In this document: positions 1 through 64,000 of the stretch, piece by piece
Numbering within the stretch: position 1 is the first letter of the stretch
How the letters are laid out: every line of letters starts with the position of its first letter
NCBI GenBank assembly: GCA_946902875.1
Contig: OX336343.1
Span: 20,507,596 to 20,571,595, forward strand
Direction of reading: 5' to 3'
Source of the DNA: Nematopogon swammerdamellus
Lineage: Eukaryota > Arthropoda > Insecta > Lepidoptera > Adelidae
Length of the DNA stretch: 64,000 nucleotides
Translations under genes and position numbers: made by a program
The notes under the pieces: generated by a model
The model's input: the letters and a program-made list of their open reading frames with translations, nothing else
What the model was told of the DNA's origin: nothing
Database searches by the model: none

Positions 1-81
1 TTGCTCGACACCGCTCGAATTGTTCGGAGGTTTCTCTCTCTCGGGTCCGACCATCGGTAGCCTGGGTTCGCCCCGCCGCCG

Positions 82-1600
82 CACTATGGATCGAGAATCG
101 GCCTCCATAGTATTAGGAGATTTTTTTCGCAAACTTGATTTTTTTTTTAAAACTGTTGTTGTTATATTTAGGGTTACATAAGATAATACCAAATATATAG
201 TTGTAGTGATATCAGTCAAGTAGATATTTTATTAAAAATACTTGAAGTTTTCAGTTGTATGGGATGGAGAATGTTTAGTCGATTTTTTCAAAAGTCTTTC
301 GAGGTGTCGCAGATCTTTTAATACATCATGAAGTAGACCACGAGTGTAATAAGACCACATAAAAACTGTAACCCAATTCGACCCGGTATAGAAAATATCT
401 AAGTCCGAATTTATAAATTTTCGTCTATTTTCTTTATACATTATTTATGGTTTAACTTTACAATTAATTACATTTTCTTGTGTTTTGTGATTGCCAAGTG
501 TGTAAGTTATACTAATTTGTACATTATGTAACAACTGTACCTACCACTGTGGTCGAAAATACCCTCCAATATTTGTAGCGTTTTAAATGTTTATTTGGTA
601 TTCATAATTGATTTGAGGACACATTAAATAAACAAATATGTGAAGACGCGTAGCTTGACAGTACGTATGTATGTTAGGTTCAAATATATAAAGTATATAT
701 ATATTTTTTTTATATTTTAAAATTTGCAATGTATGGGACGGAGAACATTATATTTATTTTGCCGGACTACAAAGATGTGTCAAACTCTTATTAGCAAGGT
801 TGTGTAGCACAACATAAAAATAAACACACTCAGCAAAAAAAATGTTAGAAAGGTGCAGCCTTCCAAGTATCAACAGGTCAAAGTATAGCATTTTTTACCT
901 TTTCTCTTTAACAGTAATTTTTGGTTACATTATGATTATACAATTATTAAGCAGGTATGAAAATATGTGAGGCATATAATTCTATATCAGATATGTACAG
1001 ACCATTCCGATTAACAGTGTAAAAAATAGCAATATTTGTATTTAATAAAACTGAAAACATTATAGTACATTATTCGAAACTGTTAAGAACTAACAAAGTC
1101 TTAACAGTAACGTGATGTTGAACGTGACGGAAAAGAGGCTGTACAAAAAAAAATCGTGAACAGTTGCACTTTCTCAAGATGTTAAAAAATTTTCTATTCA
1201 AAATTATTCACCAAAATAAATACAAGGTTGAATAAAAACAGAACAAATTAATAAACCGAACTTATAAATAAAAGATTCACCAAAATTAATTTTATAAAAA
1301 AATTGTTTTATATAAAATTCGGGCCGGTATAGAAAATATGTAAGTCTGAATTTGTAGATTTTTGTTTTCTTTCCTTTAAATATAATTTACAATCTTAGAA
1401 TAGAACATACATACAAGGCTTTGCAGCTCATTCATTATGACGGCGCATTAGATACTAATTATCATTAGGTAAGACGAAAACATTCCCACATCCCTGTTTG
1501 TGAAACCCCACTATATTTGTAAAAACCGGTAATTAGTGTCCTTTGGTCGCGAATTTCACTTTATTATCTGTTCAACGCGCGTAAGTGACGGATCTCTCCT
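82..1600. repeat. Left arm of the Transib-type foldback element
   Basis: Inverted copy of 2428-4214. Near-identical segments include the 69-codon open frame 232-441 (minus), which recurs with the same translation at 3855-4064 (plus). The arm also contains an internal partial direct repeat: the segment beside CGGTATAGAAAATAT near 390 recurs in diverged form near 1322. The similarity ends at about 1600, with a 36-bp left-only insertion next to it. Confidence 0.85.
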
Positions 1601-2371
1601 TTCGACACGAGTTATCGCTCTTTTCAAATACTTTCCTTCCTGCATTATTGTATGCTGCAAAAGCACGTGCCTTGACACTTTCTTTCGGACGGTAACACTC
1701 GACCTTTTTTTTGGAGCTGATAGTATAAGGGATACAGTTCGCAGTATTGCGATTTGGAGAGTTGCTGGGAACTGAAGAGGCTGAGGGTTTTCTCCGGCGA
1801 GTATTGCGTTTTTTTTTTTAACTTGAATGTATTTCTTTATTCTACCAACCTCATCTGAATTTTCCAGAAGAAACTTAAGCACCTCAGCAACATCATGTCT
1901 TTCCGTATTTTTTACCTTTACGAGCTCGTCGAAGTCATTTTCCGCACACAGATGTGCGGTTCTGCGCCTTTTTTGCTGGTAGTGAAGTTCGTGGAATTGT
2001 TTTCGAGGACTGAACTCTGGTTTAGGAGATGTTGAAGCTTCTGAATGCTGTTTCGCTGGTGATTGCGGCACGAATAGTTCCGCTTCCTCATGTCTTGGTT
2101 CTTGAGGTATGTTTTGAACATATTCGGGCCACTTTATGTCTGACGTCAAGCATGTTTCAAATTTGCATTTGAAGAAACTGAACGAATAATTTGTACTTTT
2201 CCACTTTTTATACATATTAGACAAGTAGGTTTTACAAAAACACTTGAATTGATCACGGTTTTCATCAGATATATGAACGGAAAACTTGTCAAATAGTATG
2301 TTTGGGTCGGAGAGGCCTTGCTCGTTTTTTAAGAAAACAAAAAGTTTCAGATTTGATTTAAACTCTTTCAT
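1556..2371 (-). CDS. 271-aa protein of the foldback element, function unknown
   Basis: Open from ATG at 2371 to a stop at 1556, lying in the loop of the foldback element, with its last ~25 codons inside the left arm. The N-terminal ~90 residues are Phe/Lys/Cys-rich (DQFKCFCKTYLSNMYKKWKS). The middle is Pro/Ser-rich, followed by FSPRKQFHELHYQQKRRRTA, which resembles the short F.EL..(S/Q)KRR motif found near the N-terminus of several transposase families. No DDE/RAG1-like core, zinc finger or membrane segment is evident. It may be the N-terminal remnant of a Transib transposase whose core was deleted, or a captured host exon. Not identified with confidence. Confidence 0.5.
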   Translation of the reverse strand: MKEFKSNLKLFVFLKNEQGLSDPNILFDKFSVHISDENRDQFKCFCKTYLSNMYKKWKSTNYSFSFFKCKFETCLTSDIKWPEYVQNIPQEPRHEEAELFVPQSPAKQHSEASTSPKPEFSPRKQFHELHYQQKRRRTAHLCAENDFDELVKVKNTERHDVAEVLKFLLENSDEVGRIKKYIQVKKKNAILAGENPQPLQFPATLQIAILRTVSLILSAPKKRSSVTVRKKVSRHVLLQHTIMQEGKYLKRAITRVERRDPSLTRVEQIIK

Positions 2372-2427
2372 TTTGTAAAATGTTAGAGTTCGAACCGAAA
2401 ATGTACCTAGTTTTCAAGTAATAATGC

Positions 2428-4214
2428 AGGAGAGATCCGTCCCTTACGCGCGTTGAACAAATACTAAACTGAAATTCGCGACCAAAGGACACCACCTGAT
2501 GTACTAAACCGGTTTTTACCAATATAGTGGGGTTTCACAAACAGGGATGTGGGAATGTTTTCGTCTTACCGAATGGTAATTAGTATCTAATGCGTCGTCA
2601 TAATAAATGAGCTGCAAAGCCTTGTATTTATGTTCTATTCTAAAACTGTAAATTATATTTAAAGGAAACAAAAATCTACAAATTTGGACTTACATATTTT
2701 CTATACCAGCTCAAATTTTATATAAAACAATTTTATTATAAAATTAATTTTGGTGAATAATTTTGAATAGAAATTTTTTTAACATCTTGAGAAAGTGCGT
2801 TCACAATTTTTTTTTTTTTGTACAGCCTCTTTTCCGTCACGTTCAACATCACGTTACTGTTAAGACTTTGTTAGTTCTTAACAGTTTCGAATAATGTACT
2901 ATAATTTTTGTACCGTGTGGGGCCGGTACTTTAAAAGAATAGCCCCACTGCATCTCTCCCCGTGTATGTCGTAAAAGGCGACTAAGGGATATGACTCCCT
3001 TCTTATATTACTAGGTGGTAGGGTTTAACCCGCCCGGGTTGGTACCACCGCGCTGAATGAAAGGTCGGTCGAAACGGCTATGTAAATAGTTTGTGTTTTC
3101 CGTCCAGTTCAGTGTAGCCGGCACGACCGAAGGGAAGGCTGACGTGGCACCAAGTTCACCCGGTGTTATGGGCTGACATCACGGATGTTGTAGGTGATGT
3201 AGCCAACCGTGTCAGTTTCAATAAAAATAATTTTTTTTTTCTCAGTTTTATTAAATTAAAATATTGCTATTTTTTACACTGTTAATCGGAATGGTCTGTA
3301 CATATCTGATATAGAATTATATGCCTCACATATTTGCATACCTGCATAATAATTGTACAATCATAATGTAACCAAAAATTACTGTTAAAGACAAAAGGTA
3401 AAAAATGCTATACTTTGACCTGTCGATACTCGGAAGGCTGCACCTTTCTAAATTTTTTTTTACTGATTGTGTTTATTTTTATGTTGTGCTACACAACCTT
3501 GCTAATAAGAGTTTGACACATCTTTGTAGTCCGGCAAAATAAATATAATGTTCTCAGTCCCATACATTGCAAATTTTAAAATATAAAAAATATGTATATA
3601 TACTTTATATATTTGAACCTAACATACATACGTACTGTCAAGCTACGCGTCTTCACATATTTGTTTATTTAATATGTCCTCAAATCAATTATGAATAACG
3701 AATAAACATTTAAAACGCTACAAATATTGGAGGGTATTTTCGACCACAGTGGTAGGTATAGTTGTTACATAATGTACCAATTAGTATAACTTACACACTT
3801 GGCAATCACAAAACATAAGAAAATGTAATTAATTGTAAAGTTAAACCATAAATAATGTATAAAGAAAATAGACGAAAATTTATAAATTCGGACTTAGATA
3901 TTTTCTATACCGGGTCGAATTGGGTTACAGTTTTTATGTGGTCTTATTACACTCGTGGTCTACTTCATGATGTATTAAAAGATCTGCGACACCTCGAAAG
4001 ACTTTTGAAAAAATCGACTAAACATTCTCCGTCCCATACAACTGAAAACTTCAAGTATTTTTAATAAAATATCTACTTCACTGATATCACTACAACTATA
4101 TATTTGGTATAATCTTATGTAACCCTAAATATAACAAAAACAGTTTTTCAAAAAAAAACAAGTTTGCGAAAAAAATCTCCTAATACTATGGAGGCCGTTT
4201 TTCGATCCATAGTG
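2428..4214. repeat. Right arm of the Transib-type foldback element
   Basis: Inverted copy of the left arm, longer by one SINE (2911-3230) that has no partner on the left. The 69-codon open frame 3855-4064 is conserved without change relative to the left arm. I do not recognise this small protein, and it may be open only because the arms are recent copies. Confidence 0.85.
2911..3230 (+). mobile_element. SINE (chimeric family), lacking the tRNA/5S head
   Basis: Carries the family's 5' module (GTGTGGGGCCGGTACT), then jumps directly to the body (ACTAGGTGGTAGGGTTTAAC) and the tail ending TGTCAGTTTCAATAAA. The 5S/tRNA head is missing, so this copy is internally deleted or a separate subfamily. 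It interrupts the right arm of the foldback element. Confidence 0.8.
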
Positions 4215-4427
4215 CGCCGGTGGTGGAAATTCCATTTTGTTATTTTGATTTAGGTTTTATTTGCAAAATTAATATAAAAAAAGAAAAAATGTGTAAATAA
4301 ACGAATAATTAACTTATACAATTACAAAAATTATGTGATATGCCATAGATAAATAAATAGTGGTTGGGTTATCCAATGGGTCGCGAACCCACTCAATCTA
4401 GTTTTATCTCAAATAGGTACACTTATA

Positions 4428-4912
4428 CACGGTGTTAACTTTAATGGGCGACATTCCCGAAAGGGGGTTATTCTGGGTCACATACTGATGCCGAAAAAGG
4501 GGGTAAGGTTTTTTTTTGAGCTTTGGTTTTAAAATTTTCAATTTCTATATTTGGTATAAAAACATGGTATTTCGTAATAGGAATCGCACTGCATTACCAA
4601 AAAAATCGAAAGTTGGGTAATTTTTCAAATAAACCAAAAAATTCACATTCATATCGACACGATACAACAGCTAGCGCGCGACACGTTGTCAGTCAGCTGG
4701 GTACACAGTTACACACGGTCGCAGGCGCGCGGCGGCGCTCGCTACACCATTCCAAAGAGAAATTGTCGCTGAGGTAAAATTATTAATAAAATATGCAATT
4801 TTTTTTAAACTATTTTACATTTTATTTTTAAGTACCACAAAATAATCAGTATACGAAATGGTTTATTATTCAGTAATAAAATTGAAATGTCGCGCAAAAA
4901 GTTAACACCGTG
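4428..4912. mobile_element. Non-autonomous TIR element, TA/TATA target site
   Basis: Ends are CACGGTGTTAACTTT at 4428 and its inverse AAAGTTAACACCGTG ending at 4912. TATA flanks both sides (4424-4427, 4913-4916), consistent with a TA or TATA duplication. The 485-bp interior has a GC-rich block near 4670-4760 and no convincing gene. Superfamily uncertain. Confidence 0.6.
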
Positions 4913-5289
4913 TATATAAAAATTTTGCTAACATTATGTTCTAAATTAATTGTTCAAACACCTAAATCTCTCGATCGCCAAAACTCAAGGTGAATGAGGT
5001 CAAACGCGCGACCGCGGCGGCGCGGCGGCGAGGTGTACAGATGTGGCGTCACGACACAAGTGGCGAATAAATTGGTTCACGATCCTCGAGATATGGATTG
5101 GAAAGGATCATAAATAAGTTAATCGGCGCTACATTAATCCGAGTGAGACGTGTCAAGGTCGACCTACTGCACACATTCACTCATCTGTATGTAGAGTGCA
5201 TTTTGTAGAATCAATATTTCACAGTCGGGTATTTTCATTGAAATTGGTGCATGCAACAAACAACCGTGAAATAACTATGCTTATAATGC

Positions 5290-5425
5290 GCGGGGCGGAT
5301 CATGGCGTGTCGCCGCCGCAGCGGTTAGTCGGTGTTCTCCCTCGCACCCGCACCGTACTTGTATAGTGTATTCGCGTGGCTGGTCGCCCGCTGCGGCGAC
5401 GACACGCCGAGATCCGTCCCGCGTA
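5290..5425. repeat. GC-rich inverted repeat
   Basis: The segment GGCGTGTCGCCGCCGCAGCG near 5303 pairs with CGCTGCGGCGACGACACGCC near 5389, and GGCGGATC pairs with GATCCGTCC outside it. It could be a small MITE or a cruciform-forming remnant. No gene is seen between 4913 and 5445. Confidence 0.45.
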
Positions 5426-5445
5426 GTCTACCTGCATGCATCATA

Positions 5446-5569
5446 TTTTTTTTTTTTTTTTTATGGAACCTGACACGGTTGGCTACATCACCTACAACAT
5501 CCGTGATGTCAGCCCATAACACAGGGTGAACCAGGTGCCATGTCAGTGCTTCCCTTCATTTCATATCTA
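5446..5569 (-). mobile_element. SINE fragment (chimeric family, 3' end only)
   Basis: Poly(T) followed by the inverted 3' tail (TGGAACCTGACACGGTTGGC ...). Ends in the body, so it is 5'-truncated. Confidence 0.8.
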
Positions 5570-6323
5570 TGCTATGTTATTTATGGTCCACTATAAGCTA
5601 TGCTTAACTATTGTATTATTATGTATATAACAATGTGAAATATAGCTATTTTAGACCTAACTTTCATATTTATATATGGAAAACTATTTAAAAAAAATAT
5701 TAAAATTAAGACAAGGACATTCAGTAGGTTTTTGTTGTTGAGGAAGAATACCTATTCGCCTGAATGATGGTGATTCACAAATATTTTGTAGGCAGTTTGC
5801 CTCTGAGCTGCAGTTGTCCTTTTCACGCGCGTGGGCAGCAGCGGCGCGGCCCACAGCGACAGCAATACGATGAAGAAAATTCGAAATTTGAAAACAGTTC
5901 GCAGTACACTATGCCCATAAAGCACGTCCAAGCATTCCTTTGCTTCATGGTAACACAGTCCACTCCACTCCACATGAACATGATACGCAACGACTGTCAA
6001 AGAGTGATTAATTCAGCAGATTTATCATCGGATTAATATATTATTATGATTTGCGTATTGTCACGCGGTGCGGTATGGGGACCAAATCTTATCTCTAGGC
6101 TCACGTGGTGGCCTTGCTCCACTGGCCGAGCGGGCGTGTGGTGAACCGCTCAACCTATCATTCATTGTTTATAAGTACTTAACTGAGTGACATTTGTATG
6201 GCCCAAATAAATAAGGTGGTCTCAACGTCCGGTTCACACGTTTTTTATCGAGTTGGGCGTTATTCTTTTGATACTTATTTACCTACAGTCTCATTAAATC
6301 AGTAACATCTCATTGAATTGAAT
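5570..6323. other. Unassigned AT-rich sequence
   Basis: No conserved gene recognised. An 82-codon minus-strand frame (5752-6000) contains a hydrophobic stretch but has no recognisable domain and no supporting splice context. Confidence 0.4.
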
Positions 6324-6710
6324 TGTCAGCCTCGGTAGCTCAGTGGTGCGGTCGGTCGACTGGTTGTTAAGCACATCTGCGCGCGGTCAGTAAGTACTTG
6401 GATGGGTGACCGCTCGACCGTTGGAGGCTGACCGTGGTTCGGATTCCACGTAAAACTGTAGGTCACCTCCCTTCTTACCTTACTAGGTGGTAGGGTTTAT
6501 CCCGCCCGGGTTGATACCAACCACCCCACTGCATGATATCTCGGTCGAAACGGCTATGTAAATAGTTGGTGTTTTTCGTCCAGTTCAGTGTAGCCGACAC
6601 GAAATGAAGGGAAGCACTGACATGGCACCTAGTTCACCCCGGTGTTATGGGCTGGCATCACGGATGTTGTAGGTGATGTAGCTAACCATATCAGTTGCCA
6701 TAAAAAAAAT
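6324..6710 (+). mobile_element. SINE with tRNA-like and 5S rRNA-like head
   Basis: The head has TAGCTCAGTGG (tRNA A box), then GCGCGGTCAGTAAGTACTTG and GGATGGGTGACCGC (5S rRNA control region), then GGTTCGGATTCC (B box). The body and tail follow, ending in an A-rich run at 6700-6710. The 5' module of full-length copies is absent here. Confidence 0.88.
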
Positions 6711-6883
6711 TAATATGTAGGTAATATTTTTTTGGTCGAAATACAAATTTTTAGCTCCAGTGTTGTAGATATATTCCGTGTAAACAAAAAAAAATTACAG
6801 GACTGTCCTTAAGACATGATTTTTTTTTTGTAAAAATCGGATAAGGTTTAGGCGGCTAGAAAAGATAAATGCCGAAAGACCAT

Positions 6884-7055
6884 TTCGATGGTTCCGGCAA
6901 CAAAGGTCGTAAAAGCCATTTCGTTTCAGGCAACAAAGGTCGTAAAAGCCATTTCGTCAAATTGGCTTTTACGACATTTTGACGAAATGGCTTTTACGAC
7001 CTTTGTTGTCTGAAACGAAATGGCTTTTACGACCTTTGTTGCCGGAACCATCGAT
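6884..7055. repeat. Near-perfect hairpin MITE
   Basis: A palindrome of about 170 bp. The left arm has two direct copies of AACAAAGGTCGTAAAAGCCA, mirrored on the right arm, closed by a loop of only a few bases around 6966. The ends read GGTTCCGG / CCGGAACC flanked by a further CGAT / ATCG. No coding potential. Confidence 0.75.
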
Positions 7056-7094
7056 TTTGTATGGAGAAAGTTAAGTTCCGTCTCGTCTTAAAAC

Positions 7095-7271
7095 ATAATA
7101 ATTATCACCTACAGGGAAGGTGCCAAACCGCAGACTTCCTCTTGGATCGCTGGCTATACTTGACTAGAGAACACAGCCGAGGCTACTATGCGGCCATCTT
7201 TCGTACAGTACGGTGGTACCAACCCAAGCTACAATTTGAACTTCAGAAAAACTCATTGGTGCACGTCGACC
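7095..7271 (-). mobile_element. Second SINE family, 3' portion (split by a younger SINE)
   Basis: Matches 35401-35745 (CTATACTTGACTAGAG..., ending TTGGTGCACGTCGACC). The remainder of the same copy resumes at 7759. It resembles a tRNA-derived SINE whose head lies on the far side of the insertion. Confidence 0.6.
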
Positions 7272-7758
7272 TTTTTTTTTTTTTTTATGGAACCTGACAC
7301 GTTTGGTTACATCACCTACAACATCCGTGATGTCAGCCCATAACACCGGGTGAACTAGGTGCCATGTCAGTGCTTCCCTTCATTTCATGTCGGCTACACT
7401 AAACTGGACGGAAAACACGAACTAGGTATTTAAATAGCCGTTTCGACCGACGTTTCGTTCAGTGCGGTGGTACCAACCCGGCCGGGATAAACCCTACCAC
7501 CTAGTAAGGTAAGAAGGGAAGGGACCTACAGTTTAACGTGGAATCCGAACCACGGTCAGCCTCCAACGGTCGAGCGGTCACCCATCCAATTACTGACCGC
7601 GCTCAGCGTTACTTAATAACAGTTGACTAACCAACCGCGCCACTGAGCTACAGAGGCTGACGAATTTTCTTATCCCTTAGTCGACTTTTACGACATGCGA
7701 CGGGGAGAGATGCAGTGGGGCTATTCTTTTTAAGTACCGACCCCACACGGTACAAATA
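7272..7758 (-). mobile_element. Full-length chimeric SINE, 487 bp, with 5-bp target duplication
   Basis: Starts with poly(T), then the inverted tail, body, B box, 5S-like segment, A box and the 5' module ending CCCCACACGGTAC. CGACC occurs at 7267-7271 and 7759-7763, and the interrupted host SINE is seen uninterrupted at 35401-35745. This nested insertion fixes both ends of the family. Confidence 0.87.
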
Positions 7759-7842
7759 CGACCTGATTCAAACCTCGGACACTAAGATTAAGAATCCATC
7801 GCCCAGACCGCTCTAACCACCCGCGGCGCTTATAATAAACTG
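7759..7842 (-). mobile_element. Second SINE family, tRNA-like head (rest of 7095-7271)
   Basis: On the minus strand it carries a degenerate tRNA-like A box and a B box (GGTTTGAATC). Equivalent to 35690-35745. Confidence 0.55.
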
Positions 7843-7920
7843 AATTACCCACTGACTCATATATTTGACTAGAAATAACTAAGTACCTAAACAGGATCCA
7901 GTTATTAATCCAGTGCGTAT

Positions 7921-8226
7921 ATGGTCTTGCATCGAGGCAATCGCCGACGCACCAAAGTAGTAGATAGTGGACACCGGGTGGCTAAGCTCAATTCGCAGTG
8001 GGCTGGGAACGTTAGCCGAAGAAACGACGACCGTTGGAGTAACCGTGTCCTACACTGGTGGCGGCCGTGGACAGGAAAACGGAGTGTGGGAAGACCACCC
8101 GCCAGGTGGGACGACGGCATCAAGTACGTCGGCGGAAAGCAGTGGTTCCGTACCGCTGAAGGCGCCGAGGACTGGAGGAAAATTGGAGAGGCTATGTCCA
8201 GCAGTTTACGCTTACACGCTGACTGA
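7921..8226 (+). pseudogene. C-terminus of a non-LTR endonuclease/reverse transcriptase
   Basis: Reads VAKLNSQWAGNVSRR, then WRPWTGKRSVGRPPARWDDG and DWRKIGEA. This is the conserved C-terminal tail (WAGH.AR...W.PR.GKR..GRP..RW.DD) found after the reverse transcriptase of RTE-like LINEs that are abundant in moths and butterflies. Catalytic parts are absent; it is a 5'-truncated relic. Confidence 0.75.
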
Positions 8227-8555
8227 ATGACATATATGGTGTTATCATACTTTGCATTCTCCGCTCCGTCCACTTGGCTCCCTTGGTAGGATCCATCAGG
8301 TGTTCCGTGGATCCATCAATGGATCTAAGTGGACTTTCTAGTGCACTTGAATCCCTTGGGGAAGGATTCGCTCGCATTCTCGCGGACCTGGGTATGTCAT
8401 TTCTGGACTGTTGCAATGGCGAATTGTCTTATTTTTATTATTTTTGTTATTGCTTCCGAACTGGGTGGCTCTGCCCGAGGTCGCAACCTCAGGCGCAGCC
8501 AATTTCACCCCCCAGGAGGTGCTAGTCCGGCTTGGAGGTGGACTAATGTTGCTGG
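8227..8555. other. Unassigned sequence left of the gypsy element
   Basis: A short plus-strand frame near 8411 has a very hydrophobic start (IVLFLLFLLLLPNW), signal-peptide-like, but it stops soon after the insertion point when the 5.6-kb element is mentally removed, so I do not call a gene. The original locus continues at 14179. Confidence 0.35.
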
Positions 8556-8818
8556 TGTGCCGGACACGACACATCGGTCCGATGCGACGCGGGTACCGCA
8601 CCCCGCGCCCCTCTGGCGCGGCGTGCGTCCGCGCTCGCCTCGGCCCGCCGCCCTGGCAGTCGATCACACCACGGAGTCAAGTATAGTCGCTTTGAGTCAA
8701 TAATAATTTCTAAGTCGTTTTATTACACGTTTATACACAGCTATCATAGTGTTTCATTTGGACCTTAAACACTAACACCCTACATAGGACACTCGCATAT
8801 AGTAGCTAAAGTGCCACA
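8556..8818 (+). repeat. Left LTR of the gypsy element
   Basis: 263 bp, TGTGCCGGACAC ... AAAGTGCCACA. GC-rich first half, AT-rich second half. No difference seen from the right LTR. Confidence 0.92.
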
Positions 8819-8909
8819 ACTGGTGACCTACCGACGTGATTCGCGCGCGAGTTAATTGTGGACATTCAGTGTTTTAAGTGACATTTAGTTTGAGTAGAGA
8901 CTGGGAATC

Positions 8910-9227
8910 ATGAGTAGCGACGGAGAACGTGCGGATTTAGTGGCGCAAGATGCGATGCAGGCGTCCATTGTCGCTCTCACCACACAGATGGCACGCATGT
9001 GTGCCGAAATCGTGTCGCTACGCGACGAACAGGCTCAACAGCGACGCCCGCACCGTCCCCGCTCGCGGACACCGGCACACAGGTACAGATCCAGCTCGCG
9101 TACAGGTGCATCGGAACAGAAGGCCGGCTGGCTATGCTGGTACCACCATACATTCCGCGAGAAGGCCAACAAATGTGAGCAGCCATGCGCGTGGAAGGAC
9201 CAGACGAAAATGCAATCGGAAAACTAG
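8910..9227 (+). CDS. Truncated Gag of the gypsy element
   Basis: 105 residues: an N-terminal helix (MQASIVALTTQMARMCAEIV), an Arg-rich stretch, then CWYHHTFREKANKCEQPCAW, a Cys/His cluster typical of the C-terminal end of Gag in insect gypsy elements of this type. Members of the family normally have 300 or more Gag residues with a capsid domain between these parts, and that region is missing. It overlaps the start of the pol frame, suggesting that pol is normally expressed by frameshifting. Confidence 0.7.
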   Translation: MSSDGERADLVAQDAMQASIVALTTQMARMCAEIVSLRDEQAQQRRPHRPRSRTPAHRYRSSSRTGASEQKAGWLCWYHHTFREKANKCEQPCAWKDQTKMQSEN

Positions 9228-12058
9228 ACGCAGTGCAGCCTAAGGCGGAGGTCTGCACATTGGAAAATTCCAAACGCCTTTATATAACCGACCGCAACTC
9301 GGGCATAAATTTTCTCATAGACTCCGGAGCAGACATCTCGGTACTGAGTAGGAACAAAGGCTCACCCTCGGATTATGTTTTATACGCGGCAAACGGGTCG
9401 GCGATAACCACATACGGTGAGAAGTCACTAACTCTCGATCTCGGACTAAGAAGGCCATACAAATGGAGTTTCGTGGAGGCGAACGTGCGGATGCCTATAA
9501 TAGGCGCAGATTTCTTGGAGTATCATAACCTGCTCGTGGATCTGAGGAATCGACGTCTAATCGATGGTACAACGGAACTCCACGTGAAAACTACAGCAAT
9601 ATCGTCCGATCAACCGACAATAAAAACCGTCTGCGCCGGCGACCCATTTGGTGAGATAATAGCCTCCTTCCCCAACGTAACAAAGCCGTCCGTTTTCGGA
9701 AAGGAAGCCATAAAACACAGCGTCGAGCACTATATTGAGACAAAAGGCCCCCCCGTTCACTGCCGACCTAGACCCCTTGCTCCGGACAAGTACAAAAAAG
9801 TTAAACAGGAAATCGAGACAATGCTCGAACTCGGTATTATACAACCCAGTAAAAGTCCGTGGGCTTCGCCGATACATGTGGTCGACAAGAAAAACGGTGA
9901 CATCAGAATCGTAGGTGATTACCGATTACTCAATGGAAACACGATTTTGGACGCATATCCCACTCCACGATTACATGACTTCACCTACATTTTACACAAC
10001 AAAAGGGTATTCTCCAAGATTGATCTTAACAAAGCTTACCATCAAATACCGGTTCGTAAAGAAGACATTCCTAAGACAGCGGTAACCACACCTGTCGGCC
10101 TGTTTGAATACCGACGCATGTGCTTCGGCCTAAAAAACGCTGGGATGTCTTTCTGCAGGTTTATTCACACCGTTCTACAAGGACTAGATTATGTCTTCGC
10201 CTACGTTGACGATATAATAATAGCATCCGAGGACGAGGAAGCACACAAAAAACATCTGCGAGAAGTCTTACGACGCCTCGACGCGCACGGCATTACTTTA
10301 AACATGCAGAAGTCAGAATTCAATCGGTCACAGCTGACATTCCTTGGATACTCCGTTTCCCCGGAAGGGATCACTCCGCTACCCGAAAGAGTCTCAGCGT
10401 TGAGCAATTACAAAAAACCCACCACGGTTCTCGAGTTACGACGATTCATTGGTGCCATAAATTTCTATCGAGAATGCTTGCCAAACGCTGCAGTTTATTT
10501 AGCACCACTCAATAGATATTTGGTGAACTCAAAGAAACGAGACAAAACAATAATTCAATGGACACCGGAGGCAGACGTCGCTTTCGAAAATTGTAAAGAG
10601 GCAATTAAGAATGCGTGTATGTTGGCGCACCCCGCAGCGGGAGCTCAACTAAGCATAATGACAGATGCCAGCAACACTAGTGTCGGAGCTGTATTGCACC
10701 AACATTCATCAAAGGGGAGAGAGCCATTGGGTTTCTTTAGTAAGACGTTGAGTGAGACACAGCGCAAATACAGCACATACGACCGAGAGCTGTTAGGTAT
10801 CTACATGGCGGTCAAGCACTTCCGTCGGCTCATCGAGGGATCGTTTGTTAAAGTTTATTGCGACCACAAACCTCTAACTTTCGCCTTCAAGAAAAACGAA
10901 ACAACTAATGATACGCCGAGACGATTACGCCAGCTTGACTACATATCACAATTCGTGTCAAGCATCGAACACATCGCCGGCGAAGACAATCCTGTGGCAG
11001 ATTTTCTGTCACGCCTCGCCGAAATCAATTGTCCCGGCGCAATAGACTATGAGAAGCTAGCACAGGCACAACAATCAGACGGAGAGTTGAAGGAACTTCT
11101 TTCACGAGAAAACTCAACTCTTCGATTAGTTCAGATTCCGGCCATCAAATTGAATGTTTATTGTGACACGACCGGCGGAAAGACAAGGCCGTACCTCACG
11201 AAGAACTTTCGCCATCAAGCCTTCACGACCATACATGGTATTTCACATCCAGGCGTAAGAGGAACGCGCAGGCTGATGAAGGAGAAATTCTTTTGGCCCG
11301 GCATGCTGAACGACGTCAAGGAGTGGACAAAGTCGTGCCTACCATGCCAGAAGTCGAAGGTATCACGGCATACAAAGTCGCCATTTGGGAAGTATGAACC
11401 AAGTGATCGGTTTCAGCACCTGAATGTGGACATGGTTGGTCCACTCATGCCTTCAAATGGATACCGCTACGCAGTGACGATCGAGGACCGAGCAACAAAT
11501 TGGCCAGAGGCAATCCCCGTCAGCGACATGTCGGCCGAAACTGTCGCGAGGGTTGTCTACGAGCACTGGATTGTCCGTTTCGGCTGCCCCCTACGAATTT
11601 CCACAGATCAAGGACGTAACTTCGAGGCAGAGCTGTTTCAGAACCTCGCGAAGTGCATGGGTATTAAAAAAATCAGGACAACCAGCTATCACCCGCAATC
11701 GAACGGCCTTATCGAAAATTTTCACCGAAGTATGAAAGCAGCATTAATGGCCCGATCAAACAGCGAGAACTGGGCAGAAGAATTACCATCAGTTTTATAT
11801 GGTCTGAGAGCAGCTCTTCGAGACGACACGTCAATCAGCGCAGCTGAAATGGTTTATGGAACCACTATTAGACTGCCGGGAGAGTTTTTCGAACCTTCAC
11901 CAACATCGTACACCGTCGACGAGAGCTATGTGGACAAACTTCGCGAACACATAAGCAAAATAGCTTCTGTACCTAAGCGCGAAGCTAGGCAGACGTCAGT
12001 TTTTGTGCATCCGGAACTAAGTAGGTGCACACACGGTTCGTCAGGTGTGATCGCGTGA
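9185..12058 (+). CDS. Gypsy Pol polyprotein (protease, RT, RNase H, integrase)
   Basis: 957 codons. The aspartic protease motif FLIDSGADISVLS is near residue 45. The reverse transcriptase has DIRIVGDYRLLN, FSKIDLNKAYHQIPV, FGLKNAGMSF and the catalytic YVDD near residue 339. RNase H has MTDASNTSVGAVLHQ near 493 and YDRELLGIY. The integrase zinc-binding H-H-C-C ends CLPCQKSK near 725, and the D-D-E core is visible (NVDMVGP, STDQGRNF, ENFHRSM). The frame ends early at 12058; the integrase C-terminal tail continues in another frame from about 12030, so a single-base-type indel has split it. The ATG at 9185 is internal to the gag overlap and is unlikely to be the true start of translation. Confidence 0.93.
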   Translation: MRVEGPDENAIGKLDAVQPKAEVCTLENSKRLYITDRNSGINFLIDSGADISVLSRNKGSPSDYVLYAANGSAITTYGEKSLTLDLGLRRPYKWSFVEANVRMPIIGADFLEYHNLLVDLRNRRLIDGTTELHVKTTAISSDQPTIKTVCAGDPFGEIIASFPNVTKPSVFGKEAIKHSVEHYIETKGPPVHCRPRPLAPDKYKKVKQEIETMLELGIIQPSKSPWASPIHVVDKKNGDIRIVGDYRLLNGNTILDAYPTPRLHDFTYILHNKRVFSKIDLNKAYHQIPVRKEDIPKTAVTTPVGLFEYRRMCFGLKNAGMSFCRFIHTVLQGLDYVFAYVDDIIIASEDEEAHKKHLREVLRRLDAHGITLNMQKSEFNRSQLTFLGYSVSPEGITPLPERVSALSNYKKPTTVLELRRFIGAINFYRECLPNAAVYLAPLNRYLVNSKKRDKTIIQWTPEADVAFENCKEAIKNACMLAHPAAGAQLSIMTDASNTSVGAVLHQHSSKGREPLGFFSKTLSETQRKYSTYDRELLGIYMAVKHFRRLIEGSFVKVYCDHKPLTFAFKKNETTNDTPRRLRQLDYISQFVSSIEHIAGEDNPVADFLSRLAEINCPGAIDYEKLAQAQQSDGELKELLSRENSTLRLVQIPAIKLNVYCDTTGGKTRPYLTKNFRHQAFTTIHGISHPGVRGTRRLMKEKFFWPGMLNDVKEWTKSCLPCQKSKVSRHTKSPFGKYEPSDRFQHLNVDMVGPLMPSNGYRYAVTIEDRATNWPEAIPVSDMSAETVARVVYEHWIVRFGCPLRISTDQGRNFEAELFQNLAKCMGIKKIRTTSYHPQSNGLIENFHRSMKAALMARSNSENWAEELPSVLYGLRAALRDDTSISAAEMVYGTTIRLPGEFFEPSPTSYTVDESYVDKLREHISKIASVPKREARQTSVFVHPELSRCTHGSSGVIA

Positions 12059-12366
12059 CACGACCTCTCACACCACCTTACGAAGGACCGTTCCCGGTAA
12101 TAAAAAAGAAAGACAAATATTTTATAGTAAAACTTCCTAACAGGGAAGTCGCAATAACATTGGACAGGCTGAAACCGGCTTTCTTACCCAACGATGAAAG
12201 AAACGGTTCACGCGACGCACCTGCCGACTCCGCCCAAGTACCTACAACGAAGCCTAGTCCCACATCTCCTACCCATAATTCAAGTGAGACAGACACTACA
12301 ATACCATATCACGTGTCTAAGTTCGGTAGAATATGTAAAAAAACTGTTCGTTTTGCAGACCAATAA
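12025..12366 (+). pseudogene. Frameshifted C-terminal tail of gypsy integrase
   Basis: Reads PLTPPYEGPFPVIKKKDKYF, then VKLPNREVAITLDRLKPAF, the usual end of gypsy integrases (P.Y.GP..V......F......G....V..DRLKPA). It overlaps the end of the main Pol frame by 34 nt and is displaced by one base, so the original protein was longer. Ends with a stop at 12364-12366. Confidence 0.85.
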
Positions 12367-13911
12367 CTTTCGTTTCATTCTCACCCATATCGACGACCAG
12401 CTGAGTGCCGGTCAGCGTCCCGGTTTGTCTGTGAACCATAAAAATAGTGAAAGTGCAGTGAAATAAACAAATAACAGGTGTATCTGAGGCGCTAAGCCCC
12501 ATCCAAACAAAGTGCAATGGTGTGGACAAAAAAAATTACCATAAAACTATTACAAACAATAATGATACTCGAACTGTTTATTGCTTGCACCAGAAACATT
12601 ATGAAAGGACTAATATTACGCTATTTACTTTATACTTCTTACTTTTATGTCGTGATTATAGTTATGTTAATAATATGTTGCTTAAAATGAGTTCAATTTA
12701 AACTTTCTTTGTGTCACATAATCTATTTGAAAGTGATAAATGTGCATGTATTAGTTTTAACAAAGCCGCAATCAATCTTAGAAATCGCAATAACGTTTTG
12801 TGAGTTGTATTAGGAAGCATACAAATGTTGGAAAACCTGTCGTTTAACATCCGTCAAGGAAATCTACGACAGATCCGTCAACTTGTTAGAGTATCGTTTC
12901 ATTCGCATCACTTATATTTTATAACAATAGCGCTAATACCTGCTGTTCCAAGATACACTGAATAGTTTGTAATTTAATTTGAACATTTAATAGTTTTAAT
13001 TTATTGTATAATGTTTAATTTGTAAGATTAGACACAAATAGCGCAAGATCGTACGTAGTTATAACTATAACTTATAATAACGCACGTTTCATCAAATGCA
13101 TTCTTGTTCAAACAATAAACCTCGTTCGTACACACGGGCGTAAAGCACTTATGCTGAGAGATGTAAAAAATTTTACGACAACGGAAGGTTACGCACAAAA
13201 CTCCATGCCCAACGCTTGTAGTTTTGCCTGATCGCAATGTCGATTTTTCATAATACACTTACTCATTACTTTTACTTAATTAATAATCGTAGTATGCATG
13301 CATCTTAACGTAATCAGTAAATTATAGAAGAAATGTATTATATTTTACACAATTATTTTCATACAGCGGTATGGTTTATTGATTTTGTGTAAATTTACAC
13401 CTCATTCTGTGTTAGTTAGTACTTCGAATTAGTTAAAAAGTTAGTGTAGAAATTTTAATGGTACGTGTTCTCAAATCTATTCCTATGCCTATCTACGATT
13501 GTGTTATGTAATAGGTATTAAGCTTAGTCATACTTGTGTGTGAAATTATTGGCGGTCTCTCTCTTTGCAAAACAAAAGGACTCTCGCCTCAGCGGTTTTT
13601 ACGACCGCATTGGTGAGCACAATCATCTAGGGTCATTGTTAGGATAGTTTTATTGCACCTCTTCAAATTTTTCAAGTGTCTCTTTTGTACGCCATCATTT
13701 CTGTGGTTCCTGGCCCCCTGTATGTTATTGAAATGTTTTTATCTTTCTCATCGTGTTTATATCTCGTCTTTAAAATGTTTTCTATATTTGTAGTAAGTGG
13801 AGGCAGTCGTATAAAAGCAGATAACTGTCACAAGTAATGAACGATTCGTAATTAAAGGTAATTTTGGTAATGTTGTAATGACAAAAATTTTTTCATAAAG
13901 GGGGAAATTGA
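12367..13911 (+). other. Non-coding 3' region of the gypsy element
   Basis: 1.5 kb of AT-rich sequence between pol and the right LTR. No envelope-like frame, membrane segment or repeat recognised. It may be an acquired spacer or a fully decayed third gene. Confidence 0.6.
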
Positions 13912-14174
13912 TGTGCCGGACACGACACATCGGTCCGATGCGACGCGGGTACCGCACCCCGCGCCCCTCTGGCGCGGCGTGCGTCCGCGCTCGCCTCGGC
14001 CCGCCGCCCTGGCAGTCGATCACACCACGGAGTCAAGTATAGTCGCTTTGAGTCAATAATAATTTCTAAGTCGTTTTATTACACGTTTATACACAGCTAT
14101 CATAGTGTTTCATTTGGACCTTAAACACTAACACCCTACATAGGACACTCGCATATAGTAGCTAAAGTGCCACA
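13912..14174 (+). repeat. Right LTR of the gypsy element
   Basis: 263 bp, same sequence as the left LTR by eye, directly preceded by the polypurine tract and followed by CTGG. Confidence 0.92.
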
Positions 14175-14178
14175 CTGG

Positions 14179-14634
14179 GGAAAGGCTATTAACCCGCGAT
14201 TTGAAGATCCGTGGATTGTAGGAGTGGGGAAAGATATTCCCTGGGAGCCCGTTTCACACCTTTGCAGTGCGGCACAAGAGCGATTAAGAGACTCGTGCAG
14301 TTCGAAGGACTCTTCTGTCGACTACAAAGGGGTGTTCCGCGAGAGTATGGCGGGTTTGGCGAAGGCGAACAGGAGAAGGAGGGATAAGCAAGTTCGTCAG
14401 AGCAGCGGCCATAGTAGTACCGATAAAACAGGCTCAATGAACCAACGATACGTACTTGCTTCTAATCCTAAACTCACGCGCATGCCGCGGGTCAGGGCAC
14501 GAGCAGATTTGAGAACAATACCTACTAGGACGAAAGAATCTGGATTAAGTAACTCACAGATGGTAGTTACCACAGAGCACGAAATACCCCCGCCCGCGCC
14601 CCCTCCTAGAGGCGCCCTAAGCGATAATATTTGA
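14179..14634 (+). CDS. Unrecognised open frame right of the gypsy element
   Basis: About 150 open codons: WIVGVGKDIPWEPVSHLCS, a basic segment (KANRRRRDKQVRQ), and a Pro-rich end (EIPPPAPPPRGAL). No domain known to me. Before the gypsy insertion the frame was closed by a TAA just upstream, so an upstream exon would be needed. The Pro-rich end overlaps an inverted repeat. Could be chance. Confidence 0.25.
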   Translation, partial: GKAINPRFEDPWIVGVGKDIPWEPVSHLCSAAQERLRDSCSSKDSSVDYKGVFRESMAGLAKANRRRRDKQVRQSSGHSSTDKTGSMNQRYVLASNPKLTRMPRVRARADLRTIPTRTKESGLSNSQMVVTTEHEIPPPAPPPRGALSDNI

Positions 14635-14862
14635 AACCCAATAACTGGACGCAGTGCTACTAGCGCTTCGTATGTGTGTGTGTGTGTTAGTATCGACACT
14701 ACACACAAAGAGGAGCAAGTTAGGCACACGCACAAAACAAATGCACACGCACAACACACATATGAAAGTCATAGGCCACGCCTACAGGCTTCAACGCCGT
14801 TGTAGGGAAATCGCGCTCAGGGCGCCTCTAGAAGGGGGCGCGGGCGGGGGGCGTTCCGTGCT
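14576..14862. repeat. Inverted repeat of ~48 bp around a GT-rich loop
   Basis: GAGCACGAAATACCCCCGCC at 14576 and the inverse of GGGCGTTCCGTGCTC near 14862 are ends of two arms sharing AGAGGCGCCCT. The ~190-bp loop includes a (GT)n run at 14673-14689. Possibly a MITE. Confidence 0.6.
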
Positions 14863-15004
14863 CTGTGGTAGTTACCTACCCTATACTGTTAGAAAGTGAA
14901 GCCATATGTCTGTGCTATAACAACGAGAAGGTCACAGTGATCTTAGGTCACATAAGATCACAGAAGACAACTGTAACGGCTAACGGTGTTGTAAGAAATA
15001 AATA

Positions 15005-15115
15005 AAGAAAAAAACCGGCCAAGTGCGAGTCAAACTCGCGCACCGAGGGTTTCGTATCGCCATGTCATGTTCAGCGCCATTCACGCCATCTATTATGGCG
15101 TGTTTTGTGAAATGC
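15005..15115 (+). repeat. Dispersed repeat (CCGGCCAAGTGCGAGT type)
   Basis: An inverted relative lies at 32270-32440: both share the CAAGTGCGAGT start, the CGCGCACCGAGGGTT core and a CGCCATCT segment. This family is common in lepidopteran DNA; class not determined. Confidence 0.6.
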
Positions 15116-15141
15116 TTCAAACTAGTCTTAACAATGCTTAA

Positions 15142-16109
15142 CCCTCCCTTACTCGGGCGACTATTGAGTAACGCGGTTGCTCGCGCGGGGATAGTTATGC
15201 AACCCAAGATTTTTATTGTTTTATAGGCGAAACGAGTAACTTTACTTAAAATATAAAACTGATTGTGATAAATAGACGGATTATTAATAAAAATGCATCA
15301 AACAAAGTTATATAATGTTTATTTTTTAGAAATTATAATTAAACCAAATAATATGATAAAAAATCAAATATTATGCATCCGTCTTATAAAAAGGAGAAAA
15401 ACATGCGGACATTTATTTTCTTTTAACAATTAGACATAGTAATCATGAAAATGAGTATACAACGGATAATTACACTTAAATATTTTTTTGTATTCACGTC
15501 CATTTTCACATTTCTGACCAATTAGATTCGTGTGATTTCGGCAGATGATTTTTTTGCATACGGTGCATTGACATGAGGTTTTCTTGTCCTTCTTACGAGG
15601 AAATATTACAAGTCTTATGTTTTACTTTCTTATATTCAAAAGATTCGATCCTCGTCCAAGCTAGAGCTAGCCATCTACAACAAAATAAAAATATATTTTG
15701 TCACCCATAGTATACTAAAAAGGATTTTTACGCCAATAGATTGCAGAAGAACAATGACAGATTGCTAATACATAAAATAAATGAAGTAAAAGAGACAGCA
15801 TAGGCAAAATTTCTGAGAAATTATCTAAAATAAAAAATCTTACCTTTGTCGAAAATTGTAACGTGGTTACTCGCGAGGATAGCTACTATCCCCAGCGCAA
15901 CTTCGACACGTCCTCACTCAAGAACGGCGTATGCGCCACATTGACTTATATATTACTAATGCGCCACCGATTTTCTTCCGTCACCCAACGTACATACACA
16001 CTAAAGTCAGCTACTGAAGAAACCGACAACATCCGAGCGCTAATATCAAAGTAATAACGTATTGAAATTTCATGGGGATAGATACTATCCCCGCGCGAGC
16101 AAGGGAGGG
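15142..16109 (-). mobile_element. Decayed piggyBac element between TTAA sites
   Basis: Flanked by TTAA at 15138-15141 and 16110-16113, with inverted ends CCCTCCCTTACTCG / CGAGCAAGGGAGGG. A piggyBac-like cysteine-rich C-terminus lies inside on the minus strand. At 968 bp it has lost most of a ~2.4-kb autonomous element. Confidence 0.8.
15430..15620 (-). pseudogene. piggyBac transposase C-terminal zinc-ribbon remnant
   Basis: Minus-strand codons read KKDKKTSCQCTVCKKIICRN, then HTNLIGQKC, ending HFHDYYV-stop at 15430. The C-x-C-x(2)-C-x(4)-C...H...C spacing is the cysteine-rich domain that ends piggyBac transposases and binds the transposon ends. The catalytic DDD core is not present. Confidence 0.75.
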
Positions 16110-16113
16110 TTAA

Positions 16114-16481
16114 AAAAAGTTTGTACAAACATCACCATACCACACACCCACCGCAAGAATATCTCTCAAGCGAATTTGCAAAGTTCATGGAATAATTATT
16201 ACCCTCTACAGATTCTCAGAGGCTTAGTCAGACCAGCTGCCCGAGTTATTGAACCGAAGGTCGCCCGAACGTTTACCTAAGTACCTATACATACATGACT
16301 CAAGTGGAGCTTTGACCTTATAATCAATCATTGGTTGATTGTGTTGGAGTGTGAATTGAAGAATGATTTTGATTTTGGATGGTATGGGGAAACTGTTCTA
16401 TGCACTAGTTATATTTCTTCATTTTGAATCGTTTGTTGTTATTTAAATATATTTGAAGGCTCACAGGGCCCCGCGCACATA
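16114..16481. other. Intergenic, nothing recognised
   Basis: No gene or clear repeat seen. Confidence 0.4.
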
Positions 16482-18135
16482 ACCAGGATCCTCGTCATTA
16501 GAATCAGGCACGGTGATCAGGGCCCGATTGAGGGTCCTGCTCGCCCTAGGCCCTAGGCTCAGATTTCATAGCGCCCCCTAGCCAGCGCCGAGGAATATTA
16601 TTTCGGAAACAAATGTTTATAATAAACTAATAAAAAAAAATCACAGATTTCGTGCTTTACACGACTATCGAGCACATTGCAAATGAATCTACGGAATTCG
16701 AAAAAATATTGCCGCTGAGCGACACGAGAAAGTCGGGATAAGGAAAAGGTTAGTTGGGTTCTGATGATGGAGCCGGAAGGAAGCCATAGGAACTCCTAAA
16801 CTACACATGATAAGCCCATCGTGTTTGGGCTCGTTGGATATAGGAATATAGGATTATAGATTAGGTTAGGTTCGGTTAGGTACTTATCTTCTATAGACTT
16901 ATATTATATTTTTATATTTGATATTTATTAATTGTTACTTTAGTTTGACATAATGTCAAGCTTATCTCTTTTTCTGTCTAAATTTGAGTTTACATTTTTT
17001 AAGCTGCTTGTGTTTTTGAAAAATAATAAAAAATATATAAATGTAATATTTTATTATTATTTTGTTCAATTCATTTTCAATGCGACGCATCTTCTAACCT
17101 AACCTATATTCCTATATCCAACGAGCCCAAATATGGTGGATGTATCATGTGTAGTTTAGGAGTTCCTATGGCTTCCTTCCGGCTCCATCATCACAACCCT
17201 GGAAATAACATATGACTAGAGTACTTGCGAAGACAAATCCAACGAGCCCAAACACGGTCATTTTATCATATATGGTTTAGGAGTTCCTATGGCTTCATTC
17301 CGGCTCCATCATCAGGACCCTGGACATCATATATTATGACAAGAGTACTTGCAAAGACAAATCCAACGAGCCCAAACACGATGGGCTTATCATGTGTAGT
17401 TTAGGAGTTCCTATGGCTTCCTTCCGGCTCCATCATCAGACCCCAACTAACCTTTTCTTTATCCCGACTTTCTCGTGTCGCTCAGCGACAATATTTTTTT
17501 TCGAATTCCGTAGATTCATTTCCAATGTGCTCGATAGTCGTGTGAGGCACGAAATCTGTGAAATTATTTTTTTAAAAAGGTTGAGCTACAGGGCAAACCC
17601 TTAACCCGATCGTCTTTGTTTTAGGCTCAAATTGTAGCTGACTAAATTGCCCAGAAGAGTTTTACTCAAATTTTTTATATCATTCTCCGTTTCCAAAATA
17701 TCGAGCGCCAAAATAAAAAAATCGGAAAAAAAATATTTATTTTTTCACTATTTCGGCCTTAACTTTTTTCGTTTTTTACTTTCTCGAATAATTATTTTTG
17801 CACCTTACAGCTCTCATATAATATACACGTCTTTTGAGCCTTTTTTGAATATCATATCTTCACAACTCTCCGAGATATAAGGGGATCGCACTTTTACGTG
17901 AAATCGGGGCCTATACTGGAACAAACAAAAAGACATTTTCAATTTTAAAAACACACAGTCGAATTGACTGCGCCCGCGCTGCCGCCCGCTACGCCGCCGC
18001 AGCCCCTGCGCCGCCGCCGCCGCCATACCGCCGCGCCGCCCGCCCTATGATGCGCCCCTAAAATCCAGGCTATACCCTAATTAGCCTATTGGTAAATCGG
18101 GCCCTGATCTGATTCTAATGACGAGGATCCTTACA
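16482..18135. mobile_element. Inverted-repeat element with internal palindromic arms
   Basis: The ends share AGGATCCTCGTCATTAGAAT (16488, and inverted near 18127) followed by the inner motif CAGGGCCCGATT. Inside, 16640-16835 is inverted relative to 17360-17580. The boundary segment of that arm (TTCCTATGGCTTCCTTCCGG) is present three times in direct orientation at about 17165, 17287 and 17410, spaced about 122 bp. The right quarter has a CCG-rich block (17970-18050). No gene is recognised. Confidence 0.65.
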
Positions 18136-18310
18136 GGATGTTGTAACGACCAGTACATTAATTTCGCCAGCGCAATCCTCATGTTTTACCGAGACAAAAA
18201 AGGAAGTAAAGCTTTTCTCTAAAGTGTCTAGTTTTCGAGATATTAATTTTTGAAATTTATGTTTCCGTCAAGTGCAATTTGACGCGCGCGGGGGGAGGGC
18301 GCTGGCTGGC
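18125..18310 (+). repeat. Dispersed repeat, second copy at 26686-26870
   Basis: Shares ACATTAATTTCGCCAGCGCA, then AAAGTGTCTAGTTTT and a GC-rich end GGAGGG.GCTGGCGCGGGAAC with the copy at 26686. Confidence 0.75.
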
Positions 18311-18342
18311 GCGGGAACGGTCAGGGTCGACTGTTGGTCGTG

Positions 18343-19110
18343 ACCATAAGCTCACATGGTCAGAACTTGGATGGGTGACCGCTCGACCGTTGTTGGAGGA
18401 AGGTGTGGAACTAAGCTTGCGATGGCTTCACCGAACATATCCGGGCCCATCAGCAGTAGAGTAGAGTTGTTAATCGAGGTCGGGACTAGCGAGTGGCCAC
18501 TCTAAATTTCCCACGCATGCGGGATCTAACTTCCACAGCGAAGAGATCAGTCTTGAATCCGTTTCTCACAATCCGGTCTGCTAAGTTGCAGTACTTGTTA
18601 AGTTTGATGTTGTGGTCCTTCGGTATGTTACTTTCCCATGGAACTTTAAATTCAACAAGTACTACATGCTTTGTCGCTTTTGAGAATATTTGTATATCCG
18701 GTCTTAATGCTGTGGTACAGATTTCCGAAGGCATTTGGTAATGCTTCTCATGCGTGTCCATCAACAATTCCCCATCCTTTGCTGCTCCCAAAATTGAAGA
18801 AGGTTTAGTCCTATCTGTGGGCAACTTTTTGGCTCCAGGTTTCGCTTAATGTGGTTCGGATTCCATGTAAAACTGCAGCTCCCTCCCCTTCTTACCTTAC
18901 TCGGTGGTGGGGTTTAACCCGCCCGGGTTGGTACCACCGCACTGAATGAAAGGTCGATTAAAACGGCAATGTAAATAGTTTGCGTTTTACGTTCAGTGTA
19001 GCAGGGAACAACCGAAGGGAAGCACTGAAATGGCACCTTGTTCACCAAGGTGTTATTGGCTGACATCAGGGATATAGTAGGTTACGATGGTGTCAGGTTA
19101 AGTAAACAAG
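18343..19110 (+). mobile_element. Chimeric SINE interrupted by a mobile ORF
   Basis: The 5S-like head (CTTGGATGGGTGACCGCTCG at 18367) is separated from the B box (GGTTCGGATTCC at 18851) and body by about 450 bp, which hold the minus-strand ORF at 18486-18824. Confidence 0.65.
18486..18824 (-). pseudogene. Transposon-derived C-terminal domain (LVEFKVPWE type)
   Basis: 112 codons: LRPDIQIFSKATKHVVLVEF, then KVPWESNIPKDHNIKLNKYC and RNGFKTDLFAVEV. The pattern TLRPD...S......ELTVPWE......K..KY..L.....GW....FPVEV is a nuclease-like fold seen at the end of some animal retroelement proteins. The remainder of that element is absent. Confidence 0.55.
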
Positions 19111-19700
19111 TATTTCAAAAATAAATATTTTATTTACTTTATTTTAGTTAAAACTGTTGTCTATATTCTGAAGATGATATCAAAACGCAAACATATTAAT
19201 ATTATGTCAGTTCTCGAATATGGTGCTCAGTTGAATACAGAAAGAATTATTTTCTATGTCCATGACAAGAAACATGTTTTATTTTTATCTTTCTATTCTA
19301 TATATTAATATGTGGTGTGTGCTTTACCAATGCATCCCCTTAAAGCAATTAAACACTATGAGCGAAGTTAAAAATTTGCTTTTTCAGCTTTTGTGTTCAC
19401 TAAAGATAATTAAAAAAAAATTTAAAACAAGGCCACACCATGGCCGCACGAATGGCTTTTAACCCAGAATTTGTATGACCTAAAGATTTTCCAAATATTA
19501 ACCTAATTAAAATGTAAAAGTGTGTAATGGAAATAAATTAATTTATTTCTGTAAATGAATTTAATCATAAATGTATAAATGTAAAATGTAATTTAATGAA
19601 ATGTATTTAATAACTGCATAAATTGTTTTGACCATGTAAGTTCAAGGCAAATTGCATTGTAATGTAACTTTGTTATTTTATTTACAAATAAACAGAATTG
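19111..19700. other. AT-rich intergenic sequence
   Basis: No gene or clear repeat seen. Confidence 0.4.
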
Positions 19701-20300
19701 TATTATCTATACATATAATAAAATCGTAGAGGTAAGAAAGTCTGTACATTGAATGTATTCGGAAAAAAACTAACCAGGGTGGCTTAAAATGAGATACTGA
19801 ACATGTTAGAACAGTTTTTAAAATTTTTGTTTGTTTGTTTGTTTGTTTGTCTGTACGCGCATCACGCAAAAACCACTGAACGGAATTAGACGAAACGTTG
19901 TATAGTGGCAGTTTATATGCCGGGTTAACATAATACGTAAAAAAAAATTACAAAAATAAAAAAAAAATTACAATTATAAACATTATTGCGCGTTTAAAAT
20001 CACGTAGTCCAAAGTACATAATTATATCTTGAGAACTGGCAGCAAATACAATTTGAATAAAATATTCATTCGAAATTTAAAAATAAGTAGATACAACGAA
20101 AATGACAGTTCTTCTTTTTTATAACTTGAACACAATAGTCTATACATATTTATTCTTTCTATACATATCATAAAATCGTAAATGCAAAAATGTCTATTTG
20201 TACGCGCATCTCGCAAAAACCACTGAACGGAATTTGACGAAACTTTTTATAGTGACAGTGTTTATCCCGGACGAACATAATAATTAAGAAATATAATAAA
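19700..20300 (+). repeat. Two copies of a dispersed repeat
   Basis: Copies at about 19710-19900 and 20150-20260 share TATACATAT.ATAAAATCGTA, GTACGCGCATC.CGCAAAAAC and CACTGAACGGAATT. This family is frequent in moth and butterfly genomes; class not determined. Confidence 0.6.
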
Positions 20301-20569
20301 ATCACGTAATCCAAATTAAAGGTAAAAAACAATTTTAAATGTCATGTTGACAACGGAGAACTGTCATCTCGACGTGAGCTGGCCGGTGACAAATTGTTTG
20401 ATAAATAAAAATAATAATTGAAAGTCGAAGTTATGTCGCTGTCATTGGTGCAATAAAATTTATATATCTGTTGCCCGCGGCTTCGCTCGCGTGAAATTCG
20501 TATTTAAAAAAAATAAAGTAAGTAACTAAAGGCGGGCCCGAAGGCGGATCTGCGCTCACGTAAACGATA

Positions 20570-21122
20570 TTCTTTCTCGATGAAAGTAACTAAGGGCGAG
20601 GCGGAAGGCGGAGCTGAGTTCAGGAAGAAGAAAAACATTCTTGAAGAAAGTAAGTAACTAAGGGCGAGGCCGAAGGCCGAGCTCTATTCTGGAAGACCAT
20701 AAACCTTCTCGAAGAAAGTAAGTAACTAAGGGCGAGGCCGAAGGATCGAGCTCTATTCTGGAAGACCATAAACCTTCTCGAAGAAAGTAAGTAACTAAGG
20801 GCGAGGCCGCAGGCCGAGCTACGTTCAGGAAGAAACTAAACCATCTTGAAGAAAGTAAGTAACTAAGGCGAGGCCGAAGGCCGAGCTACGTTCGGATAAT
20901 TGAAAAACAATCTCGAAGAAAGTAAGTAACTAAGGGCGAGGCCGAAGGCCGAGCTGCGTTCAGGAAGAAGCTAAACCATCTTGAAGAAAGTAAGCAACTA
21001 AGGCGAGGCCGAAGGCCGAGCTACGTTCTGACAAATGATAAACCATCTCGAAGAAAGCAAGTAACTAAGGGCGAGGCCGAAGGCCGAGCTGCGTTCAGGA
21101 AGAAGCTAAACCATCTCGAATA
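20570..21122 (+). repeat. Left subterminal tandem repeats (about 68 bp, ~9 units)
   Basis: Unit core GAAAGTAAGTAACTAAGGGC then GAGGCCGAAGGCCGAGCT, with a diverged spacer ending CATCTTGAA or CCTTCTCGAA. It is not a CRISPR: the spacers are also related to each other. Confidence 0.85.
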
Positions 21123-21233
21123 AATTTAATTAATATTAAGATTGAGTTAATTTAATTTAAATTTTATTATAAAGTCCTTCTAACAGCAAATATACCGTGC
21201 ATCCTAGAACCTCGCGGTTATTCCCGGCTGGAT

Positions 21234-21629
21234 GGCAAGAGGCCCGATGCTATCACCTTAGTGCCATGGACTAAGGGTAGTTCTTTGATGTGGGACGCCA
21301 CTTTTGTTCTCACATTGGCTCCAAGTCACGTTAGGACATCTTTAAGAGCGGCTGGCGCGGCCGAGGCTGCGGCGGAGAGCCTCGAACGCAGCAAATATAG
21401 AAATATAATTCAAGATTTCGAATTTGTTGCGTTTGCGGTTGAAACCCTCGGTCCGTGGAGCAGTGAAGCCAAAAGAGGCTTGAGCTGGTTGACGCAACTG
21501 GTGTCCCGCCATCAAGGGCTTATGTACTTCATTCAAAGGGTAAGCCTTACCATCCAGCGAGGTAATGCCGCAAGTACTCTAAGAACATTTGAAAATGCCC
21601 GTTTTGATAGTTATTTTAATGTTTGTTAG
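21234..21629 (+). pseudogene. C-terminal fragment of a retroelement protein
   Basis: Open frame: KRPDAITLVPWTKGSSLMWD, SHVRTSLRAAGAAEAAAESL, FVAFAVETLGPWSSEA and VSLTIQRGNAASTL. This corresponds to the conserved end (RPDG.TL.PW..G..L.WD...FVP.AVET.G.W...A) of reverse-transcriptase proteins found in many animals, a restriction-nuclease-like region. The upstream reverse transcriptase is missing. Confidence 0.65.
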
Positions 21630-21699
21630 GTAGGGTTAATTCTTTAGTTATTAATATTACTTTTTTATTTTTATGAAATAAATAGATTGAGTAAACGAT

Positions 21700-22030
21700 A
21701 TTATATTCTATCGAAGAAAGGAAGTCTTTAAGGGCGAGGCCAGAAGGCGGAAGAGGGTTTTTGGTTTACCTGAACGCAGCTCGGCCTTCGGCCTCGCACT
21801 TAGTTCCTTCCTTTCTTCCAGAAGGTTCATCGTATTCCTGAACGCAGCTCGGCCTTCGGCCTCGCCCTTACTTACTTCCTTTATTTGAGAAAGGTTTATC
21901 TTTTACCTGAAAGCAGCTCGGCCTTCGGCCTCGCCCTTAGTTAGTTACTTTCTTTAAGAAGGTTTATCGATTACCTGAACGCAGCTCGGCCTTCGGCCTA
22001 GCCCTTAGTTACTTACATTCTTCTTTGAAA
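21700..22030 (-). repeat. Right subterminal tandem repeats (inverted)
   Basis: Units built around AGCTCGGCCTTCGGCCTCGC spaced about 75 bp, opposite in orientation to those at 20570-21122. Confidence 0.85.
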
Positions 22031-22069
22031 TACGAATTTCACGCGAGCGGAGCCGCGGGCTCAGCTAGT

Positions 22070-22555
22070 ATTGTATAATCCTGTAGATTGAAAAACCGGC
22101 CAAGTTGTTGGACTCGGTTCAGTATTTTCGCCGTACGGCGCAGGAACGATTTCGAAAAGCGATGCGCTCTCAGAAGTTGGATCTCAACAACATGAGCGTT
22201 CAGAGCGTGTCCGGAGGGTGTGACGGATACGGATCGGGGCAGAAGGGATGAGGGAAGCCAGTTCATCGGAGTATCAATCAATCACCAATGCTAGTTTACT
22301 TACATCTGAACCTGCAACGTACAGCTGCATTTTACATCTTTGCCTTATATCTCTGATGCAAATGTAAGTTATTTGCATTCCAGCTGCATCTTACGTAGGT
22401 ACATCAGCAGGTGTACCTAATATCTTACATCTGTATTTAACATTTGCACCTTCCACTTTCACGTGTATCCCCCAACCCGCGACAACTCCCTACCAATGTT
22501 TTTAAGATTACTCTGTTATTAATTATACTTCATTTAAGTTTACGGATTAAGCGCG
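22070..22555. other. Intergenic, nothing recognised
   Basis: No gene or clear repeat seen. Confidence 0.4.
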
Positions 22556-22681
22556 TCTTGCACCAACACGAGTTTAAAGTTAAGTAGCGAGTTATGGATT
22601 TAAACGCGGTTCACACATACAACGGCTGCTAGTTTAACGAGTTAAACTGGTTTATATATTAAATTTGTGTTGGTGCAAGTG
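22556..22681. mobile_element. Small MITE
   Basis: Ends CTTGCACCAACACGAGTTT and AAATTTGTGTTGGTGCAAG form inverted repeats of about 19 bp around a ~90-bp AT-rich centre. Confidence 0.65.
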
Positions 22682-22689
22682 GGCCTAAG

Positions 22690-22846
22690 AGTAGGTACTG
22701 AAGACTTACATAAGTCGACATTTCACCCGCTACGTCACGGGCTTCTTCAGGAACTGCGGGAGTTCCTGGAGCCGACGTCTGGTGTCCGTTGCAACCAAAC
22801 GTCAAACGTTCGACGTAGCGGACGAAACGTCGACTTATGTAAGTCC
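22690..22846. mobile_element. Penelope-like element terminus, inverted duplicate
   Basis: A minus-strand copy of the Penelope end (22706-22800; compare 26340-26445) is followed by a short plus-strand copy (22815-22846, GACGAAACGTCGACTTATGT). Each copy ends at the palindrome GACTTATGTAAGTC or its inverse. A SINE is inserted directly after it. Confidence 0.7.
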
Positions 22847-23092
22847 CTTTCCTTCTCACCTTACTAGATGGTATGGTTCATCCCGCACGGATTGGTACCG
22901 TCGCACTGAATGAAACGTCGGTCGACACGGCTATTGTAAATAGTTCGCGTTTTCCGTCCAGTTCAGCGTAGCCGACATGAAATGAAGGGAAACACTGACA
23001 TGGCGGGTAGTTCACCCGGTGTTATGGGCTGACATCACGGATGTTGTAGGTGATGCGGCGAACCGTGTCAGTTTCCATAAAAATAAAAAAAG
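22847..23092 (+). mobile_element. SINE (chimeric family), head missing
   Basis: Starts in the body (CACCTTACTAGATGGTATGG) and ends with the family tail and A-rich run; inserted in the Penelope terminus, whose sequence resumes at AGTCTTCAGTGCCTACTGTT. Confidence 0.85.
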
Positions 23093-23121
23093 TCTTCAGT
23101 GCCTACTGTTAATCTGTAAAC

Positions 23122-23546
23122 ATTTTTTTTTTCTTTTCAGTTTTCATCTACAATCAGTCGGATGACTATTATTATACGTGATGCGTGAAGGTTGTCGTGA
23201 AGGTGCCACATCCATCAATGCGGCTCCCCATATGGTAGTAGGTACGGCTTCCTCAGTATCCTCAGTTAGGTATTTAGAGAAAGACTGTCCGTTTTAGTCT
23301 GTTCACATTGCCTGTTGTATTCAGCAGGCTTGCTGCAAGTTGATCCGGGTGAAGTGATAAGCGCTTGCCGTAGCTGATGTTACGTTGGCAGAGTTCTTCC
23401 ATTATTGTTGGCACATCAAGGTAGTCGTGTATTTCAGCATTTTTAGCGAACCACGGTGCGCTGAGGTTTGCACGGAGAGTTCTTAAGATGATGTTTTGTG
23501 CTCTTTGAAGGATCTCCACATTTGACGTACTTGCAGTGCCCCAGAA
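23122..23546 (-). mobile_element. 5'-truncated Jockey-type LINE, just past the Sec15 stop codon
   Basis: Begins with a T-rich tail. The minus-strand frame reads GTASTSNVEILQRAQNIILR, then HPDQLAASLLNTTGNVNRL, homologous to the C-terminus of the open LINE ORF2 at 57964 (GSASTSNVEILQRFQNKVLR ... LLNTRDDIARLKR). Same orientation as Sec15, 44 bp downstream of its stop codon. Confidence 0.85.
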
Positions 23547-23589
23547 ACATTTAAAATGAATATAAGCTCCCCACCAATGCCGCATCTCC

Positions 23590-23836
23590 CTACGCCTGCT
23601 CCTGATGGCTCTGGAGCTGCCTCAGCTGGCGCAGCACGGTGTCGAGCAGCTTCCTCCGGTCCCGCTCCGTCTTCTTCAGCATCGAGAACACCGACGAGCG
23701 CTGCTCGGCCTCGCGTAGCTTCTCCAGCAGCGTGCAGGCGTCGCGCGGCGTCACCAGCGCGTAGCGGCCTCCCTCCACGCCCACGTCGTGCAGGTACGAC
23801 GACCAGTCCCACCCGGTCACCAGGTCCAGCAGTTGA
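23590..23836 (-). CDS. Sec15: Sec15 exon 15 (last coding exon)
   Basis: Continues R|QLLDLVTGWDWSSYLHD, then ALVTPRDACTLLEKLREAE and a basic helix, ending HQEQA-stop. Human: RQLLDLFMVWDWSTYLADYG...NP.TALTLLEKMKD. The acceptor AG at 23837-23838 falls inside a longer open frame, and the phase (one base completing CG|T) selects this position. Just 44 bp past the stop codon a truncated LINE begins, so the 3' untranslated region probably runs into it. Confidence 0.94.
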
Positions 23837-26800
23837 CTGTCGAAGATACGTTTCATGTTCAGGGTTGACTATGATTTAAAAGTGCAAGAGTCGTCACTGC
23901 GACCTAGGAAGATCTATAGTGATCTCTCAAAAGTTTTGAGATCTCACACCCAAGTCCCATTTCCGCTAGGTATGAACCAAATAAACTGTTCGCACTGGAT
24001 CACGTCCAGGTCCAGCTGGTGCAGGCTCCTGCAGACACCCTCCTCACTCACCGCAGACTAGCAAAGTGCACCAGCAGCTCTCCCTCGCGCAGCCCGGGCA
24101 CCGGCTCCGACGCCGCGAACTGCTCGCTCTGGATCACGTCCAGGTCCAGCTGGTGCAGGCTCCTGCAGACACCCTCCTAACTCACCGCAGACTAGCAAAG
24201 TGCACCAGCAGCTCTCCCTCGCGCAGCCCGGGCACCGGCTCCGACGCCGCAAACTGCTCGCTCTGGATCACGTCCAGGTCCAGCTGGTGCAGGCTCCTGC
24301 AGACACCCTCCTCACTCACCGCAGACTAGCAAAGTGCACCAGCAGCTCTCCCTCGCGCAGCCCGGGCACCGGCTCCGACGCCGCAAACTGCTGGCTCTGG
24401 ATCACGTCCAGGTCCAGCTGGTGCAGGCTCCTGCAGACACCCTCCTCAATCACCGCAGACTAGCAAAGTGCACCAGCAGCTCTCCCTCGCGCAGCCCGGG
24501 CACCGGCTCCGACGCCGCGAACTGCTCGCTCTGGATCACGTCCAGGTCCAGCTGGTGCAGGCTCCTGCAGACACCCTCCTCACTCACCGCAGACTAGCAA
24601 AGTGCACCAGCAGCTCTCCCTCGCGCAGCCCGGGCACCGGCTCCGACGCCGCGAACTGCTCGCTCTGGATCACGTCCAGGTCCAGCTGGTGCAGGCTCCT
24701 GCAGACACCCTCCTAACTCACCGCAGACTAGCAAAGTACACCAGCAGCTCTCACTCGCGCAGCCCGGGCACCGGCTCCGACGCCGCAAACTGCTCGCTCT
24801 GGATCACGTCCAGGTTCAGCTGGTGCAGGCTCCTGCAGACACCCTCCTCACTCACCGCAGACTAGCAAAGTGCACCAGCAGCTCTCCCTCGCGCAGCCCG
24901 GGCACCGGCTCCGACGCCGCAAACTGCTCGCTCTGGATCACGTCCAGGTCCAGCTGGTGCAGGCTCCTGCAGACACCCTCCTCACTCACCGCAGACTAGC
25001 AAAGTGCACCAGCAGCTCTCCCTCGCGCAGCCCAGGCACCGGCTCCGACGCCGTAAACTGCTCGCTCTGGATCACGTCCAGGTCCAGCTGGTGCAGGCTC
25101 CTGCAGACACCCTCCTCACTCACCGCAGACTAGCAAAGTGCACCAGCAGCTCTCCCTCGCGCAGTCCGGGCACCGGCTCCGACGCCGCAAACTGCTCGCA
25201 CTGGATCACGGCCAGGTCCAGCTGGTGCAGGCTCCTGCAGACACCCTCCTCACTCACCGCAGACTAGCAAAGTGCACCAGCAGCTCTCCCTCGCGCAGCC
25301 CGGGCACCGGCTCCGACGCCGCAAACTGCTCGCACTGGATCACGTCCAGGTCCAGCTGGTGCAGGCTCCTGCAGACACCCTCTTCACTCACCGCAGACTA
25401 GCAAAGTGCACCAGCAGCTCTCCGTCGCGCAGCCCGGGCACCGGCTCCGACGCCGCAAACTGCTCGCACTGGATCACGTCCAGGTCCAGCTGGTGCAGGC
25501 TCCTGCAGACACCCTCCTCACTCACCGCAGACTAGCAAAGTGCACCAGCAGCTCTCCCTCGCGCAGCCCGGGCACCGGCTCCGACGCCGCAAACTGCTCG
25601 CACTGGATCACGTCCAGGTCCAGCTGGTGCAGCGCTCCCGCCGACACCTGCTTCACTCCGCCGCCGTCTAGTAGCAGCGCTCGCAGCCGCTGAGCGATGC
25701 GCGCTGTCGATGCGCGCGCCGCCGCTGCCCTGTTCGATCATTATGAGTTTTATATAAACCTTATCATGCAAGTAAAGTATTCCGGATTCTGCAAACCGGA
25801 TCCAGTGGTTACTATCACCAAGCAATAGATGTTCCGCAATGGCCTTTGAACTTTGTAGACGCCTGGGGCGCCCCAGGCGTCTACAAAGTTCCATGTAGCT
25901 GTGGGAAGAGCTACATCGGCCAAACGAAGAGGAGCGTCCATGAGCGAATGTGCGAACACATATGAGCAGTCAAGAATGGTGACCTGCAGAAATCGGCCAT
26001 TGCGGAACATCTATTGCTTGGTGATAGTAACCACTGGATCCGGTTTGATGAATAGTCGGTACTAGCGGTAGAACGACACTACACTCCACGCGTAGTCAGG
26101 GAAGCCATCGAAATCACCAGGCACAGAAATTTCAACAGGGACGACAGTATGAATTTATCACCTTCTTGGCTGCCCGTGCTGTCACAGCACACGTCTTCAA
26201 GATCTTCCGCCAAGCCAGTGTCTGAAGACAAAGTGAGTGTTGTGTGCAGCCGGGACTTCGTACGATGTATGGATCGCGATCTGACACCGCTGCCGAATAT
26301 TGTGCAACCTACCCACAGCTATAATCTTCGAAAAAGAGCAGTTTGACGTCTGGTACAACGGACACCAGACGTCGGCTCTAGGAACTCCCGCAGTCCCTGA
26401 AGAAGCCCGTGACGTAGCGGGCGAAACGTCGACTTATGTAAGTCTTTAAACCTACTACTGTTAATCCGGAAACTTAAAAATGAATATAATTAATAACAGA
26501 GTAAACTTAAAAACATTAGGAACTAAATTTTATTTAGGCTATCCTGTGTCATGTATAGTTAAATGAGCTTGTACTAAGTTTCATCAAATTCGGATGATCG
26601 GTTTAAGAGTTATAGAGGAACATACATACATACATACAGAAAAAAATCGTCAATTTAGTTTTAGTATCATACATAGAGTTATACAGGGTGTTGTAACGGC
26701 CAGTACATTAATTTCGCCAGCGCAATCCTCATGTTTTTCCGAGATAAAAAAGTAAATAAAGTTTTTCTCTAAAGTGTCTAGTTTTAGAGATATAAATTTT

Positions 26801-29800
26801 TGAAATTGATGTTTTCATCAAGTGTAATTTGACGCTAGCGGGTGGAGGGTGCTGGCGCGGGAACGGTCGGGATCGAAAAACTCACACCGCGTCGCCGCCG
26901 CGCATCTCCTCGCTCCGGGCACTCGTCCCTGCTCGCTCACTCACCGCTCGCCTTTCATTCCCACGTTCGTGCGGAACATTAGGTTCATTTAGATCCTTTT
27001 ACACTAAATAAATCAATTAGTTTGTATGAAAACTGTAACTTTTTATTTAAAGGAAAAAGTTATTTGACTTTTTTGTTACTATTGATCCCAATAGTCATTT
27101 CCTAAATTTAATGTAGTAGCCTGTATACACAAACGCAATATTCATAAAACAAAGTGACCATCCCTTACAGATTTATTATTAGTAATTAATGGGAATGTGT
27201 CAATAATATATTCTGTCATACCTAGCGCGTTCCGGCAACTGTTCCAGCGAGGCCAGCACGCCGGAGAGGTAACTCAACATGTCCGTGACGAACGTCGAGG
27301 CGTGTCCGCTCGGCTCCACTGCAAATGCAAAATGTATTAAACCTTTTTATTGTGCCTATTCACTAACTGGAGAAACACATTACTTACACTGACGTGTCGG
27401 CAGGACAGCATATGTCCCGGCGACGCGGGCGACCTTCGGGATTGCAATACACGCTCTTTTAATATGGAGACAAGGCTCAATTATACTTCTAAAAAAAGGT
27501 GAAGTTATGCTCTTCTCGAAATGATTCACTTTGTCGCTAAGCTAGAGCACAGAGCAGAGATCTATTCAGTTGTTTTCGAGCAGTGGCGACGAACGTACAT
27601 GTTCGCGCGCGAATACGCCGCGACCCCGCCCCGATTATAAATTATTTTTGGTGTTTTTAGTCATTACTTTGTTGTCTTTGTGTATAAATTCGAAAGAATA
27701 CAACATTTATGAAGTGAATGTGTTATTATGGGAAGTTTTTATCCATTGGCGAGTGTGTAAAATGGAAACAAAACATAACCTCACTATCACTGGCGGCCGG
27801 TCCTAAAGTGCGCCCGTGCGCCGCACTACCATACCACGAGAAGTCTTCACTTCACTCAAAATAAATAATATCTTAGAATACAACATACCTACATTAAAAC
27901 CATAAAGATCGTACTCCAAATAAATACGAATGTGAATTCGACCTTATTTTATAGATCATAAGGCACGTTTTTGCGAGTAAACCCGCGCCCCGTGCGGAAT
28001 CGAATAACGCACGCGGGTCTCCCATCTGAATGTATGGGGATCGGCAAAACACCGCTGGCGCGTGAGACAAAAGATACTTCATAGAAACAGTATGGGCCGA
28101 AATGGAGTTCTGCGTGCGGCGCACGAGCACCAAACAAGGACGCTATATCGTGAACAGCCGCGCGTGCGACACGTCGCGAGCGATTCCTTTTCCTTTTGCA
28201 CGAGTCCGTCTACCTAGAGTCAGCGCGCTGTCATGTGGATATGATGTCACGTATCCGTTAGCGCGCGAATATTTAAAATGGGATATGGTTAGGTTTTGTG
28301 CTTTCTGTCCCGTGATACTGTGAATTAAATGGTGCCGATATTTGCCTAAGAGTTGGTTAAAGGTAAGGCTTTATGAACAGGCGATCCCGGGTTCAATTCC
28401 TACTTTTCAAATGTTTTTTTATTATACATTTTTTAAGTATTTTTGGGACATTGCTATTGTTTTCTTTTTGAAAGCTGCAGCAGTGTTGTGGTCTATGGGT
28501 ACTATATGGTGTTCATAAAGGTACTATATGAGTTAAAAAACTTGTTTGGATTTATTTTCTTGGTTTTTGCAACTCATTGAGTGTCTTGAGAATATTCATA
28601 CTAGGTACGTACATAGTACAACGCGGCGTTTAAAAAATTCAGAAGTCGCGATCTTAAAATAACATTGGGAATGTGTTGGGAAATTTGGTATTTAAGGAGG
28701 TAGGTACTTAGCGCACTACCGGTCACTGAAGTCACCAGCCGCCACTGCTCACTATATTTGGTAAGTGCAATGTTCAACTCACAATTTGGAATCAAAACAC
28801 AAGTCAGAGCACTAAAAGTATAGATCCATTTGTAGAACATTTTGTAAGGATTACAACCATGCTAAATTTGCAATAGGTGTTCATATATTTTTTTTTCCTA
28901 AAAAATGTTTTTTTCTCCTTGCGCAATAGGGAGTCAGTGCGCGCGCAACGCCGACATTCGAAGGGTTAATACTCACCGAGGAGCCAGTCGTAGTTCTCCA
29001 GATCGAGGAACTCGTCGACATTTTTCTCCAGTTTTTCGCAGATTTGTTGCTCGGCGTCGTCGCGCGCAGTCTGGAACATGCTGCCCGGGGGCTGTTGGAC
29101 AGCAATCAAAACAAATAAAATCAAAACAAAATCACTCAATCAAACAGAACCAGTAAAGAAGAAAAATCGCAAAGCAACCAGTTCATCTCACAACATTTAA
29201 TCTGTCAGGTGTAATGTTCCAAACAGGACCTATCTATAATAATAATACATCTACGAGGCAAATTACAAAAATATAAAAACAAAGCTTTCCTTAAATTCAT
29301 CAACTATAACTTTTAGAAGGAGAGCACCATCCTTACCTATAATAAAATCCAACATCTGCTTTCTGTCTGAGTGTCTGAGTGTATGTCTGTCTGTCCGCTT
29401 ATAACTCTCGAACCACTGAACCGATTTTAATAAAACAAAATTCTACGGATAGCTTGATTCTTCCCATCAACTATAGGCTACTTACTATCACGCTAAATGG
29501 CTTATGAGGTTAGCAGTGAAGTGAAATATGAGAGCGGGCGGAGCCGCGGGCACAGATTGTCTCTTATATGCAGCGGTATATTGAATTGAATATATTGAAG
29601 ATAATTATCTTCTAGTAGTTGAAGCAAGGTCCAAAAGATAGCCTCCATACTTTTCTCGAATTATAGGCGCATTCAACTCAGTACGGCTTCAGTTTGGTTA
29701 CATTGATCTGACGTGTGAACGAACGGTATGGTGGGTGCTGCCCGGTTTGAGGACTGAGAAATCTTGAAGAGTCTTGCGAAGGTAGAACACTCTTTCGTTT

Positions 29801-32074
29801 TTCGGCTTTCCGCCGAAGTTACCTAATCTTGAGATGAAACTACCTAACCGTAGAAGTTTTAACACTTGGGTAAAGTACGCAAATCAATCTTCTGTTGCGG
29901 AAACGCTGAGAAGACTGTTTTTAGGTCAATTGTTACTTTTATTGGCCCCCAAGATCACCAGATTTGACAGCTCCTGACTTTTTTCTGTGGGACGTGTCTA
30001 TGCCAATATGCTGATGAATCTTGAACGCTTATGTATAGCGTAAATAATATTCGAAGACCACTGGACCACCGGTATGCGAAAAGGACACGAAAAATAATAT
30101 GAAAAGAGCTTGCCTTTGTCATGCAGCAAGAGGTGCCGTACGACACCTGAAAGCCTTTGTCGTGCCTGCTGTTCCTTCACTCCTACTCCTTCGCCCGGAG
30201 CGAACCAATAGAAGCCGATATTCGTTTGGTCGGTTAAGTAACTTGTTAGCTCAGTGGTAAGCGTGTAGGGTTTGCATTTTTTGGACCATGGGTTCGAATC
30301 CCACATAATCTTTTTGTTTTTTTTTCTTTTTTAAGCAATGTTAGGGTGTTTAAATTTTTTTAGGGTGTTTAGTTTTTTTTATAACCACCTAAAAGCTTTA
30401 TTTTCGGAAATACAAACGTAACAATAACGACATGCACCGCCTCAAAATTAGGTTAGGGTTAATATATATTTTATATTAACTTCTATATATTAACCCTGGG
30501 TATTTTTTTTTTAAACCACCAAAACATAATTTATTTATCACTTCATAAGGAGTGGTTCCGCAGGATCGCAGGAACAGCAGGCACGACAATGGCTTTCAGG
30601 TGGCGCACCGCAAGAGGTGGACATTTGACAGATGTTATTTTCCATGATTTATGATTTAAAGCGTGAGAGTTAGGGCCCCCTGAGCCCTGTTGTCACTGGG
30701 ACCTAGGAAGGTGATCTATCAAAAGTTTAGAGCTCAACGCCAAATCCGATTTCTGGTATGAACCGAGTTATATTCTTGGGGTTTGGGTATTGTATTGTAC
30801 GGCTTACTGTATTTGGCATGGGTTAAAAATATTACCCCCAACAAGAAGGCTTCTACTTTTCCATACGTAATTAATTACAAAGCCTGAATAAAATAGTCAC
30901 GGAAAAATATGTGGTATATTTTTCGTTTGTTATAACAATATGTAAATTTAAATTTGTATCACTCCTAGTAGGCCGAGTGGCCTACTAGGTGGAGTTATAA
31001 GGTCTTATAATTACCTGAGTGGACACCAACTCCGCACCGGTGATATTACTGATGAACTGATACAAATATGTCGTCGCACCCTCTAGGTATTGAGTGTCAA
31101 TGATTATCTGAAATAAATAAGGAAAATTATTTCCAAAATCAACCGAATAGGTGCATTTCGGATAAGACCTGATGTTTCTAACCAAAATTGCAGTACTATC
31201 ATAGAGAAAATAGATAGAGAGGAGTTTTTGTTAGCTCTAATTTCTAGTAAAACATGTGTCGCCAGTGAGGGGAGTAGCGGGGGGTAATTTTTAAAATTTT
31301 TTTTTTTTATGGAAACTGACACGGTTGGCTACATCACCTACAACATCCGTGATGTCAGCCCATAACACCGGGTGAACTAGGTGCTATGTCAGTGCTTCCC
31401 TTCATTTCATGTCGGCTGCACTGAACTGGACGGAAAACTGTTTCGTTCGGTGTGGTGGTACCAACCCGGTCGGGATAACCCTACCACCTAGTAAGGTAAG
31501 AAGGGAAGGGACCTACAATTTAACGTGGAATCCGAACCGCGTTCAGCCTCCCAACGGTCGAGCGGTCACCCATCCAAGTACTGACTGCGGTCGACCGACC
31601 GCACCACTGAGCTATCGAGGCTAACAATTAGGTTAGGTATATAATCAGCCAGTGCAGTAATAAGGTGAAAGCACATTACGGTTCACTATTAATTATATTT
31701 TGGTCATGTAATTTTTTTTTTTTTTTTAGGTTAGGTTAGGTTAGGTTAGATTAGGTTAGTTAGGGTAGGTTAGGTTTAAACTCTGGCTCGGTTCGGTGTG
31801 TCCTACCTGCACAACTTGCATGAGCGCGAGCGACGGCCGCCGGAACAGCGCGGACAGGCAGCCGGTGAAGGAGCGCGTGAGCAGCAGCGAGGCCGAGTGG
31901 CGGGCGGCGGCCGCGCGCCGCGCCCCGCCCAGCCCCAGGCCCGCAGAGTACTTGAGGCACGCGTAGATGAACTCCTTCACTTGCGTGTACACCGCCGGCA
32001 CCATCGACGAGAACGGGAACCTGCTCAGAACGTTTTAGAACGGGACCCTATTACTAAGCCTACGCCGTCTGTCT

Positions 32075-32105
<31 letters not shown>

Positions 32106-35100
32106 CGTCCGTCCGTCTGTCCAAGGGCCGTATCTCTTGAACCGTAATGGTTAGCCCGTTGAAATTATCACAGAATATGTGTTATTATGGCCGAAATAAC
32201 TACAAATAATAAAAATAAGAAAAAGTAAAAAATTCACCGGGGTTCCCATAGAAGAAACCAAAAAGTGTATGCGCGCGCGCCATCTACCAAATAGATTATG
32301 AAGCATATTAACTAATCATGACATTTCATATGAAGCATTTCATAACACGCCATCTAGATGGCGTGAGTGGCGCTAGCCGTGACATGGCGATACGGAACCC
32401 TCGGTGCGCGAGTTCTACTCGCACTTGGCAGGTTTTTTATAGTTAGCGCGACATGCGGCGCCGGCAGGGTTGCCAGATGGTTCAGTTGAAAAAACCGGAC
32501 ATTATTCATCAAAGGGCCATTGGTTTTTCAGTACCAATGTTTTTTAAGAAATTAAAGGGGTCCCCCCCTTTGATTTCAAGTACCTACAAATGTTTTTCAT
32601 GACCTTTACTTTTGAAAATGAGAGATATGAGTTATAAATAAAACCGTTGAATTATCTAAAACCTCAAAAAGCTTTATTTGTAATAGTGTTAGATTTTACA
32701 ATAAACTGTCTTCTAACATAAAACAATTAGAAGATAATAATTTTAAACGAAGAATTAAACAAATGTTAATTGAAAAGAGTTATTACACTATTAAGGATGC
32801 TTTAGCTGACCATAATTTTATCTGAGAATCTGACTACTGTTTTTCCCACTAAATAACTTGACAATTGGATACACTTTGTATCTTTAGATTTTTAACATGA
32901 CTTATTTATTACATTTCTTTGTAATAAACTTTTACTAATATTTGTTGAATTGACTTGATATATTTAAGTATCAAATTGACGATGGCACTATACACCAGAT
33001 ATAGGTAATGTAAATAGGCAGAGTGGTCAGATACTTCAGTATTCGTGTTTATGCTGTAAATATGAATGCTCTTGTGAGCGGTAGTATGGTTTAATTATTT
33101 ATAAGTTACTATAATATAATACTTATAAGGTACTAACAAAACATTGTGACTTGCGAAGTTTGTTTGTCAGTTCTTCTTCGCATTGAATTTAGAACTGGCG
33201 GAATTTTCGACAAGTCCAAGCGTAGGTTACCTACCTGTGGATGAAATTATACAATAAACAATAAACAATTGATCAAACTGATTGCAAAATTTAAAAACAC
33301 AGTACAATTAGTATTAAAATGTTCTGAAAAAAAGTAAATATTTGCGTCATATGAAAAAAAAAACCGACGTCTTGATGTCCGGTTTTTCAATATTTTGTTG
33401 GAGACCGGAGAAAAAATGGACTGTCCAGTTCAAAACCAGACATCTGGCAAACCTGGGTGCTGGGTAACTGACGTCATTACTCATTATGTTGATCACTTCT
33501 GTCTTGTAACGTGCTTCTTTCTTATTAATCAATTACTTATCTGAGAGTTGCTGTAACTATTAAAATAAGGTGAATTCATCAAGATAATATCCTGTTTTCA
33601 GACAGATACCAAAAAACAAGAAAAAGTTGATCCATCCATCTAAGGATGTATATTGGTCATATTATGTGTATTTTATGTATTTACAAGCTGTGCCCGCGGC
33701 TCCGCCCGCTCTCATATTTCACTTCACTGCTAACCTCATAAGCTATTTAGCGTGATAGTAAGTAGCCTATAGTTGATGGGAAGAATCAAGCTATCCGTAG
33801 ATTTTTTTTTATTAAAATCGGTTCAGTGGTTCTCGAGTTATAAGCGGACAGACAGACACTCAGACAGACAGAAAGCAGACGTTGGATTTTATTATAGGTA
33901 AGGATGTTTCGAACTATTGTCCTTTCTTCTTCACTACTGCATTGTTCACCTCCACACGCTTCTCCAAATTGCTTTTTTTATTTATTAAAACTATTTTATT
34001 AAATTAATGAAATACAATAAAATTATTCTTTATTGTACACCATTTTATAAAAGAGTCACAAAAGGCGAGTTTAATTCCTTTGCAGAATTCTTTTGAAATT
34101 AACCTTATAAATATTAATTATAGCTGTGCCCGCGGCTCCGCCCGCTCTCATATTTCACTTCACTGCTAACCTCATAAGCTATTTAGCGTGATAGTAAGTA
34201 GCCTATAGTTGATGGGAAGAATCAAGCTATCCGTAGATTTTTTTTTTATTAAAATCGGTTCAGTGGTTCTCGAGTTATAAGCGGACAGACAGACATACAC
34301 TCAGACACTCAGACAGAAAGCAGACGTTGGATTTTATTATAGGTAAGGATAACTACACCAACCAACTATGAACTTGATTTAGATACATCAGACCGGGCTG
34401 CCTGTCTAAAATAAAATAAATAAATAAATAAAAAACTTTTGGGATGTGACACACTGTGGGCAGACAATGCATGCAGTACTAAAGAATGGACAGTAGTATG
34501 AAATCGAAATACCTACATAACAATATATGTTACAAGCTGTGCCCGCGGCTCCGCCCGCTCTCATATTTCACTTCACTGCTAACCTCATAAGCTATTTAGC
34601 GTGATAGTAAGTAGCCTATAGTTGATGGGAAGAATCAAGCTATCCGTAGAATTTTGTTTTATTAAAATCGGTTCAGTGGTTCTCGAGTTATAAGCGGACA
34701 GACAGACACTCAGATAGACAGAAAGCAGACGTTGGATTTTATTATAGGTAAGGATATTAATGCTGCTTACTTCCTAGGGAAAGGTTGAGTCTCCAGGTCT
34801 TCACCATCGTAGGGGAAATTATCCATCACTCCCTCGTACTGTTCTTGATTCTCCACCTGTTGGGACAGATTCACAATTCAATTGTTGTCTTTGTCGTGGT
34901 AGTTGATGGTTTTTTTTTTGTGGATAGCTCGACATTTTTCTTCGTTTCACCTACAAGTAGGTGTCTAACGATGCCCACGATGTGAGCTGCTTTTCGGAAT
35001 CAGAACCGAATTGATAAAAGCGGTAGGCTCCGATTCCATTTCAACAAAGTTCTCAGAATTGGATAGGTTTTCAGCACCATAAACTGTTAAGAACTGCTTT

Positions 35101-38100
35101 TGTGCTGTCAAATTCTTTGATTTTTTTTTATGTAAACCAGCATGGGTGGCTGTGCCGAGAGACCAATGGTGCAGTCGACAGAGCCAAAATCACCTCTCCT
35201 CGCGAAAACACGCTCAGTTAGGTGCCATGCCAGCAGATTTGCGGACTGTTGCTAGGCTGTCTAGCCCGTTAATACGACGCTTGAAGACACTTTCAACAAC
35301 TATCAACAATAACTGATGATAAAAACATTAGAAACGATGGCTGACAAGCCCTTGGGTATAATAAAAAATTTATAATATGTCTGTTTCGTATATGGTCCTC
35401 TACAGAGGAAATAGAAGGTAGGTGCCATACCGGAGACTTCCCTTTGGATTGATGGCTATACTGAACTAGAGGAGAACACAAACGAGCTTGCTATGCGGCC
35501 ATCTTACATTCAGTACGGAGCTACCAACCCAGTCGGCTACAATTTGAGCCTACCACCTAGTAAGGGGCAAGGGAAGAGACCTACAGTTTTACACCTGTTC
35601 CGAACGGTGAAGCAGCAGGTGTAGGTATGCACTTAAATTCTTTCGTCAGAAAAAAACTCATTGGTACACATCGACCTGAATCGAACCTCGTACTTCAGCA
35701 CGAGAAGACGACGCCCAGACCACTCGACCACCCGCCGCGGTGTAATGTGAAGCAGAGAACAGCCCCTGTACCGGCATTACTCACTCGCCGATGTGAGTAT
35801 GAGAAACACTCTCACTCAACCCATCAGAAGGTGTTCAGTGAGGCATCCAGCCCGGCTATTGGTTGAAATATACGAGTAGTTAGCGAGTGAGTTAACGCCG
35901 GTAGACCCGCAGGTGAAAGAGTCAAAATGTTTTCCAGATCAGCCTCCCAATTTTCCAAGCGGCATACCTCTAGAGGCAAGAACGGCTCGTTCTCGAGGAT
36001 GTCTCTGAAGACGACGACCCAGCGCTGCATCAGCACCTCGGTGTAGTGCTCCGCCATCTCCTGCAGCAGGCTCGGCAGCGGCCCAGCCGGCAGCCCGTAG
36101 CATCTCACGTTCAAATACAACATTTACAGCTCTTTGTCTCATGCAATACAGTATGGGTAGTCGAGTCGGAGGGGTCAGAGCCCATGCCCGATATCACCTC
36201 CCAGAAGTTTCCATGCTGGACACTATCCTCTGGATAGCTGGCTATACTGGACTAGAGGAGAACACAGCCGAGCATCTTTCGTCCAGTACGGTGGTACCAA
36301 CTAGGGGCAAGGTTCTGTACAAACAGGGGTAAAATTGATTTTAGAAGAAATTGAGATTAATGTTTTTTTTTTTTTTTTTATGGAACCTGACACGATTGGC
36401 TACATCACCTACAACATCCGTGATGTCAGCCCATAACACAGGGTGAACTAGGTGCCATGTCAGTGCTTCCCTTCATTTCATGTCGGCTACACTAAACTGG
36501 ACGGAAAACACGAACTATTTACATAGCCGTTTCGACCGACGTTTCGTTCAGTGCGGTGGTACCAACCCGGCCGGGATAAACCCTACCACCCAGTAAGGTA
36601 AGAAGGGAAGGGACCTACAGTTTAACGTGGAATCCGAACCACGATCAGCCTCCAACGGTCGAGCGGTCACCCATCCAAACACTGACCGCGCTCAGCGTTG
36701 CTTAATAACAGTTGACTAACCAACCGCGCCACTGAGCTACCGAGGCTGACGAATTTTCTTATCCCTTAGTCGACTTTTACGACATGCGACGGGGAGAGAT
36801 GCAGTGGGGCTATTCTTTTTAAGTACCGACCCCACACGGTTGTGGTTATTCTTTAATGTTCTCATTAATGATAATAATAAAAATGCTGAGGTGATTTCCA
36901 GCCAGTTGCGGCTAGCATGCCGCTTCCAGTGAATGAAAGGAGGGAAAAGTTCAAACCTCCACAGGTTCATTGCAAGATAGTATATGATAAACAAATGGAT
37001 AAAAGAATGAAATCTAGGTTGTGCAATCATGATACAAGTTTGGTACGGAACATCGACGGTGTCCCTCTTCGGTCTAGTCATGACAATATTTTAGCTATCT
37101 CCTCATAAAACTGGTTTTTATACGAACTCATTTTCTGTTCACGCAGCTCGACTGTGGAATTCACTACCACACTTCATCCGACAATGCAAATCGCTTTCCT
37201 TTTTAAAAAACACCTAAAACTCTATTACGTCCGTAAATGTGAAGTAAAAACCTAAAAAACAAAAAACTACTTTTGTTTCATACCTGGATGGACAAGTATG
37301 TAAGTATGTATATTTATGTGTACATAATATTCTATACATTTTGTAATTTATATGTATTTAACACATGTATGGTTTGTATTTAACTAGCATGTACTCATAT
37401 GTATTGATTTTATCTTCAATTCTCACCTCAATTCTTTTGCTACTACCTACTTACATTCCACTATATTATCGAATCTCAAACATTCAAAGGTTGATTGTAA
37501 GAAATCTCTGTATAGGTGTATTCCGCCTTTGCGTCTTATGCAAATTTTTTAATGCACTTACTGTTTTATGTTTACTGGAGCAATAAAGCAGTTTCTATCT
37601 ATCTAGTTATCGACAAAAGCAACAGAAAAGAGAATCGCTCACTTCAGCGTATTATTGAAGAGCACTATCTGATGCTTGATCGCGAGCATCAGTGAAGGGT
37701 CCGTGATGAGCGATGTATTAGTCCTCATCGTCGATGCGACCTTGCCCACCGCCATGCCCCACGTGTCGAGCAGCCAGTCGCGCGTGACCAGCCCCGCCCC
37801 CGAGCTGAGCAGGTGCTCCTCGAGGATGAAGAAGCCGAGGACGGCGTTGAGGTAGCTGCGGACGCTCTGGATCGAGTCGTGCAGGTTTGTCGCTGAGGGG
37901 ATGAGCACGAGACGGGCTTGCTGCTTGCGTTGAGCTCTGCAATTCAGTTAATGTAAAGCTTGGTGTTGCAGCCTATTGATACGGCGTTTGATGAGACCCA
38001 GGTTAAAGGATTCGTGAAACACACTCGCCGGAAGACAGTTCCACATGTTTGTTCAGTCGACGACAGTTCACGACAGTTCCACTGTTTCCATACTTCATAG

Positions 38101-41100
38101 AAACAGTATGGGCCGAAATGGAGTTCTGCGTGCGGCGCACGAGCGCCAAACAAGGATGCTATATAGTGAATAGCCGCGCGTGCGACACGTCGCGAGATTC
38201 GTTTTGCACGAGTCCGTCTACCTAGAGTCAGCGCGCTGTCATGTGATGTCACATACCCGTTAGCGCGCGAATATTTAAAATGGGATATGGTTAGGTTTTG
38301 TGCATTCTGTCACGTGATACTGTGAATTAAGTGGTGCCGATATTTGCCTAAGAGTTGGTAAAAGGTTAGGCTTTACAATCAGGTGATCCCGGGTTCAATT
38401 CCTACTTTTCAAATGCTTTTATTTTTATATATTTTTTTAAGTATTTTTGGGACATTACTACTGTTTTCTTTTTGAAAGCTGCAGTAGTGTTGTGGTCTAT
38501 GGGTGTGTTCATAAAGGTACTAAAAATGAGTTAAAAAACTTGTTTGGATTTTTTTTCTTGTTTTTTGCAACTCATTGACTGTCTTGAGAATATTCATACA
38601 AAGTACGTAGGTACATAATAAAACGCAGGCGTTTAAAAAATTCGGAAGTCGCGATCTTAAAATAACATTGGGAATGTGTTGGGAAATTTGGTATTTAAGT
38701 AGGTAGGTACAGGTCTGTTAACCAAAGCTGGCGCGTGCACAGTACTCACACCAATGCAATTGCCCGCGTGCGAGTGAGACAGATCGGGTTTTCGTTATGC
38801 GTATGCAGTGCGACGTCTCACTCGGACGCGGGCAATTGCATTGGTGTGAGTACTGTGTACGTGCCAGCTTTAGTTAAAACCGACCTGTACTTAGCGCACT
38901 ACCGGTCACTGAAGTCACCAGCCGCCAATGACCCCACCAGGTGAAGAATAAACAAATATTTTGTTTGCCACGAACATGCTAAAAACTAGAACATGCTAGA
39001 ACATATGCTAAAAAGAATTGCACTTTTGCTAAAACCTCTTTAGTCAATCAAAGAAAGATTGGCTGCCAAAGAAGTATTTAGACAGGAACATATAAATGAG
39101 TTTTCTTGCCTGTAGTACTGTATGAAGTCATTCTTGGCGCCGAGTACGCTGTGGATATGGAGACACCGATGCAGAGGGCTGAAGTCCACCAGCTCGTGGG
39201 GACACTGAGCCGATCCTTCGTCCTTGGCCTGCGCTCCTAGCGATGTCTTGTCTGCATAACATACATCATTATTAGTCCCAACAAATCCTAAAATTGGGCC
39301 AACGGACATAGGGAAGCATATGGAATGGTCTATAGCAGGGGTTCTCAAACTTTTTTTTTCAGGTACCACTAAAATCAATATATTTCGCGGCGCACCACCT
39401 TTACCTACAAGAAGCTAATAATAATCTATATCTACATTCTTAACTCCTTGGACTTTCCAAAACCTAAAATTTATTTCTTATCGATTTTAGTTATATTCAT
39501 ATTACTATGAGCATTTGACAGTTGTATTTTATATCACTAAGACAATCAAAATTCAAATTATATTTATGTTCATCAACAAAACATTCAAAATTAGGATTAT
39601 GGCACTTTTTAATGCCGCTTATAAAATTTTGTACAGCATAATTTTTAATTTTTTCGTGTACACCAAGAAGCATTCCGCGTACCACTGGTGGTACGCGTAC
39701 CATAGATTGAGAATCGCTGGTCTGTAGTCTATTTTTTGGAAGACGGAGTAAATTGACGTTTGACTGACATTAGAGTGTTGCACGCTTTGCACCACTAGTG
39801 ATTGTAGTCGATGAAAATAGTATCGACTTTTACACGACACGACACACCTTCACACCTATTATGCTGTGGAGCTATATGCCTGTGGAGCTGCCTTAAAGTT
39901 AAAATTTTTCTAGCTAGATTTAGCTTAATTTGTTGTTAATTAAATCCACAATAAGGTAAATATTAGAGTTTACAGCATTTCATTAGTTAATCAATCGATA
40001 AAAGTATCGATAGCAACTACATGCCTATTTAAAATTTGCCAGAAACTGGCAACACTCCAAACGTCACTTTCCTCAGTCTTCCAAAAAAACAGACTATAGG
40101 TTTCTAGTAGCTAGTTGAAGGTAAAATAAGCTTTGTATTTTGCAAAATTGCCAAAAAGAGGGCCTGAGTGCCCATATGTCCGGGCCTGCACATTATGTCA
40201 GATACCAACTGACCAAATAGATATTAATAGTTTGAATCCATCTTAAGTCACAAAAGATAGAAAGAAAGAAAGAATAGAAATAACATTTATTGTCATTGAA
40301 GAACCAGAAAATATACAATACTAAATATTACAATACAACATTAAATTATATACAATACTAAATCTAACATGTAATTATCTGATGACAATATGGGCCCATC
40401 TCAGCACACGCTGTAAGGTGCAGTCACAAACAAACATGTACACCGAATGGGCCTTAACGACACACCGGTCTGCAGGTTCGTATAAAAAAGGATTAAACAC
40501 CCATACACATCCTCTGTGAATGTGAAGTGCTCATTCACAGTAGAAGCCGTATTATTGGGGGTTATATTTTCAACCCATGCCAAATACAGGCACTCAACTC
40601 CAAGAATATAACTCGGTTCAAAGCGAAAATCGGACTTGGGAGTGAGCTATAAACTTTGGAGAAATTATTCACGGAGACAGCATTTTCAACTTCACTGGGT
40701 AGACTATTCCAAGATTCTACTACTCTGTTGGTGAGAAAGTGTCGTCGAGGGTTCTGCTTAAACCGATTGTGATAGAGCTTTTTCGAGTGCCCTCTCAGGT
40801 TTGTAGTGTTAGCAAGGGTAAACATATCTTGTGGCCTGGGAACATTGTAATAGGCATTCAGAATTTTAAATGTTTCAATGAGATCTACCCGTTCTCTTCG
40901 TTCTTGCAGAGTGCTCTAGTCAAGGTTATTTAGCCGGGTTTCGTAGCTGTTCTTTTTCAGAGCAGTTAGCATTTTTGTAGCTCTACCTTGTACTCGTTCC
41001 AGCAGGTCAATATCCTTCGTATAGTAGGGACTCCAGATCTGGTATGCATACTCTAGCATAGCTCGGAAGTAGGTCTTACTTAATCTTAATCAAAGTGGAG

Positions 41101-44100
41101 GCAATAGGCGACCTACAGCGCTGTTCACATGGCCTACTCACCCTTCTTGCTCTTCACGATGGCGGCGAGACTCCTGCCGAGCATCTCCTGCGTCTGCAGC
41201 TGCGCCATCGCGCCCACCTGCGGGCTGAGCGTGCGGATGTTCTCGAGGAAGTCGCGCAGGTCCGCCATGGACGCGTCGCGGATCGCCTGGCGCAGCCGCG
41301 GCACGTCCGCCGAGACGTGAGCGCAGAACTTGTACGGGCCGACGCGCGGCAGGAGCACGTGCTCGAGTTGTTCTAGCGTCTTGAGCGCGGGGTAGTACCT
41401 GTGCGGTTGGAAAGAACATCAAAACAATCAAAATCAAATCAAAACAAAAATTTTTAAAAATCTGTTAAGGCATAAATAAGACTCAAACCGTGCTACCTGA
41501 GCACTGATGATTGAAACACGAACCGTATGCAGATGTAATAGGTGCGAGATTCGTTCTACTCGTGCGGTTGCTGATACGTCGCGCCGACGATGAACGTTTG
41601 CGCGAAAATCACACTATATATTAAATTTCACGTGTTGGAAAGATGGAAAACAATATTTTTTTCGCTACGATTGTAGGAAAAAATATTATCTATATTTCTA
41701 TGAGGGTCTTGCATTGAAACCATTGATGTTTCTCAAGATAATTTAACTTGAAAGTACAATTTGCGTACTTTTCGTTATTGTATTGAATTGTTTATTGATC
41801 ATTCATATGGCAGTTAGACTGCGCTCGAACTTGTCACAATTTGTTCTATCCGGTTCGATTACACCCACGAAGAAGAACCGACAAGAAACTTCGCAGGGTA
41901 TTTTTTTAAACATATTTTTACAAGTATTTAGTGACTAGCCACATAGTAACACCACCCATAGTCTATCTAAAACACAGCTTGAGAGCAAGATTAACACTTT
42001 TGCTGAGAGTTATGTATGACTACAAATATTATTGTTTGGAGATTTATTTAACACCTTTCCAAAGTAGTAAAATCAATACATACATATACACATATATACA
42101 TACATACAAAGATCAATACATAACACATATTTTTTACAGATTGTTTATCTTTACGAATAGCTCAATAATTTCGTTTAAAGTTGGTCTTTTGAGTCTTATT
42201 TCCGCCTTAAGTGCGAGTTTTACTCGCGCATGGAGGTTTCCGTATCTATCCGCTATCAATAATATCTGCCTATCTTTGGCTTTCAGTAATGCAATGTATA
42301 AAATCCTGTGTCGCCATGTATTATTCAGTAGCGTGACTAATCGATTTTTCGCACGGTTGTTGTATTGGAGCCCCCCTTAATTTTTAACGTTTTATTTTTT
42401 TTATTATTTGTTGTTATATCCGTCATAGTAACACATATTCTGTGAAAATTTCAACGGGCTACCTATTACGGTTCAAGAGATACAGCCCTCTGACAGACGG
42501 ACGGACAGACAGACAGCGGAGGCTTAGTAATGAGCTTCCGAACGGGATACGGAAACCTAAAAAGTGTGTATTAGTCAGGAACATTTTTTTTTTATGGAAA
42601 CTGACATGGTTGGCTACATCACCTAAAACATCCGTGATGTCAGCCCATAACACCGGGTGAACTAGGCGCCACGTCAGTGCTACCCTTCATTTCATGTCGG
42701 CTACACTGAACTGGACGGAAAACACGAACTATTTACATAGCCCTTTCGACTGACGTTTCGCTCAGTGCGGTGGTATCAACCCGGCCGCGATAAACCCTAC
42801 TACCTAGTAAGGTAAGGAGGGAAGGGACCTACAGTTTAACGTGGAATCCGAAACACGGTCAGCCTCCAGCGGTCGAGCGGTCACCCATCGAAGTACTGAC
42901 CGCGCTCAGGATTGCTTAACAACAGTCGACCGACCGCACCACTGAGCTACCGAGGCTGACGAATTTCCTTATCCCTTGGCAGAAATCTCCGGATCTCCTG
43001 GACACACCTCTGCCGCCTCTATCACTATCATAATGTTCTTCATACATTTATTTATTTATTTATTTTAGACAGGCAGCCTAGACTGATACGTCTAAATCCA
43101 GTTAAAATTTGTTGTTTTTCGTCATTATCTTAGATCTTTTTTTTCGTTCTTGAGCATTTTTTCGTTTTTGAGATTATGTTTTATTTGTTAGATATTTATC
43201 TAGTCTATTTTTGAATTGGTTGGTACTAAGTGCGCTTATTACTTCCTCTGGAAGTTGGTTCCAGTCATAGAGAAATAATGTTATACTAGAGGAAACACTA
43301 CTAAGAAAGATTGAACGAATCTTTGACAACAAAAACTGCGGTATGAGGAAAGGTCGAGCGGGCGGGGGAATGCAAGCAGCAAGATCTATTCTGTGACGCA
43401 TACGCCGTGAAGCAGCTGTGAAGCTAAGTAAACGCTGCACGCAGCAACAATAGTAAAATAAATTGCGAGCGTCTAACAATGTGCAGCGCTGCAATTACGT
43501 TGTGCACGAGCTAACACAGGCGGGCCATCAGTGTTGTCAATATATATTCGGTGGTGTTGGTAAGTAGGCGGAGTTTGTGGAATGAATCGGGGTATTAAGC
43601 AGCTGTGAAGCTAAATATAAACGCTGCACGCAGCACCAGTATTAAAATAAATAGCGATCGTCTAACGATGTGCAGCGCTGAATTACGTCGCGCACGGCGT
43701 TTGCGGAACGCATAGGGTTGTCAGTGCAATGACAGTGATTTTTCGTTTGATTGAAGCAAAATGTTGGTTTTTTTTTTACTTATTTATTATTTTAAATCAA
43801 CGATTGTAATTTATTTTGTTCAATATAGCAACGTCCTCATAATGAAAGATACAACAAATTCCCTCCAACAAAACATTCATATGATGAATTTTCTATTTTA
43901 GGAAAACTTAAGATTAATATAATATTAGCCATGTTCACCGTGATGAGTCTTGTAAGGTGTAACGGGGTTTCAAGTAACGAAAAAATTAATAAAATTTAAT
44001 TAATTGAAATATGAGAACATTATTAAAAAAAAGGGTCTTACAATTTTTTTTATGTTGTGCCGAGGGACCAGTGGTACATTCGCCTGAGCCAAAAATACCT

Positions 44101-47100
44101 CTACTCACAAAGCCACGCTCAGAGAGGCGCCATTTTATTGATAAGATCGATTTTCTCAAAAACAGCTATAAGTAATTGTTTTGATAATATTTTTTTATTT
44201 CGCGATTTAAAAAAAGTGGCCACTTTTTTAAATTGCGAAATTAAAACATCATGAATATTATTAAACCGGAAAAAAATATTGTCGTAAAGAAGTCTCCAAT
44301 TTTTTACTCTGTTCCTCGAAGTTTAGGTAAATAAGCCCTACCTATTACTATCACTGGTGACAACCCTGTAATAATAATTAATAAATAAAAATAAAAATAA
44401 ATTAATTAATTATGTGCATTAATAAATTAATAAAAATGTGTAAATAAACGAATACATTAATAAATTTAACTAAGATACTTACACATAAAATATAACTTAT
44501 TTTTTAGAAATGTTTAGTCGGTTTCACAAATATGTATTAGTGAAACCGACAACCCTGAAATAATCATGAATCTACAACTCTCGCTCGCACTGTAGCACAG
44601 TCCGTATTTAGTGTCTCGCTTCGCGCGAAGTTTATTGTGTAAGCGTTGAAGCACACATGAGACATGCATGACTAACATCGACGGCCGCCGGGAGTCGACT
44701 GACAGGAAGTTTGTTAGTCAACTCTCTTCGATGGGGCGAAAGTACTTGCCCTTAGTATATCCTCTATTACAACGTATAGCTCAATGGTTCCAGTCATCCA
44801 CCACTCTGTTTGTTATGAAATTTTTGTGAGTATTGCTGTTAAAGATTGTTCGACTTAGTTTCATGCTGTGGCCTCGAAGATGAACGTTTTGGTTCAATGT
44901 GAACATTTGGATCAGCTCAGGGCAATCATATTTACACGTCAGAATTTTGTACACCTCTATTAGATCGTCGACAGAATAGATCTACATGCTCGTCAGTTAC
45001 GGATACTACTACTACGCAATTTTATTTTTATGGTCCCATCGCAAAATGCGAAAAAGGGACCCTTATGGGATCGCTGTGGTGTTTGTCTGTCTTGTCTGTC
45101 GGTCGGTCACACGCAGATATCTCCGGACTTAATGAACCGATTTCGATGAAACTGATGCCAAATTACGTATAATGTTTGCCGCTAGATAGATTTATAGATA
45201 GATAACTTTGTCTAATCGTCCTGTGGAAAGTAAAGCGTACCCCAAAACGTGAAACAAAAATAATATTTGTTTTTTTTTTAAATAAATCAAGTGTTCAAAG
45301 CAATCAAAATTCTATTAATACAATTTCAAAAATATATAACCTTGCTATCAATCAATCAATACTAATAATAAATCTGTATGCGATGGTCATGGAGTAAGTT
45401 ACTTTGTTTTATGAGATACTGAGTTTGCAGACTCTATGTATGATACTAAAGCTAAATTAACGATTTTTAGAAATCTTTTCTGCATGTATGTATGTATGTT
45501 CCACCATAACTCTTAAACCGATTATCTGAATTCGAAGAAACTTCGTACAAGCACATTTACTTATACGAGACACAGTTATAAATAAAATATATTTTAATTT
45601 TCATTATGTTGCAAGCAATCGGTGGTGCTGTACCGCTGACGACTGGCAGGACTGGACAAAATTGGAGAGGTGTATGTCTAGCAGTGAACGCATAAACACT
45701 GGCTGACTGAATGACAGTGACAGAAAATTGTGAACGAAGCAAGGTACCTTTTGGCAGCGACCTGCGCTTTCAGCTTGGAGTAAGTGGTGAGGAGCGGCAG
45801 ACACAGCTCCATCTTCTCCACCGTGGCGGCCATGTTCAGCTCCACCCGTCGAGCCTGCACCAGCTCGTCCGCGCGCGCGCATAGAACTAACCACAGACGA
45901 GCAGAATGTTTAGAGAACGTATTCGCAAACTGTTTCTATCTGATTCTGACGGCGACGAGTAATATAAATTTCCCTTAATTACGTTCTTGTAACTTTTATT
46001 CAGATGGTTCTATATTATAAAATATATGTTTACATATGTATATGTAGTTTATGTATAAATATAATATGTACGTACCTTATATTATTTATTTTATGTATGT
46101 ATCTATGTATCTATTGTTTGTGTCCATTTATTTAATAGTCTTATTTTTCACGCTTCTCTCTTGCACTGCATTGTCCGCCCTATCAGCTTCTCCACATCCC
46201 AAAGGTTAGTTTGTAAAGAATGCTACTCTGCATTAAACTCGCCTGTTGTTTTCCTTTTTATGGTGTACAATAAAGTATATTTTGATTTGATTTGATGTTT
46301 CAGGCTGGCTTACATTATTTTGTTCTTTTGATTTCTTTTTAAGATTTTTTTTACATACATACAGGCATTACCGCTTTTACCGCGGACAGTCCTCTTTTTT
46401 GAAGCCTTGACCGCGGAAAAGTTTTAGACTTCCGCGGACAAAACAAAGGGGGGATAGATTTTTCGTTAAAGCTTTACCCGAAAAATCACAGGTGAAAATT
46501 TGGTGAAAATTGTCCTTTTTTTTTATCTGGACCATCTGGCAACCCTGCATACATACAGCACCCTGTATCCCCGAAAATCGGGATAAGTAGAGTAATCGGT
46601 GTTGTGCTGCAAGAGCTCTGGTAAATTACAGCACAACAGCAACCATCACGTTTTGCAAAGTATTCGGACATGACCATCGAGGCAGCAAATAAGGCACGAA
46701 CACCCACCTGCTGCATAACTCGGTTGAACGACCGTGCCAAGGTGAGAGACGGCTATCCTGTCGCCATTTAGCATATGGCAGCTTCCCCTTATCTATTATC
46801 CCTAATTATTATTTTTTGCGAGTGCTTTAGCTAACAAATTTTGTCTATGTCAGGTCAGCACCATTGTGACTGTAAAATAAGGTACTGCCTTTTACATATT
46901 GTGTAGAAGATATTTGTTACGGACGACGGCCAGCCCGAGCAGCAGCGACGGGCAGACGACACGACGCGCACGTCGTTCCACCGAGCGGTAGCGTAGGGCC
47001 TAGGCGAGCGGCCGACGTAGTTTAGTTTAGGTTTTTTAAGTTTTAGTTAAGTAAAATTAAATATAAAATGTAAATATAAATAAGTATAAATAAGATAAAT

Positions 47101-50100
47101 AAAGGTCCATATATAAAACTGTAGAATAAGTTAGTTAAGATATGTAAGAATTTAGTTAAGATATGTAAGTAGGATTAAGATATATAAGTTAGATAGGAAT
47201 ATATGGGCCTAGTTAAGATAGATAAGTTAGACTAAGATAGATAGTCGTAGTATAAGATATGTAAGATAGAATAAGTTTACAAAAATAAATATGTTGCTGC
47301 GTACCGGGTTTCATTCGGGACGGACGGGAGGTGTGCACTCGCCAAAATAATCAGTGTAATGAACCGGGCCGAGGCGTGCGGCGCGGGCGCAGAGCGCTGT
47401 GATTGGTCGGCGCGGAGACTGACGGAGAGATATCGCAGCCTCCGCACCTCTCACGGCGCACGGCGCGCCCGCGCGTATACAAATATAGCACGTTTCGGAC
47501 CGTTCATTCAGTATTCGCCGCAACACCACGAAGAGAAGACGCCTGGAGCCTGAGCTCGGCGCACCGGTCGACCGAGGAGTGAACAGTCGGAAGAGAGACT
47601 TCAGAGCGGAACGACTGCCTCGGCCGATCGGACGGTTCTTCTCGCGGCGAGTGCTCCACCCACGCACGTCTCGGGTGCTACTCAGTGCGTGGCTTCGTAA
47701 AGCCACCCACGCATTTCTTTTAACTAAACGCTACGCTACGTTTACCTCCCGGCGCCCCGCGGCGTTACGGTTGAGGATTACCTCCCGACGCCGCGTCGCG
47801 CGTCGGTCGAGCGATCGCACCACCACCTCCCGGCGCCCCGTGGCGTTACGGTCGAGGATTACCTCCCTGCGCCACGTGGCGTGTCGGTCGAGGAAGAACA
47901 GCACCTCCCTACGCCCTAGCGTAACGGTCGAGGACGAAAGTGAGCACACCCGGTCGACCCATCGCACCACCCGTGAACGACCGCCGCGAGTGATTTCTCC
48001 GCGCCGCACGCCCGTCTGCGTCGGCCGCGAGAGAGAGAGACCGTCGCCGCGTCGCCGAGTGAGCGAGACGGTCGCAGCACCGCTCGAAGAAGTGAAGCAC
48101 ACCTACGGTCGACCCATCGCACCACCCGCGAACGACCACCGCGAGTGACGCTGCCGAGCCGCACGCCCGTCTGCGTCGGTCGAGCAGGAGCGAGACGGTC
48201 ACCGAGTCGTGCGAAAGAGAAGAAAGAAGAACACGGTCTCCGCGCCCGCTGTAACCGCTCTGCAGTGACGGGCAAAGCTTCACCAACCACCTACAGTCCA
48301 CTGCCCTGAGAAGTCGATCCGGAACATTGGTCCATTCGCAAGCCGGATTGAAGATGCCCGTCACGCGGAGCCAGAGCAACGGGCGAGGGCGCACTACGCC
48401 AGTGCCGGTACCGACGTCGGAGCAGCGAGCGCTGCCCCCGAGCGCGGCCGCGACAGAACCGCAGCTGCAACCGGGCGACACCCCGACGGCGGAGCCAACA
48501 ACAAGTGCGCCGATGACAGAGACAGAATTAAGAACGTGGTCGTCACACGACACGACGGCCACGCCGATCGCGACGGACTCAACCGTTCGCGAGCGCGCGC
48601 GCGCAGCCAGCGACGCGCGCGCACCGGCCCGCGCGCACACTCACAGCGCCGCGCGCGCGCCGAGCCGCAGCTCTCACGCAACCGCACTAGATATAGTAGC
48701 GACCGCGCGCAGCGACAAGGACGGGCGAAGCAACCACTCTGCCCGCTCGTCTAAGTCAATGCGTCGCCGTGCAATCGAAAGAGAGCTGCTGCGCGCCAAG
48801 GCAGAGGAGGCGAGACTCGCACGGGAAATAATCGAAGCAGAGCTCCGCGAGTGCGACGAGGAGGACTCGTCGGACGAAGACGAGAAGGAGGACACAGCAC
48901 GCAGTGAGTTGGTGGCATCGTGGGTGGAGACGCAAGCCGATCTGCATCGGCGGGAGATCTCCGCTCCCGCACCGCGCACGGAGCTCGCCGCCGCGAGCAC
49001 CGACGCGCACGCAGACCCGGCCGCCCCCCACCACGCGCCTCATACCGCCGCCCCGGCCGCCGCACCCCACCACGCGGCCCCCACCACTGCTGCCGTCTCC
49101 GCTTCCCTCCACGCGCCCCACGCCGCAGCTACCGACGCCGCGCCCCTCCGCGCGCCGCCCGCCGCTGCCGCCGCCGCCCCCCTCTACGCTTCCCCCGCCG
49201 CAGCCGACGAAGCCACGCCCCTCCGCGCGGCGCCGACCGCCACACACTTATGGGAGCAGCCGGCCGCGCGCCTCTGCGCGCCGCCTGCCGCCGCCGCGGC
49301 TACCGAGCTTCACTATCCGCCTGCCGCCGCCGCTGCATCAAGTTCGCACGCTCCGCTCGCCTCCGCTTCGATAACAGTGGAGATGCTCGCCGCAGCATTG
49401 GGGCGAGCGGAACACAGCCGACCGCACGCCGCACCAAAGTTTCTGCAAGACTTGCCTACTTTCGACGGGTCCGCGGGTGAGTGGCTCCTGTTAGCGACTG
49501 CATTTCGCGACACAGCGAGCTACTTCTCGCCGGGCGAGAACGCGGCCCGATTGAGAAAATGCCTGAGAGGCAAGGCGAAAGAGGCCGTCTTCAATTTAAT
49601 GTTGGCGGCACCGGACCCCGGCCGCGTCATGGCAGCATTGGAGCAGCGTTTCGGGCGACCGGACTGCCTCGTCTTGGGTGAGCTGGACAGATTAAGGAGC
49701 CTCCCCAGGACGAAGGATTCACCGAGCGAAATGAACGAATTCGCAAGTAAAGTGAATAATATTGTGGCTACGATCGAGGCCCTCGGCCGACCGATGTACC
49801 TGCACAATCCTGAGACGGTGCGCATCATCGTCGATAAGCTGACGCCGCTGCGTCAGACACGGTGGTGCGACTATGAGGACCGGGAGAGAGACGACCGCCC
49901 CGCGCTGCAAAGGATGGCCAGCTTCCTGAACGAGGAGGCTCGCAAGTGCGGGGCATACGCCCGCCCGGACACCGCCGCAGCCGCCGATGTGTCGACGAGT
50001 GAGACCCGCCGCATCAACAGTAACCGCCGTCCCGCGGAGAAAGCCTACGCCGCCAGTGAAGAAGAAGCCAGTGACGACGAAATGCCGAAATGCCCGACGT

Positions 50101-53100
50101 GCGCTGAGGCACACTATCTTCCGTCGTGCCCCAAATTCATCGAGGCCGACACGGACGACCGCTGGCGGCAGGCCAAGGACGGCAAGATATGCTTCCGCTG
50201 CTTGAAAAGCAAACATCGTCGCACTAAATGTAAGGCGAAACCGTGCGGGGTGCAAGGCTGCACCTTTGGTCACCACAGGCTGCTGCACCAAGAACAACAG
50301 AAAGAAGAGACGACCGCCACCGCGGTCACAGCCGCAGCCCGCTCGGACTCGGTCTTGCTAAAGATCGTCCCGGTACAACTGAGCGGGCCGAGCGGCTGGG
50401 TCGACATCTTCGCTCTTCTGGACGAGGGGTCCACGGTCACGATGCTGGACGTCGCAGTGGCCGATCTGCTGGGCGCAAAGGGCACGACGGAGCCCCTGCA
50501 CGTCGTGGGCATCGGTGGCGGGCGAGTCGCGACGAACGCCTCGCGACGCCTCAACCTGCGCGTCCGCGGAAAAAATGAGACGACTGTGCACGACCTCGTC
50601 GGAGCGAGGACCGTCGACCGATTGAACTTCCCGCCCCAGACCATAACCAAGGAGTACCTGGAGGGCTGCGACTACCTCGGAGAGCTCACCGGAACGCTGG
50701 CGTACACGGACGCACGCCCGAGACTACTCATTGGCCAGGACAATTGGCCATTGATAGTCTCGCGGGAAATGAAGTGCGGCCGCCGCGACCAGCCGGTTGC
50801 TTCGCAGACCCAGCTGGGCTGGGTGCTCCACGGTTGCCGGACTTCGATGACCGAGCCCGCACAGCGCCACGCCCACTCGTCGACAGGATCGGCGCATCGC
50901 TGCGCTAACGCCATCGAGTTTGCGGGCGCCTCCGCACCGCTCGCGCCGCCGCACACGAACCCGCCGGCGGCGCACTCTGCAGTGACGCGACGGTCGGCGC
51001 CGCCTGTCAGCGACTCGCCGAACGCGAGTTGCCGCGCCCAGCCACCGAACGTGGCCCATCACATCGCCGCGCCGCCGCGCCCGAACTCGCCGGCGGCGCA
51101 CTCCGAGGCGGCGCAATGGTTTGCGCCGCCCGCCCGCGGCTCGCCGCCCGCCCGCGGCTCGCCGCCCGCCCACGGCTCGCCGACCGCGAGCCGCCCCGCC
51201 CAGCCGCCAACCGCGGCTGCCTACATCGCCGCGCCGCCGCGCCCGAACTCGCCAGCGGCGCACTCCGAGGCGGTGCAATGGTTTGCGCCGCCCGCCCGCG
51301 GCTCGCCGCCCGCCCGCGGCTCGCCGCCCGCCCACGGCTCGCCGACCGCGAGCCGCCCCGCCCAGCCGCCGACCGCGGCCGCCTACGTCGCCGCGCCGCC
51401 GCGCCCGAACTCGCCGGCGGCGCACTCCGAGGCGGCGCAATGGTTTGCGCCGCCCGCCCGCGGCTCGCCGCCCGCCCGCGGCTCGCCGCCCGCCCACGGC
51501 TCGCCGACCGCGACCCGCCCCGCCCAGCCGCCGACCGCGGCTGCCTACATCGCCGCGCCGCCGCGCCCGAACTCGCCGGCGGCGCACTCCGAGGCGGCGC
51601 AATGGTTTGCGCCGCCCGCCCACGGCTCGCCGCCCGCCCGCGGCTCGCCGACCGCGAGCCGCCCCGCCCAGCCGCCGATCGCGGCTACCTACGTCGTCGC
51701 GCCGCCACGCCCGTACTCGCCGGCGGCGCACTCCACAGCAGCGCAAGGGTCTGCACCACCTGCCAGCGACTCGCCGTATGCGAGTCACTACGCCAAGCCG
51801 CAGAACGCGGCACCCTGGCCCGCCTCTGCGCGCCACTGCGCGCCGCCCGCCTTTGCGCGCCACTGCGCGCTGCCCGACTCTGCGCGCCACTGCGCGCCGC
51901 CCGCCGCCGACGCCTCTGCGCGCCACTGCGCGCCGCCTGCCGCCGCGCGCCACAGCGCGCCGCCTGACGCCACCGCAGCCGCGCGCCTCTGCGCGCCGCT
52001 CGCCGCGCTGCCGACAGGGAGAAGCAGGTGCTCGGAGGCGGACCAACACAGCCACGTCCGGCCCCCGTCCCGACCGACGCCGATGACGACAGCGCCACAG
52101 CGCTGCACGCAGGCGCACCATAACTGGCGGGCGAGCTGCCCCTCCGGTGGGCGCGAGAGCGCCAGAACCAACTCCAACACCGGCGGGAGCCTCGTCGCAG
52201 CAAACGAGCGCCGGCGGAAGGAGACGTCGTCACCGTCGAGCCAAGCCGGAGTACCGGCCCCTACTACGTCACCGGCGGGAGCCTCGAGGAAGCAGCCAGG
52301 CGCCGACGAGCTACCCAGAAGGAGACAGTGCCGCACGCGTCGCGGACGTCCGCACGAGAGACCAGCTGCTGCGCCGGCCGACCGAGAAACCCGTCGTCCT
52401 GCCTACTTCGGAGATCGCCGAGGGAGCGACGGCGGGAGAATGTTACGGACGACGGCCAGCCCGAGCAGCAGCGACGGGCAGACGACACGACGCGCACGTC
52501 GTTCCACCGAGCGGTAGCGTAGGGCCTAGGCGAGCGGCCGACGTAGTTTAGTTTAGGTTTTTTAAGTTTTAGTTAAGTAAAATTAAATATAAAATGTAAA
52601 TATAAATAAGTATAAATAAGATAAATAAAGGTCCATATATAAAACTGTAGAATAAGTTAGTTAAGATATGTAAGAATTTAGTTAAGATATGTAAGTAGGA
52701 TTAAGATATATAAGTTAGATAGGAATATATGGGCCTAGTTAAGATAGATAAGTTAGACTAAGATAGATAGTCGTAGTATAAGATATGTAAGATAGAATAA
52801 GTTTACAAAAATAAATATGTTGCTGCGTACCGGGTTTCATTCGGGACGGACGGGAGGTGTGCACTCGCCAAAATAATCAGTGTAATGAACCGGGCCGAGG
52901 CGTGCGGCGCGGGCGCAGAGCGCTGTGATTGGTCGGCGCGGAGACTGACGGAGAGATATCGCAGCCTCCGCACCTCTCACGGCGCACGGCGCGCCCGCGC
53001 GTATACAAATATAGCACGTTTCGGACCGTTCATTCAGTATTCGCCGCAACACCACGAAGAGAAGACGCCTGGAGCCTGAGCTCGGCGCACCGGTCGACCG

Positions 53101-55104
53101 AGGAGTGAACAGTCGGAAGAGAGACTTCAGAGCGGAACGACTGCCTCGGCCGATCGGACGGTTCTTCTCGCGGCGAGTGCTCCACCCACGCACGTCTCGG
53201 GTGCTACTCAGTGCGTGGCTTCGTAAAGCCACCCACGCATTTCTTTTAACTAAACGCTACGCTACGTTTACCTCCCGGCGCCCCGCGGCGTTACGGTTGA
53301 GGATTACCTCCCGACGCCGCGTCGCGCGTCGGTCGAGCGATCGCACCACCACCTCCCGGCGCCCCGTGGCGTTACGGTCGAGGATTACCTCCCTGCGCCA
53401 CGTGGCGTGTCGGTCGAGGAAGAACAGCACCTCCCTACGCCCTAGCGTAACGGTCGAGGACGAAAGTGAGCACACCCGGTCGACCCATCGCACCACCCGT
53501 GAACGACCGCCGCGAGTGATTTCTCCGCGCCGCACGCCCGTCTGCGTCGGCCGCGAGAGAGAGAGACCGTCGCCGCGTCGCCGAGTGAGCGAGACGGTCG
53601 CAGCACCGCTCGAAGAAGTGAAGCACACCTACGGTCGACCCATCGCACCACCCGCGAACGACCACCGCGAGTGACGCTGCCGAGCCGCACGCCCGTCTGC
53701 GTCGGTCGAGCAGGAGCGAGACGGTCACCGAGTCGTGCGAAAGAGAAGAAAGAAGAACACGGTCTCCGCGCCCGCTGTAACCGCTCTGCAGTGACGGGCA
53801 AAGCTTCACCAACCACCTACAGTCCACTGCCCTGAGAAGTCGATCCGGAACAATATTATTGCGTAATGTCAGCCTCGGTGGCTCGTTAGTGCTATGGATC
53901 GACGTTCCATCGTGAAATTAAGCACACCCTGGAGCGGTCAGAAATTCCAGCGGTTAATATAAATGCAAACTTATGAACGGTATACATAAAATAATGAATA
54001 TAATAAAAAGAAATAGCTCTCACTCTCCGCAGCCTCGTTGACGTGCGAGTCGACCTGTGAGATCTCCCCGTGGAGCTCCTCCGCGAGCGACCTGACCTGC
54101 AGCAGCTCTCGTATCGAGTCTATGAAGCCCTGAGCGCATTACAGATACATCAGTGCAGTGTTCGGCCTTGTCGGGAGTTCCAGTTCGGCCTGCGGCTTTT
54201 TTTTTTATGGAAGCTGACACAGTTGGCTTCATCACCTACTACATCCGTGATGTCAGCCCGTAACACCTTGGTGAGCTAGGTGCCACGCCAGTGCTGCCCT
54301 TCGGTCGCGCCGGCTACACTGAACTGGACGAAAAACACGAACTATTTACAATAGCCGTTTCGACCGCCTTTTCATTCAGTGCCAAACCAAACCAACTTTG
54401 GTGTCAACCCGGGCGGGTTAAACCCTACCACCTAGTAAGGTAACAAGGGAAGGGACATACAATTTAATGTGGAATCCGAACCACAATCATCCTTCAACGG
54501 TCGATCGGTCCTTCATCCAAGTACTGACCGCGCCCAGGTGTGCTTATGATCACGATCAACAGTCGAACGATCGCACCACTGAGCTACCGAGGCTGACAAA
54601 AGTGTCGTCTACTAGTCGTCAGCCTAGGTCGGTAGCTCAGTGGTGCGGTCAGTCGACTGTTGTTAAGCAACCCTGAGCGCGGTCAGTACTTGGATGGGTG
54701 ACGGCTCGACCGTTGGAGGCTGACCGTGGTTCGGATTCCACGTAAAACTGTAAGTCCCTTCCCCTCTTATCTTACTGGGTGGTACTGAATGAAAGGTCGG
54801 CTATGTAAATAGTTCTGAGTTTTCCGTCCAGTTCAGTGTAGCCGGCGCGAGTAGGTAGGTATTACTTATTTATTTTGTAATACTTTTTGGGGATTTTCAG
54901 TCTTTGGACCTGGCAACACTGGGCTAAAACCAATGGCGAGAAGTATAGGTAACCTACCTGATAGTGCATGTTGCACATCTTCTCGATGTCTCGGTCGTGC
55001 TGCTTGATGCGGTCGTCCAGCTGATCCATGAAGGCGGCATGCCCGTCGCCCTCGTAGACCGAGCGGAACGCCGGCCCCCAGTAGTCATCGATGCCTTCGA
55101 TCTC
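23590..55104 (-). CDS. Sec15: Sec15 / exocyst complex component 6 gene (14 of about 15 coding exons)
   Basis: Sec15 is a subunit of the exocyst, the octameric complex that tethers secretory vesicles to the plasma membrane; its C-terminal helical domain binds Rab11-type GTPases. Fourteen minus-strand exons read colinearly as a Sec15 protein: 54958-55104, 54024-54129, 45748-45886, 41142-41398, 39110-39251, 37643-37936, 35968-36103, 34771-34856, 31807-32020, 31015-31107, 28977-29091, 27222-27318, 25526-25729, 23590-23836. Exon lengths total 2277 nt, exactly 759 codons including the stop, and every junction is in phase. Insect and human Sec15 are about 770-800 residues, so only some 15-40 N-terminal residues are missing. 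Introns contain most of the transposons in the window, including a 6.9-kb BEL element. Family recognition is from memory of Sec15 sequences (motifs such as DFSPLHRCLHI and SEPVPGL); no search was run. Confidence 0.93.
23985..25525 (-). repeat. 134-bp tandem array of Sec15 exon 14 copies (11 complete plus one partial)
   Basis: Read on the minus strand, each unit is a 111-nt copy of the 3' part of exon 14 followed by 23 nt that contain a donor (GTGAGT in most copies) and an acceptor ending GTCTGCAG. Donor-side exon ends fall at 25392, 25258, 25124, 24990, 24856, 24722, 24588, 24454, 24320, 24186 and 24052, exactly 134 bp apart. A partial unit ends near 23985. Copies differ by a few substitutions; none that I see makes a stop or removes the GT or AG. 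111 nt is 37 codons, and each unit enters and leaves in the same phase as the real exon. The 23-nt spacer is too short to be an intron, so adjacent copies could not both be spliced. Confidence 0.93.
25526..25729 (-). CDS. Sec15: Sec15 exon 14 (source of the tandem exon array)
   Basis: Encodes an Ala-rich helix, then LLLDGGGVKQVSAGALHQL and DLDVIQSEQFAASEPVPGLR, ending HFASL plus CG before GTGAGT. Human Sec15 reads KQISMGAVQQFNLDVIQCE and FASSEPVPGF at this place, and alignment from exon 13 into this exon needs no gap. The exon differs from the copies that follow it only at its 5' side, where the copies have a truncated start next to a new AG. The acceptor is AACAG at 25730-25731. Confidence 0.94.
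25872..26346 (+). pseudogene. GIY-YIG endonuclease domain of a Penelope-like retroelement
   Basis: Reads PGVYKVPCSCGKSYIGQTKR, then SVHERMCEH, SAIAEHLLLGDSNHWIRFDE and HYTPRVVREAIEI. GVY, YIG and the Arg of the KRSVHER motif are the signature of GIY-YIG nucleases, and the CxC insertion is specific to Penelope-like elements. Two in-frame stops (about 25961 and 26052) break the frame before the last segment, which is open to 26346. Confidence 0.82.
26360..26445 (+). ncRNA. Hammerhead-like motif in the Penelope terminus
   Basis: GACGTC (26368-26373) could supply the cleavage triplet GUC; CTGAAGA is at 26397-26403; a GCCCG/CGGGC hairpin at 26405-26422 follows; then GAAA (26423-26426) and CGTC (26427-26430), which can pair with GACG 26368-26371 as stem III. 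Penelope-like elements are known to carry hammerhead ribozymes. An extra A before stem II is irregular, so activity is uncertain. Confidence 0.45.
26686..26870 (+). repeat. Dispersed repeat, copy of 18125-18310
   Basis: Same order of shared segments as at 18125; sequence between 26870 and exon 13 shows no gene. Another dispersed repeat, also at 62570-62760, occupies 26510-26670 (ATCAAATTCGGATGATCGGT). Confidence 0.7.
27222..27318 (-). CDS. Sec15: Sec15 exon 13
   Basis: Reads VEPSGHASTFVTDMLSYLSG, then LASLEQLPERA, closely matching the Drosophila stretch VEPPGIASAFITDMISYL. Acceptor TTTGCAG, donor GTATGA. Two bases (AG) pass to exon 14. Confidence 0.95.
27319..28061. other. Sec15 intron, nothing recognised
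   Basis: No convincing exon or named repeat between exon 13 and the repeat at 28062. Confidence 0.4.
28062..28747 (+). repeat. About 690-bp repeat, also at 38085-38930
   Basis: Begins TACTTCATAGAAACAGTATG and ends CACTGAAGTCACCAGCCGCC. It contains a tRNA-like B-box segment (GATCCCGGGTTCAATTCC at about 28384). This copy lacks the MITE found in the other copy and so shows the empty site at 28706-28710. Confidence 0.85.
28977..29091 (-). CDS. Sec15: Sec15 exon 12
   Basis: Reads SMFQTARDDAEQQICEKLE, then VDEFLDLENYDWLL before a GTGAGT donor, matching TFKDARHAAEGEIYTKLNQKIDEFVQL.DYDW of the family. Acceptor CAACAG. One base is carried into exon 13. Confidence 0.95.
29329..29559 (-). repeat. Dispersed ~225-bp repeat, first of four copies
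   Basis: Inverse of the copies at 33684, 34124 and 34535. Shares CCTTACCTATAATAAAATCC at one end and GAGCGGGCGGAGCCGCGGGC at the other, with (GTCT)n-like repeats inside. Confidence 0.85.
29930..29995 (+). pseudogene. Mariner/Tc1-type transposase relic
   Basis: An open patch reads YWPPRSPDLTAPDFFLWD, the motif surrounding the second catalytic Asp of DDE transposases of the Tc1/mariner group (W.PRSPDL.P.DFFLWG). Flanking codons are decayed. An inverted pair nearby (30150-30175 and 30567-30590, CTGCTGTTCC-type) belongs to another repeat. Confidence 0.5.
30236..30306 (+). pseudogene. tRNA-like sequence (SINE head or tRNA pseudogene)
   Basis: Has an A box (TTAGCTCAGTGGTAAGC) and B box (GGTTCGAATCC) at proper spacing, but the predicted acceptor strands do not pair. 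A poly(T) run follows at 30312. Not a functional tRNA. Confidence 0.55.
30310..31014. other. Sec15 intron, nothing recognised
   Basis: AT-rich; contains a segment (30645-30770) related to 23870-23985 beside the exon array and, inverted, to 40580-40650. No exon seen. Confidence 0.4.
31015..31107 (-). CDS. Sec15: Sec15 exon 11
   Basis: 31 codons, phase 0 at both ends: IIIDTQYLEGATTYLYQF then ISNITGAEL. This matches IIINTTHLE..C.YLE.FI.NIT in human EXOC6B and IIIDTQYLEKAG in Drosophila Sec15. Acceptor AG at 31108-31109, donor GTAATT. Confidence 0.95.
31299..31624 (-). mobile_element. SINE (chimeric family) with internal deletion
   Basis: Poly(T), inverted tail and body, B box, 5S-like (GTCACCCATCCAAGTACTGA) and A box (CACTGAGCTATCGAGGC). 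A ~35-bp stretch of the body seen in other copies is missing near 31440. Confidence 0.88.
31727..31777 (+). repeat. Interstitial telomere-like (TTAGG)n tract
   Basis: About ten TTAGG units, some degenerate (TTAGA, TTAGT), directly after a T-run and 30 bp from Sec15 exon 10. TTAGG is the insect telomere repeat. Confidence 0.75.
31807..32020 (-). CDS. Sec15: Sec15 exon 10
   Basis: Encodes FPFSSMVPAVYTQVKEFIYA, a Gly/Ala-rich linker, then LLLTRSFTGCLSALFRRPS and LMQVVQ. These are hallmark Sec15 motifs (QVKEFIYA and NLLLTR). The donor GTAGGA lies at 31801-31806. Immediately downstream on the same strand lies a degenerate TTAGG tract in the intron. Confidence 0.95.
32021..32467 (-). repeat. Composite of dispersed repeats with (GTCT/GTCC)n microsatellite
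   Basis: 32066-32121 is a GTCT/GTCC microsatellite next to GGGCCGTATCTCTTGAACCG; the same pairing occurs inverted at 42440-42560. 32270-32440 is the inverted relative of 15005-15115. Confidence 0.6.
32468..33456. mobile_element. Non-autonomous element with GGGTTGCCAGATG-type ends
   Basis: Begins AGGGTTGCCAGATGG and ends CATCTGGCAAACCTG. The same end type is found at 56844-57265 and (right end only) at 46537-46555. No transposase visible in this ~990-bp copy. Confidence 0.5.
33684..33905 (+). repeat. Dispersed ~225-bp repeat, copy 2
   Basis: AGCTGTGCCCGCGGCTCCGC start, ATTATAGGTAAGGAT end; same family as 29329-29559. Confidence 0.88.
33960..34100 (-). repeat. LINE 3'-end fragment
   Basis: Inverse relative of 46140-46290: shares the AATAAA-like end, TGTACACCATTTTATAAAAG, and the segment AAAGGCGAGTTTAAT. 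Looks like a 3' untranslated region of a LINE. Confidence 0.45.
34124..34350 (+). repeat. Dispersed ~225-bp repeat, copy 3
   Basis: Nearly identical to copies 2 and 4; differs in the number of CAGACA units. Confidence 0.88.
34535..34755 (+). repeat. Dispersed ~225-bp repeat, copy 4
   Basis: Ends 15 bp from Sec15 exon 9 (34771). Three same-strand copies within 1.1 kb of one intron. Confidence 0.88.
34771..34856 (-). CDS. Sec15: Sec15 exon 9
   Basis: 28 codons plus AA, reading VENQEQYEGVMDNFPYDGED and ending in the PFPRK motif at the junction to exon 10. Matches the NEEEY...FPF..PELEK..FPKKFP region of Sec15. Donor GTAAGC; acceptor AG at 34857-34858. Confidence 0.92.
35131..35290 (+). repeat. 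Short repeat related to 44050-44135
   Basis: Both share TGTGCCGAG.GACCA.TGGT, a GAGCCAAAA segment and GCGCCA/GGTGCCA after a CACGCTCAG motif, preceded by a T-run. Possibly a degenerate SINE. Confidence 0.45.
35401..35745 (-). mobile_element. Second SINE family, uninterrupted copy
   Basis: On the minus strand the head reads GTGGTCGAGTGGTCTGGGCG (A box) and GAGGTTCGATTC (B box), tRNA-like; the 3' part matches 7095-7271. It shows the unoccupied state of the site where the chimeric SINE inserted at 7272. Confidence 0.65.
35968..36103 (-). CDS. Sec15: Sec15 exon 8
   Basis: Encodes CYGLPAGPLPSLL, then YTEVLMQRWVVVFRDILE and NEPFLPLE, equivalent to human AYGFPVNQLFDILLEIRDQYNE then WAGVFRDI. The acceptor is GTGAG at 36104-36105 (a purine-rich context, therefore weak) and the donor is GTATGC. 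The phase fits both neighbours. Confidence 0.9.
36190..36330 (-). mobile_element. Second SINE family, fragment
   Basis: Shares GCTGGCTATACTGGACTAGA and GTACGGTGGTACCAAC with 7095 and 35401. Confidence 0.55.
36363..36842 (-). mobile_element. Full-length chimeric SINE
   Basis: Poly(T) at 36363-36379, then the inverted tail, body, B box, 5S-like segment, A box and 5' module ending CCCCACACGG. Very similar to 7272-7758. Confidence 0.9.
37130..37608 (+). pseudogene. LINE 3' end (reverse transcriptase tail and 3' UTR)
   Basis: Frames near 37140 read ARLWNSLP-like then FKKHLKLYYVRK after one indel, a typical end of a CR1/Jockey-type reverse transcriptase. The 3' UTR ends AATAAAGCAGTTTCTATCTA. Confidence 0.6.
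37643..37936 (-). CDS. Sec15: Sec15 exon 7
   Basis: 98 codons starting A-Q-R-K-Q-Q-A-R-L-V-L, then the LGFFILEEHLL and LVTRDWLLDTWGMA motifs (human VGFFVVEDHIL, GLVTRAYTDELWNMA), ending NNTL plus AA before a GTGAGC donor. This is the start of the large C-terminal helical half of Sec15. Confidence 0.94.
38085..38930 (+). repeat. Repeat related to 28062-28747, with a MITE inserted
   Basis: Same order of sequence as 28062-28747, with small deletions and a 180-bp insertion at 38709. Lies in the intron between Sec15 exons 6 and 7. Confidence 0.85.
38709..38887. mobile_element. MITE with ~75-bp inverted repeats and TA duplication
   Basis: Ends CAGGTCTGTTAACCAAAGCT and its inverse near 38887. The arms share ACAGTACTCACACCAATGCA and AATTGCCCGCGT. 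TA flanks both ends, and the unoccupied site is visible in the sister repeat (GGTAGGTACTTAGC at about 28702). Confidence 0.87.
39110..39251 (-). CDS. Sec15: Sec15 exon 6, with a GC splice donor
   Basis: Encodes the strongly conserved motif VDFSPLHRCLHIHSVLGA followed by an acidic-aromatic stretch ending Q-Y-Y-R. The acceptor AG is at 39252-39253. At the 3' end the sequence is AG|GCAAGA, with no GT that keeps phase; using the GC donor joins exactly in frame to exon 7 (Y-Y-R then A-Q-R-K-Q). The upstream exon also carries the acidic, poorly conserved linker that varies between species. Confidence 0.92.
39336..39719. mobile_element. Non-autonomous hAT element
   Basis: Ends CAGGGGTTCTCAAAC and GATTGAGAATCGCTG (inverse CAGCGATTCTCAATC). 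Eight-bp flanks GTCTATAG (39328-39335) and GTCTGTAG (39720-39727) differ by one base. CAG...CTG ends and 8-bp duplications are the hAT signature. Confidence 0.8.
40254..41087 (-). pseudogene. 5'-truncated LINE with reverse transcriptase C-terminus
   Basis: Minus-strand frame from 41087: YAYQIWSPYYTKDIDLLERV, then LIETFKILNAYYNV, RGHSKKLYHNRF and FLTNRVVESWNSLP, typical of the thumb and C-terminus of CR1/Jockey-like reverse transcriptases. One in-frame TAG near 40920 and truncation make it a relic. The 3' UTR reaches a (GAAA)n-type tail near 40258. Confidence 0.8.
41142..41398 (-). CDS. Sec15: Sec15 exon 5
   Basis: Begins inside the Y-Y-P-A-L-K-T motif and continues through MADLRDFLENIR, equivalent to MSDLKDFLESIRK in vertebrate Sec15. 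It ends KSKKG at a GTGAGT donor. Upstream bases at 41399-41400 give the AG acceptor. The exon is GC-rich compared with its flanks, as are all Sec15 exons here. Confidence 0.93.
41399..42439. other. Sec15 intron, nothing recognised
   Basis: AT-rich with a short ACATA-rich stretch near 42080-42110. No exon needed here by phase (exon 4 joins exon 5 directly). Confidence 0.45.
42440..42560 (+). repeat. Dispersed repeat with GACAGACG microsatellite
   Basis: Inverted relative of 32040-32165 (ACGGTTCAAGAGATACAG and the GACGGACGGACAGACAGAC tract). Confidence 0.6.
42584..42980 (-). mobile_element. SINE (chimeric family)
   Basis: Poly(T) then inverted tail, body, B box (GGAATCCGAAACACGG), 5S-like segment and A box (CACTGAGCTACCGAGGCTGA). 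Lacks the outer 5' module. Confidence 0.88.
43050..43340 (-). pseudogene. LINE 3' fragment
   Basis: Minus-strand frame: FLYDWNQLPEEVISALSTNQ, then FKNRLDKYL, the end of a CR1-type reverse transcriptase, followed by a TTTA-rich tail at 43053-43070 next to GACAGGCAGCC. A homologous tail occurs at 34390-34435. Confidence 0.7.
43400..43705 (+). repeat. Direct repeat, two ~100-bp units
   Basis: AGCAGCTGTGAAGCTAA begins units at about 43411 and 43598; both contain AAACGCTGCACGCAGCA and GATGTGCAGCGCTG-like segments, diverged by roughly 10 percent. Confidence 0.7.
44780..44985 (-). pseudogene. LINE reverse transcriptase fragment
   Basis: Minus-strand frame: DLIEVYKILTCKYDCPELIQ, then VHLRGHSMKLSR and FITNRVVDDWNH, the same region as 40700-40900 but a different copy. 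Confidence 0.75.
45020..45560 (+). repeat. Dispersed repeats
   Basis: 45035-45190 (AAAAAGGGACCCTTATGGGA ... GATATCTCCGGACTTAATGA) and 45345-45520 (ACTAATAATAAATCTGTA ... ATGTATGTATGTATGTT) are of types found widely in moth and butterfly DNA. No gene. Confidence 0.5.
45748..45886 (-). CDS. Sec15: Sec15 exon 4
   Basis: Encodes the stretch ending LCLPLLTTYSKLKAQVAAKR, the counterpart of LCLPVLEMYSKLKEQ in human EXOC6. The acceptor is the AG at 45887-45888 and the donor is GTACCT. Two bases complete the codon left by exon 3, and an AG dinucleotide is carried into exon 5. Confidence 0.92.
46557..46790 (+). repeat. Dispersed repeat, also at 55188-55405
   Basis: Shares AAGTAGAGTAATCGGTGTTG, TGTGCTGCAAGA, AAAGTATTCG and GACCGTGCCAAGGT with 55188-55405. 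Confidence 0.8.
46915..48326 (+). repeat. Left LTR of the BEL/Pao element
   Basis: AT-rich first third with AATAAA-type sequences (47096, 47285) and a GC-rich remainder. Open frames in the GC-rich part recur unchanged in the right LTR and look like chance. A TATA-like ATACAAATATAGC at 47477 is followed by an initiator-like TCATTCAGT. Confidence 0.92.
48354..52517 (+). CDS. BEL/Pao Gag-protease fused to an Ala/Pro-rich repeat region
   Basis: About 1387 codons from the ATG at 48354. An N-terminal low-complexity Ala/Pro/Arg region is followed by the DUF1759 capsid domain from residue ~361 (FLQDLPTFDGSAGEWLLLAT, LRKCLRGKAKEAV). Cys/His zinc knuckles lie at ~580-640 (CPTCAEAHYLPSC, CFRCLKSKHRRTKC). 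The DUF1758/A17 aspartic protease is at ~686 (FALLDEGSTVTMLD), and the BEL-specific motifs LLIGQDNWPLI and QTQLGWVLHG are at ~790 and 818. Normal BEL pol continues into reverse transcriptase. This one enters four copies of a 54-codon Ser/Pro/Ala repeat (51030-51720), then more Ala/Arg/His-rich sequence, and terminates inside the right LTR. It may act as a non-autonomous Gag-only element. Confidence 0.85.
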   Translation: MPVTRSQSNGRGRTTPVPVPTSEQRALPPSAAATEPQLQPGDTPTAEPTTSAPMTETELRTWSSHDTTATPIATDSTVRERARAASDARAPARAHTHSAARAPSRSSHATALDIVATARSDKDGRSNHSARSSKSMRRRAIERELLRAKAEEARLAREIIEAELRECDEEDSSDEDEKEDTARSELVASWVETQADLHRREISAPAPRTELAAASTDAHADPAAPHHAPHTAAPAAAPHHAAPTTAAVSASLHAPHAAATDAAPLRAPPAAAAAAPLYASPAAADEATPLRAAPTATHLWEQPAARLCAPPAAAAATELHYPPAAAAASSSHAPLASASITVEMLAAALGRAEHSRPHAAPKFLQDLPTFDGSAGEWLLLATAFRDTASYFSPGENAARLRKCLRGKAKEAVFNLMLAAPDPGRVMAALEQRFGRPDCLVLGELDRLRSLPRTKDSPSEMNEFASKVNNIVATIEALGRPMYLHNPETVRIIVDKLTPLRQTRWCDYEDRERDDRPALQRMASFLNEEARKCGAYARPDTAAAADVSTSETRRINSNRRPAEKAYAASEEEASDDEMPKCPTCAEAHYLPSCPKFIEADTDDRWRQAKDGKICFRCLKSKHRRTKCKAKPCGVQGCTFGHHRLLHQEQQKEETTATAVTAAARSDSVLLKIVPVQLSGPSGWVDIFALLDEGSTVTMLDVAVADLLGAKGTTEPLHVVGIGGGRVATNASRRLNLRVRGKNETTVHDLVGARTVDRLNFPPQTITKEYLEGCDYLGELTGTLAYTDARPRLLIGQDNWPLIVSREMKCGRRDQPVASQTQLGWVLHGCRTSMTEPAQRHAHSSTGSAHRCANAIEFAGASAPLAPPHTNPPAAHSAVTRRSAPPVSDSPNASCRAQPPNVAHHIAAPPRPNSPAAHSEAAQWFAPPARGSPPARGSPPAHGSPTASRPAQPPTAAAYIAAPPRPNSPAAHSEAVQWFAPPARGSPPARGSPPAHGSPTASRPAQPPTAAAYVAAPPRPNSPAAHSEAAQWFAPPARGSPPARGSPPAHGSPTATRPAQPPTAAAYIAAPPRPNSPAAHSEAAQWFAPPAHGSPPARGSPTASRPAQPPIAATYVVAPPRPYSPAAHSTAAQGSAPPASDSPYASHYAKPQNAAPWPASARHCAPPAFARHCALPDSARHCAPPAADASARHCAPPAAARHSAPPDATAAARLCAPLAALPTGRSRCSEADQHSHVRPPSRPTPMTTAPQRCTQAHHNWRASCPSGGRESARTNSNTGGSLVAANERRRKETSSPSSQAGVPAPTTSPAGASRKQPGADELPRRRQCRTRRGRPHERPAAAPADRETRRPAYFGDRRGSDGGRMLRTTASPSSSDGQTTRRARRSTER
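50950..51725 (+). repeat. 162-bp (54-codon) coding tandem repeats
   Basis: The marker GCGCAATGGTTTGCGCCGCC recurs at 51112, 51274, 51436 and 51598, exactly 162 bp apart. Within each unit an 18-bp subrepeat (CCCGCCCGCGGCTCGCCG) is present two or three times. Degenerate outer units flank the array. Period and subperiod are both multiples of three, so the frame is kept. Confidence 0.93.
52328..52440 (+). pseudogene. Remnant of the integrase C-terminus of the BEL element
   Basis: In a frame other than the long ORF: RVADVRTRDQLLRRPTEK, then VVLPT, the usual end of BEL/Pao integrases just before the 3' LTR. It shows that pol was present in an ancestor and lost by internal deletion. Confidence 0.7.
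52441..53852 (+). repeat. Right LTR of the BEL/Pao element
   Basis: 1412 bp, same as the left LTR by eye, followed directly by ATATT. Confidence 0.92.
53865..53960 (+). mobile_element. SINE head fragment
   Basis: GTCAGCCTCGGTGGCTCG then TTAAGCACACCCTGGAGCGG, a degraded tRNA/5S head of the chimeric SINE, next to the BEL insertion. Confidence 0.55.
54024..54129 (-). CDS. Sec15: Sec15 exon 3
   Basis: Starts in phase 0 (GFIDSIRELLQVRS) and ends with one base of a split codon before a GTGAGA donor. It matches the GF(I/V)(E/D)S..ELL.VR segment of the Sec15 N-terminal helices. The split codon is completed by the first two bases of exon 4. The intron to exon 4 is 8.1 kb long because of the BEL/Pao element. 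Confidence 0.92.
54197..54598 (-). mobile_element. SINE (chimeric family)
   Basis: Poly(T), inverted tail, body, B box, 5S-like segment (GTACTGACCGCGCCCAGG) and A box. Starts 67 bp from Sec15 exon 3, in the intron, same orientation as the gene. Confidence 0.88.
54617..54850 (+). mobile_element. SINE (chimeric family), head and part of body
   Basis: Head with GGTAGCTCAGTGGTGCGGTC, GTTAAGCAACCCTGAGCGCG and CTTGGATGGGTGACGG; the 3' tail is missing. Lies head-to-head with the copy at 54197-54598. Confidence 0.85.
54958..55104 (-). CDS. Sec15: Sec15 exon 2 (first firmly placed exon)
   Basis: 49 codons, phase 0 at both ends, beginning EIEGIDDYWGPAFRSVYEG and ending CNMHYQ. This is the conserved N-terminal coiled region of Sec15 (human: EIES...RSVYDG...HDREIEKMCN). 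The acceptor AG is at 55105-55106 and the donor is GTAGGT at 54952-54957. About 20 residues should precede it in a separate first exon. Confidence 0.93.
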
Positions 55105-55187
55105 CTGGTTTACAACAGTTTGCATAGGTACAAATTTTCATTAGCTTTATTTATCATAAAAATTACTACTTACACACGCATGCATAC

Positions 55188-55405
55188 CATGACGCTGATC
55201 CCGACAATTGGGGTAAGTAGAGTAATCGGTGTTGTGCTGCAAGACCTCGGTTAGGTTACACACACAATACCGACCACCATAAAGTATTCGTCAAGCAGAC
55301 AGTAAGGCACGAAGGCATGCCTCCTGCTTGACTGTGGAAGGACCGTGCCAAGGTAACAAGTGCCCACTTGTCGCCCTTCGGCACGGCATCTTGTCCGTAT
55401 TCCTT
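55188..55405 (+). repeat. Dispersed repeat, copy of 46557-46790
   Basis: See shared segments listed at 46557. Directly followed by a full-length chimeric SINE. Confidence 0.8.
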
Positions 55406-55410
55406 ATTTG

Positions 55411-55887
55411 TACCGTGTGGGGCCGGTACTTAAAAAGAATAACCCCACTGCATCTCTCCCCGTCGCATGTCGTAAAAGTCGACTAAGGGATAAGAAAATT
55501 CGTCAGCCTCGGTAGCTCAGTGGCGCGGTTGGTTAGTCAACTGTTATTAAGCAACGCTGAGCGCGGTCAGTGATTGGATGGGTGACCGCTCGACCGTTGG
55601 AGGCTGACCGTGGTTCGGATTCCACGTTAAACTGTAGGTCCCTTCCCTTCTTACCTTACTAGGTGGTAGGGTTTATCCCGGCCGGGTTGGTACCACCGCA
55701 CTGAACGAAACGTCGGTCGAAACGGCTATGTAAATAGTTCGTGTTTTCCGTCCAGTTTAGTGTAGCCGACATGAAATGAAGGGAAGCACTGACATGGCAC
55801 CTAGTTCACCCTGTGTTATGGGCTGACATCACGGATGTTGTAGGTGATGTAGCCAACCGTGTCAGGTTCCATAAAAAAAAAAAAAAA
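55411..55887 (+). mobile_element. Full-length chimeric SINE, plus strand
   Basis: 5' module (TACCGTGTGGGGCCGGTACT to AAGGGATAAG), A box (TAGCTCAGTGGCGCGGTTGG), 5S-like (AAGCAACGCTGAGCGCGGTC, GGATGGGTGACCGC), B box (GGTTCGGATTCC), body, tail (TGTCAGGTTCC) and an A15 run. A diverged second 5' module follows at 55905-55970. Confidence 0.92.
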
Positions 55888-56359
55888 TTATTCCTTAGTC
55901 GCCTACTGTGTGTGGCCCGGTACATGAAAATAGGCCCACTGCATCTCTCCTCGTGCTCGCCGTAAAAAGAACAAACAGCTCAAACGTTATGCTACACTAT
56001 TTAAATCACGCTTTGCTTGCTCATCTGGAATTCAGTTATTCCCTGCCCACACATTCCCCCATAGTATAGTCTCGGGTTCTTCAAGCGAGGCGTGAATAGG
56101 CACCTGTCAGGCCGGTATGGCATTTGCAACACCCGCGTACGACCCAATGTCCATGGGCGTCGTTAAACACCTCATGGGTGGATCGGCGCAACATGTCTCG
56201 CTTTCTATAAAAAAAAAAGTTAAGAAAACTTCTACTTTTGTTGGGTCCCTTTCTGTTCTTTTCCGCAATTGTAAGCTTAGGGATTTCTATTTATTAAATA
56301 TGTGTGTCCTTTATGTTAGGAGTCTGTCAAATTATAGACCCAAATATCTCCCGCCATCA

Positions 56360-56545
56360 CAGACAGTCTACTGTGCAGAGCATGCCTGCAGGCGGACGAG
56401 ACACCCACCCACGTGCTGCTGGAGTGCGAGCAGGTGGCAGACATAAGGGCGAAGGAGCTGGGAGGCCCTACTACACTTCGAGAGGCGTGCCAAGATTCAA
56501 AGAGACTGTACCACCTCCTGGAAGAACTCGGCTGGTTGGAGTAAG
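56360..56545 (+). pseudogene. Zinc-finger C-terminus of a non-LTR element
   Basis: A plus-strand frame reads CRACLQADETPTHVLLECEQ, then TLREACQDSKRLYHLLEELG. C-x2-C...H-x4-C after a DET.H motif is the usual end of RNase H-bearing LINE proteins. Upstream domains are absent. Confidence 0.6.
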
Positions 56546-56639
56546 ACCACAGGACGCGCAAAAGGCCTGTAATGGAGTGGGCTTTAGCGCGGAGAACGAG
56601 TCCGAACAACAACATCTCCCGCCATCTGCCTGTGGTACC

Positions 56640-56870
56640 ATTACGTCATTTAACTTAAATGGGAGGCATTTCTGATAGTGTATGTTACGTGCACAAATTT
56701 GATTTTGGTTTACTTTTATACATCCCTTTTTGAGCCATTGAGAAATAGTCATAAGACTTTTCTGGAGCTTCAAGGAGGCTACTAAATAGTTTATATCTGA
56801 GGCCATAGCTGCGGTGTCGTCGGCGAACGTGCCATCCCTACGTTGGGTTGCCAGATGTCCGGTTTTGGCC
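56640..56870 (-). pseudogene. Jockey-type reverse transcriptase fragment
   Basis: Minus strand: TFADDTAAMASDINYLVASL, then ISQWLKKGCIKVNQNQ, containing the catalytic F/YADD box. Flanked by unrelated repeats. Confidence 0.7.
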
Positions 56871-57265
56871 CGGACAGTCCGGTTTTCAATGCCCCTGTCC
56901 GGTTTTGACCTATGAAATATGACCAGGTTTTGTCCGGTTTTTAAATTTCCCGACCGGTAATACTGAAATATTTCTATTCCCGCCATACATAAGCTATTGC
57001 TAGGCACACTTGGACAGACGAGCGGAATAAATTAGAGCTACAGACATTGAAAAGCGAGTTATGCATTTTTTTCAGCATTTCACATACTTGCACCACATTG
57101 AAGGAGGCAATATCGAATAACATAACTCTTCTTAAAGCAGCGATGTCTAGTGCTTTCTTTCTTAAATTTCATGTGTTTTACTTTAAAAATCTAAATAAAA
57201 TTCTCTAATTTAATAATTGAATTTTTGGTTGTCCGTTTTTTTAATGGTGAACATCTGGTAACCCT
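56844..57265. mobile_element. Non-autonomous element with TGGGTTGCCAGATG ends
   Basis: Inverted ends TGGGTTGCCAGATG and CATCTGGTAACCCT; flanks ATCCCTACGT (56834-56843) and ATCCCTCCGT (57266-57275) look like a 9-10 bp target duplication with one mismatch. The interior repeats CCGGTTTT several times. Confidence 0.55.
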
Positions 57266-57963
57266 ATCCCTCCGTGGCTGCTAGATAAATTCCACCTAGC
57301 CTAAGGTACAGTTAGGAATGTAGACTGGAATGGATGAGTTAAGAGTGCAGAGCACATTATTAAATGAAATAAATTAACGTTTATTTCAGGTATAAACCCA
57401 TATCTGTACACAAACAACACATAATATACAGCACACAATTAGAAATAAAAATAAATTTAAATAAGGGGCGTTTACCTGAATAGTTGCGTTAGTCATTATG
57501 ATGATGTTCTATAATTTTCAACTACTACTTAATTGGAGAATTTATAATTTCTCTAAATACCTATGTAGAAAAAAATAACCATACTATGTGTTGTAGGTAA
57601 ATGAATACATTGGATTAGATTAGTTAGTATTCTTGCTCTCAGCAAAGATAATAAACCACTACGTTTAGCTCTCAGGAAACATAACAAATAGGTAAATAGG
57701 TAACAAAACAGGTAGAGTAGAACCACTGACAGTCTGTGACGGACAGCAAACAGTGTCACTGCACGCACTGACATTTGACAATAGAAAGATTGTTGTTGTT
57801 GTTGTTATTTTTTTCGCCCTAAATATTTTTTTTTTTTTTTTTTTCTCTCGTCTTCCACCTGCAATCAGCCTTTATAAGCCTTTATCAGGTTTGATGGTAT
57901 TGTTTAAGTGACGCGGGGAAGCTGCCATCCATTGACAACAGCCTCCATATTCCTTCCATCTTC

Positions 57964-60687
57964 CTATTTAAACAGGAGTAGGTTGTTTCTTTTGAGTCGG
58001 GCGATGTCGTCTCTTGTATTTAGAAGCTGTAGTGCCAGCGGGTTCACATGGTGCTGCAGACGCAATTTGTAACTTTCCAGCCGATTTTTCACTTCCTCCT
58101 TCACTGTTACCATTTCCAGGTACTCGTGGACTTCACTATTTTTGGTGAACCATGTGGCACCGCAGATTCCGCGTAGAACCTTGTTCTGGAATCGCTGGAG
58201 AATTTCCACGTTTGATGTGCTGGCAGATCCCCATAGTTCGATGCCATACGTCCACACCGGCTTGAGGATTGTTTTGTACACAAGGAGTTTATTAGTAAGT
58301 GAAAGTTTGGACTGTCTATCCAGGAGCCAGTGGAGATTTCTATATTTGTGGTTTAGTTCCTCTTTCTTCGCTGTGATGTGGTTCTTCCAAGTCAGTCGTC
58401 GGTCCAAGTGACATCCGAGGTACTTTACACTAGTTTTATGCGGCAGTATATTACCTTTGAGCCTGATCGGTGGACAGTCGCCTTGTCTTAACGTGAATGT
58501 AATATGTATCGATTTGGTAGCGCTAACTTGTATATGCCAGATATCCAGCCAGTGGTCTACTTTCTCAATATGGTTTTGTAGCATTACTGAAGCCATTGCT
58601 GGATCTGAACTGCTCGATAGAAAAGCTGTGTCATCTGCGTATGTTGCTCCGAGTATATGGTCTGATTCGGGAAGATCAGCTGTGAAAATGGTGTACAGTA
58701 CAGGGCCAAGAACAGAGCCTTGTGGAACTCCAGCTCGACACTTTCGAGTAGTGGATTGGTCTTCATTATATTTGACTTGGAAGAGCCGGTTCTCCAGATA
58801 GGATTTTATCAGCATAAACACAGTGTTTGGTAATGTCTTTTTTATTTTGTACAGAAGTCCCTTGTGCCATACGCGATCAAAGGCCTGTTGGATATCTAGG
58901 AAAACCGCTGAGCAGTATTCCTTCTTCTCGAGAGACTGTCGTATCTTTCTGACTATGCGATGTACCTGCTCTATGGTTGAGTGGCTTGATCGAAATCCAA
59001 ACTGATGATCCGGTATGATATTCTCTTCTTTTAGTAGGGGTTTGAGTCTACCGAGGAAGATTTTTTCAAAGAGTTTGGATAATACTGGCAGCAAACTTAT
59101 GGGCCTGTAGGATGAGACATCAGTTGGCGGCTTACCAGCTTTGTGTATTAATATGATCTGCGATATTTTCCACATAGAAGGAAAGTATTGTATTCTTAAG
59201 ATGGCATTAAAGATAATTGTTATCATTACTATTCCTTTTCTCGGTAGCCTTTTTAGCAGTTCTGCAGTGATCAGATCGTATCCCGGTGCTTTTAAGTTTT
59301 GCATGCCTCTAATTTCTCTGAATACCTCTCTTGGCGTTACTGTTTTTAGAGGCGGTGACATCTGCTGGTCGCTTTGCAGTAACTCGTCTATCTCTCGCTC
59401 TGTGTGTTCGTTTTCGTTTTGGGAGTCGTTCGGTTTGAACACATTTTCGAGATGATCTGCGAACAGTTCACATTTCTCTAAGTCAGTCTTTACCCATGTT
59501 CCATTAGAGCGTTTCAGTGGTGGTACGGGCTTTTGAGGTTGGTTGAAAGACTTTGTCATTTTCCACAGATTGTATTCACTCCTATTATCACAGCCACATT
59601 TTTCCAGTTTGTCCTGTAGGGTTTTATTATTCTGTTCAGCGATCAGCAATTTCAGTTCACGTTTAGCCTTATTGAGATTGGCTTTGTCAACTGGATGTCG
59701 GCTTAGTTGCCATCTCCGCCTTAGTTTACGTTTCTCTTGAACTTTCCCCTTGATTTGCATGGTATAATTTTTTGAGAAGGTCACATTATTTTGTACTGAG
59801 GGTGTAACTCTCCACGCTATCTCTTGTATAGTCCTCGTAAAGTAGAGCACGGCTTCATCAACATTGTCGCTGTCCTTGAGGGGTATGCGAAGGTCAAGCT
59901 CATTTTCAAGACAGTCCTGGAAAGCACTCCAATCAGTTAATTTGTTGTATAGTGTACACACATTTGATTTAGTTATAATTTTGGTGCTCAAGGTCATTAT
60001 AACTGGGGAGTGGTCTGATGAGCCATCTAGGCACGATTCTACTGTGTGATAGAGGTCACTGATTCCTTTTGTGATGTAAAAGTCTAGTAGGTCGGGAGTT
60101 TTATTCGTATCCGTAGGCCAGTATGTCGGTTCACCTGTTGATATAGCCTCTAGTCTGTTTCTGTCTATAGACATTTTAAGTGCTCTACCCCTTGTCAGTA
60201 TCATTCTTGATCCCCATTTAACGTGCTTTGCGTTCCAATCACCGCCTGCTACAAATCGGTGACCAAGAGTGCTGAAGAATTCAGAGAACATTTCATCGCT
60301 GATGTTGTGTTTGGGTGGACAGTATATAGACGAAAGAGTAAGAGGACCTTGCCACTCATCTATTGAAATTGATGTACCCTGCAGGTGTTCATGTCGGTAT
60401 CCAGGCAGGATGTGATGTTTGATATTATTTTTTACAATTATTGCTGTCCCACCATGTGCCGACATGTCTGGGTGGTTGGTAAAGTAGCACAAAAATCCTT
60501 TTATGTTAAAAGATTTACTATCCGTCATGTGTGATTCCGAAATAAGCAATACATCTAATTTATTGAGAATTATTAGGCTTTCAACTTCATCTTTATTGGC
60601 CAAAAGACCATTTGTGTTCCAGGTTGCGATTCTCAGATTATCTATTTCTTTGATTGATTGACCAACGTTGTTATAAGGTTCACCAAA
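57964..60687 (-). CDS. LINE ORF2: endonuclease and reverse transcriptase (intact)
   Basis: Open from 60687 to the stop at 57964 (907 codons open; no ATG at the start, so translation probably couples to ORF1). The APE-type endonuclease has RIATWNTNGLLANK, LLISESH, GGDWNAKHVKWGS and SDHSPVIMT. The reverse transcriptase has SYRPISLLPVLSKLFEKI, DHQFGFRSSHSTIEQVHRIV, FLDIQQAFDRVWHKGL, GVPQGSVLGPVLYTIFTADL and the catalytic YADDTAFLSS. It ends with the Jockey-type tail (SASTSNVEILQRFQNKVLRG) and has no RNase H. No stop or frameshift is seen, so the copy may encode active enzyme, although the element is truncated in ORF1. Confidence 0.93.
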   Translation of the reverse strand, partial: FGEPYNNVGQSIKEIDNLRIATWNTNGLLANKDEVESLIILNKLDVLLISESHMTDSKSFNIKGFLCYFTNHPDMSAHGGTAIIVKNNIKHHILPGYRHEHLQGTSISIDEWQGPLTLSSIYCPPKHNISDEMFSEFFSTLGHRFVAGGDWNAKHVKWGSRMILTRGRALKMSIDRNRLEAISTGEPTYWPTDTNKTPDLLDFYITKGISDLYHTVESCLDGSSDHSPVIMTLSTKIITKSNVCTLYNKLTDWSAFQDCLENELDLRIPLKDSDNVDEAVLYFTRTIQEIAWRVTPSVQNNVTFSKNYTMQIKGKVQEKRKLRRRWQLSRHPVDKANLNKAKRELKLLIAEQNNKTLQDKLEKCGCDNRSEYNLWKMTKSFNQPQKPVPPLKRSNGTWVKTDLEKCELFADHLENVFKPNDSQNENEHTEREIDELLQSDQQMSPPLKTVTPREVFREIRGMQNLKAPGYDLITAELLKRLPRKGIVMITIIFNAILRIQYFPSMWKISQIILIHKAGKPPTDVSSYRPISLLPVLSKLFEKIFLGRLKPLLKEENIIPDHQFGFRSSHSTIEQVHRIVRKIRQSLEKKEYCSAVFLDIQQAFDRVWHKGLLYKIKKTLPNTVFMLIKSYLENRLFQVKYNEDQSTTRKCRAGVPQGSVLGPVLYTIFTADLPESDHILGATYADDTAFLSSSSDPAMASVMLQNHIEKVDHWLDIWHIQVSATKSIHITFTLRQGDCPPIRLKGNILPHKTSVKYLGCHLDRRLTWKNHITAKKEELNHKYRNLHWLLDRQSKLSLTNKLLVYKTILKPVWTYGIELWGSASTSNVEILQRFQNKVLRGICGATWFTKNSEVHEYLEMVTVKEEVKNRLESYKLRLQHHVNPLALQLLNTRDDIARLKRNNLLLFK

Positions 60688-60769
60688 CTACTTATTTGTT
60701 GAATGAGAATATCAATCTTTTCTGACTGCTTTATCATAAGCATCTCAAGACTGTTGGATGGCTGGGCCT
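60642..60769 (-). pseudogene. C-terminal end of LINE ORF1
   Basis: Minus-strand frame: NSLEMLMIKQSEKIDILIQQ, then ISSLVNLITTLVNQSKK-stop. It is a heptad-like coiled coil. Its TAG at 60642-60644 lies inside the ORF2 open frame, the overlapping arrangement common in Jockey elements. Truncated at the LINE's 5' end. Confidence 0.6.
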
Positions 60770-61432
60770 AACACATAATATACAGCACACAATTAGAAAT
60801 AAAAATAAATTTAAATAAGGGGCGTTTACCTGAATAGTTGCGTTAGTCATTATGATGATGTTCTATAATTTTCAACTACTACTTAATTGGAGAATTTATA
60901 ATTTCTCTAAATACCTATGTAGAAAAAAATAACCATACTATGTGTTGTAGGTAAATGAATACATTGGATTAGATTAGTTAGTATTCTTGCTCTCAGCAAA
61001 GATAATAAACCACTACGTTTAGCTCTCAGGAAACATAACAAATAGGTAAATAGGTAACAAAACAGGTAGAGTAGAACCACTGACAGTCTGTGACGGACAG
61101 CAAACAGTGTCACTGCACGCACTGACATTTGACAATAGAAAGATTGTTGTTGTTGTTGTTATTTTTTTCGCCCTAAATATGCAGGCAAAGATCATTTGAC
61201 CATAAAGCCAACAATAGAAAGAAAGAAACCCGTGTTGTGTTTTTGTTTTTTTAGAACGGCGATTACTTCCTCAGTGGTTCTCCAAGCATCAATTCAGTTT
61301 TCTCTTTTTAGACTTTTCCCCACGAAAGTGATGATCAGTAAAATTCTGCTGCTTTTGGTACTCTAATAAAATAATACATCATTATAATATGGTCACACTC
61401 AGAAAGTGCGACTGTGTCGCCGAGCCGACCAT

Positions 61433-61597
61433 AAAGCCGCGTCTCCTGCGAATGTTTTTTCGAAAAAATATACAAAAAACATGAAACAAAAACATTATTT
61501 CTCTATGGTTTTCATATAAATTTGGATGGCCACGCCCCAATGTTTCAATGTTTCTGCGTAATGTTTAAAAAAAACATTCGCAGGAGACGCGGCTTAA
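61433..61597. mobile_element. MITE, first of a tandem pair
   Basis: Ends AAAGCCGCGTCTCCTGCGAA and the inverse TTCGCAGGAGACGCGGCTT, with the internal motif CACGCCCCAATGTTTC. Confidence 0.75.
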
Positions 61598-61623
61598 GGT
61601 GTCTACAACGCTCACTAAAATAC

Positions 61624-61758
61624 GCCGCGTCTCGTGCGAATGTTTTATCGAAACATTACAGAAACATCGAGACATTGGGGCGTGGCCATACACATTTGTA
61701 TGAAAACAAATGTTTTTGTGTAATGTTTCGAAAAAACATGCGCAGGAGACGCGGCTTT
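61624..61758. mobile_element. MITE, second of a tandem pair
   Basis: Ends GCCGCGTCTCGTGCGAATGT and CATGCGCAGGAGACGCGGC, with GGGGCGTGGCC inside. Related to the first by inversion of the interior. Confidence 0.72.
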
Positions 61759-62041
61759 AGACCTAGTGCCACTGATTTAAATTCTACTCTCTGATTGGTC
61801 CGTTACCAAATTAATAAAGATAACTTCGGTGCTGCCATTTTACAAGATTTCGTGCCCGCAATCAGCTTTATGTGCGTGTATGTGTGTTGCTAACCCAGAA
61901 CCATTGTATTCTGACGGGACGGCCGCGCCGCGGCCCGCATGCAAAAATTATCTTGCTCTAAACTATGGATAATAAAAAAATCTGCATATATTAGGTAATT
62001 AATTGTTTGAAGAAGTGAACTCATGAAAATAAATATTATAC

Positions 62042-62162
62042 CTTCGTGCAAAGAGTTTGTATTACGTCGCTGCGCTCCTTTATAGAGAGAATCTGAGCGT
62101 TGGTGAGGTGAAGCTTCGTTGGTGAGCGCCACGAACCGCGTTCGGGTCCGATCGGCAGTCAT
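62042..62162 (-). CDS. Weak candidate for Sec15 exon 1
   Basis: A minus-strand frame ends KERSDVIQTLCTK in phase 0 at an AAG|GTATAAT donor, the phase required by Sec15 exon 2. It resembles the short helix that precedes the E(I/L)E motif in other Sec15 proteins only loosely. The frame has no ATG (a TGA lies just upstream), while a different frame starts with ATG at 62162 but ends in the wrong phase. It could instead be chance or the first exon of another transcript. Confidence 0.22.
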
Positions 62163-62229
62163 CGGCCGTGCTCCGTCGCGCGATGCAGAGGGATCAATTT
62201 CTTAGTTTTATTCCTAAAATTCAGCCAAA
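62163..62229. promoter_or_regulatory. Possible divergent promoter between THAP exon and Sec15
   Basis: A GC-rich stretch with CGGCCGTGCTCCGTCGCGCG precedes the THAP ATG on the plus strand and the candidate Sec15 first exon on the minus strand. ATTGG boxes lie at about 61793. Inferred only from gene order. Confidence 0.25.
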
Positions 62230-62316
62230 ATGGTCAACTGTTGCGTTTTAATTTGCAAATCTGACTCAAATAAGAAGACTAGAATCGTGAATGGTCTAAG
62301 ATTCCACAGGGAATTG
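62230..62316 (+). CDS. First exon of a THAP-domain protein (partial)
   Basis: 29 codons from ATG: MVNCCVLICKSDSNKKTR, then VNGLRFHREL, ending at a possible GTATTT donor (an in-frame TGA follows shortly, so splicing is required). M-V-x-C-C-x(3)-C...F-H is the start of the THAP zinc finger (C2CH), a DNA-binding fold found in host regulators and P-element transposases. The second Cys and His would be in the next exon, which I cannot place in this window. It could be a transposon-derived fragment. Confidence 0.5.
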
Positions 62317-62454
62317 GTATTTTGGTGATATTTTAACCGGGAGCGACGGCGGTGGCGGATTTCCTATAGAACGTGCTAAGTCTAAATCATATTTTTTCCA
62401 GAATATTTATATAATAAATAATCCATGTGATTACGTATTTAATTTAAGTAGTAC

Positions 62455-62800
62455 TAGCTTTTGCCTGCGGTTTCGCTCGCGTGAAATTCGAATTTAAAAA
62501 GAAGAAAGTAATTAAGCCCGCCCCCGTACATTTTCGGTTTGTATGACAGCCACATCATAGCGTAACCGGAACTGAATTTTATTTAGCCTATCCTATGTCT
62601 CGTATAGGTAAATGTGCTTGTACTAAGTTTCATCAAATTCGGATGATCGGTTTAAGAGCTATGGTGGAATATACATAGTTATATACATACAGAAAATAGT
62701 TCTAAAAATCGTCAATTTAGTTTTAGTATCATACATCTAGAGTCTACAAACGCAATATCTCATAAAACAAAGTAACTTACTCCATGGCAATCCCTTACAG
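62455..62800 (+). repeat. Dispersed repeat
   Basis: TTCGCTCGCGTGAAATTCG at 62473 matches the ends of 20464-22069; ATCAAATTCGGATGATCGGT and GTCAATTTAGTTTTAGTATC match 26590-26670. Confidence 0.7.
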
Positions 62801-63580
62801 ATTTATTATTAGTAGGTATTGATGATAAAGTTCCAAAATAGGAGGCAGATATGATCTTTCGTGTATTTTTTTTAAACCAAGTAAAAGTCAATACTCTATG
62901 GAAGAACTTTAGAGCTCGGACGCATGTTCACGTAGGTATCTTATGAACACGAGTCAGTAAGCCTGGATACGAAATACGGCATCGTTTGTATGAGAACCGA
63001 GGTAGCCGCCAAAGGGGTGTGAAGTCTGAGGCGGGAGCGGCGCATGGAACGCCGTGATTGGCCGAGCGAGTAGGTAGCCAAGTGACGCCAGTCTTCCATA
63101 CGTTTGAACGGGATTCATACAATAAGTCGCTCATTGTGTCGATTCGCGATGAAAAGATGAAACGGATTTAACAATATTTAACCCTTCTTTACATCAAGGG
63201 AATAATATAACTTTCTCTTAAATGAACAAAGGCAACGCCCCTTTCACAATTTTGCGAATTTGCAGATTTTCGCATAAACACGATAATAGTTCTAAGTTCT
63301 GAGATACCTCGGATACTTTATTATAAATCTACATAAAATTTCCAAAACAATGATATGTAAGACCTCGTACATTGGTATTATCTTATTGGAGTATTTGTTA
63401 TTGGAATTTTCCAAAATTAAAAAAATAATGTTAGAAAGTCGAAAAGTTTTGTAACCAAAAAAAAAATAATTATATTATTTACAACTATTTGCTAATTACT
63501 TAGCCAACGATATGACAAATTATATTGCAATATGACTTCGCGAAAAATTCGCGAAAATCTACCCTACCATAAAAAATTTA
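62801..63580. other. Intergenic, nothing recognised
   Basis: AT-rich; no gene or named repeat seen. Confidence 0.4.
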
Positions 63581-63583
63581 TGA

Positions 63584-63712
63584 GTACCCACCTCGATATT
63601 TAATTTTTTTACGGTAAAATGAGGTTTTCCAGGCTTTGCCTTTTTTAACAAACTAACCAGCCATACCCACCTGGATATTTAATTTTTTTACGGTAAAATG
63701 AGGTTTTCCAGG
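63584..63712 (+). repeat. Direct repeat, two units 79 bp apart
   Basis: TACCCACCT.GATATTTAAT then GGTAAAATGAGGTTTTCCAG occurs at 63585 and 63664. Confidence 0.85.
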
Positions 63713-63960
63713 TATGACCAAAACAAATTATCACGTGATAGATGGGTAGATCTCATCGAGACGTTCAGTTTGAGTACCAACACGATGGGTCTAAGTTCAG
63801 TGGTTCTCGAGATATGACCAAAACAAATTAACACGTGACAGATGGGTAGATCTCACCGAGACGTTCAGTTTGAGTACCAACACGATGGGTCTAAGTCCAG
63901 TGGTTCTGTAGATATGACCAAAACTAATGATCACGTGACAGATGATAATTCCGACCCCTC
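63713..63960 (+). repeat. 100-bp tandem repeat, 2.3 units
   Basis: Units start TATGACCAAAAC at 63713, 63813 and 63913; each includes CACGTGA and GAGACGTTCAGTTTGAGTAC. Sequence continues to the window end without a gene. Confidence 0.9.
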
Positions 63961-64000
63961 ACTCGCATGATCGCATCGCATTTCGCATTTAGATGCTAGC

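Follow-up and report, generated by a model that had tools for sequence, protein, structure and literature searches.

Intron 13 of the intact Sec15 gene of the moth Nematopogon swammerdamellus carries an exon-derived tandem array, probably a minisatellite removed by splicing

Several described tandem arrays have units that carry coding sequence, and some carry splice signals as well. In the human UBC array (PMC10809524), tandem coding units have splice signals at each boundary, and the frame is preserved whether a whole unit is included or omitted; the units are used in the protein, they recur every 228 nt, which is a multiple of 3, and the sequence AGGT is donor and acceptor at once. The minisatellites that modify human paralogues have units over 60 bp that include gene sequence, and coding sequence contains half of the variable repeats (PMC2812944). 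The kringle IV type 2 VNTR of LPA has a unit of about 5.6 kb that carries two exons with their splice sites and kilobase introns and encodes protein (PMC11201333). Local exon duplication is also known to copy or create splice signals, and the known system has a new functional intron, AGGT and one copy.

Here we describe an array in the Sec15 gene of the moth Nematopogon swammerdamellus, contained in a window of 64,000 nucleotides (assembly GCA_946902875.1, contig OX336343.1; all coordinates below are positions in this window). Like the UBC array, it consists of tandem units derived from coding sequence with splice signals at each boundary, and whole units could be in or out without frame loss. 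However, its unit is 134 nt long, of which only a 111-nt segment is a multiple of 3, and its boundaries lack AGGT: the donor (CG/GT, in full CG/GTGAGT) and the acceptor (AG/GA, in full CTGCAG/GAGC) are separate and have 23 nt between them. Any use of the units in protein is putative. As in the minisatellites of human paralogues, its unit exceeds 60 bp and takes in gene sequence, but it is intronic by the default gene model. With the LPA repeat it shares a unit carrying exon sequence and splice sites, whereas its spacers are 23 nt. It resembles local exon duplication in the copying of splice signals, yet it has many copies and no boundary AGGT, and any new functional intron in it would be putative. 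Among the papers listed by the literature searches, several of which matched more papers than these, we noticed no report of a like array in Sec15 or in a moth gene.

The Sec15 gene is intact on the minus strand. Its exons were located by tblastn with lepidopteran (moth) Sec15 proteins, and the resulting model, built on sequence and homology, was checked by splice boundaries and the intact reading frame. The 14 coding exons run from 55125 to 23590 and join to 765 aa; the sole stop is the final codon, and the frame needs no array unit.

23590..55125, minus strand: whole Sec15 coding region, 14 exons, 765 aa (tblastn, joined exons)
25526..25729, minus strand: Sec15 coding exon 13 (204 nt), from which the repeat copies the last 107 nt (tblastn, splice boundaries, frame, 107-nt comparison)
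23590..23836, minus strand: Sec15 coding exon 14, the last, with the stop codon (Pfam Sec15_C, tblastn, frame)

Taken alone, the Pfam match to Sec15_C in exon 14 (E 7.5e-05, 22.6 bits) falls short of the curated cut-off of 28.3. A stretch of exon 13 together with the first residues of exon 14 matches PDB 2a2f, the solved structure of the C-terminal domain of Sec15, at E 1.1e-15, and upstream Sec15 exons match it at 2e-34 in one of three frames read through, with no match of this kind in the other two frames. The homologue search with the joined exons scored 7998 candidates and gave 1869 matches, of which the best 120 were used. The closest among these 120 are lepidopteran, led by Plutella xylostella (76% identity across 54% of the joined exons) and Eumeta japonica (75% identity across 65%), and no Sec15 protein of the species itself is among them. 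A C-terminal fragment or transcript from the species was likewise not found in a search of 847 candidates with 8 matches at E <= 1e-10, the top match of the C-terminal fragment being Papilio machaon (83% identity over 81% of the query). Within the gene, intron 5 apparently has a GC donor (CAG/GCAAGA, 39108-39109), and intron 9 carries, directly past exon 9, about ten copies of TTAGG, the arthropod telomere repeat, at 31726-31776.

One of the homologues, P0001, a predicted Plutella xylostella Sec15 of 892 aa, repeats the ends of other exons. It contains four copies of a 27-residue piece from the exon that ends in ...PIE, the first copy beginning HYTEV and the others HCTEV, and an exon of roughly 48 residues is present twice. 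Two further Plutella proteins of 763 aa (P0028 and P0029) contain no repeated 10-mer, and P0001 is the only one with such a repeat among the best 120 of the 1869 matches. The repeats of P0001 may be a product of annotation or assembly, or exons wrongly predicted from an array of this kind.

The array occupies the start of intron 13, which spans 25525-23837 (1689 nt). Tandem Repeats Finder reports it at 23983-25648 with a period of 134, 12.4 copies, 97% matches and a score of 3155, which is far beyond chance.

23983..25525, minus strand: tandem array in intron 13, 11 full 134-bp units and one partial (Tandem Repeats Finder, unit parsing)
24722..24832, minus strand: unit segment with an in-frame stop, G28 to TGA (unit parsing)

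Parsed on the minus strand, the full units span 25525-24052 and the partial unit 24051-23983. Each unit comprises a 23-nt GT...AG spacer, with the consensus GTGAGTGAGGAGGGTGTCTGCAG, and a 111-nt segment, 107 nt of which reproduce the 3' end of exon 13. Over these 107 nt, unit 2 shows no difference from exon 13 and the other ten units show 1 to 4 differences. The 11 full units have a mean pairwise identity of 97.6% and vary at 14 of 134 columns, several variants being confined to one unit. The segment is 111 nt long and keeps the phase of exon 13 in 11/11 units; the donor is GTGAGT, identical to the authentic one, in 10/11 and GTGATT in the remaining one, and the AG is kept in 11/11. The preliminary description, which had reported eleven full in-phase units each with an AG, an open 111-nt segment and a GT, was thus right about anatomy and phase, but one segment has a TGA and 10/11 are open. 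It had also called the parent exon 14 and the following one exon 15; they are coding exons 13 and 14. Head-to-tail units of 134 bp with 97.6% identity have the length (tens to hundreds of bp) and high identity of a minisatellite or VNTR, located, according to the predicted Sec15 gene model, within an intron of an otherwise intact gene. A blastn search of the window with all 14 exons (E <= 1e-3) revealed extra copies of exon 13 only, and a search for the array elsewhere, by means of its long plus-strand reading frame, returned none at E <= 0.001 among 217 candidates.

The length of the unit is foreshadowed in the sequence around the exon 13 donor.

25634..25658, minus strand: exon-interior copy of a 25-bp imperfect direct repeat (20/25 identity, unique best ungapped spacer match)
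25499..25523, minus strand: intron-start copy of the same repeat, comprising most of the first spacer plus GAGC (alignment, ungapped scan)

The two copies straddle the donor and are 20/25 identical, and from their spacing of 135 bp one would predict the 134-bp unit with an error of a single base. Over its last 21 nt the spacer agrees with the exon 13 interior at 25658 at 16/21 positions in exact register (fixed-register permutation p = 3e-5, binomial p = 1.5e-4). Outside the array, only the exon interior exceeded 14 matches of 21 in an ungapped scan of both strands (124,858 positions), and shuffling the composition of the stretch upstream of the junction put its similarity to the spacer region at 0.0005. 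When GAGC was added to the spacer, no local alignment in the window scored higher than that with the exon interior (30, against 25 for the next region; 6232 overlapping stretches). In gapped local alignment of the 23-nt spacer alone the exon interior scored 22, tied with one region and below another at 24. The exon interior is therefore the unique best match of the spacer only when aligned ungapped or with GAGC added, and, because the gapped 23-nt alignment is not unique, the claim of resemblance rests on the ungapped in-register result. Judging from these letters, slippage probably started at the 25-bp imperfect direct repeat, which has one copy on each side of the donor.

We then propose a model for the origin of the array. 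The imperfect repeats in exon 13 and the start of the intron would have allowed slippage or unequal exchange, by which the 3'-terminal 107 nt of the exon may have been duplicated as one unit together with the donor and the adjoining bases of the intron, with one base presumably lost at the junction (135 to 134). The unit would then have expanded to about 12 copies and drifted. With the authentic donor kept in front and the acceptor of exon 14 beyond the array, the array would normally be removed with the intron as one 1.69-kb piece, and splicing would shield the protein and let the array evolve free of coding constraint. Occasional mis-splicing into a unit may happen, often in frame, but would not be what maintains the array. 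We consider it likely that the array is such a recent exon-derived minisatellite in intron 13 of an intact Sec15 gene, born at the 25-bp repeat and removed with the intron, and an exon-derived minisatellite hidden by splicing is the simplest mechanism. In its favor, Sec15 is intact at 765 aa when no unit is included, retention of the intron from the first spacer gives an immediate TGA after ...FASLR (stop at codon 685), and several other minisatellites are present in the window. The in-register resemblance, the neutral pattern of change, the changed invariant residues and the stop, the weak unit acceptors and the occurrence of the segment just once in 119 of the best 120 homologues speak for it as well. 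The GTGAGT of 10/11 unit donors and the AG and phase of 11/11 units count against it. The idea that repeat expansions are less harmful when they can be spliced out has been proposed for UBC and related genes (PMC10809524). If the minisatellite reading is true, the locus would be a snapshot of the birth of a splice-shielded repeat, in which coding sequence and donor are copied together yet leave no trace in the protein. It would also call for caution in annotation, since gene predictors may make false repeated exons from such arrays.

Two other accounts concern how the array arose or whether it is real. The exon interior could have supplied the whole unit, spacer included, in a single block of 135 bp, with later gene conversion keeping only 107 nt identical, and the exact register of spacer and exon interior at 135 bp speaks for this. 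However, the spacer part differs from the exon at 5/25 positions and the 107 nt of unit 2 at none (Fisher p = 0.00017, or p = 0.0009 if one difference is allowed), so a block copy needs an additional conversion, whereas a pre-existing intron start that resembled the exon by chance is simpler; we regard the block copy as rather unlikely. Tandem arrays are easily mis-sized in assemblies, and the window has other repeat pairs that are 100% identical over the 266-300 nt compared, which would favor an assembly artefact behind the array or its length. Simple duplication of reads, however, would yield identical copies, and the units differ at 14/134 columns, which makes an artefact very improbable.

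A different possibility is that the units are in-phase cassette exons, with a donor joined to an acceptor at least two units further on, or a unit replacing exon 13, in either case changing the protein in steps of 37 residues. The reading frame would permit this. With the unit whose first base is 25234, exon 13 + unit + exon 14 gives a computed 802 residues, exon 13 + the same unit twice + exon 14 gives 839, and exon 12 + unit + exon 14, where the unit replaces exon 13, gives 734, in each case with the final stop only. It had been claimed beforehand that a unit added to, or swapped for, exon 13 keeps the frame, and these joins bear it out for the one unit computed; the other ten segments are equal in length, one of them with a stop. 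Since the units are copies of one another, their eleven matching splice sites and frames would amount to one observation. An in-phase copy from a single founding duplication is expected by chance in one of three cases, and if the units descend from one duplication, their phase would be one event at one-in-three odds and not eleven.

To compare the splice signals, we built an acceptor weight matrix from the 13 acceptors of the gene itself, scoring the real sites leave-one-out and the units with the full matrix. Real acceptors (n = 13) scored from -3.3 to 8.6 with a median of 4.3, and unit acceptors (n = 12) scored -0.9 in 8/12, 0.59 and 1.18 in one each, and 3.19 in 2/12. The upstream pyrimidine share is 0.29-0.35 for the purine-rich unit acceptors and 0.41-0.82 for the real ones, and a YTNAY branch-point match 15-60 nt upstream is found in 0/12 units and 8/13 real acceptors. 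These data suggest that the unit acceptors are weaker than most real Sec15 acceptors, though not outside their range. The argument is softened by the real acceptor at -3.3, which lies below all unit acceptors, by the two units at 3.19, within the real range, and by the five of 13 real acceptors without YTNAY, that of exon 14 included. In the one unit inspected at this level, AGs at 25191, 25252 and 25245 outscore the acceptor proposed in the preliminary description; the best-scoring, 25191 (+43), leaves 68 nt and breaks the frame, and 25252 and 25245 fall inside the spacer beside the donor. A spacer of 23 nt is below the usual length of animal introns. If it is too short to serve as one, adjacent units could not both be spliced in; introns do have a minimum length (PMC5435141).

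The units show little sign of coding constraint. Distinct changes in the segment number 11, 8 non-synonymous (the stop and the C/S difference common to many units among them) and 3 synonymous, and the neutral expectation for the non-synonymous share is 0.67-0.74 with transition weights from 4 to 1. The synonymous versus non-synonymous comparison that had been suggested has thereby been made, and its outcome fits neutrality, at the low power of only 11 events. Variable sites are as frequent in the spacer (3/23) as in the segment (11/111; Fisher p = 0.71). Position 13 is Cys in exon 13, units 1-3 and the partial unit, and Ser in units 4-11 (8/11); the helix quoted earlier with Ser is hence the drifted form, Cys being present in exon 13 and in 119/119 aligned homologues. 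D9A, E14Q and A17T occur once each. Among the aligned homologues from the best 120 of the 1869 matches, D9, Q12, C13 and E14 are invariant in 119, and A17 is Ala in 118/119 with one gap, so four changes (C13S, D9A, E14Q and A17T) strike residues for which the 119 homologues have no other amino acid. The segment is single in 119 of these best 120, and P0043 (660 aa) is the one exception, with no match to it. The pattern looks like a loss of coding constraint, although 11 events are few. Selection keeping the units open and spliceable, which had been raised on the basis of their frame and splice sites, has in its favor that GT, AG and length are kept in 11/11 units. Because of the stop in one unit, the neutral ratio, the changed invariant residues and the equally variable spacers, we rejected it as unsupported and hold it to be extremely improbable.

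The use of units as cassette exons can also be viewed in an AlphaFold2 model of Eumeta Sec15 (P0002; mean pLDDT 82.5, 32 sequences), the C-terminal part of which fits 2a2f with a TM of 0.84 by target length. By alignment, the exon 13/14 joint falls at R683/Q684, inside predicted helix 675-691, and the copied part spans most of helix 645-664, the loop and the first half of helix 675-691. According to this model, an insert of 37 residues would split the helix, which speaks against cassette exons, though it would bring its own helix, loop and half-helix, which speaks for them. The in-frame joins of the one unit, the equal length of 11/11 segments and the GTGAGT of 10/11 donors also speak for cassette exons, and the human UBC array splices stochastically, with a low-score acceptor still used (PMC10809524). 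Against this stand the stop in one unit, the changes at invariant residues, the weak acceptor with no preceding YTNAY, the best-scoring AG at 25191 with its broken frame, and the fact that the segment never occurs twice in the best 120 of 1869 homologues. Compared with tandem duplicated alternative exons, whose copies are open with splice sites, the units are open in 10/11, have 23-nt spacers and acceptors weaker than most real ones though within their range, and show no sign of the coding constraint of such exons (8 non-synonymous to 3 synonymous changes, the stop and altered invariant residues, at low power). We therefore find cassette exons quite unlikely. It is tempting to speculate that non-adjacent unit sites are used stochastically as a natural splicing ladder, adding 0, 1, 2 or more helix-loop pieces of 37 residues in helix 675-691 of the C-terminal domain, with a spread set by array length, but we would give this little credence. 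If the ladder were true, a minisatellite would generate protein-length variation in an essential exocyst subunit, and Plutella P0001, with other exon ends repeated, would be a second, independent case.

Beyond the array, the window contains other repeats and open frames. The open frame 23274-23621 overlaps the end of Sec15 and continues beyond its stop; it resembles the tail of a non-LTR retrotransposon protein, and a Pfam search with it gave no match. Four open frames of the window besides the one with the Sec15_C match had no Pfam hit at E <= 0.01. Other minisatellites lie at 20584-21124 and 51014-51776, with units of 68 and 162 bp. Between Sec15 exons 2 and 3, the 300-nt stretches 46915-47214 and 52441-52740 are 100% identical and 5526 bp apart, accompanied by further matching pieces at the same distance, and could be the ends of a young retroelement. 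Direct repeats that are 100% identical are also found at 8553-8818 and 13909-14174, 5356 bp apart, and at 57416-57715 and 60770-61069, 3354 bp apart; these pairs are perhaps LTRs.
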